From assembly GCA_949373095.1 (NCBI GenBank), contig CASIBY010000010.1, positions 62,001 to 126,000 of the forward strand: DNA of 64,000 nt, written 5' to 3'. The notes under the pieces were generated by a model. The model saw only the letters and a program-made list of their open reading frames with translations. It ran no database searches and was not told where the DNA came from. Positions within the stretch are counted from its first letter, which is position 1, and every line of letters begins with the position of its first letter. Source of the DNA: Candidatus Poseidoniaceae archaeon. GTDB taxonomy: Archaea > Thermoplasmatota > Poseidoniia > Poseidoniales > Poseidoniaceae. The position numbers and the translations under genes are program-made. Positions 1 to 64,000 of the stretch are shown here, piece after piece.

Positions 1-1
1 G

Positions 2-1531
2 AATACACCCAACCTTGGTGATAACCGTCGTGAACCTTCAATCCGAGTTGTTGACCGAGCAGGACAAGAATCTGTGAAAACATTCCCCGAACACCGCTGG
101 CGTTTCTCAGCTGGTTTGGGCGTCCCAGACGAAACTGTCAATCTCTTCCTTACTTCGGGCTCCTTCCTCGGTGATGGTGCTCGTGTGACACCATTAACCC
201 AAATGGAAATCTCTGGAGCGGTTGAATTCGTAGAGACTCATACAATTCCAGAATTCGACTGTGATGTTGAAGTTCTCTTTGCGGGTCAAACTGTTCGAGC
301 TACTGCAATCGATGGTATTTGGTCGGTTGAATTACAGGCGCCTGTAGTTTCAGGCTCGTTCTCACTCACGTGGGATGTCGCCTGCCTAGAAGGACAAGGC
401 ATGGATCTTACCGATAAGGAAAATTCAGTTCGCTGGATTCGTGTTGACGGAACCGGGCCAGAACCGATAGAAGTTCTCTCACCCCGGCCCATGGCCATCC
501 TTGGAGGGGAAGACCACGAAGTCCGTGTCGTCCTCGAAGAATTGGGTGGGCTAGACGTCCAATCGTTGGAATTGGTCTGGCGTGTTGAAGACTTCCTTAC
601 TGGCGATATCCTTCGCTCAGGGCGCGTTCCGATGAGTCTTCTCGGAGACGAAATTGACGGAAATTATTTGGAAGTCTATGCCAACATGGACCTCACAGAA
701 ATCACCGACGAGATGATGCTGGACCGCATGATTGTGTCCATTCGGATCGACGGCCGCGACCTCGCTGGAAATGATGTTCTCAGCATTGGTGGCGAACCAT
801 CAGGCCTGATGATATCTACATGGAACATGGAATGGCTCCAGCCGAAATTCGAACTTTCTCCATCCGCAGTATCCTACTCTCGTCTTTTGATTGATGTCGG
901 TGAAACGACTTCAGTTCAGCTTGAGGTGGAAAACACTGGCTCACTTGCTGGCTCAATTGAAGTCATCTTTGAATCCGTTGAGTTTGATGGAACTCGTGAA
1001 CTTATTCAACGAACTTCCGTAACCGCAGAAGCGGGCAGTATTGGTCTTGTGACCTTGGACTGGGGCCCATCAAGACCAGGTGTTCAATGGGTCGTTGCTA
1101 CGCTTGAAAATGGCGCAACTAGCAGTGGTCCTACCGTGGATGTGCGTGCTGCGGAAGAACCATCCTTCGGAGAGAAGGTCTTTGGAGATGTGAACCCGAT
1201 TATTGGAACCATTACAGGACTTCTATTCTTCTCCATCATCATAACTCTCTTGGTCATGATGAAACGCATGACTGCAAATCAAGGTTCAAAGATATCGTAT
1301 GATTGGGATGAATATTCCTCGGAACTCGAGGATGATGAAGGCGATGATTACGAGGACGATGACGACGATGACGACGATGACGATACAGATGCTGGTGCGA
1401 CTCAACAATCCGGTGAGAATCTTGAAACCGATTGGGTCAAAGGCGCTGATGGTTTTTGGTGGTATCACGATAAAGCAACGAATGAATGGTGGTACAAAGA
1501 CGCCGATGGCGAAATTGTCAAGCATCCTTGA
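2..1531 (+). CDS. Membrane-anchored surface protein with acidic, Trp-rich cytoplasmic tail (5' partial)
   Basis: The frame is open from the first bases of the window, so the N-terminus lies upstream; a GTG at 74 is an in-frame codon, not a convincing start. About 390 residues of beta-rich extracytoplasmic sequence are followed by one transmembrane helix (nt about 1190-1265, PIIGTITGLLFFSIIITLLV) and a basic stop-transfer MMKRM. The tail then has a run of ten Asp codons and ends with an aromatic motif, FWWYHDKATNEWWYKDADGE. The part before the helix (SVQLEVENTGSLAGSIEVIF) looks like a CARDB/NEW3-type Ig-like domain. This implies an exported protein held in the membrane with its C-terminus inside. 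The function is not recognised. nadE follows after 19 bases and may be co-transcribed. Confidence 0.75.
   Translation, partial: NTPNLGDNRREPSIRVVDRAGQESVKTFPEHRWRFSAGLGVPDETVNLFLTSGSFLGDGARVTPLTQMEISGAVEFVETHTIPEFDCDVEVLFAGQTVRATAIDGIWSVELQAPVVSGSFSLTWDVACLEGQGMDLTDKENSVRWIRVDGTGPEPIEVLSPRPMAILGGEDHEVRVVLEELGGLDVQSLELVWRVEDFLTGDILRSGRVPMSLLGDEIDGNYLEVYANMDLTEITDEMMLDRMIVSIRIDGRDLAGNDVLSIGGEPSGLMISTWNMEWLQPKFELSPSAVSYSRLLIDVGETTSVQLEVENTGSLAGSIEVIFESVEFDGTRELIQRTSVTAEAGSIGLVTLDWGPSRPGVQWVVATLENGATSSGPTVDVRAAEEPSFGEKVFGDVNPIIGTITGLLFFSIIITLLVMMKRMTANQGSKISYDWDEYSSELEDDEGDDYEDDDDDDDDDDTDAGATQQSGENLETDWVKGADGFWWYHDKATNEWWYKDADGEIVKHP
1355..1384 (+). repeat. GAY codon run encoding ten consecutive Asp
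   Basis: Ten GAT/GAC codons in a row in the cytoplasmic tail of the preceding surface protein. The two codons alternate irregularly, so the run is selected at protein level or expands by slippage. It is the most strongly acidic part of the tail. Confidence 0.85.
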
Positions 1532-1550
1532 TTTAGACTGAGGTGAATGT

Positions 1551-3317
1551 ATGAGCATCATCGCACTTTTGCAAATGGATGCTACCGTAGGCGATTTGAA
1601 CGGCAACGCTACTCGTCTTTCGATGCTTGTTAAGCAAGCATATGACGAAGGAGCAACCATTGGTGTTTCTACCGAATTAGCCGTATCTGGTTATCCCCCT
1701 CGTGACCTTTTGCTCGAGCAGGATTTTGTACAGCGTTCTTTAGATGTAGCACTCAACATCGGAGTCCCAATTCCTCTCCTGGTCGGCACCCCCATTCCTC
1801 CTCATGATGACCGGTCTTTACCTACCAATGGCGTCATTCGGTGCGGACCAGATGTGGCTTCCATAACTACCGATAAGAGTTCAAGAATTGTTGCTCAAAA
1901 ACAACTTCTTCCCACCTATGATGTTTTTGATGAGGCTCGGTATTTTGCAGCTGAAAACCGGTCGGGACTCGCACGCTCCATCGGAGGGATGACGCTCGGT
2001 GTTACGGTATGTGAAGACGCCTGGCAGTCTGCTGGAAAAACACCGTCTGCATATGAGCAGGACCCCATTGAACACATTGCAGAATGGTGTCGTCAAGGCG
2101 TTGACATCAATGCAACGGTAAACCTTTCTGCATCACCGTTTCATAGTGAGAAATTCAGCACCCGATTGGAGGTTGCTCGTCATGCAGCCTCTGTTCTCAA
2201 TCATCCATTTTTGTTAGCGAACCAAGTTGGTGGTAATGATGACCTTCTGTTTGATGGAAGAAGTATGGTAGCCTGGCCTGATGGCCGTGCAGTTGTAGCT
2301 CCATCGTGGCGAGAAGGCGTGCTGCTCATTGATCTCAATAACCCGCAAGAGTGCAGTTGGGTTCCAAGTTCAGCCGAGGATGCACTTTCCATTGGACAAA
2401 GCGAATTGGTCGTGCTGGAAGCAAACGACACCGACATCCCCGGAGAACACGCTATTGAAGATATCACGGACGCCGTAGTCACTGGACTGGCTGACTATTG
2501 TCGGAAGTCTGGTATTACCTCAATTATTCTTGGCCTTTCAGGTGGAATCGATTCTGCTGTCGCTGCCTGTGTTGCAGTTGAAGCCCTTGGTCCTTCAAAC
2601 GTAACGGGGTTGGCCATGCCGAGCCGGCATTCTTCACAGCATTCCATTGACGATGCGGAGTACACTGCAACCTCACTCGGAATGCATCATCGGGTTCACT
2701 CCATCGACGGCATGCATCAAGCAACCGAGCATGAATTTGGAACGGTATTAGTTGACGGTCATGCAGTAGCAGGAGAGAATCTTCAGGCACGCTTGCGTGC
2801 TCTCCTCGTGATGGGATACGCCAATGCGCAATCCAGCATGGCCATCACCACGGGAAATAAATCCGAAATTGCTCAAGGGTATTGCACACTCTATGGTGAT
2901 ATGGCTGGAGGATATGCTCCGTTAGGTGACGTTTACAAAATGGAGGTTTACGCAATGGCCGAACTGTTTAATCGTAGGGCTATGGACGTGGGAAATGCTC
3001 CTCCTGTGAACGAATCAACACTCACGAAACCTCCGTCTGCTGAACTCGCACCGGACCAAATTGACGAGGATACATTACCGCCATATGCTCTTTTGGACGA
3101 ACTTCTCAAAGCTCATATTGAATTTGGAATGAATGCAGAACAGATGGTAGAGCACGGTTACGAAGCCGCCATGGTCGCTGATGTTTTATCACGGCTGGAG
3201 CGAAACGAACACAAGCGTTGGCAAATGGCTCCAGCGCCCCGTGTGACTTCACGTGCTTTTGGACAAGGATGGCGCAGACCCCTGGCATCTCGGCACGATT
3301 GGAGAGACTCCTTGTAG
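1551..3317 (+). CDS. nadE: Glutamine-dependent NAD+ synthetase
   Basis: Catalyses the ATP-dependent amidation of deamido-NAD (NaAD) to NAD+, taking ammonia from glutamine. The N-terminal nitrilase/amidase domain (about residues 1-270) shows the Glu-Lys-Cys triad: E42 in STELAVSGYPPRD, K117 in AQKQLLPTYDVFDE and C154 in VTVCEDAW. The C-terminal synthetase domain (about 290-588) carries the PP-loop LGLSGGIDSAVAACVA and the later TGNKSEIAQGYCTLYGD motif. At 588 aa it has the normal two-domain length of bacterial-type enzymes. The start at ATG 1551 is supported by GAGGTGA about 5 bases upstream; an ATG at 1547 is out of frame. Confidence 0.95.
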   Translation: MSIIALLQMDATVGDLNGNATRLSMLVKQAYDEGATIGVSTELAVSGYPPRDLLLEQDFVQRSLDVALNIGVPIPLLVGTPIPPHDDRSLPTNGVIRCGPDVASITTDKSSRIVAQKQLLPTYDVFDEARYFAAENRSGLARSIGGMTLGVTVCEDAWQSAGKTPSAYEQDPIEHIAEWCRQGVDINATVNLSASPFHSEKFSTRLEVARHAASVLNHPFLLANQVGGNDDLLFDGRSMVAWPDGRAVVAPSWREGVLLIDLNNPQECSWVPSSAEDALSIGQSELVVLEANDTDIPGEHAIEDITDAVVTGLADYCRKSGITSIILGLSGGIDSAVAACVAVEALGPSNVTGLAMPSRHSSQHSIDDAEYTATSLGMHHRVHSIDGMHQATEHEFGTVLVDGHAVAGENLQARLRALLVMGYANAQSSMAITTGNKSEIAQGYCTLYGDMAGGYAPLGDVYKMEVYAMAELFNRRAMDVGNAPPVNESTLTKPPSAELAPDQIDEDTLPPYALLDELLKAHIEFGMNAEQMVEHGYEAAMVADVLSRLERNEHKRWQMAPAPRVTSRAFGQGWRRPLASRHDWRDSL

Positions 3318-3356
3318 CGTCGGTGGAGTCAAGAAGCCAAAACATGACGGCATGGT

Positions 3357-4199
3357 ATGGCCGGGCCGATTCACAACATTGCGGGATACCGCTTTGTGAA
3401 TCTTGATGACCGAGATGAATTGCAAACCTACTATCGTAGCGTTTGTGAAGACCTAGGATTGAAAGGGACCATCCTTCTTGCACCAGAGGGGATAAATTTC
3501 TTTCTCGCAGGAACAGAACGTTCAGCGGAGGCCTTCGTGAATCATCTTGAACGTGATGTTCGCTTCAAAGAGATTCCACTCAAACGTTCGTTTACGGACT
3601 ATCAGCCCTTCAATCGGATGAATGTGCGGAAAAAGACTGAGATAATCTCGGTAGGAATTGAAGATATCAAACCTTCCGAATCCACAGGGGACGAAATTCT
3701 ACCAGAGGAATTCAAAGCGATATTAGATAATGGTACTCCGGTTCACGTACTAGATACTCGGAACGATTACGAATTACGCGTTGGGACTTTTGAACAATCC
3801 ATTGACCTTGACATTCGTACCTTTCGGGCCTTTCCCGAAGCAATTTCCAAACTCCCAGAGTCAATGAAGAACGAAGAAATCGTTATGTTTTGCACGGGAG
3901 GTATCCGTTGTGAGAAAGCCAGCGCCATTATGATCGATGCAGGTTTTACCAATGTAAGGCAACTCAAAGGCGGTGTTCTCGGTTACTTTGAGGCCGTTGG
4001 CGGAGCTCACTGGAACGGTGATTGTTTTGTTTTTGACCAGCGTGTGGCTGTCAATCCTAAACTTGAGGAAACGGAAGTTGTGATATGTTTTGCATGTCGG
4101 GAGCCTCTGTCCTCCGATGAACAAGCCTCTGAGGACTACAACATCGGCGAATCTTGCCCTTATTGCATCGGACGTAACCCCGACGTTACTGCAGATTAA
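3357..4199 (+). CDS. trhO: tRNA uridine(34) hydroxylase, rhodanese family (TrhO/YceA type)
   Basis: This family adds oxygen to uridine 34 of tRNA to give 5-hydroxyuridine. The N-terminal domain shows the family features (LKGTILLAPEGINFFLAG), and the rhodanese domain (about residues 120-225) has the active-site loop CTGGIRCEKAS with the catalytic Cys. The C-terminus contains two CxxC pairs (ICFACRE and ESCPYCIG) that probably bind zinc, as in other members. Length 280 aa is typical. The last 14 bases overlap the convergent ELWxxDGT gene. Confidence 0.92.
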   Translation: MAGPIHNIAGYRFVNLDDRDELQTYYRSVCEDLGLKGTILLAPEGINFFLAGTERSAEAFVNHLERDVRFKEIPLKRSFTDYQPFNRMNVRKKTEIISVGIEDIKPSESTGDEILPEEFKAILDNGTPVHVLDTRNDYELRVGTFEQSIDLDIRTFRAFPEAISKLPESMKNEEIVMFCTGGIRCEKASAIMIDAGFTNVRQLKGGVLGYFEAVGGAHWNGDCFVFDQRVAVNPKLEETEVVICFACREPLSSDEQASEDYNIGESCPYCIGRNPDVTAD

Positions 4200-6398
4200 G
4201 CACTACCCAATCGTCCGAGATTTCTCCATGGCTGAAACGATGCCATTCATGGCCGGATACGCCGTCATGTGCGATGAAGAATGCTTGTGTTTCTGTCAGG
4301 AATAGCGGTCCATATGTCCCACCGAGTGATGAATTTGAAACACCCGGCCAAGGATTGTACTGCATGACCATTTCATTTCCGTCCGTCGACCAAAGGGATA
4401 CGCCGTGCGTAGTTAATTCATCTTGACCTGACGAAAGAACCAACCATTCTCCGTTGAGAGGTACTACATCAACAAGGACGGATGAACTCACACCAGGTGT
4501 CATATCGTTAATGAGCGAGGTTCCATTCACCGTTCCGTCAGTCACGCAGAGCTCTGTTCCCTGTGCGCCCATGAAGCAATCAAACATCATACGGTCTTCC
4601 GAAACAAAGCCTCCAACATTCCCTCCCGGGGCTAATATTGTTGTCGATAATTGATAGGTTTCACCACTGCTCAAGTTGGTTGCCCACAGTGTTGCATCGG
4701 TTCCTGAAAGTAAGGCGTCAAAGACCAATCTATTGTTCAGCAAATGGATCCCAAGGTCTTCACCGATGTGTGAATCTCCCGAAGAGGGGGCAAGATTGGT
4801 CAACCACTGAGATGTTCCGTTATCCATCAAATGAACAACCTGACGAACGGTTCCTCGGTGACCAACTGCAAACAAGTCATGTCCTTGACTTACCCATGTT
4901 GAAAAAAGCGTGCCTCCCGAAGGGCTGACGTTCCATGCAAGTATTTGTCCTGCTGCGTTGATCCGATAGGGTTCATCGTCTCCACCGGCATCCTCTGCAT
5001 TAAACCACAAATTATCTCCGTCTCCGTGAAGCATGTTGCTCCCAAGGGCAGAGAGCGCAGATAATCCACTTGTAACTGCTGATGAAACGGTGGCATCCCA
5101 AGATGGATGAAGAGCGATGGGAATCAATTCAGACCCATCTGACCAAAGAAGACCGCCACTTGTTGAGCGGAGTACCATTCCGTCCATCCAAGGTATGGGT
5201 TGATTCAATGTGGCGTCCCCTAATGCGAAGGTGCCAGTTTGTGTTCCATTGGTGACCCAAATTTGTCGGCCATTTAGGCCATCATCAGCGTCGAATATGA
5301 GTACTCCCTGATGTGATTGTTCGATGTAAGTGAATCCAATATCTCTCCCGGGCAAACTTTCTCCGCTGGGGTTGATGTCTGCTAGCAATTCTGTGTTGTC
5401 TGAAGTTCCACCATTCATGTATAACTCACAGCCGTTCACCCCATCCGTAGCGGCAAAGATAAATCGGTGCGAGTTCGGAAGAAAGCCTGCATTTTCACAG
5501 CCAGCTAGTGAGGCTATCCGAGCACCTCCGAAATATGTCAGTGATTCTTTCAGAGATCAACGCTGCAAAGCAAAACTTCAGCGATGCACGAAGTTCCTCA
5601 TTTCCAAGAAGTCCGTCGTTCGCAACATCGTCACCTCGTCCATCATCAACTCCAAACAACAGGATGAATCCTTCGGCGCACAGATACGGAGGCGCATCAT
5701 GCCGCTCAACTAGGGCAGAGGTGCCGTTTACGCCAGAAATACCTTCAATTCCTTGCTGACCGTTCATCCCAGGTAGTCCATTAGTTCCGTTACAAATAAC
5801 ATGGCGGCTTACGACTTCTTCTTCGTCAAGAACACCACTGAAATCTTCATCAATTCCAGTGGATGATCGTGAGCCCCACCTTGCAGAGGACATTCACTCG
5901 GCTCCAGGAGCAAGTTGAGCGGTATTCGACGATTGAGGGCGCTAGCGGATGCCTCCGTTCAATCCCTGGGAGTCCAGACGACCCGGAACTCCCTTGAAGA
6001 CCGTTGCATACGACGGCGGAAGTAGAAACTCTCATCCAAGTCCAAGGCCTCGTTTCCGTTGAGGTCAACTCCTGCTTGGAGCTCAGTTCCGCCATCATAG
6101 CATACATCTCCGTCATTCGACCTCAAGGCTCTGCACCAACATCGTTCCTCAGAAGTACCCGTTCAGTGCGTCGACCTTGCGAGAGTAAGTAATTGGTTGT
6201 ATCCTGCAAGCCCTAAGGCGGACATGATCAGAAAAATATGAAGTACAGTCCACATTTTGTTCTTGGAATCTTGTTCGTTTTCATGATGCCCATCGTGTTG
6301 ATCTTGTTCTTGATTTCGTGCTCCATGACGTTCTCTTGACCTTGAGATTCCATGGGATGGCTATTGCATTCATCCGATTCAAGGTTATTCCCGTTCAT
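4186..6398 (-). CDS. ELWxxDGT-repeat surface protein with signal anchor, multiply frameshifted
   Basis: The intact 3' part (5439 down to 4186, and in frame up to about 5560) has repeated motifs such as GRQIWVTNGTQTGTF, GTELCVTDGTVNGTS and GVSLWSTDGN, typical of ELWxxDGT secreted repeat proteins. Upstream the protein continues in other frames: an acidic region, VDLNGNEALDLDE, then two Gly-rich collagen-like spacers (NGLPGMNGQQGIEG and NGLQGSSGSSGLPG), each after a Cys-Asn-Gly. A hydrophobic segment beginning MWTVLHIFLIMSALGLAGYN (nt about 6255 down to 6195) is the likely N-terminal membrane anchor, and ATG at 6398 is a plausible start. At least four frame changes are needed (near 6220, 6035, 5950-5900 and 5555). 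Protein similarity resumes after each, so read or assembly errors are more likely than decay. Its role is unknown; it is presumably exposed on the cell surface. Confidence 0.7.
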
Positions 6399-6464
6399 CA
6401 TTTAGCGAAGCATATCTTTGCAATGAAGGGGTGAATTGATGAAGCATCGTGTCTTGGAGGGATT

Positions 6465-8247
6465 ATGGACATCCCAAAGCGGTTGCTTGGTCAACTGAAC
6501 GGTGACGAAGGGCCAACTCGGCAAAAAGCGGCTCGACTGGTTCTTGACCTCGCTGAAACCGCTAAAGCCGATGGATTTGTTGAAGCAGTACACGCCCACG
6601 TTTCAGGCGTTTCAGTGATCACTGGAGGGCACGGCCTTCGTCAATTTCTGGCTGACCTTTCAGCGAGCAGCGACGGCAAGGTCTCGATTCCAACTACGCT
6701 CAATTCAGCAGGCTGCGACCATGAAAAGATGGACGAAATGGACATAGCATGGCCAAATTTCCTCGAACAGCAGTTTGAAATCATTCAAGCGTACGAAGAA
6801 CTTGGAATTCAAGCCACCCTTTCCTGCACGCCATACGACCGCGGAATCGATGACGGCTCGGGCATTGCTTCTTGGGCGGAATCCAATGCCGTGTGCTTTT
6901 CAAACACATGGACGTCGCTCTTGACCAACCGTGAATCCGGTCTTTCTGCCCTTGGCTACTGCGTTGACCGGCTACGCTCCCCGCTGGGGCCTGCATTTGC
7001 CCGAACACCGAATGCCGAACATGCTGGTTCATGTTGAGGCGAACCCTGTCGGATTTGTCCGACTGGTCCGTGCTTGGCGATTGGATCGGAAAGCAAGTGC
7101 GACCGGAGTGGGACATGCCCTTTGGACCAATGCCTCTTGATCACGCGGCTGACCCTCCTTCATCAGTTTCGCCTCCAAGAAAGCCTTGACTGCTGCTGCA
7201 GCAAATTACGGCTGTGCCCTTCTTTGGGCCGATGGCCACTCTGCTGAACCTCCATTGACTCGGACAGAAGACGGGTGGGCTCCACCTGAGGCAGGATGGC
7301 AGGGGGAGGTTGACCTTCACAGAAGACGACCTCGCAAAGAGGTACGAAGAATTGGCTCCGACCGGCCAGGTGGATCTGGTCGTGGTTGGCTGCCCGCAAG
7401 CCAGCCTTGAGAAATCCGAACCACGGCTTCCGCGGTGCGCTCACACATGGAAATGGGTAAACGCATCCCTGACCACCGACTATGGGTGTTTACATCTGGA
7501 GAAAATTATGAACTCGCACGAGCAGACGGCTCGTTGGATTTACTCGAAGATGCTGGAGCCCTTATCCTCAAGGATACGTGTCCCGAAGTAACACCTTACA
7601 ATCGGAGCAAATACAACCACCTTCTTACAAATTCACTGAAGGCTGAACATTACTTGACAAGCGGGCTAAATCGCTTACCTACCAGTGTTATGCCCATCCA
7701 AGGATGTGTTTTACACGCCTTTGACCCAACGCTAAGTGCAGGGGAACGCCCAACGCTTCAAGCCAAAGCCCAGCCTCAACACGCCAGTAACAAAACCCAT
7801 CAAACCGGTGAAGCTCGTCTTTTTGGGGAAGGTTTGAATTCTCAGGATGATTTTGTAGTCACTGGACCTGCAATGGTAAGTGATGTACCCATAACCTACC
7901 TCGGTTATGTCAATCGAGATACGGGTGTAATTGAGGAAACTGGCCACCCGTTGGACGGCCAAGCGATTGAAGACACGGTTTTGATTTATCCAAAGGGTTC
8001 AGGGTCAACAGTCGCCCCGTATGTGTTGATGGGTCTTCTTTACACTGATAAGGGACCTAAAGGAATTGTCAATCGGGATGTATGTGCATTGACACTCCCA
8101 GCATGTTCCTTGTTGAACCTGCCTTACGGTCATGGATTTGATGAGGACCCATGCTTGGCCATCAACAATGGCGACTTAGTAGAACTACGTAGAAGCGGCT
8201 CAACCGTGACTCTAACCGTTCTTGAGCGAACAAAGGTGGACTCATGA
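6465..8247 (+). CDS. Aconitase X, large and small (swivel) domains fused, multiply frameshifted
   Basis: The 5' part (6465 to about 6950) matches the aconitase X catalytic domain: IPTTLNSAGCDHEKMDEM, SCTPYDRGIDDGSGIASWAE and SNAVCFSNTWTSLLTNRESG with Cys and Asn/Arg landmarks. The 3' frame (about 7410-8247) holds the end of that domain (VFTSGENYELARADGSLD, LKDTCPEV) and then the swivel domain (GHPLDGQAIEDTVLIYPKGS, GSTVAPYVLM). The junction between large and small domains lies in one uninterrupted frame, so the fusion is real. Between about 6950 and 7415 the reading frame changes four or five times, with continuous AcnX sequence visible. In archaea AcnX is phosphomevalonate dehydratase of the modified mevalonate pathway; bacterial relatives act on hydroxyproline. 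The former is the likelier role here. The stop overlaps the next start (ATGA). Confidence 0.78.
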
Positions 8248-9233
8248 CCAAACGCATCCTTGTGACCGGTGCTGCTGGTTTCATTGGGTCTTCATTGTGC
8301 GAGCGATTGGTTGGTGACGGGCATCGTGTTGTGGGCGTTGACAACTTGTTTCGTGGTCGTCTAGAACATCTTAGCGCTCTTGAGCAGGTTGAAGAGTTTC
8401 ATTTCATTGAAGGGGACACTCGTGAAAAATCTGTCTTGGATGCATGCGGGGCCATCTATGGTGGTTTTGACCTTGTTCATCATCTTGCAGCAATCAACGG
8501 AACTCGTTGGTTTCATGAGGCAGCAAGAGACGTCATCGATGTCAACATAAATACAACACTTGCAACGCTTGCTGCCGCTGAACGTTGGGATGCTAGGTAT
8601 GTCTTCGCATCTTCACCAGAAGCCTTTGGAGAGGAGGAACTTATGCCTCTAAAAGAGAGTTCAGCAAGTTCTTTTCCTTCCGCTCATCAACATCAGCGTC
8701 ATTCCTACGGCGGGAGCAAATATCTTGGGGAAGTTGCTTTGCAACATGCCGTGGCTTCGGGTCTTGATGCTCGTATCGTTCGTCCTTTCAACGCCTATGG
8801 TCCAAGGTTGCTTGGAGACGCTTATGGCCAAGTGATCGGAATGATGTTTCAAGCTGTAGCATCCAAGCAATCCATTCAGGTTCATGGTGACGGTTCTCAG
8901 ACCCGATGTTTTACTCACATTGATGACGTTGTTGACGGCTTCGTACTGGCGGGGACATTGGATGATGACCTTGTCGAAAACAAACCTCTGGCGGGTTGTT
9001 CATTCAACATCGGAAGTTCAGAGGAAGTCAGCATTTTAGAACTGGCCGATTTCATCAAGACTGCCGTTAATGACCTGGATTTGAGTATCATCAATACTGA
9101 AGGCTATCACGGTGATTCAAAGCGACGTGTTCCCGATTGCACATCTGCGGAACATTTGCTCGGTTGGCAATGTGCGACTTCATTAGAAGCAGGATTGAAA
9201 CGAGTTTGGCTAGAACTAAATGTTCAGCCATAA
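8244..9233 (+). CDS. NAD-dependent sugar-nucleotide epimerase/dehydratase (extended SDR)
   Basis: The N-terminus has the Rossmann glycine motif VTGAAGFIGSSL, followed by VVGVDNLFRGR, which positions the NAD ribose-binding Asp. The catalytic YxxxK is HSYGGSKYLGE (about residues 155-159), and VRPFNAYGPRLLGDAYGQ follows as in UDP-glucose 4-epimerases and UDP-glucuronate decarboxylases. Length 329 aa is normal. The substrate cannot be assigned from sequence alone. A role in glycan or glycoprotein precursor synthesis is likely, and the nearby hexapeptide acyltransferase fits this. Translation is probably coupled to the upstream AcnX gene through an ATGA overlap. Confidence 0.9.
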   Translation: MTKRILVTGAAGFIGSSLCERLVGDGHRVVGVDNLFRGRLEHLSALEQVEEFHFIEGDTREKSVLDACGAIYGGFDLVHHLAAINGTRWFHEAARDVIDVNINTTLATLAAAERWDARYVFASSPEAFGEEELMPLKESSASSFPSAHQHQRHSYGGSKYLGEVALQHAVASGLDARIVRPFNAYGPRLLGDAYGQVIGMMFQAVASKQSIQVHGDGSQTRCFTHIDDVVDGFVLAGTLDDDLVENKPLAGCSFNIGSSEEVSILELADFIKTAVNDLDLSIINTEGYHGDSKRRVPDCTSAEHLLGWQCATSLEAGLKRVWLELNVQP

Positions 9234-10027
9234 TGCTTGGTGACTCGCTTTTTCCATCCGCTTGGTGCTGGTGTCATATCGTCCCTTCCATGCTGGCAGA
9301 GTACTGCTAAACCACCAGCGGGGATGGTTGTTGAAGAAAACCAAACCGCTTTGACTCGCATGACTGCGATTCTTGCAACAGCCCCAGGGAGTTCATGTTC
9401 CTCGACATATTCAGCCTCGATGGCCGCAATACCTTCAGATAACAAAAGGGGTTGCGAATCTACGGTTTGCAGACCGTCAATGAGCATTCCTTCATCCTCG
9501 CCTTTTGGGAGTGGAGTGGCAGTTTCGTCAACCAGTTCCACACCTCGTTGTGTGGCCGGCATTAGGTTGAGTAGAATTCGGCCGGTAGAGCGCATGTTTG
9601 TCAGTGTGTCACGATGACGTCCGTCTTTGTGTACTGAAAAGGATGCTGTGAGATAAGGCGGTGCGGTTGAAACAGCCATCACAGATGAAAGAGGTGCAAA
9701 ATTACGCTTCCCTTCAGAGTCTAAGGTTCCAGCAACTACAACGGGGCGGGGTGAAAGGACATTGTTCAACCAAGTGCTCCGTTCTACGTGGGTCATTTCA
9801 TCAACATCAAGACGATTGAGGGGTTGAGCGTGGTTAGTGTTTTCCTCAAACCATCGGTCCAGCGTGCCGTCTGCAATTTCCTCAATAGCGTGCTGATTGA
9901 ATTCGACATATGCTTCCCATCTCGAGATTGCCTCGACCTCTCCACGTTCTCTCTTTCGAGCGATTGAGGCCTTAGCATAGCTGTTGCAACGTTCTAAAAA
10001 TGCTGTGACAATCGTTTGTTCATCCAT
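9224..10027 (-). CDS. Flavin reductase-like (FMN-binding split barrel) protein
   Basis: The region from about residue 90 (RPVVVAGTLDSEGKRNFAPL, then SSVMAVSTAPPYLTASFS and GRILLNLMPATQRGVELVDE) matches the flavin reductase-like/FMN-binding split barrel family. These proteins reduce flavins with NAD(P)H or bind FMN in oxidoreductases. The first 90 residues are a helical, charged extension that I cannot assign. It lies one base downstream of the acyltransferase gene on the same strand, and its last codons overlap the convergent epimerase gene by 10 bases. The physiological partner is unknown. Confidence 0.8.
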   Translation of the reverse strand: MDEQTIVTAFLERCNSYAKASIARKRERGEVEAISRWEAYVEFNQHAIEEIADGTLDRWFEENTNHAQPLNRLDVDEMTHVERSTWLNNVLSPRPVVVAGTLDSEGKRNFAPLSSVMAVSTAPPYLTASFSVHKDGRHRDTLTNMRSTGRILLNLMPATQRGVELVDETATPLPKGEDEGMLIDGLQTVDSQPLLLSEGIAAIEAEYVEEHELPGAVARIAVMRVKAVWFSSTTIPAGGLAVLCQHGRDDMTPAPSGWKKRVTKHYG

Positions 10028-10507
10028 CTAATTCGCCTCTTGTTTGGTATCGTATTCTGCCCGAGTCATCAGAAAAGAAGCTGGGTTTCCCACCCAGACT
10101 TCACCTGCTGGAAGGTCTTTGGTGAGGACCGATCCAGCACCGAGAACGCTTCCTTTGCCAACATTACATCCAGCAATGACCGTGACATTTCCTCCAAGAA
10201 CTGCACCTTGTGCAATGTTGATTGGTGCCCATTTGTTTAAGTCTCCAGAAGGTGGAAACCGGTCGTTGAGGAGGGTGGCATTTGGGCCAATGAATACATC
10301 ATCTTGTAATACGGAGCGGTCTGCAATGTAGGCAGAACCTTGAATTTTACAATTTTGACCGAGGCTCACATGCTGTCCGACATGGGCCAATGCGCCAATT
10401 GAGGTGTTCATCCCCACCGTTGTCCCCTTGCCGATGTGACATGGCCACCAAGCTACGGCTCCGCCTCCAAGGGCGATGCGTTCTCCGGTGAGGGGGTGTT
10501 GTGTCAC
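10028..10507 (-). CDS. Left-handed beta-helix (hexapeptide) acyltransferase
   Basis: 159 aa with repeated hexapeptides (IGKGTTVGMNTSIG, LGQNCKIQGSAYI, IAQGAVLGGNVTVIAGCNVG, VGKGSVLGAGSVLTKDLPAG) and the usual ending EVWVGNPASFL. Enzymes of this fold are trimers that transfer acetyl or other acyl groups, often to amino sugars. It is close to dTDP-/UDP-amino sugar N-acetyltransferases such as WlbB/WbpD in organisation. With the nearby sugar-nucleotide epimerase this suggests surface glycan synthesis, but the substrate is unknown. Confidence 0.85.
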   Translation of the reverse strand: MTQHPLTGERIALGGGAVAWWPCHIGKGTTVGMNTSIGALAHVGQHVSLGQNCKIQGSAYIADRSVLQDDVFIGPNATLLNDRFPPSGDLNKWAPINIAQGAVLGGNVTVIAGCNVGKGSVLGAGSVLTKDLPAGEVWVGNPASFLMTRAEYDTKQEAN

Positions 10508-10516
10508 TGAATCACC

Positions 10517-11002
10517 TCAATCGTTGAGGGATAACTCACGCATGAGCATGTCAACGTGCCCTTTGGCTTTTACATTGTATCTGCACCATGCTAAGGCTCC
10601 ATCTGTGTTAATGACAAATGTTGACCGAGCGCAACCCATGTATTCCTTTCCGTAATTTTTCTTGAGGCGCCATGTGCCAAATGCATGGTGAAGGGATAGG
10701 TCTTCGTCCACGAGAAGAGGGAAATTGAGTTCTTGTTTCTCGATGAATCTACCGTGAGATGCTGATGAATCCTTTGAAACCCCAAGGACAACGTATCCCT
10801 CTGTTACAAAACGAGCCATGTTATCACGGAAATCACAAGCCTGCGTGGTGCATCCTGGAGTGGAATCTTTTGGGTAAAAATAGAGAATAACTTGTTTTCC
10901 CTGTGCGGAGTAGTCGCTCAACTGGTGCATGGTGCCGTCTTGATCTATGACGCTAAAGTCTGGGGATTGGTCTCCAGGGGACAGGGATACGGTGTCGCTC
11001 AT
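10517..11002 (-). CDS. bcp: Thioredoxin-dependent peroxiredoxin, BCP/PrxQ type
   Basis: Reduces hydrogen peroxide and organic hydroperoxides. The peroxidatic Cys is in DSTPGCTTQACDFRDN, with a second Cys five residues later, the PrxQ/BCP arrangement that forms an intramolecular disulfide recycled by thioredoxin. The remaining family blocks (VILYFYPKD, GVSKDSSASHGRF, FPLLVDEDLSLHHAFG) are present. Length 161 aa is normal. It is probably first in a leftward operon with the acyltransferase and the flavin reductase-like gene, with gaps of 9 and 0 bases. Confidence 0.95.
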   Translation of the reverse strand: MSDTVSLSPGDQSPDFSVIDQDGTMHQLSDYSAQGKQVILYFYPKDSTPGCTTQACDFRDNMARFVTEGYVVLGVSKDSSASHGRFIEKQELNFPLLVDEDLSLHHAFGTWRLKKNYGKEYMGCARSTFVINTDGALAWCRYNVKAKGHVDMLMRELSLND

Positions 11003-11104
11003 GATGAAAGGGAGATGGCCATCCTCCTAAACCCATTGCATCTCGTTTTGTCCTTTGGATTAGGCGAGGTGAGGCTTAGTGGTCACTTTTACCAGATATG
11101 CAGA

Positions 11105-11136
11105 GTGAATAAAAAGTCAGCCACTGTGAATAAAAA
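11105..11136. promoter_or_regulatory. Two 11-bp direct repeats 21 bp apart, upstream of the archaellum operon
   Basis: GTGAATAAAAA occurs at 11105-11115 and again at 11126-11136, with centres 21 bp apart, about two helical turns. The AT-rich second copy (AATAAAAAA) lies about 50-60 bases before the first ATG of the operon at 11187 and could serve as the TATA element. Read leftward, the first copy (TTTTTATTC) could do the same for the divergent peroxiredoxin gene. Either duplicated promoter elements or a regulator site would explain it; the sequence does not decide. Confidence 0.4.
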
Positions 11137-11186
11137 AGCGGTTTAGGACCGATTCTTTCAATAACCGGCGGGCCGCAGGAATAGCC

Positions 11187-11621
11187 ATGGTCGGCTCACG
11201 TATGTCTCGTAAGTCGCGCCGTTATTTCAAGAAAATTCAGCGTGCGTCAACCAAGTTCATGCTGCAGGAAGTGGCCAGTGCTATACAAACCGAGCTGGAT
11301 AAACGTCATCTTTCCTACGATGAGGCGCTCATGCTTGGTAATCTCATTCAAAACAGGGCTGACCAAGTCTCTGGAGACGGTATTGTCTACGCCATATCTG
11401 ACCGAGATGCCTACAGGCGAACACTGGAACTGTATCTCAGAGACGCACTTCTTACCCGAACAGAGCAATTGCTTTTGTGGGAAGAAAGACGCAGATTGGG
11501 GATCAGTGAAGATGAGCACCAGCACCTTTTGAATCAACTTTTAGCCCAATGGAAGCGCCAAGGCAAGAATGTAACCATTGACCGATTTAACAAACCAAGC
11601 GGGGGTACTGGCAATGTCTAA
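11187..11621 (+). CDS. Unrecognised small basic helical protein, first gene of archaellum operon
   Basis: 144 aa, Arg/Lys/Gln-rich, predicted mostly alpha-helical with no signal peptide or membrane segment, so probably cytoplasmic. It begins with a basic stretch (SRMSRKSRRYFKKIQRASTK) that could bind nucleic acid or lipid head groups. I do not recognise the family. Its last eight bases overlap the start of the next gene (ATGTCTAA), which implies translational coupling. It may be an operon regulator or an assembly factor, but this rests on position only. Confidence 0.7.
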   Translation: MVGSRMSRKSRRYFKKIQRASTKFMLQEVASAIQTELDKRHLSYDEALMLGNLIQNRADQVSGDGIVYAISDRDAYRRTLELYLRDALLTRTEQLLLWEERRRLGISEDEHQHLLNQLLAQWKRQGKNVTIDRFNKPSGGTGNV

Positions 11622-14600
11622 TCGTCTTTCTCCACTTTTCTTAGTCGGGCTGCTTCTATTCACGAGCATTGCTCCGCTTACTATGGCGGAAGACGGTGCG
11701 CGCACGTCTCCAGATTTCGTCATAACCTCATTTTCTTTGGATGATGCCGGTTCTATTATAGACGGCGGCTCTGTTGTCGCTGAGGCAGCAACACACATCG
11801 TTCGAATCCAAGTTCAAAACATCGGCCTGATTGCCGGGCAGGCATCGCTCGTACTTTACCACCAAGGGACATCTACTTCCGGTGAAACAGTTGTGGACAG
11901 CACCGACCTCGGCGTCATCAACAGTGGCTCAAGCAGCAACGTCATTGTGTTTGCATGGGCTGCGACACTTGGCCCCGATCAAATCCTTAAGGCAAGCGTC
12001 ACCTCTTCTACAGATATTAACACCGCAAATAACGATGAACAATTGCTTATTGACGTGACGACAGCACAGGCAGCATCTGTTCCAAGCATCATCGATATAC
12101 CTGAGCCTGCTGTTGGTCAAACCAGCGTGGTTTGGTCAAAATCAATCCATGATTTCAACATCAATGTCCGAAATGATGGTGTAAAGAATTTCTCAGCATC
12201 CTATAATCTTGTATTCACAGACGCCAACGATCCTGCGATTACCTTCACCGAGACCTCCACTACCATCCCAATCATTCGGCCAGGTTCCTTGTACAATGGC
12301 GGAGCCACTCCCTCAATTGTTTCAATGAATTTTGATGCGACCGCACTCACCGGTGAATGGGCAGTCATTGGTACAATGACGGCAACAGGAGTCGGTTGGA
12401 GCCAACCCGTCCAATTCATTGACTTTACAGTTGTATTTTCAAACTACAATGCTGAAATCACTACTGCCCAAGACCGAAGCGTTGAGCCCGGTCAAGGGAC
12501 AACTCTCACTTATCTTGTCAAGAACACCGGCCTTCTAAGCGACGACTTCTCAATCGGTTTGACTTCAGTAAGTGGATGGGTGGATGCAACATCAACTCCG
12601 GCCAGCACCGCTACGATCTCCCCGGGAGTTACAACGTCCGTGCTCGTACAAGTTGACGTTCCAGGTACAGCACTTCGTACGGATTCGGAACTTGTCACCC
12701 TTACGCTGACCTCATCGGGAAGTAGTTTCGTCTATACCGTGCAAACTACCGTCCTAGCGGGAGAATCATATGATGTCACAGTAACTCTGCCTGTTGCAAC
12801 CGAGATGCTTGTCCCCGGTGTGAAATCACCAATTCTCGTTGATGTGACAAACGATGGTAACTCTCCAAGTTCGTTTTCGTTAACGGCAGGTTTAACGACA
12901 AATGCAGTAGGTTGGGACTTGGAATTCGCCTATCCAATCACGGGTGTACTCGCTGCGGGAGAAACCGTTAGTGTATCCCTCGGAGTGACGCCACCGACTA
13001 TCAAGAATCCACTTGTTACTTCAGAGCACAATCGTGCTGGAGATTCCATGGGTGTTTACGTGCAAGCTCAATCAACGTTAGGTGGACTCCCCGGCATGGA
13101 CTCAATTCCAGTCGAAATACTACCGGTCATCATTGTTGATCCTGGTCTCCCATCTGAACCCATCGACATGACAGTTGAACAAGTCCTTGCCGCACGTGCA
13201 GGCACTGGGTTAGAAGAGATTCTAGATCTTGAGGTAGAGGTACGTCACAACCTTGTCAGTGATTTGACCGAAGAGGTGGATGCTACCCTTTCTCTTGGGA
13301 CTTCAGTGTTTACCTCGGATTCATCTGGTGGCTTTGATGAAGCCTCACGATGGGCAATCGGCCTAACGCCTACTTCGTTCCCTACCATGTCACTTGGCGA
13401 TACTGAGTTATCTAAACTAACCATTCAAGGGCCAGCCGATGACTATCCGGTGTCTGGTCAACTCAAGGTTCCCATTACCGCCACTCCTACTTTGGGAGCC
13501 GTCCATCAGGGTTCAAACGTTATTCCCTCCGCAACTACGCAAATTCTCACCCTCAATGTCCCTCCTGTGCTTGGCGCTGAAGGGTATTCTGGAGGTCCGT
13601 TGGACGCTGTTGTTGGAGAAATGACTCAGTTCAATCTCAGCCTTGCTAATTCAGGGAACAACATGACCTCATATCGTTTGGTGATGGAAAATTCATTACC
13701 CGAAAATTGGGTTGCTTCTTTTTCAAACACGACGGCACTCGTATCAACGACACTTCTTCAAGTGCCTGCAAATGTAGCAGATCACCCCACAGTGGGTGAC
13801 CTTCATATCAGCGATTATATCGTTGTTGTAACGACTGACCCTCTTGCTCCTGCCCAAAGTATTGAGAACCTAAGGATCCGGGTAGAAGAAGTCGGAACTC
13901 AGACAATTATTACCCATTATGATTTGCCGATTCTGGTTGGCGAAAAGGTCAATGCAGCTCTTAGCCCGCCGTCTCAAGAGGTCAACCTCACTGCTGGCGA
14001 GTCGCTCTCGACACGAATTACAGTGAACAATGTTGGAAACACTCCTGCGGACTTCACGGTTTGGATTGATGATGTTGACGCTGGAGAAATCACCTACACC
14101 ATGGAAACACCGGCCACCCTTTCAATCGGAGCTGGCTATGCTGAAACCATCAAAATCCGACTGACTCCGTCTGACGATGCACGTGCGGATGAGGACTACA
14201 AAGCCATAGTCTGGGTCTCAAATCCTGAATCTGGCCTCTTGGTGTCTGCTGAAGTTATTGGAAATATGACTGAAAGCCACGGCATGGTCATTAGCACTGT
14301 AGAAAGCATAGGTGTAATCCCTGGTACTGTGGAAACAGTTGATTTCAGCATCACCAATAACGGTAACCTGGAAGAAGATGTAATCGTGGAAACAAAGGTC
14401 AACGGAGATTGGGTCGTCACCGACGCAAACTTCTCTTTGAATCTTGATATTGATGAACTTTATTCGGGCACAGTCGATATCTCAGTACCCTCTGTTGGAG
14501 GCGATGACAACTTACAGAATGGTTCGCTTTACCCAGTAACAATTCGTGTTTTGAAACCTGTCACCTACGAAGAACTAGGCACTCATACCTTCAATTTGGT

Positions 14601-16536
14601 CGTCGCTCCGCTGTTTATGGTGGAAGCAAATGACTGGCCTACTGAGATGTATTATCACGCAACATGGACACGTACTTGGGATGTTGAGTTGACAAATACC
14701 GGAAACAGTGATGTCAAAGTCAATGTGACATATGTGCTCCTTAAAGGAGGCCTTGCAACGCCCACAACGGACTGGGTCATTGTGAGCCCAGCACCTGAAA
14801 CGCTAAATCTCGAGCAAGGACGTACGACCACTTTCACCTTTTCAGTTCAATCTACAAAGGCCGACCCAGACCTCACTCTCGCAGCAAATCTGGCCGTGAA
14901 GCTTACTCCAACGGATGCTGCCGTAGAAGGAAGTGCAGAGTTCTTTACTAACCTCAAGATGGATCGATTCTTTGAGGTATCTGATACGAAGGTCGACCCG
15001 ACCGGTGGAACGAGCATCACCTATCCAATTCAATATTCACACATTCCAAACGGCCCCGGTACGCCGGTGGCTTACGAAGTTGAGTTGTGTAAATCAGAGC
15101 GTTTACTCGACTTTGCATCCTTGGGACAGAATGCGACCATGCACCCTTGGTCGTTTGCTATTGTCGTCGGAGAGACTGAATATCCTCTAGATTTGACACA
15201 AGAATGTGGCTTGGGTTCGCTCGGAGTAGACTCCCGAATCTCTTTGCCAACACGAAGTGCCTATGTCACCACTGAACCCATTTATCTCAAGGTCACCCCG
15301 CCCAAGGTGGACATTCTACCTGGTGACGGATGGGATTTAAGCATGCGATTGTACCACCCTGATGAGAATGTTGGATACACCGTCTCTGAGAAAGCAACAT
15401 TTACTTACGAACTCGCAGTATATCGCAGACCCCGCAATCCTCGCACTACGGGCCTAACTGCCGATGTACTCTACGAGGGCGAAGAGGCCACAGTACTCAG
15501 TCTACCGTCAAGAACAAGGGCACGGCAATCGCCCTCGGCGTATCGGTACAGTTGGACTGTGGCTCCGGATATTGACGATCCTCACGGCCCCAGAAAGGTA
15601 TGGAGACGGCAGTATGATTCCAGTACTTACCGCTGGTCAATCCAGTCGACCTCGAATGGACCATCATGCCCGCTACCATCGAATGGTGGGAAGTGCGCTC
15701 GCAGGCTGATTGCAATATCTCCCTCGACCTCCATCTACGCCGGAGACAACAACCTTGAATCCAACGACCAAGAATTGGTCGTAAGCAAGACGATCCAATC
15801 CGCCTCGCCCAGGCCTATCCATTGCCTTTCGTAGCATGTATCGTTGCAGCTCTCGTATCCTTTGCCTTTACCCGCCTTGCTACGCAGTCTGAAAAGTGGC
15901 AGTTGGGCGGAGTATATGCCGGCGTCCTGAGTTTCGGATTTGCATTCCATCTTGGATTCGGCTACGAAGTCCAAGGGGTCCCCGTATGGGGTCCAGCAAT
16001 TTTGATTCTCTGTGCATTGTGGATATGGCGAATGACTTGGAAGAGCAGCGAAGAATTCCGCCTCATCCATGAAGACTATCAACGAGCCCGAAAGGGTATT
16101 TCAACGATTTATTCAGACCACTTTGAAGCACTTTCAGACGGTCGCCGTCAATTGACAATTATTCTCTCAATTCCAGTACTTGGAATGTTGGCTATCGTCC
16201 TCGGCCTCCCCCCACAACTCTCGGCTGAACACTCAGAACCTCGTTGTCATGGGGTCATACTTCCTCGTCATCATGATCGGAGTATGGTACTTCCTCAAGC
16301 GTTCAGACAAGATGTACGGCAACCTCTACGGTCGATTAACCGACGCAGAAATCAAGAGTATTCGCATTGAACGGGATCTCGGCGACCCGGCACGTTTGCT
16401 CAACGATCTGGCAGACGATGGACTGGACCTGACTTCGTTGCTCGGACCTGCTTCTAGTGACAACTGGCAACGAAGCCATGCGCTGGAGACGCTGAGGCCC
16501 CTGAAGCCGATGGATGATGGCTCCCTGGACCCTTGA
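11614..16536 (+). CDS. Giant secreted Ig-repeat protein with C-terminal multi-helix membrane domain (3' part frameshifted)
   Basis: ATG 11614 (overlapping the previous stop) is followed by a clear signal peptide, LSPLFLVGLLLFTSIAPLTMAEDG. About 1,270 extracytoplasmic residues consist of repeated CARDB/NEW3-like Ig modules, for example VQNIGLIAGQASLVLYHQG, VKNTGLLSDDFSIGL, VTNDGNSPSSFSL, VNNVGNTPADFTVWI and ITNNGNLEEDVIVET. From about 15480 the frame changes several times (STVKNKGTAIALGVSVQLDC, then FQYLPLVNPVDLEWTIMPAT, then IYAGDNNLESNDQELVVSKT). It continues into about five hydrophobic helices (FVACIVAALVSFAFTRLA to YFLVIMIGVWYFLK) and a cytoplasmic tail ending at 16536; one more shift lies near 16230. 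The whole is about 1,640 aa. Its place directly before the archaellins suggests a wall-spanning scaffold or stator for the filament, by inference only. It could also be two genes, if the membrane part is separate. Confidence 0.7.
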
Positions 16537-16553
16537 GACGGAGGTGGAAACCG

Positions 16554-17501
16554 ATGTCTGAGGATGCTGAGATGGATTTCGAAGAGTCCTCACCAGAGGA
16601 TCTCGCCTCACGAGAAGCGGGCATTCTAGAAGCGTCACAAACGTTAGAACGAATTGCTCGAAAGGCAGCTCGCCGAAACAATGCCTCGTTGACAGAATCT
16701 GAACTTGACCTTGGAGAAGCGAAGGTATACCTCGGCATGCACAACCTTTCGCGAGCCAAGAAAAACATCAAGCATGCTGAATCCATTCTCGAATCTCTAG
16801 AAGAGGATGTCTTGCATCTTCGCCGAAGCATTGCGATGCTTCACAGGCTTTTGGTACACAAGCGCATCAGCCTTGACGAGGCGGAACACATCCTCTTCAA
16901 ACTACGAGAATCCACAGCGGCTGCCGAAGTAGGTGACATCAGGGCGGCAACGGAGGAAGTAGAATACCTCCTCGAAGACCTCATTGGAGGCAATTCCTCG
17001 ACGCTTAACCCCTTCCTGTTCCGTCACTTCTGGATGGGTGTGGATACACGATGGCCAGCAGGCGGTGACGCGGGTGTCCTTCTTGTTCGGATCATCAACG
17101 ACGGTCCGATTCCAATGCCTATGCTACGCCTCAAGCCACCGGTGCCAGAGGGTTGGACTGCATTCCCTCCGAACGTTGACCTACCAATTATTGCACCCGG
17201 CGGGAACATCCCGTTGCGATTTGAGATCAAACCGGATTACCGGATGACCTCCGAAGACGTCCCCCTCACCCGGAAACTCTCGGTAGCCACCTCTTATGAG
17301 ATGCGCTCCGGAGAGATTACCATCACCATGCGTGCACAAAATCGTTCAATGGAACCCCTCTCAGAGATTCTTCTTTCCCCATGGCTTCCAGCAGGTTTTA
17401 CTGCTGAAGAACTTCCATTTATTCGTAATCTCGCTCCAGACGAAGTGGCCATCATACGCATGCCACTTCGAATTAACCTCGGTCAAGGAGGCTCTTCTTG
17501 A
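16554..17501 (+). CDS. Coiled-coil plus Ig-like domain protein preceding the archaellins
   Basis: The start is ATG 16554, with a strong GGAGGTG at 16541-16547; an earlier in-frame TTG at 16533 overlaps the previous stop but has no comparable site. Residues about 10-150 are highly charged helices with coiled-coil character (SREAGILEASQTLERIARKA, ISLDEAEHILFKLREST). The C-terminal half is beta-rich with tandem Ig-like features (VLLVRIINDGPIPMPML, GGNIPLRFEIKPDYRM, ILLSPWLPAGFTAEELPF). There is no signal peptide or membrane helix, so it is probably cytoplasmic, bound to the inner face of the archaellum motor or its neighbour. No known family was recognised. It may replace cytosolic FlaC/D/E-type components, but that is speculation. 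Confidence 0.75.
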   Translation: MSEDAEMDFEESSPEDLASREAGILEASQTLERIARKAARRNNASLTESELDLGEAKVYLGMHNLSRAKKNIKHAESILESLEEDVLHLRRSIAMLHRLLVHKRISLDEAEHILFKLRESTAAAEVGDIRAATEEVEYLLEDLIGGNSSTLNPFLFRHFWMGVDTRWPAGGDAGVLLVRIINDGPIPMPMLRLKPPVPEGWTAFPPNVDLPIIAPGGNIPLRFEIKPDYRMTSEDVPLTRKLSVATSYEMRSGEITITMRAQNRSMEPLSEILLSPWLPAGFTAEELPFIRNLAPDEVAIIRMPLRINLGQGGSS

Positions 17502-17543
17502 CCCATCACATTCCACTCGCAGAGACGAGTGAACAAAACAAAA

Positions 17544-18137
17544 ATGGTGAAAAATATGAAAAACGAAAAAACGAACGAAAACCGCGATGAACTTGCGGCT
17601 ATTGGTATTGGTGCAATGATTGTCTTCATTGCTCTGATTCTTGTAGCTGCAGTTGCTGCTGCTGTCATTATTCAGACGGCTGAAAAATTGCAGCAAAACG
17701 CACAGAGCACTGGTGAGGACACAACAGACATGATGGCAGGTAAAATCTTCCTCAATTCCGTTGTCCTTACCAACACTGGAAACAGTCTGTACGTGACCTT
17801 TGAACTAGCACCTGGATCTGATACCTTGCTTGCTACTGCGATTGAATACAACCTTATTTGCGAAGGAACTGGTGCAGCAAACGGATTGTCTCAATTCGGA
17901 AACCTTGGTACAGTGGCAGGGATCACTTCAACTGTGGCATCGCAACTTGGGACAGCAGGTGCAGCAGCAAACATCGCCCCAGGAGCCACCTACACGGTAT
18001 CGTTAACTCCAACAGGTAACTGTGCACCAGGTGCACTTCAAACTGACACGCTTGTAATTCAAGCAGGCGCAGGAGGATTTACTTATGAGGTCTTAAAGTA
18101 CGGAGCAACAACCAACGCAGGAGATGTGGTCGTATGA
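17544..18137 (+). CDS. flaB1: Archaellin 1 (major archaellum filament subunit)
   Basis: The N-terminus has a class III signal peptide. A charged leader ending RDELAA is followed by IGIGAMIVFIALILVAAVAA and IIQTAEKLQQNAQ, the hydrophobic helix that forms the filament core. FlaK-type prepilin peptidase should cut after the Ala-Ala. The outer domain (about 150 aa) is beta-rich and has two cysteines (LICEGTG and GNCAPG). The start is uncertain: GTG 17529, ATG 17544 and ATG 17556 are all in frame. ATG 17544 gives a leader about as long as in archaellin 2. The stop overlaps the archaellin 2 start (ATGA). Confidence 0.92.
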   Translation: MVKNMKNEKTNENRDELAAIGIGAMIVFIALILVAAVAAAVIIQTAEKLQQNAQSTGEDTTDMMAGKIFLNSVVLTNTGNSLYVTFELAPGSDTLLATAIEYNLICEGTGAANGLSQFGNLGTVAGITSTVASQLGTAGAAANIAPGATYTVSLTPTGNCAPGALQTDTLVIQAGAGGFTYEVLKYGATTNAGDVVV

Positions 18138-18715
18138 AGTCCGATATTCAATCCCAATCCAACATGGAAGATGACAAGTATGCTGCAATCGGTATCGGTG
18201 CAATGATTGTGTTTATCGCACTCATTCTCGTTGCCGCAGTCGCAGCAGCAGTTATCATTCAAACAGCCGAGAAACTTCAGCAAAATGCTCAGGCTACTGG
18301 TGAAGACACAGCTGATTCAATGAATGGAAAACTTATGATCAGCCAAATCTACGCCGGAACAACTGCAGCCACTGATTACGAAGTTTATGCACGTTTGTCA
18401 CCTGGTAGTGATGGTATTGCGGCAACTACAATCTTCTTCCAACTTATTTGCCCTGCAAGCACAACTCCTATTGAGGGTGGTGGCGTAGGTGTACCTTTGG
18501 TCGTTGATGAAATGGACCAAAGCAATGCGGCCATTGCCACCATTCTACCTGGGATGCCAGTTATGATCACTATACCTGGTGGTGGCTGTGACCCTACTCA
18601 AGCAAACAACCTTGGCCAAGATGTGCAACTTTACTTGCACGTTGGTGGCGGTGGTACGACATTTGAGACAATGCAGATTCCCGCTACTGTGAATCAAGGA
18701 ACTCCACTGATCTGA
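18134..18715 (+). CDS. flaB2: Archaellin 2
   Basis: 193 aa; the leader ends DDKYAA and is followed by the same 35-residue core helix as archaellin 1, without one amino-acid change, and then ATGEDTAD. The outer domain differs but again has two cysteines (QLICPAS and GGGCDP). Two archaellins in tandem are common in euryarchaea, where one is often the bulk filament protein and the other a hook or minor subunit. Which is which cannot be told here. Start and stop of the pair overlap by four bases, implying coupled translation. Confidence 0.92.
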   Translation: MKSDIQSQSNMEDDKYAAIGIGAMIVFIALILVAAVAAAVIIQTAEKLQQNAQATGEDTADSMNGKLMISQIYAGTTAATDYEVYARLSPGSDGIAATTIFFQLICPASTTPIEGGGVGVPLVVDEMDQSNAAIATILPGMPVMITIPGGGCDPTQANNLGQDVQLYLHVGGGGTTFETMQIPATVNQGTPLI

Positions 18716-18718
18716 TGC

Positions 18719-18742
18719 TTGGTTCGAGTTTACTCGAACCAA
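18719..18742 (+). other. Perfect 10-bp hairpin between archaellin 2 and the next gene
   Basis: TTGGTTCGAG and CTCGAACCAA are exact inverted repeats separated by the loop TTTA, starting three bases after the archaellin 2 stop. There is no U-run behind it, so it is not an ordinary intrinsic terminator. A likely role is to shield the 3' end of the archaellin message or to lower read-through, giving more filament subunits than motor parts. The next gene's GGAGG lies four bases beyond the stem. Confidence 0.75.
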
Positions 18743-18757
18743 CATGGAGGAATTAAA

Positions 18758-19612
18758 ATGGCATGGCCATTTAGTGGAAACTCTGGAGGAAATCGGAACC
18801 CAGAGCAGAATCTAAGCGAAGAACGCCTGAAGATTTTGGCCAATGTGGCCATTGAACAGGTACCATTCCCAGAACAGGGAATACTGAGCGAAGAGGACGC
18901 ATGGACGATTTCCCCCGGACCAACAAGAGCTCGGATTAACAGTCAGCAAAGCGTACCTAACGTGGCAGCGACACTCGCACCTCAAAGTGCGCCAGTGAAC
19001 CTACCACCGGCTACCGTTGATACATCTGGCCTTGAGCGACTCATCAGCAGTCGTCTCGATATGGTTGAAGATGTGTTACGGATGGTTGAGGGGCGATTAG
19101 AGGACGGCGCTTTACCCCAAGCGACTAGCGAAACTGAATCTTCGTCAGAACACGAGGATGTTGAAGGCGACGATGAAGTTTCATCAGGCGACCGGATCAT
19201 CACCGCCAGTGGGGAAGTTGTTGAAATCAGCGGGCAATCTCGCATGATGGAAAACGATGAAGCGCCGTTGGTTGAATTGTATGAGGCCCAAGCTCTGGCA
19301 GCAAACCCGTTTTTGAACGCTCCCGCATCGACCTCTACAGGCTCTGCGAACCAAATTGGAGCACCGACTGTTTCAGCATTATTGCTTGACCATATGTCTG
19401 GCATGGCAGCTGTGAGTTTTACTCAAAAAGCAATCGAATCAGGAATGTTGACCGGAGCCGAAGGCATCAGTGTCATGGCTATTGTCCAACTTGCAGAGCC
19501 TGGAGACCCAGAAACAGCATTGGAAGACCACTTGCCTCACCGTGAGTTGTTGACCTTCTCTGCCTTGGTCTCATCATGGCGGCAAATGGAATCGTTACGT
19601 GGAGGAGAATGA
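18758..19612 (+). CDS. Unrecognised acidic cytoplasmic protein in archaellum operon (possible FlaC/D/E equivalent)
   Basis: ATG 18758 is preceded by GGAGG (18746-18750); a TTG at 18719 is in frame but lies within the hairpin. The 284 aa have no signal or membrane segment. Residues about 1-100 are Pro/Ser-rich and probably disordered, then comes a helical segment (LERLISSRLDMVEDVLRMVE), an acidic stretch (SSSEHEDVEGDDEVSSGD), and a folded helical C-terminus (about 200-284). In other euryarchaea FlaC, FlaD and FlaE occupy this position and link the motor to chemotaxis. I see no convincing sequence match to them. Confidence 0.75.
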   Translation: MAWPFSGNSGGNRNPEQNLSEERLKILANVAIEQVPFPEQGILSEEDAWTISPGPTRARINSQQSVPNVAATLAPQSAPVNLPPATVDTSGLERLISSRLDMVEDVLRMVEGRLEDGALPQATSETESSSEHEDVEGDDEVSSGDRIITASGEVVEISGQSRMMENDEAPLVELYEAQALAANPFLNAPASTSTGSANQIGAPTVSALLLDHMSGMAAVSFTQKAIESGMLTGAEGISVMAIVQLAEPGDPETALEDHLPHRELLTFSALVSSWRQMESLRGGE

Positions 19613-20269
19613 ATGGGCGCTTCGGTTGGAATAGGAGGTTTGATTGTAGGCATTTCGATGCTTGTCGTCTTTTCGATGGCATATCAATCAATTTCATCTC
19701 AAATTGATTCTGGTCTTGACCGACTGGATGATGCGGATGAACCCATTCCAACCTTTACAATTGACGATGCGATATTGTTTGATGGTGCAGTGGTAGACTA
19801 TACCATTGCGATCGCCGGAAGTGGATATACAGATGGCACACTAGCCTCTTCTACTGGAGGCGGTGGTTTTGCTGGTGAATATACAGTGGATGGAACTGGA
19901 GCAATAATCGACGTGGTAATCACCAGCCACGGCGATTATTCTTCTGCACCAACCCTTACCATCACTTGCACAACTGCTTGTGCCGGGAACTCAGGTACTG
20001 GGAGCGTCACTCCAACATTAGGCAACGCAATGTATGCTAACTTCACAAATGCGGGTTCAGCAACGATTGATTTTGATGACATGTGGTTGTTCACGAATGG
20101 ATTGAATCCCATACCGTTTGATACGGCCTACACCTCGGCGATCTCATCTACAAACTGGTTCACAGGAGAAACTCTGTTTCTTCAATGGATTGACCCTATC
20201 CTTGACCCTGACCTTGACCGCATTTCGATGACGGTTGGTCCAACGACCATAGGTCATAATTTGGCATGA
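19613..20269 (+). CDS. flaF: FlaF-type archaellum stator/anchor protein
   Basis: 218 aa: an N-terminal membrane helix (SVGIGGLIVGISMLVVFSMA) and a beta-sandwich exterior, including YANFTNAGSATIDFDDMWLF, the strand pattern seen in FlaF/FlaG proteins. FlaF sits in the pseudoperiplasm and interacts with the S-layer and FlaG. At 218 aa it is longer than usual (about 120-170), with an inserted Gly/Thr/Ser-rich section (GTLASSTGGGGF) and a Cys pair (TCTTACAG). The start ATG directly follows the previous TGA, with GGAGGA nearby. Confidence 0.82.
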   Translation: MGASVGIGGLIVGISMLVVFSMAYQSISSQIDSGLDRLDDADEPIPTFTIDDAILFDGAVVDYTIAIAGSGYTDGTLASSTGGGGFAGEYTVDGTGAIIDVVITSHGDYSSAPTLTITCTTACAGNSGTGSVTPTLGNAMYANFTNAGSATIDFDDMWLFTNGLNPIPFDTAYTSAISSTNWFTGETLFLQWIDPILDPDLDRISMTVGPTTIGHNLA

Positions 20270-20278
20270 GTTGATATT

Positions 20279-20773
20279 ATGGCGGACGGCGGAGCATCAT
20301 CTTTCATCATGTTGGTTACAGCATTGCTGATCTCTGGCAGCGTGAGTACCATACTCATCAGTGAATGGAATAAGGTTGCACGGGTTGCGGAGAGTGATGA
20401 ACGTAAATCATATGGTTCTCTTGGCGTGTCGGTAGATTTCGCAGGAGACCCCATGATGGTTGGATTTGAAGATCCCGCAGTGGGTGACGATGAATTGACT
20501 GTCTATGTCATTAATTCGGGAATTCATGAGATGAGCACCACTTTTGAGCTCCTCATCAATGGCGTTGCTCCGGCAACAATGACAACATCAATTTCTCCAT
20601 CTGGAACAGATTGGTTGCCTGGTTATCTTCTTGAAATTACAGCCTCCGACAATACCCTTACCTATACAGATGGTGATGATGCATCATTATTCTTTGTAGG
20701 TATCTCAGAACCCATACAAGGATATCAGCATTCAGCAACAATGAACAAGGAGGTCAGATTGAATGAAATTTGA
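20279..20773 (+). CDS. flaG: FlaG-type archaellum stator protein
   Basis: 164 aa: an N-terminal ADGGASSFIMLVTALLISGS helix of the FlaG type, then a beta-sandwich (DELTVYVINSGIHEMSTTFE). FlaG forms a filament capped by FlaF that anchors the motor to the cell envelope. Gene order FlaF-FlaG-FlaH supports the call. The stop overlaps the FlaH start by 11 bases. Confidence 0.85.
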   Translation: MADGGASSFIMLVTALLISGSVSTILISEWNKVARVAESDERKSYGSLGVSVDFAGDPMMVGFEDPAVGDDELTVYVINSGIHEMSTTFELLINGVAPATMTTSISPSGTDWLPGYLLEITASDNTLTYTDGDDASLFFVGISEPIQGYQHSATMNKEVRLNEI

Positions 20774-21500
20774 TGAGAATCCATTTATGATTGCCCACAA
20801 GCCTGTTGAAGACGGCTTCCCCTTTGATGTTGAAACTGATTCACTCGGGGACTCGATGGGTCTCCGAATGCCGAATCGTTCGCTCTATGTTTTGCAAGGA
20901 AAGGTCGGAGCAGGTAAATCCCTGATATCTCAGCGCCTTGTTCATGGGATGATTCAGAACGGGGTCAAGGTTCTCGTCGTTACGACCGAACTCACGACTC
21001 GTGGCTGGATTGAACAAATGGAAAGTGTAGGCTACGGCATTACCGATGCAATTCGGGAAGGCCGCTTGATGGTCATCAGTCGGTTTGGGACCATCGCAGA
21101 ATCAAGAGCTGATGTAACCCTACAAGATGTGCTAGCAAGTCCAGCAGTCCCCTCAGCAGACGTCATACTCTTTGATTCTGGAAGTTCGCTTATGCCCGAC
21201 AATCTTAGATGATAATGGCCGTTTCCAATTAATGCAACAAATGCGCAAGGTCGCCTCTCGAAGGGCGCTCCTTCATGCTCTGCTTGGACCCGGACGAAAT
21301 GGACGGCAAACTGCTCCACACCTTGCGGGCATCGGCCGAGGTTGTTCTTAGACTTGGAAAACGCACTAATCGGTGGCGAAATCAAGCGAAATATCGTTGT
21401 CACACGGTTCCTACGCGCAGCAGGGCCCATCCAATCGAGTATTGGATGGCGTGTTGAGCCAGGAATGGGTTTTATCGTCGACATCACGGCGGTCAGTTGA
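20763..21500 (+). CDS. flaH: FlaH, archaellum RecA-like ATP-binding motor regulator (frameshifted)
   Basis: ATG 20763 has GGAGGT upstream. The Walker A motif LQGKVGAGKSLISQRLVHG lies at about residues 44-60, and DVILFDSGSS is the Walker B strand. The frame breaks near 21205, but the family sequence continues: RFQLMQQMRKVASR, then FMLCLDPDEMDGKLLHTLRA, then GGEIKRNIVVTRFLRAAGPI, and the ending GWRVEPGMGFIVDITAVS with TGA at 21498-21500. Three single-base shifts (about 21205, 21265 and 21345) restore one 245-aa protein. FlaH binds ATP without strong hydrolysis and docks on FlaI. Confidence 0.85.
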
Positions 21501-21508
21501 GGAGGTGG

Positions 21509-23235
21509 ATGAATTATGAGCAGACGAGCCCCGATTTGCTAAAGGAGATCTCAATGGTGTCATGGCTGCTTATCCTCACGTAGCCGACTGGGTACGTGAC
21601 TTTGAGCAACGCTACGGTACTCGACCTATCTACTATGGTCCATTGGACCGGGGTGCGATGAAAACCCGCCCTCTCAACTCTGATTTACGTGACAAAGGAA
21701 CCTATCTTCGTTCATATCTACGAACCTCCGGCAGATGACGATGGAGGTGGTACGATTCTTTGGTTTGGTTTGGAACCCCAATTGACGGAAGAAGAGGAGA
21801 ATATCCGTCGGGAACTTGTTGAAACACTCCTGCAAGAAGCTCCCTACGGCCCCGTCGTTTACCACCGATGCAGAATTTGAAAACATCTTGGGTCAAATGA
21901 TTGACAGATACACCATCCTTGATACAGAGGCCAACAACCTCGTCCGTCGGCAGGGCCGGCTTTGGGAAATGATCGGCATGGATGACAAGCGTCTGACCGT
22001 GAGTGAAAAGCAGCGGGAACGACTAACCTATGTCGTCATCCGCGACCTGATCCGAAACGGCCCGCTTGAACCTCTGCTCTCTGATGAGATGCTGGAAGAC
22101 ATACACTCGGTCGGATTGAAGCACATTCACATGGATCACAAGGTCTTCGGAATGGTCACTTCCAACATTCAGATTCCGTGAACGATCACTCCTCTCTCGC
22201 TATCTCCGTGCTATGTCGGAGCGTATTGGGCGCCCTGTGTCTGACAACAAACCAATTATTGACGGTGTTCTTCTTGATGGGTCACGTATCAACATCATTT
22301 TCTCCGACGACGTATCTATGCTTGGTCCGTCGTTCACCATCCGTAAATTCGCAGAAGAAACCATCTCGATTACTCAACTCATTCAGTGGGGTACGATGTC
22401 TTCTCAAGTCGCAGCCTACATCTGGATTTGCCTTGAATACGGTATGTCAGTTTTGGTTTCTGGAGAGACTGCATCTGGTAAAACCACAACGTTGAATGCT
22501 ATTCTTCCCTTTATTGACCACAACGTCAAAATTTACACTGCAGAAGATACTCCTGAAGTTAAAGTTCGGCACAAGATTTGGCAGCGTCTCGTCACCCGTG
22601 ATGCTAAAAATGAAGAATCTCGTGTTGAGATGTTCGACCTGCTCAAGGCGGCATTGCGAAGCCGTCCTCGATACATCATCATCGGTGAGATTCGTGGTGT
22701 AGAGGGTGCTACTGCTTTCCAAGCCATGCAGACCGGCCACCCGGTCATCGCTACCTTCCACGCATCCTCAATCGTCAAGATGATTCAGCGGTTTACCGGC
22801 GACCCGATCAACGTTCCCATTCGGTTCTTTGACAATCTTAACTTTGCGATCTTCCAAGAAGTGGTTGAGGCCCCAGGCGGCGGTATCGCCCGTCGTATCA
22901 CCGGAATTGACGAAGTCATTGGTTACAACAAACACAGTGACGGTGTGCTGACCCGTGGTATGTTCGAATGGGACCCTGTCAAAGATAAACACTATTTCCG
23001 TGGTATGTTCCAATCACATTTGCTTGAGAACAAGATCGCTGCAATGGCTGGTTTTGCGAACAAGCGAGATATCTACGATGAGATGCTTCGTAGGGCCGAT
23101 GCCATTCAGCGAATGGTTGACCGTGGCTTGACTCATTATGACGACGTGTTTGACCTCCTTGGGCTCTACTATTCCAACGGCTGGGACCATTTCAGCCGAG
23201 CTATTGACACATGGGTCGGCGTCAACCAGAAATGA
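21509..23235 (+). CDS. flaI: FlaI, archaellum assembly and rotation ATPase (frameshifted)
   Basis: GGAGG at 21501-21505 precedes ATG 21509 (MNYEQTSPDLLKEIS). The frame changes near 21552, 21690, 21850 and 22170. Protein sequence continues through GTRPIYYGPL, PIFVHIYEPPADDDGGGTIL, QMIDRYTILDTEANNLVRRQ and the long intact part from 22190 on. That part has Walker A VSGETASGKTTTLNAILPF, the Asp box TAEDTPEVK, Walker B YIIIGEIRGVEG and the His box TGHPVIATFHASS. This type II/IV secretion ATPase forms a hexamer that first assembles and then turns the archaellum. Restored length is about 575 aa. Confidence 0.9.
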
Positions 23236-23249
23236 GGAGATGATGAGAC

Positions 23250-25058
23250 ATGGAGCGCATGCCGATCTGGCACATTGCACTGCGTCGTCTTGAGATGCCG
23301 ATGGGGCGTTTCCTGAGCCGTCTACGTCCTCCCGGTAGCTGATTTTCACCTTCATCTTCTCGATTGTTCTTGTAGTTGCTCACCGGAGGCCTCAGGGGAG
23401 GGGCGCACTTTTCTCAGGAGTTACAGGAATTCTCCTCGTCATCCTCCTCACTGACAATGGCCTCACTTGCTGCCATTGGCTTCCCCATCCTCGAGGTCCA
23501 GCGTTCAGCCAGCCTCATTGAAGCAGAAATGCACATGTTCATCACGCGCATGGGTATCCTGTCAATTGGGGAGGTAGGAGCTCAGTCAATCTTTGACATT
23601 CTCAAACAGATGCGCGATTATGGAGAACTCGCTGCCGAAGTCCAGCGAATTGAGACCTTGGTTGGCAAATGGCACACCTCGCTGCCAGAGGCAGCCCGGA
23701 TCGTTGCACAGCAGAGTCCGAGCCCCCTTTGGTCCGATTTCCTGAGTCGAATGGCGTTTTCCATTGAAGCAGGTCAACCCATTGATCAATTCATGCGTTC
23801 CGAGCAGGAAACGATTGCTGAACAATACAATACGCTTTATGATACACGATTGGAGTCAGTTGACACTCTCAAAGAGATCTACGTGTCATTGGTGACTGCT
23901 GGGCTGTTTGGACTTGTAATTGCTGGAATCCATTTGGTTCTTTTTCAAGTTGGAAGCGACACAGATACACCCATTGAAGTTGCAGGCCGCCTCCGTTTCC
24001 TTCTTCTTGCGTCGTTAATGTTTGCATTCATTCAGTTGGGTGCAGTGTTTGCATTTCGGGCAACCATTCCAAAGGACCTCACCTTTGCTCGGGATGAAAT
24101 GGATACTCCGTTCAGAATCAATTTTAGACGCTCCTTATTGGTCGCAAGTGTAGTTGCCTTGGTACTGGTCACGACGAGTGTATTCACACTCATTTGGGTC
24201 TTTGAGGAATTAACATCCCAATGGGACAAATATGGTCTCCTCTTCATTGCAATCCCCCTCTCTCCTCTACTTATCCCATCAATGATGATTCGTAGAGAAG
24301 AAAAACAAATCCAACGTAGAGATCAAACCTATCCGGACTTCATACGGGCCCTTGGTGGTACGGCACAAGCCCGTTCGTCGGAACCTTCTGCAACCATCAA
24401 AGCACTGCGAGGAATAGATTTCGGAATGCTAGACAATTCGATTGACCGATTGGAAAAGCGTCTGTCCACCCGAATTGATTCAGACCGTGCTTGGGATTAT
24501 TTCACTGCAGATACCAATTCAGCAGTCATCTCACGATATACTCGGATTTACATTGAAGGCTCACAATCATCAGGTCAACCCGCTGCCACCGCTGAAATGG
24601 TATCACGGTCCGTTGGAAATCTCCTTTCGTTAAGAAACAGAAGAGCATTATCTGCAAATACGATGTGGGGTGTTGCTCTTGGACTTCTGATTTCAAGCGT
24701 AGCCGCTCTCAATGTAACTACTGCGATTGTCCTACAACTTGGAGAATCGATCGCGGGAGTCGCAGGTGGGCTCACCGATACCGATGTGAGTTCGCTCTCT
24801 AATTTTGGAGCAGGAGTCGCATTGCCGGTTATGGAGGATGCATCATCTGTAGATGACAACATCAGGATGTTCAAAATCATAATTTCATTGTTAATTTTAA
24901 TGCAAGTGGTCGCCGTTTCATCGATCGCTACACGACTTCGTGGTGGTACTCGCTCAAGTGCAGTGGGGCAAATGATTCTCCTTACATGGATTTCTGGGCT
25001 TGCCTCATTATTGACTGCCGTTATGTTGGAAAGTGCTTCAGGCGTCTTTGGGTCCTGA
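23250..25058 (+). CDS. flaJ: FlaJ, archaellum polytopic membrane platform (5' part frameshifted)
   Basis: ATG 23250 (MERMPIWHIALRRLEMPMGR) with GAGGAG upstream. Shifts near 23335 and 23445 lead via IFTFIFSIVLVVAHRRPQGR (first membrane helix) into the long frame to 25058. That contains the T2SSF-like domains (TLYDTRLESVDTLKEIYVSL, DFLSRMAFSIEAGQPIDQFM) and about eight more hydrophobic helices, ending TWISGLASLLTAVML. FlaJ is the membrane platform on which FlaI acts. An in-frame start at 23376 in the long frame would lose the first two membrane helices and is probably wrong. Confidence 0.87.
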
Positions 25059-25070
25059 TAAATCTGAGGA

Positions 25071-25535
25071 ATGTTCATACCCTTCGTTTTGGGTGGAATG
25101 GATATGCAACCACCCATACCCCCTGCAATGAATCCCGCTGCTTCACCATACCAACCACCTGCCAATATGGCGAAAGGTTCCATGTATTCTTTTCAAAAAT
25201 GGTTGATGATCGGTCTGATTGTTCTCGTTGTATCCGGCATGTTTGGTGAGTTCCCCTTGTCGTCTTCATCCCCGAATCCCACTGATTATGATTTGTTAGA
25301 GGAAAAAGGATTGGATGACTATTCCGATGCCGTTGACAGTTTTGAAGGACAAGTAGCCCTATTCTCCGCAATGAGTACAATTCTTCAAACCACGGCCCTT
25401 GCTCTTGTTGCCTATGCATTCATTCGTGAAGCTCACGAAGAAGAGGGAATGCATGTCGCTATGAGAATAACAATGGTTCTCGCAGCAGTGATTCTGGTCA
25501 CGAGCATCGTTGGTCGTAACATCTCCTTGTTCTGA
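25071..25535 (+). CDS. Small membrane protein at end of archaellum operon
   Basis: ATG 25071 or, less likely, ATG 25098; each has a purine-rich site upstream. The N-terminus is Pro-rich (MDMQPPIPPAMNPAASPYQP). It has one hydrophobic helix (WLMIGLIVLVVSGMFGEF), an acidic external loop, and two more helices near the C-terminus (TILQTTALALVAYAFI and MVLAAVILVTSIVGR). No family recognised. Spacing of 12 bases after FlaJ indicates co-transcription, so it is a candidate archaellum membrane accessory. Confidence 0.75.
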   Translation: MFIPFVLGGMDMQPPIPPAMNPAASPYQPPANMAKGSMYSFQKWLMIGLIVLVVSGMFGEFPLSSSSPNPTDYDLLEEKGLDDYSDAVDSFEGQVALFSAMSTILQTTALALVAYAFIREAHEEEGMHVAMRITMVLAAVILVTSIVGRNISLF

Positions 25536-25537
25536 TT

Positions 25538-26188
25538 CTATCGTCGGGATTCTTCCCGAATTCGTTTCTTGGTAGCAGACCAAGAGCAAATGGGGCACTT
25601 CGTTAGGTCATGGAAACGAGCAGGACAAAATTCACGGCCAAAGAAAATGATTTGCAGGTGCAAGTCATTCCACTTCTCTCTGGGAAATACGGCCTTGAGG
25701 TCACGCTCCGTCTTCGTAACGTTGCTTCCATCTGACAGACCCCATCTTGCTGCTAACCTGTGAATGTGTGTGTCCACAGGGAAGGCTGGAACGCCAAATG
25801 CCTGTGACATTACCACACTTGCTGTTTTATGGCCGACTCCGGGAAGGGCTTCCAGTTCCTCAAACGAATTAGGGACTGAACCGTCATGAAGTTGGTTCAA
25901 CATCTCTGAAAGCCTACGGATGTTCTTCGCTTTGGTAGGGGCTAGGCCAACTTGTCGGATGTCGTTGAGAATGACATCGACTGAAAGATTCGCCATGTCT
26001 CCTGGATTGTTAGCTTTGGCAAATAAGGCCGGTGTGACTTCGTTAACCTTGAGGTCCGTAGTTTGAGCACTCATCAAAACTGCGACAAGCAACTCAAAGG
26101 AATTGTTGTGGTCCAGGGGAATGGGGATGACTGGGTAGAGTGATTCCAACTGTTCGGTAATTCGTTCTGCCTTTTCTGAACGCTTCAC
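25538..26188 (-). CDS. nth: Endonuclease III (base-excision DNA glycosylase/AP lyase)
   Basis: 216 aa HhH-GPD protein. The helix-hairpin-helix LEALPGVGHKTASVVMSQAF includes the catalytic Lys, and the catalytic Asp lies in FPVDTHIHRLAARWG. It removes oxidised pyrimidines and nicks abasic sites. The C-terminal Fe-S motif is atypical: Cys-x9-Cys-x2-Cys (CPARFHDLTKCPIC) with no fourth Cys visible. The stop lies three bases from the convergent operon end. Confidence 0.93.
   Translation of the reverse strand: MKRSEKAERITEQLESLYPVIPIPLDHNNSFELLVAVLMSAQTTDLKVNEVTPALFAKANNPGDMANLSVDVILNDIRQVGLAPTKAKNIRRLSEMLNQLHDGSVPNSFEELEALPGVGHKTASVVMSQAFGVPAFPVDTHIHRLAARWGLSDGSNVTKTERDLKAVFPREKWNDLHLQIIFFGREFCPARFHDLTKCPICSWSATKKRIREESRR
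25544..25559. terminator. Possible bidirectional terminator hairpin
   Basis: TCGGGA-TTCT-TCCCGA is a 6-bp perfect stem just after the last gene of the archaellum operon and within the final codons of the convergent endonuclease III gene. Only a short T-rich stretch follows, so the call is weak. Confidence 0.3.
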
Positions 26189-26204
26189 GGGGGTATTCTC
26201 CTGT

Positions 26205-26414
26205 TCACTCAGTATTCCTTATGTCGTATTCTTCACCAGTTTTCCAACCGAAGAAGAGTCCCAGAAACACGGATGTTAAGGGAATAACGTTGCAAATAAG
26301 GGATTCCAATGGTTCAGTCGTAGGTTTCCCTGCAATGTACCAAATAATGAATCCTAGAATGAGACCAGGAATGACCATCATGCTTCCCATGATGATGGTA
26401 CGGAGGGTGCGCAT
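26205..26414 (-). CDS. Small two-helix membrane protein
   Basis: 69 aa with two hydrophobic helices (IIMGSMMVIPGLILGFIIWY and LICNVIPLTSVFLGLFFGW) and a charged C-terminus KTGEEYDIRNTE. It lies 16 bases upstream of nth on the same strand. The rightward frame here is a shadow with no such pattern. Function unknown. Confidence 0.6.
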   Translation of the reverse strand: MRTLRTIIMGSMMVIPGLILGFIIWYIAGKPTTEPLESLICNVIPLTSVFLGLFFGWKTGEEYDIRNTE

Positions 26415-26462
26415 AACACTCCCAAGCAGAGGTCTGTCATGAAGGTGTGCTTAGACCTAGGT

Positions 26463-28409
26463 TCAATTCATTCGTGCAGCGAGGGCTTCACCGGAAAGGG
26501 AGTTGAGGACATCTCCTTCTTCCAACCATCCTTTTCGAGCGGTCATGAGTCCATAGGTAATGTCGCTAAGTCCTCGTATTGAATGGGCGTCGGGATTGAT
26601 TACCACTGGGACACCGAGCCCTTTTGCATGTTTGCACAAGCGCCAATCCAAATCCAAACGGTACGGGCTTGCATTGAGTTCTACTGCTTTCAGGCGTCCA
26701 TCTTGATTGTGTTCGGCCATGTGTTCCAACACAGCGAACAAGTCCACTTCATACCCTTCCCTGCCCTGTAGGATGCGTCCAGTAGGATGGCCGAGTACAG
26801 TTGTGGCGGGATGGTCAATGACTTTGAGCAGTTCCTCAGTATTTTCAACCTCGTCTCTGGAACGCCATTTTGTCATGGCGTGCACGCTTGCAACAACATA
26901 ATCCAATTCATTGAGCACTTCGTCAGGATGGTCTAAGGTACCTCCAGCAAGTATGTCAGACTCCACTCCGTGGAACAAACGGAAGTCAACACCATCCTCT
27001 GCCCATTGCTGGTTGTAGGCTTTGATGGTTCGTCCTTGTTTGAGGAGGTCATCAGAACTCGCACCGTTCGCAATTTTGAGCGAAGGGGAATGGTCTGCAA
27101 TACCCAGCCATGACCAGTTCATCTTCCGCGCTGTATCGGCCATTTGCTCAAGACTTGCCTCACCGTCTGAAAGTGTCGTGTGATTGTGAAGTGCTCCCCG
27201 GATGCTGTTCATTTCCAATAATTGGGGAAGGCTTCCCGAAGATGCAGCCTCTACTTCACCCATGTCTTCTCGCAATTCAGGAGTAACATAATCCATCTCA
27301 AGGTGGGCGTAGATCTCCTGTTCACTCAAGGCTTGTAGTGAATGTACTGCCGCTTCCATTCCTTTGAGATCGCCAGCTTTCGCTTCAGGAATGAGTCCAA
27401 ATTCATTCAATCTAAGGCCACGGTCAATGGCTCGTTGACGCATGGCAATGTTATGCTCCTTGCTACCGGTAAAGTACGCCAGTGTAAACGGTTCAACGTG
27501 AGGAGGTACGAGGCGAACTTGGGCATCAATGGTTCCACCAGCCTCAAGTTGCTCGTAATCATCTCCTCCAATAGCGTCCAACACATTCGGGTCAATATGG
27601 CCCACTGCAAATGTATCATCAAAAACAGTTGTGTCAAGAATCAGGCTTATTTTAGAGTCACCTGCACCTTTCACATCAGCAATACCCTGTAGCGATAGAA
27701 TGTTTTCAGCAACGGTCTCATGATTGGCTTGGTCAACTGATACGACCAAATCTAAATCTCCGATTGTATCTTTTCGCCTCCGAGCACTACCTGCAAGCGT
27801 TGCACGATTGACCCCGGTGATTCCTGCAATCTTTCTCTGAAACGCTTCTCCATATCGCAAGCCGATATCCAGGCGCCTACGTTCTCTAAACCGTGCAAGG
27901 AGTTCGATTCCATCAAGCATCCGCTGTTGAGATTTTGCACCAAATCCTTTCATGGGAGCAATACGATTCTCTTCTGCTGCTTGCTTGAGGCTGGCCACAG
28001 AATCAACTCCGAGTTCGTCATGCATCAGTTTGATTCGTTTTGGGCCGAGGCCTGGTATTCCGAGCATCTCAATCATCCCAGCAGGAGTGGACACGTGCTT
28101 ATCGACCCAATCTTCAGGCCATTCGCCTTCTAGTACTGCTTGGGATAAGGCGCTTCCAAGACCTTTGCCGATTCCCTTCATTTCAAACAGCTGTCCCGAG
28201 GCAACAAGCTCACCAAAATCCTGGGTGATGGTCCCTAGCATTCGGCTTGCATTCTGGTAGGACCGAACTCGGAATACATTGGCACCTTGCAATTCAAGCA
28301 ATACCGCCATCTGGTGCAAGACCTTTGCAACTTGGTTTCTAGAGAAGTGAGGTTGGGTTGGCCGAGGTTTTGGAAGTGTGAAGGAGCCGACTGCCATGTG
28401 TTGAAACAA
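26463..28409 (-). CDS. polX: DNA polymerase X family protein with PHP domain (PolX)
   Basis: 648 aa. The N-terminal 8-kDa-like and HhH region has MKGIGKGLGSALSQAVLEGE and MLGIPGLGPKRIKLMHDELG. The palm domain shows TLAGSARRRKDTIGDLDLVV with the metal-binding Asp-x-Asp, and FDDTFAVGHIDP is in the following region. The C-terminal PHP domain (about residues 405-648) has RGALHNHTTLSDGEASLEQM, GIADHSPSL, FHGVESDIL and INPDAHS, the expected metal-binding His/Asp/Glu. In bacteria this architecture gives gap-filling polymerase plus 3'-5' exonuclease or AP endonuclease activity for base excision repair. Proximity to nth supports a repair role. Confidence 0.93.
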   Translation of the reverse strand: MFQHMAVGSFTLPKPRPTQPHFSRNQVAKVLHQMAVLLELQGANVFRVRSYQNASRMLGTITQDFGELVASGQLFEMKGIGKGLGSALSQAVLEGEWPEDWVDKHVSTPAGMIEMLGIPGLGPKRIKLMHDELGVDSVASLKQAAEENRIAPMKGFGAKSQQRMLDGIELLARFRERRRLDIGLRYGEAFQRKIAGITGVNRATLAGSARRRKDTIGDLDLVVSVDQANHETVAENILSLQGIADVKGAGDSKISLILDTTVFDDTFAVGHIDPNVLDAIGGDDYEQLEAGGTIDAQVRLVPPHVEPFTLAYFTGSKEHNIAMRQRAIDRGLRLNEFGLIPEAKAGDLKGMEAAVHSLQALSEQEIYAHLEMDYVTPELREDMGEVEAASSGSLPQLLEMNSIRGALHNHTTLSDGEASLEQMADTARKMNWSWLGIADHSPSLKIANGASSDDLLKQGRTIKAYNQQWAEDGVDFRLFHGVESDILAGGTLDHPDEVLNELDYVVASVHAMTKWRSRDEVENTEELLKVIDHPATTVLGHPTGRILQGREGYEVDLFAVLEHMAEHNQDGRLKAVELNASPYRLDLDWRLCKHAKGLGVPVVINPDAHSIRGLSDITYGLMTARKGWLEEGDVLNSLSGEALAARMN

Positions 28410-28479
28410 ACGATGACCCTAAACAAAGGTTCGCAACCTTCGCCCCCACCTTCAAGAGGGTCCTTCCCTTGGACAATGC

Positions 28480-28806
28480 ATGGTGGATGTCGTGTTCTTG
28501 GAACACTTGGCCGAAGGTTTGTGTGGTGTGTCTGCCATCTTGTTCACTTTCATCGCTACGCTTTCTCGGTCGGAAAAGGCGGAGGAGATTGCTCAAAACA
28601 TCATTTTCTTTACGCTCATTTTGGCTGCAGGGATCCTATGGTGGTTGTCCTATGCAGGAGGCGTCTTATGGGGCTCAAACTACCTTCCAAAGCCGCTTGC
28701 ATTATTTTGTGTCATTCTGGCGGTTTCAGCACGGATGAACATCAAAGGAGAAAACCTGTCCTTTGGGGCAAACCCTCACAGTATTGGGCGAGATGCTGAA
28801 GAGTAA
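28480..28806 (+). CDS. Small membrane protein, three predicted helices
   Basis: 108 aa: hydrophobic stretches at LCGVSAILFTFIATL, IIFFTLILAAGILWWLSYAG and PLALFCVILAVSA. ATG 28480 is used. The gene ends flush against the convergent NifU-like gene. A longer overlapping rightward frame (28287-28799) lacks membrane character and runs into polX. No family recognised. Confidence 0.6.
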   Translation: MVDVVFLEHLAEGLCGVSAILFTFIATLSRSEKAEEIAQNIIFFTLILAAGILWWLSYAGGVLWGSNYLPKPLALFCVILAVSARMNIKGENLSFGANPHSIGRDAEE

Positions 28807-29127
28807 TCAGATGATTTCACCGGGAGGGTTGTCATCTCCACCACTCAAGGCTTCTTTGGCCATTTTCTGGTCAATGAAGGTCCGCATGTATTCTGGCAAT
28901 TCTCCGTTGACGAAGATGACATCATTCACGTGGTCCAATTTTTTTAACGAGTAATAAATTTGCATAGCAGTCATTGGTGTAGATGAGCAGCCGTTACAGC
29001 CACCATCTAGCGAGAGCATAATGTTCCCATCAGTTGTGTCAATCACATTGACCACACCATCGTGCTCATCAAGGATTTCTTGGACTGGACCAATCTCAGC
29101 CAAAATCTCTTCTGCACTGATGGTCAT
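28807..29127 (-). CDS. NifU C-terminal domain Fe-S scaffold protein
   Basis: 106 aa with the CxxC of the NifU-like domain in SLDGGCNGCSSTPMTAMQ, and an N-terminal region of LAEIGPVQEILDEHDGVVNV type. These small proteins assemble and pass on [4Fe-4S] clusters. The C-terminus is acidic. It is divergent from the pyrophosphatase gene. Confidence 0.88.
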   Translation of the reverse strand: MTISAEEILAEIGPVQEILDEHDGVVNVIDTTDGNIMLSLDGGCNGCSSTPMTAMQIYYSLKKLDHVNDVIFVNGELPEYMRTFIDQKMAKEALSGGDDNPPGEII

Positions 29128-29268
29128 GTGTTATCCCAAACATCTCTCCTCTTTGAACGATTGCCTGTTTCTACAACGGTGTTGAAGGAACACAAGCATG
29201 TATTCTACCGGCTAGATGTGAAAGCCTCCTAAACCAGCACAGTGGCTTTTTTTTGAAGGGAACCACTT

Positions 29269-31467
29269 ATGAGGGGTTCTAAAGTGGCGAGGCTCACAGG
29301 TGTTCTTATGATGGAAAACATACCAATGATTGCTGCAGTTGCAGGTCTTGCCGGACTTGTCGTTGCGTTTGTGCTGTACCAACAAGTCAACAAAGTAAAG
29401 ATTGACAACGAAAAAGTAGCCAACATTACTCGTGAAATTCAAGACGGTGCTATGGCGTTTTTGTTTGCTGAATACCGAGTTCTTGCCGTTTTCGTAGTTG
29501 TCGTTGGTCTGGCGCTTACCCAGCTTAACGACATGGATACGGCCATTGCCTTCTTCGCAGGTGCTCTTGCCTCCGTTGTTGCAGGATTCTCAGGAATGCG
29601 TGCGGCGACATCGGCGAACGGCCGAACCACAATGGCTGCCAAGAACGATGGAAAAGCCGGAGCACTCGCAGTTTCCTATAACGGTGGAGCTGTCATGGGC
29701 CTTTCCGTTGGGGGACTCGGGCTTCTGGGAATCTCTCTTGTAGCATACTGGCTTGGAGCAGGCGATGCAAACCCAGACCTTTCTGCTGCTGCAGGATTTG
29801 GTATGGGTGCGTCATCCATTGCCCTGTTCGCTCGTGTCGGTGGTGGAATCTACACCAAGGCTGCTGACGTAGGTGCTGACCTCGTCGGTAAAGTTGAAGC
29901 AGGAATTCCAGAAGACGACCCTCGTAATCCTGGAGTCATCGCAGACAACGTTGGCGACAACGTTGGTGACGTTGCCGGAATGGGTGCGGATATCTTTGAA
30001 TCCTTTGTGGGTTCAATCATTGCAGCAATGATCATCGCTAGTTCAGATGGCTTTGGTGGAGATGGATTTACCGGGGCTTCCGACTACATTATGATGCCAA
30101 TCATGCTTGGCCTGATTGGATATCTTGCTTCAATCGTTGGCGTATTCTCGATGTTCATCCTCAAGAACGGCAAGGATGCCGCTGCTGCGCTTCGCAACAC
30201 GACATTCATCGCAGCCCTTCTGTTCTGGATTGGCGGATACCTTTCGCTTAAGGATGGTTCAGTCGCTGGATTTGAATATTCTGGACTGGGCTTGATCGAT
30301 GTGATTCCCGGTGTCATGCACTCCGTTGTTTTGGGTAGCGTGGTTGGTATTGCAATCGGCCTCATCACCGAATACTACACTGGAATTGAGCCAGTCTTTG
30401 GAATTAAAACAAAGGCTATTCCTCACATTGGTGAAATGTCCAAGACAGGGCCAGCCACAAACGCTATTGCTGGACTGTCTGTTGGAATGATGTCAACTTT
30501 CATCCCTATCCTACTCATTGCCGGAGGAATTCTCGGCGCCAACTACTTTGGCGATGCTGAGTACGGTCTTTACTGCATTGCAATGGCTGCAATGGGTATG
30601 CTTGCTACAGTCGGTGTTACCATGACTGTCGATGCTTACGGACCTGTCGCCGATAACGCAGGTGGGATTGCAGAGATGAGTGGACTTGGTTCTGATGTTC
30701 GGGCAATTACCGATGAACTTGATTCAATTGGAAACACAACAGCCGCAGTCGGCAAAGGATTCGCAATTGGTTCTGCTGCTTTGACTGCACTCGCATTGTT
30801 TGCTGCTTACACTGCAGCAGTAGGCACAGAAAATCTTGACCTAACACTCACCAACCCAATGGTCGTTATTGGCCTACTCGTTGGTGGCGGTCTACCGTTC
30901 GTTGTTGCAGCTATGACCATGACTTCAGTCGGTAAGGCTGCAGGTGACATGGTTGTTGAGATCCGACGCCAATTCGCTATCATGCGAGAAAGCCTATCAA
31001 AGGATTCTTCGTTTGAAGGCAACATTGAAGATGCTACCACATGGCCTGAGAAGGTTACAGTAGGCGACATTACTTATCCGGATTCACAAACTTGTGTTGA
31101 CATCTCAACCAAGGCTGCTCTCCGAGAAATGGTAGGACCCGGTGTAGTAGCAATACTCGCTCCAGTACTCGTCGGTTTGCTCCTTGGTCCAAATGCACTT
31201 GGTGGCCTTCTTGCAGGTTCTCTTGTTACAGGCGTTCTCATGGCTCTGTTCATGGCAAACGCAGGTGGAGCATGGGACAACGCCAAGAAAGCCATCGAAC
31301 AAGGTCACATTGAAGGTGCTAAGAAAGGCGATGCTGCTCACGAAGCAGCCGTTATTGGTGACACCATTGGAGACCCGTTCAAGGACACCTCCGGACCTTC
31401 GCTGAACATCCTCATCAAATTGATGTCCATTGTGGCCGTCGTTTTGGCGGGCACTGGGCAACTTTGA
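29269..31467 (+). CDS. hppA: Membrane-bound ion-translocating pyrophosphatase
   Basis: 732 aa, about 15-16 membrane helices. Substrate-binding motifs are present: [40 protein letters not shown] and the C-terminal [20 protein letters not shown]. It couples pyrophosphate hydrolysis to H+ or Na+ export. The signature [20 protein letters not shown] has Ala where K+-independent enzymes have Lys, so a K+-dependent subtype is expected. Whether it pumps H+ or Na+ is not settled. ATG 29308 or 29311 might be the true start; the sequence before it lacks family similarity. Stop and next start overlap (ATGA). Confidence 0.95.
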
Positions 31468-32480
31468 GGCCTTTCAAGCGTTACACTCTTGAACAAGGCC
31501 CTGTTGGGAACTTCATGGGTCAATTTCTCCAAGGGGCAACTATGACGTTGCTGTTGCTTTGCACCAGTGTTCTTGCCGGATGCATTGAGGGTCCAACTGT
31601 CAACTCAGGAATCGGTGACACCACGGAAGAAGAGCTCGCTCTTCCGGATTGGGATATCGGTGACCAGTGGCTCTATACCTTCGTAACTCCTCAATTTGGA
31701 GAAGATAGCGCTCGATTAGTTGTTGCTGAAAAAGACAATGAATCAGGTAACTACCGTTTGGGCATCTCATCAAAAGAGGAGGCACAACGTCACGCTGTCA
31801 TTAATCACAATCCATTCCTCGGCCGTGTTACCATGGACGGTCTTTCTGTCTATGAGGAAGGCGACCCTCAACCTGTTTTCAACTTCCCTTGGAACGTTGG
31901 GGATTCTTGGGGCTTTACACTATTTGGCCAGGAATGGACGGCCGAAACGGATTCCATCTACAACGGAGTTGTTGAGGTAAGGGCATCATCCGATGACGGG
32001 CACACTTTGACCTATTCGTTCAGTGGGCGAGACGGTTTCATCGATTCATTAGTTTGGTCCGACGATCAGGGCGTGGAGCAACTCCGAATGGAATTGACAC
32101 AAACCAAAACCGATTATGAGGGAGACGTCTACTTTTATCGTGCCCGTGATTTGCTGGACTCTGTTTATGAGAATAACGAGAACGATATTTCAGATTCCTT
32201 CCTTGACAGTGGGCACCCAGATGGAACCGATTGGGACGTCCTTGTTTGGTACATCGACCTTGATATCTCGGGAGGCGGCTCAGGAACGCTATCTTTGAAA
32301 GACCACCAAGGTGCTTCTCCACTCACTCGTGCCTGGGGTTCAGGAGCAAGTGAAAAGGGCTCTATCGGAACAATTCCATCTATATCAGGAGATTATTCGC
32401 TTACCGTTACGCTACGTGGAGGAGATTCATCACTCCACTTCAAGGTCGCTGGCGGTATCTTCTCGCAGTGGACATTGTGA
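31464..32480 (+). CDS. Secreted lipoprotein of unknown function
   Basis: A lipobox, [15 protein letters not shown], follows a hydrophobic stretch, so the mature protein probably begins at Cys and is lipid-anchored outside the cell. ATG 31515 would give a more usual signal peptide than ATG 31464. The rest (about 300 aa) is beta-rich and acidic with [11 protein letters not shown] and [17 protein letters not shown], which recur as a duplicated motif (W-x-x-G-D-x-W). No known family. The start overlaps the hppA stop by four bases. Confidence 0.75.
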
Positions 32481-32489
32481 GGGACACTC

Positions 32490-33092
32490 ATGCCCACGCT
32501 CATCATGATGCATGGCATGACAGGCGACGCTTCGATGATGCGCCCCTTTGCGGAAAAAATACTTCCAGAAGGTTGGACCTTATTGGTCCCACAAGCACGC
32601 TACAAACATCCTTCCCGCGGGTTCACATGGTGGAGATATGAGAATTTTGATGCAGATGTTACTCGTCGCATGAATCTATCACGAAAGGAACTCATCGATG
32701 TTGATGCTAGTCTTTCACAACTTGAACACCTTATTGGAACAGAAGCACCCCTCGGTCCGTTGGTTATAGGTGGCTTTTCCCAAGGAGGAGCCATGGCTCA
32801 AGAACTTCTCCATTTGCCGATAGCAGACCGCATACAGGGTTTAGTTTGCATCGGGACACGATTGGTTAGGCCAATGGAACTCAGATTAAGACTCCCCGAA
32901 TTAGATTCCAAGCGACTTTTTTGGATGCACGGAGAAAAGGATATCAGAGTTCCAATTGAAGACGGATGGGCTGTTGCTCACCAGTTTGAATCTGCAGACT
33001 GGGCCGTTGAACTAATTGAGCACAAGAAGGGCCATATGATCCCAATTGAGCATCACGATGCCCTCAAAGAATGGCTTGAGACCTTCATTTGA
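32490..33092 (+). CDS. Alpha/beta hydrolase, carboxylesterase/phospholipase-like
   Basis: 200 aa. Nucleophile elbow GGFSQGGAMAQE (Ser), Asp in HGEKDIRVPIEDG and His in KKGHMIPIEHH form the triad. The oxyanion region is LIMMHGMTGDASMM. The pattern is close to the phospholipase/carboxylesterase (acyl-protein thioesterase-like) family. Substrate unknown. It ends in a short convergent overlap with the glutaredoxin gene. Confidence 0.88.
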   Translation: MPTLIMMHGMTGDASMMRPFAEKILPEGWTLLVPQARYKHPSRGFTWWRYENFDADVTRRMNLSRKELIDVDASLSQLEHLIGTEAPLGPLVIGGFSQGGAMAQELLHLPIADRIQGLVCIGTRLVRPMELRLRLPELDSKRLFWMHGEKDIRVPIEDGWAVAHQFESADWAVELIEHKKGHMIPIEHHDALKEWLETFI

Positions 33093-33360
33093 GGTATCGA
33101 TTGGTTTCGTCAAAGCCACCAATGAAAAGTGGTTCATCTTCCCTTATATCAAATACAACAGGGACAGTACGATGACCTGTTGCAGCAACAATCTGCTTCC
33201 GCAAGCCATTGTGCTCGTCAAAATTATACTCCGTAAAACTCAACGAGCGACCATCTAAGAGGCGCTTTAGTGCTTTACAATATCCACAGAAGTTCCCAGT
33301 GTAAACGAGGAAGTCTGTGTCTGCTCCTTCAGCGTGCTCTACGATCAGTTCTGCTGCCAT
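33085..33360 (-). CDS. Glutaredoxin
   Basis: The start is ATG 33360; the frame continues upstream only inside the neighbouring gene. 91 aa: DFLVYTGNFCGYCKALKRLL with the redox CGYC, the cis-Pro in HRTVPVVFD and FIGGFDETN at the glutathione or low-molecular thiol site. It reduces disulfides, with the thiol carrier unknown in this organism. The next gene upstream ends 25 bases away. Confidence 0.88.
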   Translation of the reverse strand: MAAELIVEHAEGADTDFLVYTGNFCGYCKALKRLLDGRSLSFTEYNFDEHNGLRKQIVAATGHRTVPVVFDIREDEPLFIGGFDETNRYLK

Positions 33361-33385
33361 GTTGGTTTGTCCGCTGGCGTATGCT

Positions 33386-33973
33386 TTAATCCTCTCCCGA
33401 GGGTGCCCATTGTTCAGATGATATTTCCGAGTTGAATTCACCACTCGCATCAAGGCACAATGCAGTCCATGCATCAAGGTCAGGGACGTTTGAGTTCTTG
33501 AAGGATTCCAGCGTAACCGAAGAATGAATGAAAGCATGGGCCAAATGCTTGTTAATGTCGCTCTTAGAGGCAAGACCAACACGAATAAGGATGACTTGCA
33601 TTCCTTTAAGTGCAGCACTCCGGGCTAATACTTCAACAATGAGTTGCCCCATTCCGTGAATCGAATTGATGCTCACACCCATCGTGGAATTCCAGGATTC
33701 AGCATGAGCTTTCCAACGTCGCCCCTCCAGAGTGCTCGTGTCGCCCAAAACTACCATTCTTTGCAATCCATTAGCCGTTGCAGTTGCAAGAGATTCATGC
33801 ATAATTTGGACGTTGTCTTCTAACGCTGAAATTCCATTCAAACCGTTCTTATTTGTTGCAAGTAGAAGGGTATCACAACCATTTACTGTTGAATGGAAGG
33901 TAACTCCTTCAATTCCGATAAGTCTTGGGTCGTCAGGGCTTATGCCCACACACCAAACGTTGCCCATGAGCAT
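33386..33973 (-). CDS. Degenerate extended SDR (epimerase-like) protein
   Basis: 195 aa that follow the order of an extended short-chain dehydrogenase after the first beta-alpha-beta unit: STVNGCDTLLLATNKNG, ALEDNVQIMHESLATATANG, QRMVVLGDTSTLEG, MGQLIVEVLARSAALKG and QVILIRVG. The N-terminal Gly-rich NAD motif is missing, and the catalytic YxxxK is replaced (SIHGMGQ). It may be a non-catalytic binding protein. Family assignment rests on this pattern only. Confidence 0.55.
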   Translation of the reverse strand: MLMGNVWCVGISPDDPRLIGIEGVTFHSTVNGCDTLLLATNKNGLNGISALEDNVQIMHESLATATANGLQRMVVLGDTSTLEGRRWKAHAESWNSTMGVSINSIHGMGQLIVEVLARSAALKGMQVILIRVGLASKSDINKHLAHAFIHSSVTLESFKNSNVPDLDAWTALCLDASGEFNSEISSEQWAPSGED

Positions 33974-34061
33974 CGGATGAGGGTGAAGGACATGTGTCTT
34001 CCCGTCTCAGTGTCTTGGTTGAAACTACTCCTTCCATATACCACGGCGTGTAGTGTTGTGC

Positions 34062-34562
34062 ATGGCTCATCTGGTCTTTGTCTTGGCATCAACCGGCAAC
34101 AACAGAATTCTTGCTCAGAGCGTTAGCGAACATGCCCAAGAAGTTGGCCACACCGTGGACATCTTGTCGTTAAATGATTACGAGTTCCCCCTCTATTCTA
34201 CCGAAATGGAACAACAAACAGATGTTTTACCCGGGCTAAGTGACTTGACAGGGCGTTTGAACGCAGGTGATGCATGGATGGTTTTTGCACCGGAATACAA
34301 TGGCTCTTACCCTCCAATTCTCAATAACGTAATAGCATGGTTGAGTCGACAGAGCGATGACTTTCGTCGCTTATTCCGAGACCGCACAGTTGCACTGGCC
34401 ACACACTCCGGAGGTGGAGGCGCCAATGTCATCATGGCAATGCGAATGCAATTCTCTTACTTAGGATGCAATGTCATCGGTCGTTCTCTCATGGCCAACA
34501 GTAAGAAACCAGCCAACCCCGAAACTGTCAACGCTATTGTTAACAGCATGACGCTGAAGTGA
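34062..34562 (+). CDS. NADPH-dependent FMN reductase-like flavoprotein
   Basis: Flavodoxin-fold protein: MAHLVFVLASTGNNRILAQS at the FMN phosphate site and FAPEYNGSYPPILNNVIAWL with the conserved PEYN(G/H)S motif. ATG 34062 gives the usual N-terminus; a GTG nine bases earlier is in frame. About 166 aa. It reduces FMN or quinones with NADPH. It is followed after four bases by the pirin gene. Confidence 0.88.
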   Translation: MAHLVFVLASTGNNRILAQSVSEHAQEVGHTVDILSLNDYEFPLYSTEMEQQTDVLPGLSDLTGRLNAGDAWMVFAPEYNGSYPPILNNVIAWLSRQSDDFRRLFRDRTVALATHSGGGGANVIMAMRMQFSYLGCNVIGRSLMANSKKPANPETVNAIVNSMTLK

Positions 34563-34566
34563 TATC

Positions 34567-35406
34567 ATGAATCGAACTCTTGCAAGCATAGTGCCCACCC
34601 ATACCGTCCTTGAAGGGGGCGGATTCAAGGTAAGAAGGCCAGCAGCCATGGGTCGATTGATGAGCCCGTTTCTTCTTCTAGATGAGATGGGTCCGGTAGA
34701 TTACGCTCCAGGTGACGCAGTTGGTGCTCCATCTCACCCGCACAGGGGTTTTGAAACAGTGACTTATCTCCTCGACGGAGGCATGCGCCACGAGGATTCA
34801 GCAGGAAACAGTGGAGACCTCAACCCGGGTGATGTCCAATGGATGACGGCAGGCCGAGGTGTGATTCACTCGGAGATGCCGCAAGATTACATGATGGAAC
34901 ATGGAGGAAGAATGCACGGGTTCCAAATTTGGGTTAATTTACCGGCTAAAGATAAGATGATGCAACCGCGGTATCAAGACATCCCATCAAAGGATATTCC
35001 AGAGGCCACAAACGAAGATGGTACCGTTTGGGCTAAGATTGTCGCTGGAGAAGCGCTTGGAACGAATGCGGTCATTGATACTGTCATACCTATTACTTAC
35101 ATCCACATGAAAATGAAAGCTGGAGCATCTTACATTCACCATTGCGACCCTGACCACAACATCATGGTCTATGCTTTTGGAGGTTCTGTTGACATTGAAG
35201 GACGTTCTCTTCATGATGGTGGGCTTGGATTGCTTGAGAAAGGTGATGAGTTGTCGCTAACAGCTGAAGATGATGGTGCGGAATTCTTGATTTTGGGCGG
35301 CCCCGAACTTGGAGAGCCGATTTCACGATACGGCCCATTCGTCATGAATACCAGAGAAGAAATCTATCAAGCCATTGAAGATTTTAACAATGGCACCCTC
35401 GCTTGA
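34567..35406 (+). CDS. Pirin-family bicupin protein
   Basis: 279 aa. The pirin signature is present: FLLLDEMGPVDYAPGDA, SHPHRGFETVTYLLDGGMRH and TAGRGVIHSEMP, giving the metal-binding His-His-His-Glu set. A second cupin covers residues about 150-260. Some pirins have quercetin 2,3-dioxygenase activity, others act as redox-sensing regulators. Co-transcription with the FMN reductase is likely. Confidence 0.93.
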   Translation: MNRTLASIVPTHTVLEGGGFKVRRPAAMGRLMSPFLLLDEMGPVDYAPGDAVGAPSHPHRGFETVTYLLDGGMRHEDSAGNSGDLNPGDVQWMTAGRGVIHSEMPQDYMMEHGGRMHGFQIWVNLPAKDKMMQPRYQDIPSKDIPEATNEDGTVWAKIVAGEALGTNAVIDTVIPITYIHMKMKAGASYIHHCDPDHNIMVYAFGGSVDIEGRSLHDGGLGLLEKGDELSLTAEDDGAEFLILGGPELGEPISRYGPFVMNTREEIYQAIEDFNNGTLA

Positions 35407-35447
35407 AATGAAATAAAGCGACTGCTGCGCTCTATTGTTGATGGGGA

Positions 35448-35522
35448 TGCTCGTGCCGGGATTCGAACCCGGGTCGGCGGGATGAAAACCCACTATGATG
35501 GACCTGGCTACACCACACGAGC
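35448..35522 (-). tRNA. tRNA-Glu (anticodon UUC)
   Basis: 75 nt on the minus strand. The acceptor pairs GCTCGTG/CACGAGC perfectly. The anticodon stem GTGGG/CCCGC encloses the loop TTTTCAT with anticodon TTC. The T arm is CCGGG-TTCGAAT-CCCGG, the discriminator is A, and no CCA is encoded. Confidence 0.95.
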
Positions 35523-35589
35523 GCCATTTGCGTCCACCGACCACCTCTTCATAACCGTTCCCGTTGCGATGTATGCTTGGGATGAAGAT

Positions 35590-36201
35590 TCATTGTGAGG
35601 GTGCGGTGGCATCTGAATCAAGGCCAGACCACCACTGCCACGCATACCAAGTCAGTGCTAAACCTGCCAAAAGGATGATTGCAAGCAGTATTTCGTTGTC
35701 AAGAAACCAGTTCATGACGTCCAATGCTTGGCTTCCATAGATACCAATTAGAACCGCTTCGAGGCCAAATCGGAGTCCCCTTCCCATGAAACCAGCTGCA
35801 AGAAACGGTTTACGCTCCATATGGCCCATTCCAGCCATCCATCCGAGGACTTTGTATGGGATTGGAGAAAAGGCTGCAATGAAGATTCCCCAAGAACCGT
35901 AGCGTTGTGTTAATTGTTCTAATTTTGATAGATGTCGTTCTTGGCCAAAACGAATCATGAGTGGAGTTCCCCATTTTCTCCCAATGAAATATCCAACGAG
36001 GGAACCTAAAACCGAACTGATCGTAACAACCAGCCAAAGCCAAACAATCAGCGGCGTGTCTCCCATGGCATTCACGAGCATAGGCAGGTAGAGTAAATCT
36101 GGAGGTACCGGTTGGATGATGGCTTCTGTAAATGAAACAACACCTAGGGTAGCTGGTCCAAAGATTTCGAACACCTCAAGTGTCTGTTCTTTCCAACCCA
36201 T
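35590..36201 (-). CDS. DedA/SNARE-associated (VTT) family membrane protein
   Basis: ATG 36201 gives 203 aa starting MGWKEQTLEVF; the upstream extension lies in the divergent nob1 gene. It has FTEAIIQPVPPDLLYLPMLV near the N-terminus, GYFIGRKWG, RYGSWGIFIAAFSPIPYKVL (the re-entrant loop) and a GRGLRFG motif with about four hydrophobic segments. The family moves or scrambles lipids such as undecaprenyl/polyprenyl phosphate. No operon partner is apparent. Confidence 0.87.
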   Translation of the reverse strand: MGWKEQTLEVFEIFGPATLGVVSFTEAIIQPVPPDLLYLPMLVNAMGDTPLIVWLWLVVTISSVLGSLVGYFIGRKWGTPLMIRFGQERHLSKLEQLTQRYGSWGIFIAAFSPIPYKVLGWMAGMGHMERKPFLAAGFMGRGLRFGLEAVLIGIYGSQALDVMNWFLDNEILLAIILLAGLALTWYAWQWWSGLDSDATAPSQ

Positions 36202-36278
36202 GATGTTCGGAGTTAGGTTTCTTTGATGAAGATAGGGGTGAACGGTGTCTTCATCATGGTGATTCTCGTGACCGATAC

Positions 36279-36779
36279 ATGAACCGGGTGCTTGACACTG
36301 CAGCATTGCTTCACTGGCCGGTTCCTGAGTTGAACGGTGGGATTTGTGCATTTTCTCAACTTGATGAACTTGCATCCGTTAGCGAAACCCGCTCTTTGCT
36401 TTTGGAATCGGCTCCGATTGAATGGAGAGCAGTTCCGATTCAATGGCTTGAGGATGCAAAAGCAGTTGCATCAGCAAGCGGAGATCTACCACGACTTTCC
36501 GATGTTGACTTGGATGTTCTCGCCCTTGCAGTAGGTCTATCTGTTGAACTTGTGACCGATGATTACCGGCTTCAAAACGCATTCAAGCACCACGGTGGCC
36601 AAGTGCGTTCAGTGAACACAAAAGGAGCTAAGCAAGTCTGGAAGTGGGAGTTGAGGTGCACTGGTTGCAGAGCGACATTCCCAGTTCCCAAAGATGCCAA
36701 GCGAGCAAAACGGGGTGCTGTTGGTGAATGCGAACGGTGTGGGTCTCCAACGGAAATTAAGCGAATGAAGAAGCGGTGA
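36279..36779 (+). CDS. nob1: Endoribonuclease Nob1 (PIN domain plus zinc ribbon)
   Basis: Makes the final cut at the 3' end of 16S rRNA in archaea. The PIN domain acidic residues are visible: D in VLDTAALLH, E/D in LSDVDLDVLALAVGL and VTDDYRLQN. It is followed by a basic zinc ribbon with CTGC and CERC. 166 aa is normal for the archaeal protein. Confidence 0.92.
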   Translation: MNRVLDTAALLHWPVPELNGGICAFSQLDELASVSETRSLLLESAPIEWRAVPIQWLEDAKAVASASGDLPRLSDVDLDVLALAVGLSVELVTDDYRLQNAFKHHGGQVRSVNTKGAKQVWKWELRCTGCRATFPVPKDAKRAKRGAVGECERCGSPTEIKRMKKR

Positions 36780-36785
36780 AGAAAT

Positions 36786-37100
36786 TCACTCGTTGTCTTC
36801 AAGGGCTTCAAGAGCAGTGACTTTCTTTTCAAGGTCTTCTATCGCCATGCCCGCAGGGTCAATTCCAACTGCTTTGGCTCGGTCCATCAACACTTGTTCT
36901 GGTGTTCGGCCACCGGCTTCAAGATCTGTAACCGTCTTGACTGGGTCGCCAATTTGAGTAGTTTCAGCCAATCCTTTTTGGAATTCACCTTTCGACCGGC
37001 CTAGTGCATTTGCTACTTCTGGAAGGCGTTGTGCTCCAAACAAAAGGAAAAACAAGCCCAGAAGGATGACGAGTTCAAGAGGTCCTGGTGTGAAGGCCAT
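36786..37100 (-). CDS. tatA: Sec-independent translocase subunit TatA
   Basis: 104 aa: one N-terminal helix (PLELVILLGLFFLLFGAQRL) with the Phe-Gly hinge, the amphipathic helix PEVANALGRSKGEFQKGLAE, and a charged tail. It forms the Tat pore for folded proteins. No TatC is in this window. Confidence 0.92.
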   Translation of the reverse strand: MAFTPGPLELVILLGLFFLLFGAQRLPEVANALGRSKGEFQKGLAETTQIGDPVKTVTDLEAGGRTPEQVLMDRAKAVGIDPAGMAIEDLEKKVTALEALEDNE

Positions 37101-37171
37101 GTTGCTTCCTCATGCTGACGGAGTTGCTCCCCGTTGTTGAAGGCTTTCCTTCAAATATCACTTGCGAGGAC

Positions 37172-37426
37172 TTATCCGCCGCTAACTGGGGGTAAGAGAG
37201 CGACTTCACAACCGTTGCTCAGGACTGTGTTTACATCACATCGTTCGCCGTTGATGGCAACGGTAAGACCAAATGAAATCCATTCGGACAATCCTACTTG
37301 TTCAATCAGTTCCCTGACAGTCGTAGTCCCTGGGAGTTCGTAAGTGTGTTCTCTTCCACCTAGCCGTTCAGAGAGTGGCCCGAATGCAAGCACGCTCACC
37401 GTAATATGTTGCGTAGAACCAGTCAT
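37172..37426 (-). CDS. MoaD/ThiS-family ubiquitin-like sulfur carrier
   Basis: ATG 37426; about 84 aa. A ubiquitin fold ends in LLPPVSGG, the diglycine that is adenylated and thiocarboxylated. It may serve molybdopterin synthesis or act as a SAMP-type protein modifier. No MoaE, MoeB or ThiF gene is in this window. Confidence 0.85.
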   Translation of the reverse strand: MTGSTQHITVSVLAFGPLSERLGGREHTYELPGTTTVRELIEQVGLSEWISFGLTVAINGERCDVNTVLSNGCEVALLPPVSGG

Positions 37427-37477
37427 GTTCCTGCGTGTGGGCAGGACTTTATCAACGCAGTTCTCTTTCGTGTGGCT

Positions 37478-38182
37478 ATGACCCACGCTCTTGAGGCCAC
37501 TGCGCTGTGGAAACTCTACCAAGCCGGCGAATCTACAGTCCAAGCGGTGCGTGGGGTAGAGTTGGCGGTTCGCAATGGAGACATGGTCGCTGTAATGGGC
37601 CCCTCGGGCTGTGGAAAAACGACACTTCTCAACATTCTCTCTGGGATTGATGAGCCCTCCTCAGGGAACGTGTCGGTTAATGGTTCTCCGCTTTACGGGA
37701 TCAGTGACAATGCCCGTACAGATTTACGTGCTGAACATTTCGGGTTTATCTTTCAAGATTTTAACCTCCTTCCTGTTCTTTCGGCCGTTGAAAATGTTGA
37801 ACTCCCTCTGCTTCTCTTGGGTCAGCAACCTTCGGATGCGAGAACAGAGGCCTTAGAGGCGCTCAATCGAGTTGGCCTTTCAGACCGAGCAGAACACAGA
37901 CCTGCAGAACTTTCAGGAGGGCAACAGCAACGAGTAGCCGTTGCACGTGCAATCGTTCACAAACCCTCTATCATCCTCTGTGATGAACCTACTGGGAACT
38001 TGGATACATCCACTTCAAATGAGGTTATGGGGCTACTAAAAACCATGAATAAGGAACTTAACACGACGTTTCTTATCGTGACTCACGACAGAGAAATTGC
38101 AAAACAATGTGAACGAATCATCACGATGAGTGACGGATTGGTTGTCAAAGATCAGCGTAAACCCGGTGGCGAGGAGGAATAA
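37478..38182 (+). CDS. ABC transporter ATP-binding protein, MacB/LolD type
   Basis: ATG 37478. Walker A VMGPSGCGKTTLLNILSG, Q-loop IFQDFNLLPVLS, signature LSGGQQQRVAVARAIVHKPS and Walker B IILCDEPTGNLDTSTSN fit the MacB/LolD/FtsE exporter class. 234 aa. Stop overlaps the strong GGAGG for the following permease, so the two form a transporter. Confidence 0.93.
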   Translation: MTHALEATALWKLYQAGESTVQAVRGVELAVRNGDMVAVMGPSGCGKTTLLNILSGIDEPSSGNVSVNGSPLYGISDNARTDLRAEHFGFIFQDFNLLPVLSAVENVELPLLLLGQQPSDARTEALEALNRVGLSDRAEHRPAELSGGQQQRVAVARAIVHKPSIILCDEPTGNLDTSTSNEVMGLLKTMNKELNTTFLIVTHDREIAKQCERIITMSDGLVVKDQRKPGGEEE

Positions 38183-38199
38183 TCCTGCTTCTTTCAGCC

Positions 38200-41100
38200 T
38201 TGCTCCTCATCGTGTTGGTCACAACATTGAGTGTTGGAGCATTGCTTGCGGCGGGACGAACATCGTCCATGCCTCATCTTTCAAAACTAATTTTGGTTTT
38301 TGGACCATCAGTTGATGCATTCTTACTTCTGTGGTTTCTCCTCTGGTTGGGACTATCAGATGTCAATGCCTTCATGGGAGGTTTGCTGGCGGGAATCATT
38401 TCACTCACCTTGCTCCAACCGCTCTTGATTCCTCAACGTCTCGTTGTCTGGCGTCTTGCCTGGGAAAACATCCGTCGGCGACGAAGGCAATCGGTTTTGA
38501 TGGTTGCAGGACTTGTTATTGCCTCGTCGATTATTACCTCTTCTTTGGTGGTTGGAGATTCCTTGGATGCGACGGTAGGCTACGAGGTTGAAGCAGCTTG
38601 GGGGGAAACCGATGTACTTCTTTCTGGTCTCAATCCTCAAACAGGTGTCCCGGTTCTTTTTGATGAACAGACCGCAGAGATTGCTTGGAGTAGCATGGAA
38701 AATGATGTTTCGCTTAACCCACTGCTGAAAGGTCGGCAATATGGTTGGGCTACCTCAGTGAGCTTGAGTGGTTCTGACGGCGTCTCAGAACCTTCAGTCT
38801 CTTGGTTTGCTCGTAATTCTACGGTTGATGCTATCGGGGTTTGGTCACCACTTGGAGGAGATGAAGGCCTACGCTTTTCGGAACTTGCCTCAGCAAATGA
38901 TGGAGCGACCTTGCCCCAAATCGCTATCAATTCAGCGGCAAGTGAAGAACTTGGTCTAAATGTTGGAGATCGTACAGATATGGGCTGGTACATCACCGAT
39001 GAAGACCAACAACGTGTTCGCCGTGTCCAAGAGGTTTCCATTACTGCTATTGTAGCAAATGAGGGGCAGGGTGCGATGGCTGGTTCACAATCACCTGCCG
39101 TGTTCACTGACCTCGGCACTGCTCAATCTTTGGCTGAACTTGGGAACTCCATAAGTCGCCTTTCAATTGCCCTTGATGATGAATTAAGCGATGACGATGT
39201 GGAGGACGTAAGTGCACAGATTCGCGAGCATCTTGACGCAGCATTTACTGCATCTGATACAGGACTCAACATTTCGCGAGATACAACGACAGGTGCCGTG
39301 ACGATATCATCAACCTCGAACTTGGGAAGGGTCAACGGAGACGATGTTCGGGGGCTGAGGGAAAATCAAACGTCTCTTTACCCCAATGGAGTCATGATGG
39401 AGGTTTTACAGGCTCCACTTATCGATGCCGTCGTCGACGGTGAACCGCTGCTTACACTTGCAGATAGCGATGTTACGTTACTCAAGGACAGTTCAACTGC
39501 CCTTTGGCACTCCAGTCCTTCGGGAGCAGGGTTCCAACTCTACTCCACGAATGAGGCATGGATTTGGCAGGTTGATAGCGGTGATACTCTCAACGACATT
39601 GCCTTCTCTGAGGAAGGCACATCTGCTTCCTTAGCCCATAGTGACGGGATTGTTCTTGCCGATGAATTTGAAGTTGATGAGACTTCAGTGGCTACCTACG
39701 ATACGGAATATCCCGTTGAGGCTGTAGCACACGGGTCGGACAGATGGTGGGCTGTTGAGGCGGGTGAAGAAACTCTAAGGATTCACGTTTTATCAAAAAA
39801 TTACAACCAAACGCAGATGCACAATCTCAGCATTAACCCTCCGTCTACCGTCCTCTCTTACGACCTTGCAGTTGGCGACAATGTCCACTTGCGTATCGAA
39901 GGCCTTCTATCTACCTCGTATTATATCAGCAATGGACTGGAGGATTTGTCGTTCGTACCCTCCGACGCTTCATCGTGGGCGGGGGATGAGTCTGGCGAAG
40001 TTTTCGACCTTCATCTTCAATGCAACGGAGTCGCATGGTCTTTGGTGAATAATCAAAGCGCTTGGTGTACACAGGAACATGGATTGTTGAGATGGAATAC
40101 CTCCTCAGGAGATGTTGAATCAGTACGATTGCCCGTTATGTCTGATGCACCCGGGTTTGGTCGGTTTCCTCAGATGTTCCTTGCATTTGGAGGAGAAAAT
40201 TCCACGGTTGATGTGGCCCTCGGCCACGTTGCAGTATCCAATCGTCTTCAAGGTCTTCCGCTAGAGGACACCAATCTAACCGTTTCAGTGAAAGGAGTAA
40301 TTCCGTATGCTTATGGTAATGATACCGCAATATTCCTGCAAAATGATGGCGTTTATACATCGCTTCCCGGCTTTGAACAACTGACTGACCTTGAGGCCGT
40401 TGTTCTTGGATTAATTCATCTTGAGGACGCAGAACAATTGTCACTTGCCGATGATGACGAGCGTTCATTATTGCTCCTTTCTGGTGGACCATTTGCTGGT
40501 AACGATTCCGATTCTGCTGTTGAGAACCTTACTGTCTGGTTTGACGAGCAGAGTACAATCGACGATGTATTTCTCGGAGTAAGGGCAGTTAAGGTTGAGG
40601 CGGCCCGACAAGCAGCGGAATCCTCCGGCTTGCTTTCTGCTATGTTCCTCGTTTTTGGTACGTTTACGATTGCAGCGGGAGTGTTGCTTGTGCTCACGAT
40701 TATCATGCTACTTGCCGATGTTCGAAGAAGTGAATTAGCGATTGCACGAGCTTTAGGTCTACGTTCAAGCGATGCCCGGGCTTTCTTCGTACAGGAGGGG
40801 CTGGTCCTCTCCGTCATAGCAGGTGGTCTTGGCTCACTACTCGGATTGGGTTTAGCATGGGTCATCTCCGTTGGCTTTTCCTCAATATTTGCCTCGGTAG
40901 GGGCCCAATCCTTCCGTTTTGATTGGACATTAGATTCGTTTTTATCCGGTTGGATTTGGGGTTCTCTCCTCGCTATTGGGCTTCTGTGGGCTACAGCATT
41001 CTGGAATGCCCAATTGAACATCGTGAAGGCACTTCGGGGTGGACGTCTCGTTCTTTCAAAGGGAGTCCCGTGGGGTGTCTTTCTAATCCAAATTATTGGC

Positions 41101-42786
41101 TTAGGGGGCCTTGTGTTGTGTCTTGGAGGTCTCTTTGTAATTGGTACTTCAAGTGGGCTATCTTACGCTGCATACGTCCTCAGTGGGGTGTTTGCAATGC
41201 TTCTTTTTGTTCCTCTTTTCACATGGGAGCTTCCAGTATGGCTCTCATCTCGGCCGAGGTGGGCGCGTTGGAGTCGGCATGGTCCAAGAAATACCCTTGG
41301 AGCTCTCGGTAGTTTGTGGCTGATTTGGACGTTACTTTTGGGCCCAATTGATCCGATTCGTTCCTCGATGAAAGCAGATGAACTCACCTTCATTGTTCTC
41401 GGTCTCCTTCAGGTATTCTCAGGGGTCATGGTTCTTACCAGCATTGCGCCACTGGCGGTTAAGCGGATCACTAAATCAAAAATTATTACTCGCAAATTTG
41501 GCGTGGTGGGCCCGGTCTCATTGGCGCACCCCCTTGCTCATCCTGTCCGAACCGCAGTCGTTATGGGTATGTTTTCAATAACCATGTTTTCAGTAGTTGT
41601 GCTGTCAGGATACACGGCACAATTTGACACCTATTCCTCATCCTTTGTTGAAGATGCAGAAGGAGAATTTGAACTGCTTCTCACCTCATCACGTTCTCGG
41701 CCCATTGAATTGGACAGCGACCCTTCGTTATGGGGAATTGAACACGAAGCGATGAGTAATATTGATGCTGTTGGGCGTATTCACCGTGCACCAGTCCATC
41801 TTGAAGATGCTTCTGGCGAACGGATGCCGTATTTGCTCAGAGGTTTCGATGAGGGTTTTTCTTCTCACGGTGGACTGCCCCTCTACACTTGGGATGAAGG
41901 GTTAGGGGAGACGGAGAAGGAGGCATGGAACTCAATCGAGGAGTTCGAGGATATCGTATTCCTTGATGCCTCTTTTGGTCTTGAATCAACGGCGGATGGG
42001 ACAACAATTGTTCCATTGCAATTTGCCATTGGGGATTCAATTTCCCTTGTTGATTTTTCTAATCCTAAAAACACGAGAACTGTGCGAGTTGGAGGCTTTC
42101 TTCAGCAATCATCATACATCTTTTCACCGGGTGTTTGGATGAATGGAGAAATCGTTGAGGAACAGTTTGGTGGTGAAGTCACCCGAATGTACGTGAGTGT
42201 TTCTGATTCCGCCCAACCCTTCAACCAATCCGCCTCTACTGATGCGGTCTCGGCCCAAGGCAAATCAGAGCAAGTCCGTCAAGCAGCCATGGAACTTGAC
42301 TCAGTCCTTGCACAATCATTGGCTGAACAGAGCGTTTCTGTTCAAACCGTTTCCGAAGAAGTCATGGTGATACAATCTCTTGTTCTTGCAATCCTATCAC
42401 TTTTCCAGGGTTATTTGGCGCTCGGGCTCATTGTTGGAGTTGCTGGAATCGCAGTTGTTACAGTGCGGAACGTGAGTGAACGGAGAACTACCATCGGTAT
42501 GTTGAGAGCTATCGGGTTTCGACAAAGCCATGTTTTGGCTATTTTCATCATTGAAGTTTCATGGATTGCAGCCTTGGGAATGCTGAACGGCCTCTTGATT
42601 GGTTATGGGTTCCACCTTGTCCTTTACAAAGCGATATGGGAGGCTGAAGGGGCAGCGTTTGTGTTCCCCTGGGCATCGACCATAATGTTATTTATTTGCG
42701 GTTGGTTTATCGCTTTGTTGGCTACCTACGGGCCTACGAAACGAGCATCAAAGATCCCACCATCTGCGGCTCTGAGGAATATGTAA
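38200..42786 (+). CDS. Giant FtsX/MacB-type ABC permease with large ectodomain
   Basis: 1,528 aa. The first helices cover residues about 1-75 and 100-115. A beta-rich external region of about 650 aa follows, with propeller-like strands around 430-650. The first FtsX core is at about 810-905 (MLLADVRRSELAIARALGLR), several more helices follow at 940-1140, and the second core is at 1390-1528 (AVVTVRNVSERRTTIGMLRA, ATYGPTKRASKIPPSAAL). This is the duplicated architecture of MacB-like mechanotransmission exporters. The start is unclear: GGAGG at 38174-38178 points to CTG 38185 or to a mis-called ATG at 38182, while TTG 38200 is the first standard alternative. It probably exports or releases a surface lipoprotein or peptide. 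Confidence 0.85.
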   Translation: MLLIVLVTTLSVGALLAAGRTSSMPHLSKLILVFGPSVDAFLLLWFLLWLGLSDVNAFMGGLLAGIISLTLLQPLLIPQRLVVWRLAWENIRRRRRQSVLMVAGLVIASSIITSSLVVGDSLDATVGYEVEAAWGETDVLLSGLNPQTGVPVLFDEQTAEIAWSSMENDVSLNPLLKGRQYGWATSVSLSGSDGVSEPSVSWFARNSTVDAIGVWSPLGGDEGLRFSELASANDGATLPQIAINSAASEELGLNVGDRTDMGWYITDEDQQRVRRVQEVSITAIVANEGQGAMAGSQSPAVFTDLGTAQSLAELGNSISRLSIALDDELSDDDVEDVSAQIREHLDAAFTASDTGLNISRDTTTGAVTISSTSNLGRVNGDDVRGLRENQTSLYPNGVMMEVLQAPLIDAVVDGEPLLTLADSDVTLLKDSSTALWHSSPSGAGFQLYSTNEAWIWQVDSGDTLNDIAFSEEGTSASLAHSDGIVLADEFEVDETSVATYDTEYPVEAVAHGSDRWWAVEAGEETLRIHVLSKNYNQTQMHNLSINPPSTVLSYDLAVGDNVHLRIEGLLSTSYYISNGLEDLSFVPSDASSWAGDESGEVFDLHLQCNGVAWSLVNNQSAWCTQEHGLLRWNTSSGDVESVRLPVMSDAPGFGRFPQMFLAFGGENSTVDVALGHVAVSNRLQGLPLEDTNLTVSVKGVIPYAYGNDTAIFLQNDGVYTSLPGFEQLTDLEAVVLGLIHLEDAEQLSLADDDERSLLLLSGGPFAGNDSDSAVENLTVWFDEQSTIDDVFLGVRAVKVEAARQAAESSGLLSAMFLVFGTFTIAAGVLLVLTIIMLLADVRRSELAIARALGLRSSDARAFFVQEGLVLSVIAGGLGSLLGLGLAWVISVGFSSIFASVGAQSFRFDWTLDSFLSGWIWGSLLAIGLLWATAFWNAQLNIVKALRGGRLVLSKGVPWGVFLIQIIGLGGLVLCLGGLFVIGTSSGLSYAAYVLSGVFAMLLFVPLFTWELPVWLSSRPRWARWSRHGPRNTLGALGSLWLIWTLLLGPIDPIRSSMKADELTFIVLGLLQVFSGVMVLTSIAPLAVKRITKSKIITRKFGVVGPVSLAHPLAHPVRTAVVMGMFSITMFSVVVLSGYTAQFDTYSSSFVEDAEGEFELLLTSSRSRPIELDSDPSLWGIEHEAMSNIDAVGRIHRAPVHLEDASGERMPYLLRGFDEGFSSHGGLPLYTWDEGLGETEKEAWNSIEEFEDIVFLDASFGLESTADGTTIVPLQFAIGDSISLVDFSNPKNTRTVRVGGFLQQSSYIFSPGVWMNGEIVEEQFGGEVTRMYVSVSDSAQPFNQSASTDAVSAQGKSEQVRQAAMELDSVLAQSLAEQSVSVQTVSEEVMVIQSLVLAILSLFQGYLALGLIVGVAGIAVVTVRNVSERRTTIGMLRAIGFRQSHVLAIFIIEVSWIAALGMLNGLLIGYGFHLVLYKAIWEAEGAAFVFPWASTIMLFICGWFIALLATYGPTKRASKIPPSAALRNM

Positions 42787-42926
42787 CTTATTTGAGTAAA
42801 CTCTCCCGGCTGGAAAATTACAAAATTTACGCACTACTTTCATCGTGATGTGGGCTACTGCGCTCCACTTTACACCCGGAATCCACTCAAATATCGCATT
42901 ATTTCCTATCCGCATCTTCGCGTTAG

Positions 42927-42934
42927 TATAAATA
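42927..42934 (+). promoter_or_regulatory. TATA box of surface-protein gene
   Basis: TATAAATA lies 54 bases before ATG 42981, so transcription should start near 42957. GGGGGT at 42969-42974 would act as the ribosome-binding site. The box is the best TATA match in the 194-base gap after the permease gene. Confidence 0.65.
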
Positions 42935-42980
42935 CGACAGATGGCGTGGGAAGGGATACCGAACCTTCGGGGGTATTGAC

Positions 42981-45900
42981 ATGAAGAATATGACACCTAT
43001 GATTCTCGGATTGCTAATGTTAACCAGTTTTTTTGCTGGCATTGACTTTACCGAGCTGGAAGAAACCGTAGTGATTGAGGACGCAGGAGCACGCGCAGGC
43101 GCTGACCCATCCGTCCTTGCCATTACGTCACCTAAAGAAACAGTTTGCGACGCCAATGGGTGCCGTAACGAACTAAAAGTCGGTGAAGTCACCAACTTTG
43201 AAGCATATATCCAAAATCTCGGTGATGCTTCGGTCGACGAGCTAAGTTACACGGTTACCGTGTACCTCACTGATTCCTCAGGTGCAGTCGGCATGATTGC
43301 AAAGGATGCCACTGGAAATGATTTGCAGTGGGAAAACCTTGATGCTATTTGTGACGATGGTACCGTTTGTGATTTTGATTCGTCTGTTACACCTCACCCA
43401 TTTTCCGCTAACTCTTTTCTCGGGGCTGGAAAATATACTCTACAGTATTCTGGACAAGATATTGCATGGACTCCTACTCAAGGACTTTACATCGTTGAAA
43501 TTTCAGTAGATTCCCCAACCGATTCTGACATTGCAAACAATGCAAAGCAAGTTGAAGTTCGTGTTACTGACTGGTTTGACATTAAGGTGGACTTGGAATG
43601 GAGCGACGGATCGACTTCCATCACAGGCTCGGACGCTAAGACTTTCGACCTTACCGTCACGGCGGACGGCTCAGATACATTCTCCCCTCGAAATGTTGAG
43701 ATTCGTCTTGCACTTACCGGTGTCGTCCAAGCAGCAACAGGTGGCGCCAACAATGATGACCTCACATTGAACAGTGGAATTTCCACATTCATGGCTGGAG
43801 TCTCAACGCCAAACACACTGACCTTCCAAAACGAAACCGATCTCAATGATACGACATCCGCTACCCGAACCATCTTGGACTACCAGTCCCCGTGGACCTA
43901 TAGCGGACTCGTTACTCCAGATTCCACGCAACCAGAAAGTAAGTTCGTGTTGGAAGCATCCGTTGTTTCCTATGTATTGTACGGCCAGTTAGCAGATTGC
44001 GTTCAATCCTTCGATGACGATGGAAACGTGACTACATACCTCCATTCCTGTGAAGTCACTCAAACAGGAGACGACCGCCCAGCAACAGACTCCTCTGAAA
44101 TCGGTGGCGCTGTAAATAATTACCACGACATCCGTATATCTCGTATGGGTGTTTACCAAGGATACAATTCTGACGGAACCGGTCAATCATCCAGCTTTGT
44201 TGAAGACTCTGGTGGAGAAGACCTCAATGTTGGGGCATCCCGAGTCTACGCAGAAGTACAACACCGTGGTTCTAGCCCTACCGTTGGATACGATTGGAAT
44301 GTCAGTTACACCGTCTCTCTAGGAACAACTGTTGTTGACACAGGTATCTTGTCCAGTTGCATGGAAGGGACAGAAGTAGCTTACGAATATCAACCTCTCG
44401 GTGGTCCTGGCCTCGAAATCGGAAGCGTATGTGTTCTGGTTAGCCTTGAACCTGGTGAATATACCTTTGAATTTGAATTGGTTATGGCTAACAAGTCTAC
44501 TTCAATTGACGCAACAGGGGCAACTGACATGCGTTTGAGCAACAATGACCGAACAATGGTTTCTAATGTAGTCAACAATCTCCCTCTCATCACTTCGTTT
44601 GAATTGGTCAATCAGGGAGACCTTGTCGTCGGACAGGAAGATATGTTGCAATTTGCCGTAACAGCCTTCGATGTCGATGACCCATCGGGCGAAGGACTGA
44701 ACTTTGCTTACAACATACCTGGAGGCACAATTCCTGGATGTGGTGGTACACAATCCACCGGTGGTACCGTGTGCACATCGTTGGTTCTTGCGGAATACGT
44801 TACCATCTTCCCAGTCACCGTAGTTGTTACAGATAACCACGGCGGAGAAGTTAGCCAAGAAATGATCTTGAGCATCTGGAACACTGCAGTTGGATCTGAT
44901 ACAACAGATTCTGGTATCGGAGTGACATATCCGATTCAATACTTCTTGCAAAGTAACTTCACAATCTCCGCAAATGATGTAACAGATTCCGTTGAATTGG
45001 AGAATTACAACGATGTGGAATTGGATGGCTTTGCTGGTAAATACGATGCAGTCGCAGTTGTTGACTACCAACCTTCAACCACCTTTACTACGGGTGATAT
45101 TTTGACTCAATCGCTCTCAGTGTCCGTTGACAAGTCCCTAGAAGCTACCAGTCTTTGGTACATTGACGGAAGCGGCAAGTGGATTGTCTTTGATGATTCC
45201 TCTGAAGACAGCACTGAAGACGCTACTAAGGCCATCTTCAGTTACGACATTCCTGCAAACAACCCAGTGATTCCTACCGGAAAATTGGTGCTGATGGGTG
45301 GAGAACTTGTTGGTGGAGAAATCCCTAATGCAGCAATTAGCAACTTTGCGATTAACGCTCTGAAAGGAGGGGCAATCGGAATGAGTTGGGATATTGAGAA
45401 CCTACCGCTACGCACAGGAGACAGTGTCCGCCTCATCGTCACCGATGGCGCTACTGAAGTGGTCAACCAGACCGTTCCTGATGAAGACCGTACCTTCACC
45501 CTACCTGGGCCATCTACTACTCACGACACTACCTACACCGCCACCGTGGCTGTTTGCAACCTTGAGGGCTGCTCAACACCAGGTATCGGTAACGCAACGG
45601 CTGACAAGAAGGTTGCAGGAGATGTTGCAGCCACCAGCCTTACTGTAGAAGAAGACGGCGAGAACTGGATCGTTAAGTGGAATGTTGAAGGCGACTCCTC
45701 CGATGTCGCAATGTGGCATGTGTGCTACCAGCGAGCTGAATCTTTCGATGCAGCTAACATGCCAACCAATTGCCCAGACATGGTTCAGGTTGATGCCGGC
45801 AACACCGTTACCATCGCTCAGCCAACCGCAGCAGGTTCGTTTACCTACTACTTCACAGCAGTTCCAATGGATGCTCTGGAGAACATGAATTCCGCAGCAT

Positions 45901-46127
45901 CGATGAACAGTATCGACTACTATCGTCAAGCAGACAATACCAATGCAGACGGTAACGGTACCATCGGCGACGATGCTGACTCCACAAGTGGTGACATCCC
46001 TGTAGCTGCATGGGGCGCAATCGTTGGAGTTATTATCATTGCATTCGTCGTTGGAGCCTTCATCCTCACTCGAGGAGATGGCGAAGGCGGAGACGGTGCC
46101 GAAGACGGAAAAGACTGGGATTACTGA
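42981..46127 (+). CDS. Membrane-anchored surface protein with CARDB/FN3-like domains
   Basis: 1,048 aa. The signal peptide is MTPMILGLLMLTSFFAG. External domains follow: a CARDB-like first part (LKVGEVTNFEAYIQNLGDAS) and repeated beta-sandwich regions, with an FN3-like region near residues 800-960 (IGMSWDIENLPLRTGDSVRL, YTATVAVCNLEGCSTPG). A C-terminal helix (AAWGAIVGVIIIAFVVGAFI, about 1010-1031) and a short acidic tail ending DGKDWDY complete it. It resembles the first gene of the window in layout. It lies just before the giant ORF and after an ABC exporter; a structural surface role is likely, but its function is unknown. Confidence 0.82.
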   Translation: MKNMTPMILGLLMLTSFFAGIDFTELEETVVIEDAGARAGADPSVLAITSPKETVCDANGCRNELKVGEVTNFEAYIQNLGDASVDELSYTVTVYLTDSSGAVGMIAKDATGNDLQWENLDAICDDGTVCDFDSSVTPHPFSANSFLGAGKYTLQYSGQDIAWTPTQGLYIVEISVDSPTDSDIANNAKQVEVRVTDWFDIKVDLEWSDGSTSITGSDAKTFDLTVTADGSDTFSPRNVEIRLALTGVVQAATGGANNDDLTLNSGISTFMAGVSTPNTLTFQNETDLNDTTSATRTILDYQSPWTYSGLVTPDSTQPESKFVLEASVVSYVLYGQLADCVQSFDDDGNVTTYLHSCEVTQTGDDRPATDSSEIGGAVNNYHDIRISRMGVYQGYNSDGTGQSSSFVEDSGGEDLNVGASRVYAEVQHRGSSPTVGYDWNVSYTVSLGTTVVDTGILSSCMEGTEVAYEYQPLGGPGLEIGSVCVLVSLEPGEYTFEFELVMANKSTSIDATGATDMRLSNNDRTMVSNVVNNLPLITSFELVNQGDLVVGQEDMLQFAVTAFDVDDPSGEGLNFAYNIPGGTIPGCGGTQSTGGTVCTSLVLAEYVTIFPVTVVVTDNHGGEVSQEMILSIWNTAVGSDTTDSGIGVTYPIQYFLQSNFTISANDVTDSVELENYNDVELDGFAGKYDAVAVVDYQPSTTFTTGDILTQSLSVSVDKSLEATSLWYIDGSGKWIVFDDSSEDSTEDATKAIFSYDIPANNPVIPTGKLVLMGGELVGGEIPNAAISNFAINALKGGAIGMSWDIENLPLRTGDSVRLIVTDGATEVVNQTVPDEDRTFTLPGPSTTHDTTYTATVAVCNLEGCSTPGIGNATADKKVAGDVAATSLTVEEDGENWIVKWNVEGDSSDVAMWHVCYQRAESFDAANMPTNCPDMVQVDAGNTVTIAQPTAAGSFTYYFTAVPMDALENMNSAASMNSIDYYRQADNTNADGNGTIGDDADSTSGDIPVAAWGAIVGVIIIAFVVGAFILTRGDGEGGDGAEDGKDWDY

Positions 46128-46192
46128 TCTTAGCACAAGCTGAACCTACAGCACCCTCCAACCTCGCAAAGCGGGGATGGACAACGCTGGGA

Positions 46193-46225
46193 GGGCCGCC
46201 TCGGCGGCCCTTCTGGCCTTTTTTA
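46193..46225 (+). terminator. Intrinsic terminator after surface-protein gene
   Basis: GGGCCGC-CTCG-GCGGCCC is a 7-bp GC-rich stem, followed after a few bases by a run of T at 46219-46225. This is a strong transcription stop about 65 bases behind the gene. Confidence 0.8.
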
Positions 46226-46519
46226 AATCTTTAAATTTTGATACATCAGATTATTGCGTCTATTTGGCCAAGGCGAAAGAAACACATTCAAACGTTCTTA
46301 TTGGCTGGGCATTGAAGCAATATTTCTACGGAATTAACAGATGTAGGTTTGTGTTATTTTCCGCCGTAATTTAGGTAATTTTGTGAATCAGCGCCAACGG
46401 GCATATCATGGGCTTAAGGGCCTATTCAATTTCATTTTCAAACGTTATGTACCCCAACTCCTATAAGGGGTGTAAATCGTGGGACGCACTGCATACAGTC
46501 CGTATGAGGTGAATGACCT
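46226..46519 (+). promoter_or_regulatory. Leader region of the giant gene
   Basis: AT-rich gap of nearly 300 bases with no convincing gene; a 65-codon frame (46177-46374) runs through the terminator and is discarded. CTATAAGG at 46461-46468 is a possible TATA element. GAGGTGA at 46505-46511 is the ribosome-binding site for ATG 46520. Confidence 0.5.
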
Positions 46520-49500
46520 ATGTTGGGAAACAAGAAAAACCAGAATAAGACCGTCTTCGGCGGAATTGGAATTGCACTGCTATTGTGCGCTTTGATGGCA
46601 CTCATGCCAATGAGTGGATACATGAGCAACGACAGTGCAGATGTTGAGTTTGTTGAATCAAGCACAACTGGAGAGGAAGATTTCTTCCGCCTCCCCGATA
46701 AAATCGAAGAGATCAACTACGAATATGACCCATCGCTTGAACTACAAGGGATGAGAGACGAGAAAACCAAAGCCTACCTTACTGAGGACGGTAACATTGC
46801 ACAATTGATTGCCACAGAGCCAGTGCACTACCGTAGCAGTGACAACACCTGGGAAAACATTGATGTTAACATCAAGGCTATGCCAGAAGGCTGGAGTGTT
46901 ACCGAGAACACCTTTGTGACTCATTTTGGACCTGAAGCCGGCAGCGGTATCATGGTTCAAGTTAACCAGGGCGTCGATCCCGTAATTTCAGGATTGAATC
47001 CAATGCTGGTGACTCTTGATGAGACAGGAACTGCTCCGGAACCTTACTTCTCCGCTCCAAGTACGAGCGCAATTGAAGTTGGTGGAAACGTCATCCGATA
47101 CCCTCTAGCTGAAGGATTTGACTTGGATTACACTGTTGACTCAACGCAAGTCAAGCAGAACCTCGTCGTCCGAGAAGCACCAGTACTCCAAGAAAACGCA
47201 GTTTGGTTTGGCCTTTCTGAAGGCCTACGCATTCCTGCTGGTTACGCCATCTACTCGGGCGAAACCCAGTTGGGTGAAGATGTGTTCCAGACCAGCGAAG
47301 CACTTCACATCCGCAACATCGAAACCGGAGAAGTTCTCTTGGAACTTCCTACTCCTGTTATCATTGATGCGAGCGGCGGAGACCCATACATCGGGACTTT
47401 CTTCGTTCAAGTCTATGGCCCCGATGTCATCCTCACAACTGTTGTTGAGACCTCATGGCTTCTTTCCGAAGACCGAGTTTACCCCGTTGGAATTGATCCA
47501 ACGCTCAAGGTAAATACTAACGCTGGTGGATACTGTTACGTCTACTATGGGAATTGCTACAGCAACACACTGCGATACTTGTACAAAAGTTATAGCACCA
47601 TTTACTATCTCCCATGGCACAAGGTTTCCTTTACTTCAAGCAACGCCCTTCCTAGCGGCGCTGCAATTCAGAGCATTCAGTGGAAGGAACATATTTCCTC
47701 CTACAGCTATGCCTCTGCGAACGCTAACGTCAACATCAAGATCATGCAGTCATGTGGGACAGATGTTCGATACAACTGGCAAATCACTTCACGAACTTGC
47801 AGCTCAAGCGCTATCACTCCGGGTTATTTAACGCAAAACTATGGTGGGACTCCAGCACTTTCAGTCATGTCCTCAATCTGGAACACTCCAGCAGTCGGGA
47901 CCATCAAGGTTGGTGGAACTGGATGGAAGACCGGTACACTTTGTAACTCTGCTACCGCTTGTTCTTCAACATCCGGTGGAATTGGATTGATTAACTCGGC
48001 TCTTGGAAACGCTGGAACCTCAAGCGGAACCATTGGAGTTGGTGAACAGTACACAGGTTCCCGAATCTTGCGATACGGATACTCTAGCGGCTCGAACGTT
48101 TACCATCTTTCAATCGTCTACACCGGCGGTACAGATGCGGATGCCCCAACCTCCGATTATGTGCCTTACACAGGAATTGATTCATACCTTGAAGGAGAAA
48201 GAACATTCTTCATCTCATTGACAGATATGTCTGGAATTGATACCACATCAGCCAACGCTCCTAAATTGTACTACTCAACAGACGGAGGAACCTCATGGGC
48301 TTCAACATCCTATGGACTCGGTTCTAACAGCCAATTTGATGCAGGTGAACTTGTTTCGATCGGTACTTGCAGTTCTACAACAACAGATTGCCGTTTCAAG
48401 GCCCGAACTCCTGATGTGGAGTTTGGGGATGACTTCCGTTACTACTGGAAGTATCAAGACTTGAACACCGGAAGCAACGGAGCTAACGTTGGATATGAGC
48501 CTGCAAGAACAGGAACTCAACAAACGCCTACTCCTTACCAGTTCGACGTCGTCGACCCAGCAAATGCACCAACTACTTCGAAGAAGATGACAGTTCTAAC
48601 AACTGATGTAACTGCTTATAGTTCCTACAACGCTGGTGGAAACTTTGACCGCCAGCTAACGTATTTCTCAGCGAATGACGAGTATTACTTTGAATTTGAT
48701 ACTTCGTCCTGTGGTACGGGTTCCTCGTCCTGTTTCTACACAGGAACAAGTACGACCTACGGAAACTGGCTCGCTCGATGGAGCGATAAGCCAGCCTACG
48801 GGTACTGGGGAATGAACTCCTACACCAACAAGGGTGACCAAAACCTATGGAACAACAACGGTAATGGATACCTTCAGGTTGGTGCAACGCACGGACCTGG
48901 AATGAACCTAGTTATGCATTACGACAGTGCAGCCAACGCATGGGCAACTGTAGGTATTGGTACAGAGACTGGAATTGAAGCACCGTTGTCCGGTGGTTCA
49001 TCAGCCACACTCTCCTACTCCTACGGTTCCTACACCAAGGCGTACAAGTTTGCAATCCCTGGCGACATCACCGGTGACTTTGGATTGTTCAATTTCAACA
49101 GCACTGCGAGTACATCCACCGCTAACAGAATGTGTGTTACAACAAACGGATGGTACTACTTCTACCGAGCTACCAACAGCTACGACCGATGTACCCCTGC
49201 TTACTACATGATCTACGGTAACAAGAACTCGTACCGCTGGAGCGGTTTCGCAATGGGTAGCAGTTACTATGGACGACAGGCTAGCACAGGCGATATCACC
49301 TACAAGGTTGGTAACGTCGCTCCTACGCCAGACATCTTCAAGCCTACCTTTATTCACAGCGCAATGTCTGATTCTCACTCGAAGATCCGTACAGTCTCTG
49401 TAGGTATCCTTGATGAGGGCGACCCAGCTAGTGGAGTAAATACCAGTACCTCTGCAGGTGTTGGGCCAACGCTCTACCATCGGATTACTCCTGATGGTGG

Positions 49501-52500
49501 CTCGGCAGGCACCTGGACTTCAACGGTCATGGACCATGAAGCAGGTAACAGTCGCGCAGACTGCTCACTGAAGTCATGCACATGGACTGCTGACATTGAA
49601 GATTTGGAAGTCAACGATTCGGTTGAGTACAAATTCACAGCCCGTGACGTTTCAACAGTATCCGCTGGAATCAATATTAACAATTCCTCAATTTACACAT
49701 TTGAGCGAGGCGATCCAAGCAAGGTTTTCGCTGTTGAATGGCATGACATGAGCTACTACACCTACGGTTACGATTGTACCGTTCAGGCACTCTTCTATGA
49801 CGTCACCAACGAGATTGAATTCAAGTACGATTCAGGATGTTCCGCTAACTACGAATCTTGGGAAATTGGATACATGGATCAAACCCGAAACAAGGGCGAC
49901 AGTATCTCGAACAAGGGCGGCAGTTACAACAATCAAGGCTACACGCCAACAACCAGTAACTTCCGTATCCACACAAGTGCTACTTCTGACAGTTGGGAAA
50001 CCTTCGATAAGGGACTTGTAGAATTGGCTAACGCTAACACTGCAATCAGTGGCTCATCCAATGGACGACCATACGCATACTACTGCTGGTATTACTTTAC
50101 CAGCTACCGCAATCAGTGCTCTGCTAACATCGACATTCCTGCTGGATTCGAGTTCGATTACTTCGGAACAACTTACGACGGTGACGACAGCAATGACCGT
50201 GTGCAAATCAACCGACAAGGGTCAATGTTCTTCCTTGACAACGGTAACACCAACACACAGCAGACACTCTGGACATGGCATCAGCCAGAACTACCCTACA
50301 AGGGAAGCACAAATGCACGTCCTGGTTTGATTGCACCATTCAACACTGTTTACAACAACTACTACTGCTTCGTGACGACCAACCAAGATTGTTCAACATA
50401 CTACCGTGTTATGCCTTACGAAGGCAAGGGTACTGACGTCTCTGCTGACATTACAACGGACCCCAAGTGGGATCTCACTGACAGCCCAATCCGAATTAAT
50501 CCTTCCAACAAGTACCTCGTGGTCAGCTCAGATTTGACCATTGAGCCAGGTGTGGAAATTCAGATTGCAGCAGGTAAGGGTATTTCCTTTGACGGCGCAT
50601 GTACCAATTTCTTCGCCAATGGAAGTGCAACCGCTCCTATCAACTTCACTGGAATGAACGGTGCAGATTGGCTCGGAATGGCGTTCACAAACGATTGTAC
50701 CACCAATAAGGGAACTGATGACCGTCACAGGTTCAAGAATGTGAACTTCAACAACACAACCGACTCTGTCTTCCGATCTGGAAGTCGCCATGATGGAACT
50801 GGACCTTCGTGTGGGTCTGCTACTGCAGACTGTAACACTGGAAACTTCACAATGACAGATGTGGCCTTTGAAAACGTAGGATCTGTCTTCACTCATGGAA
50901 GTGGACAAGGTACATCCGTGTCGATGACTGATTTCACCGTAAGCGGTGTTACAGGTTCATGTTTCGACTTTGCTGAAAACACAGTAGCGAAATTGATGGA
51001 TGGAACAGTAACCAACTGTAACACTGCCGGTACTTCTACCGCTGGTGCAATTATGAGCGTTCCAGGTTCTACTTCAGGTCTCCTTCATTTGGAGAACATG
51101 GACTTTACCAACTCGTACGTGAACTTCATTGATGTTGATCTGCAAGACCTTTTCCTAAGTAACGTTACAGTCACTTCCCCGGCAACAACGGGAGCGACTG
51201 CTGGTAGTGCAATCACTTCTGATGCGGGGTTGAACAGTGATGTCTACCTCTACAACGTGGAGTTCTCTGGACAAGCATACGCCACCGCAACAATTGCTGC
51301 AATGGAATCGATCCACATTGAAGGCCTAGATCTAATGACTACCTCCTTGGATGTTATTCCAGGTGGTCCGCAACAGTCCGGTGCCGGACCTTCGAGTACA
51401 AGCATGAAGATGATGGATATCAACAGCGGTGACCTCACAATGAAGAGGGTCCACCCAGGTGTCTTTGATGAGATTACTGCTAAAGCAGTGACGCTCACTG
51501 GAAACTACATCACTTCAGAAGTATTAACAATGACCGACTTTGACGCTGATTCCTTCACCGTTACAGGCTGTGGATGGAAAATTGACATGGTTGAACCAAC
51601 TCTTAACCGTGTCAAGAGTTCTGCCTCATGTGCTACTTCCAAGAACACAATGTCGGTGAGCGGTGCAACCTTCACTCACGGTTCATCAACGGAACACGTG
51701 ATTGACGGTCGTAACTCCCACATCACAGTGGGAGAGTCCTCGATATCGAGTACAAGTGCATCGTCCTCTGGACCATATGTGGCTAAGGCTCGTTCTGGAA
51801 CTAACATTGTTTTGATTGCGAGTGATTTGAACGGGAACGATTGTTCAGGCGCTAATGGTAACACAGGAAGCTGTTCAATTGATGTTTCATCATCTACCAC
51901 AGATCCATCGATGGTTTACTTTGGTGGGCTTGCTTCAATTCGTGTGTTCCGATTGGACGCATCGAATAACCCAGCATACAAATCTAACCACGTTGTGACA
52001 ACTTCCTTAGTTGATGCTAACTTGAATGAAATGTTCCAAGTCGGATCTCACAGGACCAGCGCAATAACAAGTGATTTGGGTAATACCAGCGTTTGGGTTG
52101 TCGTCGGAGATAGTGATACCAACACCTATGAAGACCACATCATCCGTGCATTCGGATCTGCTGGTCAGAATGAGACTTATCCGGATAATTTCCCAGACAC
52201 GAGTCTTGCAAGTGATTGGTACCCTAGCGCAGGGTTCACCCTTGCGACTCACATGGACCTACAATTGGAGCCTGCTCCAATTACGTTCAACGATCCAGCC
52301 ACTGACTGTAATGCTATGCGAAACAATGTCAATCTGTCTGGAGCATACACACCATCCACTGATACCTTTGCTTGGGACGACACCAAGATTACAATCTCTG
52401 AAAATATCATGATTGATGGATGTCACCTCCGAATGGATGGTGGTGTTCTTCGTGTTCAAAGCACTTCTACCAACGCACCAGTGATCACCATCAAAAGTGG

Positions 52501-55500
52501 AGGCTCAATTACCGTTACAAATGACGGTACAAAAGCCACTCCAGGTATCATTCGTGCAGTGTCTCCTACAAACGGTTTGAACATTAACATCCAAGATGGA
52601 TCTCTTGTTCTTGACAACGGTGTTCTACAAGACGTCGCCTGTGATGCAATCACAATGGGATGTTTGGTAATTGGAAATGGAGCTACACTTCAAATGATGG
52701 ACAGCGGTACTATTTACGGCTCTTCTGCAACATCTGATGAAATGGCTACCGTGAAAGTTGACGGTGGAACAGTCGACATTGACAGTTCCTCAATTATCAA
52801 CAAAGGACAAACTGGAACAGCTCTATGGGTTGAAAACTCCGATAGCACAATTAAAGATATAACTGTGAAAAACGCAGCTGTTGGAATTCAATCATACAAT
52901 GGAGCACCTCAAGTTGATGGCTTTATCGCTAACGGTAACACAGTCGGTGTTAGCGCTTACGGCGGAATGTCTCTACCTACCATTTACCGCAGCACAATCC
53001 TTTCTGGATTATCTGCAGGATGGGTTACCCATCCTATTGATTTGACCTCTTACCTTGGAACTGGTAACTATCTTCAAGTTGGAGCTAACTCGATTTATGG
53101 CGGTGGAAACGCTCACCCAGTGTACAACTCCGCTTATTCTAAGGATTACTTTATCACAGACCGAATGAACATTGAGTTCACTGATGACAATGGTAATACA
53201 TGGAACATCACGGATGGAACTCAGAAAGGATACTATCCTTACTCCAGTAGCGACCCCGCTATCAGCAGCAATTCTGATGTGGGAAGCTACAGTGGTGGTG
53301 TTGGTGGTGCTCCTTCATGGCACTGCAACTACTACGGATACGACTACGGTCCTAACTACCAGAGTCAAGATGGATATTATTACTACATGCATCGGTATTG
53401 GATGGGTCAGACAAGTGGTTACAACTCTTACCAACAACCCGACGCATTTGGATTCCGTTGGGAAAGCATCGAAGATGTATCTCCAACTGGCTACTACCAA
53501 TCACGCTACCCGTACAAGTACTGGGGAGATTATTCCCCTGCTTCCCAATTCCAAGGTGTTTACTCTCCTCCTGAAGGAAGTAACGGACAAAGTGGATGGG
53601 TCGGAGCCGGAAACCCACCAAGCTATGCAGTAGGTGGTTATCCTAACAACTACGGTGTTTGCTCAGATTACGTGTACACACCATACGTTAACGCAGGACA
53701 AGGTGCTCGAGTCACCTGGCCAATAGTTGACATATCTGGTGCAGAGGCCAATGGAGGAAACATCTCCAAGGTTACACTATGGATCGATGTTCTTCACAAG
53801 GGTGCTGACAACTACCAAGACCGATATGACTTCGTCGCTCGTTCAGGTAATAACCCAGCATCTCTTGGCGAATACGTTCGTGAAGCTGGAACCGCTGCGT
53901 TTGAGAACGGAACGATTGTTGGATCTGATGTCGGAATTGAAATTGGTGGCGCTTACGCTGCTGGTGGATTTGAAAACATTGAGATCACAGCACCAGCAAC
54001 AGCTGGTGTCTATGTTACCGGTTCTACCGCCGCTACATCCGCGAACATTAACGTGACCGGTGGAGATTATGCAGTACTTACTGGAACCAGAGCATCAGGC
54101 CGATTTGATTTAACAGATGTAAACTTTGAAAACCAGAATATTGCTGGAATTTACTATCTAAAGGATTTGAACACAGACTTCTCGGGAACCATCACTGGTG
54201 CTCAAGGAGCTGCGATAAAATACGGACTGGACACAACCCGTGATGTTTCACTTTCTGGATTATCTATCAAAAACAATGGCGTTGGAATTGAATCCATGGG
54301 TTCATCCAACTTTGTACTGAAGGATGTTGAGTTGAACAACACCAAAGATGTGGTCATTAGTGGTTCATCAACTATGGACTTCATCGAGGGTGATATCAAC
54401 CCTGAAACAGTTGAGGTTAATGGAACTGGTTTATTCTCACGAATGCGTGAGGTTGACATCACAGTAACCGCAGATGTTACTTCTGGAAGTACAACCACTA
54501 CCGAAGATGTTTCTGGAACCAATGTTGTTCTGAAGGATGCCGATGGCGTTGTCACAGGAATGGCTGAAACTGATACCAATGGTGTTGCATCGGATTTGAC
54601 CTTTGTAACTCAAACTGTTGATGCTGGGACCTGTTCGACAGTGTGCAATCTAAGTTTATCTGGATACACAGCAGTAACTGTAGCAACAATTGACTACTTT
54701 TACACGAGTTCCAGTGATAACGCGGACTTCCGCTATGCCTTTGAGCCTATGACCTTGACGAACACTCCAGGAAACACAGACTCAATTGATCTCGTTGAAA
54801 CGTTTGATTCACGCATCTGTTACCGATATTCCAGTGTATCTTACGTCCAGCAGAACGCTTGTACGACTCTGGGTACCGGAAGCACACGTACATACAGTAA
54901 CGGTCTTGTGGAATACGGATATTACTACGCAATGTCTGGAAGCGACATTGCAGGCGACACGGTCATGTTTGATACACCATTCCTCTATCTTGATGGTGGT
55001 ACACACAACTGGAACGGAACTACTATCATCTCAACCTCTTCATACACCTTTGACAACGCAAATCGATTCTACCCACGTTACAACCAAGAGGTCAACCTTT
55101 GGATGCACAATACCAACATTACCGCTACGGCAGTAAGTGATGAGGGTGAAATGCAAGGGTTCCAACTTGGATATCAATACTACAGTATGAATCTTGACAT
55201 GGACCAAAGTAGCATCTCTGGACTTGCTAGTATCTGGGGTTCAATCGGATATGGCAGTTACAACGAACACGAATTGGATTACTTCAACATCGCTAACAGC
55301 ACGTTTACTCACTTTAAGGGGTACACAGCGCTGAACAGTGCGATTCAGAACACTGATATCTGTATTCAATTGAACGGTGGAGAAGAAAGCCTCATCTACA
55401 ACAATACCTTCTATGACTGTGGTGCTGGAGTCCAACTAGAACGCTCTCCATACTATTACTCACACACCGCAAGTGAACTTGGAGCAGATAACGTTACCAT

Positions 55501-58500
55501 CGATAGCAACAAGTTCTACGACGGTGGAGAAATAGCTGATGTTTGGATCTATTCCAACAGTCAGGCTGACGGAACCATCATCACGAACAATGAGTTTAAT
55601 CCCGATGGTGGAAGTGCGATTGCGGTCTACAGTGGAAAGGTCACTGACCTCTTGATTCAAGACAATACAATTGTTGGCGGTACGGATGCTATCAGCATTA
55701 GCTCCGCTAGCAACTTTACCGTCCACAACAACACAATTGGCGGTGTCAGCGATTCAAGTTCCACAGGTATCCAAGTGTTCAAGAGTACTGGTGACGTTAC
55801 CAACAACACACTCGAAGACGCTGATGGCGGAATTTACCTCAGTGAGATGAAGTCCCCACCTGCACCTACGAACTCCTTGTGTTCAATCAGCTCCAATGGA
55901 TATCGTTCTTCTGACAGTTGCACGTTTACCCTTGCATCTGGAAAATCCGCTGACGTCAATCTAGGAACAGACAGCTGGGGATACGAGATCAGTATCACCA
56001 TTGACAAGCCAGACGGTTCAACTGATACCTGGGGTACATACTCCTTCACCAGTAACTCCGAGTATCTGCCTTTGAAGTCCTACACCGATGCTGGGTCCTA
56101 CACACTTACTGTGCGAGACTCCTACGGTGACGGTGGTGCAACAATCAATGTCTTGGAATCCTCCGGCGGTTCAACAGGATACGCTGGCCCTGACATTAGT
56201 GGAAACACCATTGGGCTCTCCGCAGGCCGTCTATCTCCTAACGCAGTTGGAATCACAGCGCTAAGTTGTGATGGAGTCACTATCCTTTCTGGAACGAACA
56301 CCATCACACTTGGAGACAATGCAATGGTCATCGAAGACTGTGACCTCAGCGATGAAGGTTCAACTCTTATCGGAAGCGGATACTCCTCCACTGGCGGTAT
56401 GATTGCAGATGATACGAACCGATTCCTGAACCTTGATGGAACCACAATCTATGGATACGCAGTTGGCCTTACCAAGGAAAACGGCGACCTCAGCATGATT
56501 GGTGGAACCGATATCTCTGGAACAGACTACGGTGTTCATGTGGAATCCACATCAGTTACTGCAATCAATGCAGCCGTTGATGGTGGTTCTACTGGAACAG
56601 GTCTCTATGTTGTAGACAGCAGCGATGTTTGGGTTTACCCAATGGACGCATCTGGCCTTATCGGTTTACACATCGATAACACACCGTTCCGCTGGGACGG
56701 TGGTACTTCGGATGCTACAACAGCTATCTACGTTGAAGATTCAATCGGAAGCGTCGAGAACCTAACTTGGTCTGCATCAACCACGCAAATCAACGCCGGA
56801 CCTCGCTCCCACGTGACTTCAATCGGTAACACTCTGCTGAGCAGTGCAATTACCATTGATTCAACTTCAGTGATTGACGAAGCCAACCTCTTGTCTATTG
56901 AAACGACTCACCTCGGTGACCTTCCACAAGACGAAGTTGCACTTCTCGTTACATCAACCGACGACGAGCGTGCTTCCTATGTCTCGACATCCTTCCAACC
57001 TGAAACTATGTCAGTGGACGGAAGCAATGAGGATTGGGTCGGCGGAAACGCACTCAACCCATCTGGCTACGCAATGCCTGGTAATATGAGCGGAGACGGA
57101 ACCGATGATTTCTTGGTAACCTATGTTGAAGGTGACAGCCTATACATGGGTATGACCGGATCTGACTTGACTTCCTCTGACGTACTGATTTACATCAGCG
57201 TTGACGGAAGTGGATCTGATGTTGGATACAACGGACTTGGTGGAGCTCACAACCTCCCATTCAGCGCTAACTATGTGCTATGGGCAGACAGTGATTCCTC
57301 TTACGACCTCTACAGTTACGGTTTCCTCGGTTGGTCTAGCTCTGCTTTGAGCACAGCCAACATTGATGCAGACTTCTCCACTTCACTTGGTGAAATCTCC
57401 ATCCCATGGAGCCGAATCGGTGGAATGCCTAGCCAAATCGACATCGTCGCAATTGTTCAAGAAGAAACTACTGCTGATATCACCATCGTTCACCCGCTCC
57501 AAACTCTGGACGAGACCGCAACGCTTCAGAACTTGACCAAGTTCATGACCGTTGAATTGGACCATGGCGATTTGATGACTGGGACTCTGAACGATGAAGT
57601 CTTGGTGTACCGCTCCTACAAGGGTGTTGCAACTGCTAGTCCAGCTAAGAACTACGACATCATGCTGAAGACACCTGCTGAATGTGCATACGACTGGGCA
57701 ACCATCGAAGATGTTTCATTGGCTACCAACGTGGCCTTTGACGACAGTTACACTGCTGGAACTGGAGACACAACAGATGTTCGTGCAACCGTTGACATCC
57801 TACGTGCATGCCCTGTTATTGATACTGAAGCAACAACTTCTCCATCAGATGGTCTATCTTCGTTTGACAAGGACGAAGACACTTCAGCATTCACATTCAG
57901 TCTCACAAACCTTGTGGACGATGTTCAAGATGCTGAAATTGACCTTGACTGGGTCGTTACCGAAGGAACCCTTGTGGCCTTTGACAACGTCCTCATCGAT
58001 TGGGCTCAGAACGGCCAAGATGTTACCATCACGCCGCTCGCTGACCAATTCGGAACAGTTGTCTTCTCCTTTGAAGTGACAGACAGCAACGGTCTAAGTG
58101 ACAGCCACAACATCACCTACACGGTGAACAACTTGAACGACAAGCCAGTTATCTGTAACAATGAGCGAGTCGCAACAGACTGTATGCCGATCATCTCCGA
58201 AGATGGTTCGTTCAACAACATCCTGCCTGAAGGGTTCGGAATACACACCAAGTTCCTAGGTGACGTATCCAACGCTACACGCTCCTACATCCGGGACATG
58301 GCCAACGAGCAATCGCCAAGCCGTCAAACCTACACATGGGGCGCAAGCATACCTTCAACCTGTGAAGCATTCACAGTTGATGTTGTTAGCAACGAGTTGA
58401 CCATTACCGAGAACACAGCAAACGAAAAGGGTGGCACATGTATGGTCACACTCGCTCTATCTGATGATGGAGCAGAGAACGTCGATGCAGACACCTTTGA

Positions 58501-60328
58501 TGTTGCCTTCTCAGTATCACCAGTCAACGATGCACCTGTGATCCGTAACTGGGATGCTGCTAACGGTACTACGATTGTCAACAAGGCAAACCTACCTATC
58601 AACCAGGCTTGGAAGCTTGTCATGACAGAAGACGATACCAACGAAGACAACCTTACGTTTGACCTCTCAGCTGTTAAGGCCGATGTTGACCACGATATGG
58701 ATGACCTTCTTTGGACCGTTGAATCTACTGACCAATGCACATACTCGAACTACTTCACAACCACAATCATCGGAGACGACCTCGTCTTTGACCTGATTGA
58801 AGATGCTGCAACGGATGTTCCTAACGAAGAGCGAGACTACCTCAACAACGGTGGTATTCACCAAATCCCACCGACTGGCAGTTCATACTGTGAGATTACT
58901 CTGGTTCTACGTGACACACCAACTGCACCTATCGTTGATGGCGAATACAACACACATATCCCCAACTACGATGTTACTCTGATGCCAATTGCGGCTTACG
59001 AGCAAGGTGTTGCAACCAAGACCATCGGTGTGAAGGTTACTAACGTCCCTGAGCAAGTCCCAGACTATGCCTTTGATGGTGTGACTGGATTCAGCTTCAA
59101 TGGAGTTACCAACGTCATGACAGGAACCTACATCCCAGTCACCGTCACCATCGACGGCGCTGGCGACCCAGGACCATACCGCTACGACCACATGCTTGCT
59201 GTGACCTACCACTCGGACGGACACACAGACATTGAGCAAACTCGTTACTACGATGTCCCTGACTACAACTCTGCTGTGAAACTCACTGAGGACGTATACG
59301 TCACCAGAGATACCACACATGTTTGGGTAGAAATGGATGTACTAACCTGTTTGGACAACCCATGTGACTTGACGAAATCGACAACAGAACGATTCATCGC
59401 TGATGACCCAGCATCACACTACCGTGTGATCAACGGTGTTCAATCCGATGAGCAATGGTCCGCTCCTGGCCGATATGGACAAGATGCAACAGCATCCTCT
59501 ATCCGTCGTCCACTGCTTGAAGACGGCAACTGGTGTAACAACGTCATGACCTCGCTTCCAACAGCAGACCCATGCAACGCAGCTGACCAAGACACAGCAG
59601 ACAGTACGTTCCTATCAACCGCACAAGACATCCCAACAGTTGTCGACACGGTTGGTGCAAGCGCAGTTCCATCCTTTGCCCCAAGCATCATCGCTGTGGC
59701 TATGGCTGGTCTCTTCGTGAGCGTCCTCTCTTTCTCCAGCCGCCGTGCTGAAGATGAAGAAGAAGTTGTGGAATGTATCAAGGACGATGAAACTGCAGTC
59801 AGCCCTGTGATCGCTACCATTCTCATGGTTGCTATCACTGTGGTTCTCTCCGGTGTCATCTATGTTTGGGCATCTTCGCTCGCTGAAACCGACGTCAAAG
59901 GCGTTCCTCGTATCACCTTCCAGATGGAAGATGTGAACGGTGTTGACGCTGACGAAGGCCACTGGAGAATCTCTGTTATGAACGCACAAACAGCACTTGC
60001 AACACAAGCAGTTGAAGTCCGTGTGATCTATCAGAATTCTACTGGCGGTCAGAGTGTGATTTCAGTTAATCTTGCTGAAAGCGCTGGTGTATACGGATTC
60101 AATCCGGCCAATAGTGACTCGTTTGTAACGTTCGTAGATTCTGTTGACAGAGACGGTAATCGGTCAATCTCGACCTTTAACTCTGGAGATACAATCTTTG
60201 TTCGCACACATGCACCTGACGGTACACCACTCACCGGTGTTACGATCACCATCACCTATGCTCCGCCTAACGGCAATGGTGCAGAATTGACAAAGTGGTC
60301 GAACCTGGCTTTCAACAAGAAGGCTTGA
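46520..60328 (+). CDS. 4,602-aa adhesin-like giant with C-terminal type IV pilin-like module
   Basis: One intact frame of 13.8 kb, with GAGGTGA before ATG 46520. Approximate domains: signal peptide or anchor (10-35); a region like the N-terminus of RHS/wall-associated proteins (50-330; LIATEPVHYRSSDNTWENID, VYPVGIDPTLKV); a DNRLRE-like sandwich (330-545); sandwich domains (550-1300); right-handed beta-helix sections (1320-2200 and 2490-3430; NTDICIQLNGGEESLIYNNT), separated by a Tyr-rich stretch (2263-2393); a CBM9-like domain (3490-3685); cadherin-like domains (3770-4330); a membrane helix (about 4387-4408); a short acidic cytoplasmic loop (RRAEDEEEVVECIKDDETA); and a pilin-like core and head (4425-4602). 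It is probably exported through Sec and exposed at the surface. The role in adhesion is inference. No frameshifts are visible. Confidence 0.9.
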   Translation: MLGNKKNQNKTVFGGIGIALLLCALMALMPMSGYMSNDSADVEFVESSTTGEEDFFRLPDKIEEINYEYDPSLELQGMRDEKTKAYLTEDGNIAQLIATEPVHYRSSDNTWENIDVNIKAMPEGWSVTENTFVTHFGPEAGSGIMVQVNQGVDPVISGLNPMLVTLDETGTAPEPYFSAPSTSAIEVGGNVIRYPLAEGFDLDYTVDSTQVKQNLVVREAPVLQENAVWFGLSEGLRIPAGYAIYSGETQLGEDVFQTSEALHIRNIETGEVLLELPTPVIIDASGGDPYIGTFFVQVYGPDVILTTVVETSWLLSEDRVYPVGIDPTLKVNTNAGGYCYVYYGNCYSNTLRYLYKSYSTIYYLPWHKVSFTSSNALPSGAAIQSIQWKEHISSYSYASANANVNIKIMQSCGTDVRYNWQITSRTCSSSAITPGYLTQNYGGTPALSVMSSIWNTPAVGTIKVGGTGWKTGTLCNSATACSSTSGGIGLINSALGNAGTSSGTIGVGEQYTGSRILRYGYSSGSNVYHLSIVYTGGTDADAPTSDYVPYTGIDSYLEGERTFFISLTDMSGIDTTSANAPKLYYSTDGGTSWASTSYGLGSNSQFDAGELVSIGTCSSTTTDCRFKARTPDVEFGDDFRYYWKYQDLNTGSNGANVGYEPARTGTQQTPTPYQFDVVDPANAPTTSKKMTVLTTDVTAYSSYNAGGNFDRQLTYFSANDEYYFEFDTSSCGTGSSSCFYTGTSTTYGNWLARWSDKPAYGYWGMNSYTNKGDQNLWNNNGNGYLQVGATHGPGMNLVMHYDSAANAWATVGIGTETGIEAPLSGGSSATLSYSYGSYTKAYKFAIPGDITGDFGLFNFNSTASTSTANRMCVTTNGWYYFYRATNSYDRCTPAYYMIYGNKNSYRWSGFAMGSSYYGRQASTGDITYKVGNVAPTPDIFKPTFIHSAMSDSHSKIRTVSVGILDEGDPASGVNTSTSAGVGPTLYHRITPDGGSAGTWTSTVMDHEAGNSRADCSLKSCTWTADIEDLEVNDSVEYKFTARDVSTVSAGININNSSIYTFERGDPSKVFAVEWHDMSYYTYGYDCTVQALFYDVTNEIEFKYDSGCSANYESWEIGYMDQTRNKGDSISNKGGSYNNQGYTPTTSNFRIHTSATSDSWETFDKGLVELANANTAISGSSNGRPYAYYCWYYFTSYRNQCSANIDIPAGFEFDYFGTTYDGDDSNDRVQINRQGSMFFLDNGNTNTQQTLWTWHQPELPYKGSTNARPGLIAPFNTVYNNYYCFVTTNQDCSTYYRVMPYEGKGTDVSADITTDPKWDLTDSPIRINPSNKYLVVSSDLTIEPGVEIQIAAGKGISFDGACTNFFANGSATAPINFTGMNGADWLGMAFTNDCTTNKGTDDRHRFKNVNFNNTTDSVFRSGSRHDGTGPSCGSATADCNTGNFTMTDVAFENVGSVFTHGSGQGTSVSMTDFTVSGVTGSCFDFAENTVAKLMDGTVTNCNTAGTSTAGAIMSVPGSTSGLLHLENMDFTNSYVNFIDVDLQDLFLSNVTVTSPATTGATAGSAITSDAGLNSDVYLYNVEFSGQAYATATIAAMESIHIEGLDLMTTSLDVIPGGPQQSGAGPSSTSMKMMDINSGDLTMKRVHPGVFDEITAKAVTLTGNYITSEVLTMTDFDADSFTVTGCGWKIDMVEPTLNRVKSSASCATSKNTMSVSGATFTHGSSTEHVIDGRNSHITVGESSISSTSASSSGPYVAKARSGTNIVLIASDLNGNDCSGANGNTGSCSIDVSSSTTDPSMVYFGGLASIRVFRLDASNNPAYKSNHVVTTSLVDANLNEMFQVGSHRTSAITSDLGNTSVWVVVGDSDTNTYEDHIIRAFGSAGQNETYPDNFPDTSLASDWYPSAGFTLATHMDLQLEPAPITFNDPATDCNAMRNNVNLSGAYTPSTDTFAWDDTKITISENIMIDGCHLRMDGGVLRVQSTSTNAPVITIKSGGSITVTNDGTKATPGIIRAVSPTNGLNINIQDGSLVLDNGVLQDVACDAITMGCLVIGNGATLQMMDSGTIYGSSATSDEMATVKVDGGTVDIDSSSIINKGQTGTALWVENSDSTIKDITVKNAAVGIQSYNGAPQVDGFIANGNTVGVSAYGGMSLPTIYRSTILSGLSAGWVTHPIDLTSYLGTGNYLQVGANSIYGGGNAHPVYNSAYSKDYFITDRMNIEFTDDNGNTWNITDGTQKGYYPYSSSDPAISSNSDVGSYSGGVGGAPSWHCNYYGYDYGPNYQSQDGYYYYMHRYWMGQTSGYNSYQQPDAFGFRWESIEDVSPTGYYQSRYPYKYWGDYSPASQFQGVYSPPEGSNGQSGWVGAGNPPSYAVGGYPNNYGVCSDYVYTPYVNAGQGARVTWPIVDISGAEANGGNISKVTLWIDVLHKGADNYQDRYDFVARSGNNPASLGEYVREAGTAAFENGTIVGSDVGIEIGGAYAAGGFENIEITAPATAGVYVTGSTAATSANINVTGGDYAVLTGTRASGRFDLTDVNFENQNIAGIYYLKDLNTDFSGTITGAQGAAIKYGLDTTRDVSLSGLSIKNNGVGIESMGSSNFVLKDVELNNTKDVVISGSSTMDFIEGDINPETVEVNGTGLFSRMREVDITVTADVTSGSTTTTEDVSGTNVVLKDADGVVTGMAETDTNGVASDLTFVTQTVDAGTCSTVCNLSLSGYTAVTVATIDYFYTSSSDNADFRYAFEPMTLTNTPGNTDSIDLVETFDSRICYRYSSVSYVQQNACTTLGTGSTRTYSNGLVEYGYYYAMSGSDIAGDTVMFDTPFLYLDGGTHNWNGTTIISTSSYTFDNANRFYPRYNQEVNLWMHNTNITATAVSDEGEMQGFQLGYQYYSMNLDMDQSSISGLASIWGSIGYGSYNEHELDYFNIANSTFTHFKGYTALNSAIQNTDICIQLNGGEESLIYNNTFYDCGAGVQLERSPYYYSHTASELGADNVTIDSNKFYDGGEIADVWIYSNSQADGTIITNNEFNPDGGSAIAVYSGKVTDLLIQDNTIVGGTDAISISSASNFTVHNNTIGGVSDSSSTGIQVFKSTGDVTNNTLEDADGGIYLSEMKSPPAPTNSLCSISSNGYRSSDSCTFTLASGKSADVNLGTDSWGYEISITIDKPDGSTDTWGTYSFTSNSEYLPLKSYTDAGSYTLTVRDSYGDGGATINVLESSGGSTGYAGPDISGNTIGLSAGRLSPNAVGITALSCDGVTILSGTNTITLGDNAMVIEDCDLSDEGSTLIGSGYSSTGGMIADDTNRFLNLDGTTIYGYAVGLTKENGDLSMIGGTDISGTDYGVHVESTSVTAINAAVDGGSTGTGLYVVDSSDVWVYPMDASGLIGLHIDNTPFRWDGGTSDATTAIYVEDSIGSVENLTWSASTTQINAGPRSHVTSIGNTLLSSAITIDSTSVIDEANLLSIETTHLGDLPQDEVALLVTSTDDERASYVSTSFQPETMSVDGSNEDWVGGNALNPSGYAMPGNMSGDGTDDFLVTYVEGDSLYMGMTGSDLTSSDVLIYISVDGSGSDVGYNGLGGAHNLPFSANYVLWADSDSSYDLYSYGFLGWSSSALSTANIDADFSTSLGEISIPWSRIGGMPSQIDIVAIVQEETTADITIVHPLQTLDETATLQNLTKFMTVELDHGDLMTGTLNDEVLVYRSYKGVATASPAKNYDIMLKTPAECAYDWATIEDVSLATNVAFDDSYTAGTGDTTDVRATVDILRACPVIDTEATTSPSDGLSSFDKDEDTSAFTFSLTNLVDDVQDAEIDLDWVVTEGTLVAFDNVLIDWAQNGQDVTITPLADQFGTVVFSFEVTDSNGLSDSHNITYTVNNLNDKPVICNNERVATDCMPIISEDGSFNNILPEGFGIHTKFLGDVSNATRSYIRDMANEQSPSRQTYTWGASIPSTCEAFTVDVVSNELTITENTANEKGGTCMVTLALSDDGAENVDADTFDVAFSVSPVNDAPVIRNWDAANGTTIVNKANLPINQAWKLVMTEDDTNEDNLTFDLSAVKADVDHDMDDLLWTVESTDQCTYSNYFTTTIIGDDLVFDLIEDAATDVPNEERDYLNNGGIHQIPPTGSSYCEITLVLRDTPTAPIVDGEYNTHIPNYDVTLMPIAAYEQGVATKTIGVKVTNVPEQVPDYAFDGVTGFSFNGVTNVMTGTYIPVTVTIDGAGDPGPYRYDHMLAVTYHSDGHTDIEQTRYYDVPDYNSAVKLTEDVYVTRDTTHVWVEMDVLTCLDNPCDLTKSTTERFIADDPASHYRVINGVQSDEQWSAPGRYGQDATASSIRRPLLEDGNWCNNVMTSLPTADPCNAADQDTADSTFLSTAQDIPTVVDTVGASAVPSFAPSIIAVAMAGLFVSVLSFSSRRAEDEEEVVECIKDDETAVSPVIATILMVAITVVLSGVIYVWASSLAETDVKGVPRITFQMEDVNGVDADEGHWRISVMNAQTALATQAVEVRVIYQNSTGGQSVISVNLAESAGVYGFNPANSDSFVTFVDSVDRDGNRSISTFNSGDTIFVRTHAPDGTPLTGVTITITYAPPNGNGAELTKWSNLAFNKKA
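59768..60328 (+). other. Embedded type IV pilin-like module at the C-terminus of the giant protein
   Basis: Residues about 4417-4602. KDDETA is followed by VSPVIATILMVAITVVLSGV and IYVWASSLAE, which match the N-terminus of archaeal pilins (the DUF1628 type), including the SPVIATILMVAIT block. A beta-rich head of about 150 aa follows. Processing by prepilin peptidase after the Ala is conceivable. In-frame GTG at 59768 could permit separate internal translation, but no clear ribosome-binding site precedes it. Confidence 0.8.
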
Positions 60329-60358
60329 AGTCCCAGTTGAGTTGTTAAGACAATACTT

Positions 60359-60424
60359 CACCTGCAAGCAGGTGTCTGCAGCCGCAAGGCTGTATCCCAG
60401 CGGGGAGCCCCTGATAGGGCTCCC
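60359..60424 (+). other. Three consecutive hairpins in the 3' region of the giant gene
   Basis: Stem 1: CACCTG-CAAG-CAGGTG (60359-60374). Stem 2: TGCAGCC-GCAA-GGCTGTA with a GNRA loop (60377-60394; one G-T pair). Stem 3: GGGAGCCC-CTGATA-GGGCTCCC (60403-60424). CCCA at 60396 may also pair with TGGG at 60430, giving stem 3 a longer base. No U-run follows. It may stabilise or end the giant message, or be a small RNA. Confidence 0.6.
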
Positions 60425-60485
60425 TGCCTTGGGCCTCCTCGATGCAAAAGCGAACCCTTTCAAACTGGAGTTCCTTGGTGTGGAC

Positions 60486-61166
60486 ATGGTTCAAGAGAAT
60501 GGAGACGTCAAACCAGGAATCGTGGTCTTTGATTGCGATGGTGTGCTTGTTGATGCTGTGAGCTCATGGAGAACACTTCACGATGCATTTGGTACAGACA
60601 ACGAATTGAATCTTAATCGGTTTATTCGTGGTGAACTCAGCGATGTTGAGTTCATGCGGTCTGACATCCAAATGTGGAAGAAGGTGCAAGATCCTATTCA
60701 CAGAGACGAGTTGTTTCGTGCCTATGCAGGTGTGAAACTTATGCCTGGCGCACGTGAAGTTGTTGAGAAACTCTTGGCTGATGGTATATTTGTTGCCATT
60801 GTCAGTGCAGGCGTCGATATCTTTGTGAGTTCCATCGCTGGTATTCTCAAAGTAGATGATTGGATAGCGAACGGATTCGTCTTTGACGATGAGGGCTTTC
60901 TCACAGATGAAGGGGTTTGCCGGCTTCACGCTACCGGGAAGGACGAAGTCATACAACGATTGCTTGACATGAACGGGTTCAAACCTGAGCAATGTGTTTC
61001 GGTTGGAGACTCGGAAATGGACCTCTCAATGCAAGTGGAAGGTAGTCGGTTCATTGGGTTTAATCCCACTCGAGAATCCTCACATGCTGCATTCAAAAAT
61101 GCTGAGGTACCTGTAGTGATCACTAAGGATCTAAGGGATATCCTACCCCATTTGGGTATGTCGTAA
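60486..61166 (+). CDS. HAD-family phosphatase, SerB-like
   Basis: ATG 60486; the in-frame part upstream crosses the hairpins. Motif I VVFDCDGVLVDAVSSW has the nucleophile and acid Asp, motif II is VAIVSAGVDIF, and motif III/IV is CVSVGDSEMDLSMQVEG. 226 aa. It is related to phosphoserine phosphatase, but the substrate is uncertain. It ends convergent with the polymerase D gene after five bases. Confidence 0.88.
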   Translation: MVQENGDVKPGIVVFDCDGVLVDAVSSWRTLHDAFGTDNELNLNRFIRGELSDVEFMRSDIQMWKKVQDPIHRDELFRAYAGVKLMPGAREVVEKLLADGIFVAIVSAGVDIFVSSIAGILKVDDWIANGFVFDDEGFLTDEGVCRLHATGKDEVIQRLLDMNGFKPEQCVSVGDSEMDLSMQVEGSRFIGFNPTRESSHAAFKNAEVPVVITKDLRDILPHLGMS

Positions 61167-61171
61167 TTTCA

Positions 61172-62824
61172 TTAAGCAAATGGAATTGATATTGATTTGT
61201 GACTCTTCAGGTTAATGATTGTCAACATACACGGCTTTGGTTGGAATCCTAGCATACGCTGGTAAGATGTTTGGTCTTGCCATGTACTTGAGCAAACCAG
61301 TGTAGTCCCTCGGAAGTCCACGCATTCGTGACCATGAACGTGACCAGTAACAAAGATGTCCGGAACTTCTCGAATAACCAACCCGTCTTCAGGTTCAGGA
61401 GATAATGGTGTTTTTCCACCCCACTGGGGGGCTAAATGGCGACGACGCAACATTTCTCGCATTGCCTCGACAGGGTCGGCATATGTCACAGTTCTAAGGC
61501 CAGCTACGAAATCATCGATTGACTTACCGTGGTAAGATAGCAACCGTACATCATGGAGTGAAAAGTCGCATGGATTTCCAACAAAGGTGGTTGTGTTGTA
61601 ATCTTGCTGAATATCTTTCTCAAATGTTGGTTGTGGTTCAGCAGGTCTTACAGCGTCATGATTTCCAGGAAGCATAACACACTCGACCCAGTCAGGAAGT
61701 AATTCTAACAGCCTTGCGAATTCCGTATATTGAGCAAATAGGTCCGGGATGGCAAGTTCTTTGTCTTGTCCCGGATATATTCCAACCCCATCAACACAGT
61801 CTCCTGATAGGATGAGGTACTTGATCGTCTTTGCAAGCGGGTCTGAATGGAACCACCGAACCATCTTATGCCACTGTGCTTCAAGGAAGGTCTTCGAACC
61901 TACGTGGATATCGGAGAGAAATGCAACACTGACTCCTTGTTCAGCACTTACCTTTTGGTGTTGTGACTGCAGTGGGAAATGAAGGTCATCTACGTAAAAT
62001 AAATCCCCGGTTTGACTGAAGGTTCCTGACACTCCAAGAACATCATCCGGCATTAATCCGGCTTCGAGAATCGCTTCGTGGGCTCTGTCCCTATCCTCTC
62101 CTTTCCGCTTTGTTAGGAGGCATGTCATCTCCCCAGTCTCATCTTCAAGCCCCCAAATGAGGTGTCCATTCTTCGTATACCTCGGTTCGTTGACTAGGCC
62201 AATTGCTGCAGCCTTGTTCTCATGGCCTTGGTAGCGGCTTATTTCTGCAAGTAATCGTGCAATTTCTTGATGTTTACGTGGGAGATTTGAATTTTGAATG
62301 ATGAGCTTTCGAATACTTTTCAATCGGTCATTGAAGCACGCCGTAATATCCGACATTTTACCTTCTGTCACAGAGTTCCCTGTGATGTCAAAATGGACGG
62401 TGATGTCAGAACTGACATCATTAGCATGAGTAGAAAAATCGGATTGATTCCAATCTGGTAGATTGTTCCGGAATTTGATGTCCAGTGGTTTAGGCTCTTC
62501 GATCGGGGCAACGGTTCTAGCGAGGTCTGTTGGCGTCTGGTTAACTACCTGGGTTGACCTTGATTGTGGTGGTTGTACCAAGACAGCAGCAGGTGTTGGC
62601 TGATTTGAAGTGGGGGTTGAGTTACCAATTGTGCTGCCGACATGGTCAATCATGGCTGTTAACATGGAATCATTTAGGACGGTTGAAGAATAATTCAATG
62701 GTCCAGCAGCTGCAATCACTTCCATTGGATTATCAAGTGCCATGATTTGGTTCTTAATGGATGTCATTGCCAACAATTTGTGCTGTTTGAGCAGGGCAGC
62801 GATTTCGGCCCATCCCTCACCCAT
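61172..62824 (-). CDS. polB: DNA polymerase D small subunit (DP1)
   Basis: Euryarchaeal replicative polymerase subunit with proofreading nuclease. A TTG at 62851 is also in frame, but ATG 62824 is the better start. The N-terminal part is helical, with a variable linker rich in Pro/Gln (about residues 65-115). The OB-fold region has LIWGLEDETGEMTCLLTKRK. The calcineurin-like phosphoesterase domain has FLSDIHVGSKTF, LSGDCVDGVGIYP, MLPGNHDAVRPAEPQ and FVTGHVHGHECVDF, the expected metal ligands. About 550 aa. The large subunit is not in the window. Confidence 0.94.
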   Translation of the reverse strand: MGEGWAEIAALLKQHKLLAMTSIKNQIMALDNPMEVIAAAGPLNYSSTVLNDSMLTAMIDHVGSTIGNSTPTSNQPTPAAVLVQPPQSRSTQVVNQTPTDLARTVAPIEEPKPLDIKFRNNLPDWNQSDFSTHANDVSSDITVHFDITGNSVTEGKMSDITACFNDRLKSIRKLIIQNSNLPRKHQEIARLLAEISRYQGHENKAAAIGLVNEPRYTKNGHLIWGLEDETGEMTCLLTKRKGEDRDRAHEAILEAGLMPDDVLGVSGTFSQTGDLFYVDDLHFPLQSQHQKVSAEQGVSVAFLSDIHVGSKTFLEAQWHKMVRWFHSDPLAKTIKYLILSGDCVDGVGIYPGQDKELAIPDLFAQYTEFARLLELLPDWVECVMLPGNHDAVRPAEPQPTFEKDIQQDYNTTTFVGNPCDFSLHDVRLLSYHGKSIDDFVAGLRTVTYADPVEAMREMLRRRHLAPQWGGKTPLSPEPEDGLVIREVPDIFVTGHVHGHECVDFRGTTLVCSSTWQDQTSYQRMLGFQPKPCMLTIINLKSHKSISIPFA

Positions 62825-62890
62825 GTTTGCTCTTGTACGACGACGCTTCAAAAGGTGTGTGATGAAGAATGATGAAGATCGAGTGGAAAC

Positions 62891-63582
62891 TCATTCCTCT
62901 TCGGACCATTCGACTTCTGAACCCATTTCCTTGTCGGTGGTTTTTTCTTCTTCTGACCATGCATCATCCTGCCATGGAGCGGTTTCCCGAGCTGCAGCAT
63001 CTCTGCGTTCAAGTTCCTCAAGGCGTTCTTCTTCCTTCTTCATGGCCTCTTCAATTGCAATAATCTCTTTGGCTTCTGCTTCTTTGGCTTGTACCATTGC
63101 TTCGTCCCAACAATGAATTGCTGTTTGTAAGGCAAATTGAACAAATCCGGATTTGTTTTCGGCTCGTGTTCCTCCGATTTGAGTGTGCAAAGCATTGGCC
63201 CAGGTTCGTGATGCGATTCCAACATACACCGTTCCAACTGGCTTTGCTGAACCATCGTTATTTGGCCCTGCAATTCCTGTGATAGCAATGGCGATGGATG
63301 CATCTGCGCGTTTCCGAGCACCCTGAGCCATCTGGATCGCTACTCGTGCCGATACCGCTCCTTTACTGTTGAGACTTCTTCTTCGACGCCGAGTTCACTG
63401 ACTTTCGCGTCATTGGCGTAGGTTACCCACGATTTCTTGAACCACTCGCTTGCTCCAGCGATATCAGTCAGCGTACTCGCCAACAAACCACCCGTGCACG
63501 ACTCAGCTACGGTGATGGTGTGACTGCCTTCTTTGAGTCGTCGTACAAGGCGTGCAGCCGACGTTCGGATATTGTCATCCAT
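62891..63582 (-). CDS. pncC: CinA/PncC-type nicotinamide-nucleotide amidase with acidic tail (one frameshift)
   Basis: ATG 63582 starts MDDNIRTSAARLVRRLKEGS. TITVAESCTGGLLASTLTDI, then KSWVTYANDAKVSELGV, is the first half. After a single-base shift near 63362 the frame resumes GAVSARVAIQMAQGARK and AIAITGIAGPNNDGSAKPVG, then GTVYVGIAS. The enzyme deamidates NMN to NaMN. A charged helical and acidic extension of about 60 aa at the C-terminus is not part of the usual domain. A pyridine-nucleotide salvage role fits the NAD synthetase gene in the window, though they are distant. Confidence 0.87.
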
Positions 63583-63663
63583 TGATTCCCCCTCAGCGCC
63601 GAACGGTTTTGAGGTTAACCCTTTGAACGGACTCTTGAAAAAGGAAGTCCAACAGGACCCCAT

Positions 63664-63736
63664 GGGTCTGTGGTCTAGTGGCTATGACACCTCCCTTACA
63701 CGGAGTTGATCGAGGGTTCGAGTCCCTCCAGTCCCA
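63664..63736 (+). tRNA. tRNA-Val (anticodon UAC)
   Basis: 73 nt. The loop CTTACAC gives anticodon TAC, the T arm is GAGGG-TTCGAGT-CCCTC, and the discriminator is A, without CCA. Two pairs are imperfect: the acceptor T at position 4 faces T, and the base of the anticodon stem is C facing T. These may be base-call errors or real changes. Confidence 0.88.
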
Positions 63737-64000
63737 CTACCACAAATATTGCGTTATCTCGTTAGTGTTTTGAGCGATAACTTTCGTAATGCCGGATTGC
63801 TGTTGAAGTACTCCAGCATCCGTGTTTTCATCAACGAGAAGAAGGTGTACCGCTCTCATCCAAAGTCCTTCTTCAGGTGTAGAACCTCTGTGGTCAACGG
63901 CTACGAGGACATCCTCCAATTCACTGAACATCAATGCACCCGTTGCTTGATGCAGTTCCTCAACCTTCACGATGAGCCAGCGTTTTCCCTGAAGAGCGTC
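63737..64000 (-). CDS. Unrecognised protein, 5' end beyond the window
   Basis: The frame stays open to the right-hand edge, so the N-terminus is missing; GTG at 63970 is not necessarily the start. The visible 87 aa (ending TKVIAQNTNEITQYLW) contain FSELEDVLVAVDHRGSTPEE and GLWMRAVHLLLVDENTDAGV and look like a helical globular domain. No family recognised. The stop codon lies directly against the end of the convergent tRNA-Val gene. Confidence 0.6.
   Translation of the reverse strand, partial: DALQGKRWLIVKVEELHQATGALMFSELEDVLVAVDHRGSTPEEGLWMRAVHLLLVDENTDAGVLQQQSGITKVIAQNTNEITQYLW

Follow-up and report, generated by a model that had tools for sequence, protein, structure and literature searches.

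In the arl/fla clusters of Euryarchaeota the archaellins, ArlF, ArlG, ArlH, ArlI, and ArlJ are encoded in one run, and in the standard model of the motor the stator proteins ArlF and ArlG grip the S-layer. What ArlF and ArlG hold on to where there is no S-layer is a problem that Gaines et al. 2025 (PMC12448462) raise for the Thermoplasmatales, suggesting an amorphous protein layer. According to the same article, ArlX is believed to surround ArlH and ArlI, with ArlC/D/E as its presumed substitute in other archaea. Among planktonic archaea of the surface ocean, Marine Group II (MGII) is the most abundant (PMC6461757). Fig. 4 of Tully 2019 (PMC6336850) places hypothetical proteins, syntenic orthologues without annotation, beside the MGII flagellins and FlaHIJ. 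These proteins are very probably the products of the genes called ORF2 and ORF3 here; the portions of that article that treat the motility region leave them unnamed, do not analyze their architecture, and do not trace them past MGII. The term "marine group" does not occur in the main text of the 2016 survey of archaeal type IV pili (PMC4858521), and a literature search, supplementary files excluded, found no published description of ORF2 or ORF3.

Organization of the locus

The window, by which we mean the whole 64,000-nucleotide stretch of DNA that was analyzed, comes from contig C10 of a metagenome-assembled genome (MAG) of 1.87 Mb that is 82% complete and whose family, judging by archaellum distribution and published work, corresponds to Poseidoniaceae (Marine Group IIa). 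ORF1-ORF2-ORF3 lie on the + strand at 11187-17501, immediately 5' of two archaellins, which are followed, as judged from gene calls and profiles, by a protein in the ArlD/E position, ArlF-like and ArlG-like proteins, FlaH, FlaI, and FlaJ. The features are as follows.

ORF1, 11187-11621, + strand: 144 aa, cytoplasmic; full-length family in Poseidoniales only
ORF1/ORF2 junction, 11614-11621, + strand: 8-base overlap ATGTCTAA, holding the ORF1 stop and the ORF2 start
ORF2, 11614-16561, + strand: signal peptide, Ig-like modules, five C-terminal helices; frame broken after about 15490
ORF2 membrane-proximal Ig-like module and five-helix domain, 15495-16464, + strand: pieces in different frames
ORF2/ORF3 junction, 16554-16561, + strand: 8-base overlap ATGTCTGA, holding the ORF2 stop and the ORF3 start
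ORF3, 16554-17501, + strand: 315 aa, without membrane helix or signal peptide
FlaB1 archaellin, 17529-18137, + strand: PF01917 match; start codon uncertain
FlaB2 archaellin, 18134-18715, + strand: PF01917 match
ArlD/E-position protein, 18719-19612, + strand: without family match; start codon uncertain
ArlF-like stator protein, 19613-20269, + strand: ArlF model matches the N-terminal 38 residues only
ArlG-like stator protein, 20279-20773, + strand: profile match below the curated cut-off
ArlH/FlaH, 20763-21500, + strand: broken in the assembly, end approximate; intact in the relative L063
ArlI/FlaI motor ATPase, 21515-23235, + strand: broken in the assembly, start approximate; intact in the relative L063
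ArlJ/FlaJ platform protein, 23250-25058, + strand: frame broken near the start

Both archaellins match PF01917 above the cut-off, and with ArlI, ArlJ, and ArlH encoded together the locus is an archaellum system by gene content. In the intact relative L063 the FlaI match (5.7e-202) exceeds the cut-off, and those of ArlJ (7.7e-117) and ArlH (5.9e-49) each fall below theirs; the ArlG profile (1.3e-12, over most of the length) and the ArlF profile (4.5e-6, residues 1-38 alone) are likewise below the curated cut-offs. Archaellins, ArlH, ArlI, and ArlJ in one run, with the ArlF-like and ArlG-like proteins among them, recall the euryarchaeal clusters; this locus differs from them in being headed by ORF1-ORF2-ORF3, in an ArlF-like protein recognizable by its N-terminal helix only, and in lying in a genome in which neither CheW nor CheF was found. 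By sequence inspection, the 5' neighbor of the cluster is a peroxiredoxin-like gene on the opposite strand and the 3' neighbor an endonuclease III-like gene.

The ORF2 frame is open to about 15490 and then meets several indels up to 16561 in this assembly; its stop at 16561 was placed by comparison with relatives, and its C-terminal pieces were matched by profile at G000:C10:77495-78232 and 78225-78464. Single-base indels in this MAG also interrupt FlaH, FlaI, and the start of FlaJ. Because the relatives carry intact genes for ORF2, FlaH, FlaI, and FlaJ with otherwise high protein identity, and because the single-base insertions in FlaH and FlaI recur against all three relatives compared, the broken frames look like assembly errors rather than decay, and we rejected a pseudogene reading of the four genes. 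The earlier note had described a 144-aa helical protein, a giant protein with signal peptide, Ig-like modules, and five membrane helices, and a coiled-coil/Ig protein, all of which stands except that the ORF2 frame is not intact here.

The same note held that overlapping stop and start codons tie the three genes directly to the archaellins, which is correct for the two 8-base junctions but not for the third. No overlap joins ORF3 to flaB1, the gap being at least 27 bases, and in relatives the corresponding gap spans 12-101 bases in 11 of the 12 loci measured, the genes overlapping in the other. The 8-base overlap is seen again in many relatives, most often at ORF2/ORF3 and in several at ORF1/ORF2. 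Overlap coupling therefore holds for ORF1-ORF2-ORF3 and does not reach into the archaellins.

Architecture of the three proteins

ORF1 has a basic N-terminus and a C-terminal helical module, also found in unrelated cytoplasmic proteins of about 340 aa, and no membrane helix; an alignment of 18 rows gave a mean column identity of 60%. It touches ORF2 in most Poseidoniales loci; in genus g5 of f2, the second family of that order (L072, L099, and L100), about 3.2 kb separate the two genes, and ORF1 was not found in locus L083. In the 293 Thermoplasmatota genomes searched, full-length ORF1 is confined to family f1 and the f2 genera g5 and g9, with none detected in part of f2 or beyond Poseidoniales. 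On this distribution we rejected ORF1 as an essential part of the module, and it is apparently a dispensable Poseidoniales addition, so that the earlier picture of three genes forming one unit was not borne out. Scans of viral contigs using ORF1 and ORF3 found nothing.

ORF2 is about 1,570-1,690 aa long in relatives, with a similar length in every Poseidoniales locus. Its Ig-like domains exceed Pfam cut-offs, and at E up to 0.01 the members match NPCBM_assoc (17/19), FixG_C (18/19), and CARDB (8/19). NxGN-type motifs recur every ∼110-135 residues, which suggests that the ectodomain of ∼1,350 residues comprises about ten or eleven Ig-like modules. Hydropathy and conservation point to a membrane topology in which the conserved loop HEDYQRARxGxSTxYxDHF would be cytoplasmic, as would a C-terminal tail. 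The NPCBM_assoc/NEW3 and CARDB repeats of known Ig-repeat envelope proteins also build the ORF2 ectodomain, but ORF2 differs from those proteins in its five-helix domain, the conserved cytoplasmic loop, a fixed partner in ORF3, and the link to the archaellum. Nor does it resemble a classical S-layer protein, since in place of a single C-terminal anchor or sorting signal it has the five-helix domain and the cytoplasmic tail.

The N-terminal half of ORF3 is a coiled coil, followed by an NPF motif and two Ig-like domains. As a coiled-coil protein encoded with motor genes it recalls ArlX and ArlC/D/E, from which it differs in having Ig-like domains, in lacking the ArlX-type transmembrane helix, and in giving no match to FlaC_arch or Arch_fla_DE; family f28 in fact carries a true Arch_fla_DE protein in addition to ORF3. 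Relatives of ORF3 have no membrane helix, save one that arises from a doubtful start in L191. Profile searches of the PDB hit only coiled coils and, locally, the end of a GH20 enzyme. Structure models built from alignments of two or three rows reached a pLDDT of 53 for ORF3 and 44 for the ORF2 C-terminus and were set aside.

Distribution of the ORF2-ORF3 module

We searched for the three proteins in Thermoplasmatota (293 genomes) and defined the module as a giant Ig plus five-helix protein followed immediately by a cytoplasmic protein with a coiled coil and two Ig domains. Full-length ORF2 occurs in 27 Poseidoniales loci, and in all 27 ORF3 and then flaB come directly after it. With Poseidoniales profiles, ORF2 and ORF3 were detected in f1 and the f2 genera g5 and g9, plus g4 and g21, and profile searches of the same 293 genomes found none of the three proteins in the f2 genera without FlaJ. 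The proposal that the genes track the archaellum is thus upheld in Poseidoniales, where nearly all FlaJ-bearing genomes carry the module and archaellum-less genera do not. In some of the FlaJ carriers that miss it, such as G053, the fla contig of the MAG stops short.

The apparent restriction to MGII was rejected as an artifact of the Poseidoniales-only profiles: a combined ORF3 profile, on whose sensitivity absences in other families depend, reached families that those profiles had missed. The module as defined is found in f1, f2, f8, f11, f18, f26, and f28, and, by homology and position, the ORF2-ORF3 pair extends past MGII, which is new. In a second Thermoplasmatota order (families f11 and f28) the order ORF2-ORF3-flaB is kept in the loci that reach that far. 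The earlier statement that known archaellum loci have no such parts was accordingly too strong, as homologues of the pair sit in the same place in f11/f28 and Tully had already drawn unnamed syntenic proteins. Named members of that Thermoplasmatota order include the MAGs CSMAG_272 and Zod_Metabat.400, and a contig scan with an f11 FlaI gave four named loci.

The f11/f28 counterpart of ORF2 is a protein of 1,492-1,517 aa with signal peptide, Ig, and multi-helix parts, one f28 copy (L191) being split into two frames, and across Poseidoniales and f11/f28 the lengths as called are 1,492-1,735 aa. Its Ig part aligns clearly with that of Poseidoniales (E 1.7e-40) and its membrane domain weakly; orthology of the latter is therefore argued from common topology and position. 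The ORF3 homologues, of 322-417 aa, align in the Ig part and more loosely in the coiled coil; across the groups P-F is invariant and the two Ig-like domains are common to both. In the archaellated families f8, f18, and f26 an adjacent ORF2-ORF3 pair lies outside the fla locus. In f12, ORF3 stands before flaB at the edge of a contig, and f7 and f25 have a double-Ig protein alone, without partner.

ORF3 (E < 1e-8) is present in 67 of the 293 genomes, 60 of which have FlaJ (Fisher p 2.6e-17, uncorrected for phylogeny). Of the remaining seven, G026, G030, and G184 show further fla genes, though on contigs cut short, and flaB is present in G141; G057 and G320 are fragmented assemblies, and the matches in G180, a contaminated MAG, are all of the Ig type. 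Among the Thermoplasmatota searched, every complete ORF2-ORF3 pair seen came from a genome that has archaellum genes. The earlier note's link to the archaellum held up, as within the phylum homologues were neither common without archaella nor absent beside flaB in most relatives. Conversely, the combined profile detected no ORF3 in many archaellated families, f24 and f27 included, so the archaellum does not require ORF3; the archaellum loci read in f43 and f24 have ordinary genes upstream. In a FlaI tree f8, f18, f26, f11, and f28 form one clade (100/96), which f22 and f43 join at 94/88; Poseidoniales fall beside all of these at 50/71, practically without support. A single origin of the module with later losses is possible.

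Proposed role and alternatives

We tentatively favor a reading in which ORF2-ORF3 could be an accessory module of one Thermoplasmatota archaellum lineage, serving as an envelope anchor or stator scaffold; more doubtful is the further proposal that, as an envelope-spanning anchor or stator, the pair would take the place of the S-layer in giving the rotary motor its fixed point. ORF2, anchored in the membrane by its five helices, would surround the filament base as a stiff mast or collar of Ig repeats. Its conserved cytoplasmic loop and tail would dock ORF3, whose coiled coil and Ig domains would connect ORF2 with the ArlC/D/E-H-I ring in the cytoplasm. The two proteins would keep the motor still while ArlF and ArlG push against them, a task ascribed elsewhere in the archaea to the S-layer; in Poseidoniales, ORF1 would have been added later as a cytoplasmic component. 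Gene pairing and overlap suggest the contact between ORF2 and ORF3, and we infer the contact with the motor and the anchoring function. That the pair is kept adjacent even away from the fla locus (f8, f18, and f26) counts for this reading; its very location outside that locus counts against it, as does the weak grouping of Poseidoniales. The Thermoplasmatales discussed by Gaines et al. probably belong to groups without the module, which would then not be a general answer to anchoring without an S-layer. Even so, with its giant membrane protein, its cytoplasmic partner, and its conservation alongside archaellum genes in several lineages, the module offers a concrete candidate for holding the motor in place, which would be the simplest role in a phylum some of whose members lack an S-layer. 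By description, it may be set beside PilN and LysM-PilO of Litorilinea aerophila (PMC12488501), bacterial type IV pilus alignment proteins, the likeness being extra envelope genes beside an archaellum locus and an unusual cell envelope.

The pattern of che genes makes a sensory role the main rival, one that we consider unlikely: ORF2-ORF3, perhaps with ORF1, would be a sensory input replacing bacterial-type chemotaxis, the ORF2 ectodomain sensing ligand, surface, or load and the cytoplasmic ORF3 and ORF1, whose location fits, carrying the signal to the motor. CheW, present in 19 of the 293 genomes, occurs in 1/60 FlaJ genomes with ORF3 against 14/74 without (p 0.0016, uncorrected for phylogeny), a difference that is not significant at the level of families (1/10 against 9/19; p 0.10), and many families have neither module nor CheW. 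The single exception, G162, carries two archaellum loci, of which L190 has the module with no che genes seen and L140 encodes CheA, a response regulator, CheF, CheW, and an MCP without the module; this division would suit a sensory module, but L140 could be a contaminant contig in this MAG. Domain searches, moreover, found no MCPsignal, HAMP, or other signaling domain in ORF1-3. CheF was found in none of 11 other genomes checked, two CheW carriers included, and is thus a poor marker here.

We regard as quite unlikely an adhesive role, in which ORF2 would be produced along with the filament and let the cell attach to particles, ORF3 acting as a cytoplasmic assembly or turnover factor. The long Ig-repeat ectodomain would suit such a function, and Rinke et al. 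(PMC6461757), whose highest flaJ ratio came from a large particle fraction, argue for adhesion by the MGII flagella genes; an adhesin, however, would have no need of five helices and a conserved cytoplasmic loop and tail, the similar length of ORF2 across Poseidoniales loci is against it, and so is the presence of the module in Thermoplasmatota other than MGII. Finally, we think it improbable that the two proteins serve the Thermoplasmatota cell envelope in general, without any role in the motor, and share a locus with archaellum genes in some lineages by chance: the unlinked pairs of f8, f18, and f26 and the Ig-repeat envelope and double-Ig proteins that occur without a partner in f7 and f25 would fit it, but no complete pair turned up in any archaellum-less genome of those searched, the ORF3-bearing genomes that lack FlaJ are mostly fragmented MAGs, and the order before flaB is strict in Poseidoniales and f11/f28.

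Sequence quality and genes downstream of the module

Single-base indels are numerous at 5530-25400 of the window compared with close relatives, with recurrent single-base insertions in FlaH and FlaI, and are probably assembly errors. Errors of this type may also lower the completeness estimate of the MAG. Further features lie beyond the ORF2-ORF3 module:

19613-20269, ArlF-like protein, with the ArlF family match limited to the N-terminal helix
25071-25535, small membrane protein gene, 3' of FlaJ

The remainder of the ArlF-like protein has diverged. The small membrane protein gene was found in several genera of family f1, though not in all, and was not detected in family f2.

Archaellum loci of G141 and G162

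The G141 locus (L189) has the order ORF2-ORF3-flaB, followed by a 284-aa gene and then, on the opposite strand, a 2,064-aa gene; FlaJ had no match in this 93% complete genome. One MAG, G162, holds two archaellum loci, L190 with the ORF2-ORF3 module and L140 with a che cluster but without the module, a state that may stem from contamination.

Coiled-coil proteins, ORF3 tails and the ORF1 helical module

Two related proteins were found in relatives:

L072:2867-6052, 1,061-aa coiled-coil protein, between ORF1 and ORF2 in genus g5
L083:15192-16379, 395-aa protein, encoded divergently upstream

The former contains repeated domains (LLWDNxNDLDLxxxxPxGE...GGxLDxxMN). In families f8 and f18 (L199, L203), ORF3 bears additional cysteine motifs at its C-terminus that look like zinc ribbons/DnaJ CXXCXGXG, and the coiled-coil proteins adjoining it share a similar tail. 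The C-terminal helical module of ORF1 also occurs in 340-370 aa proteins (L027, L026, L030-L032), in tandem copies in L027, while others of these proteins have an N-terminal zinc ribbon.
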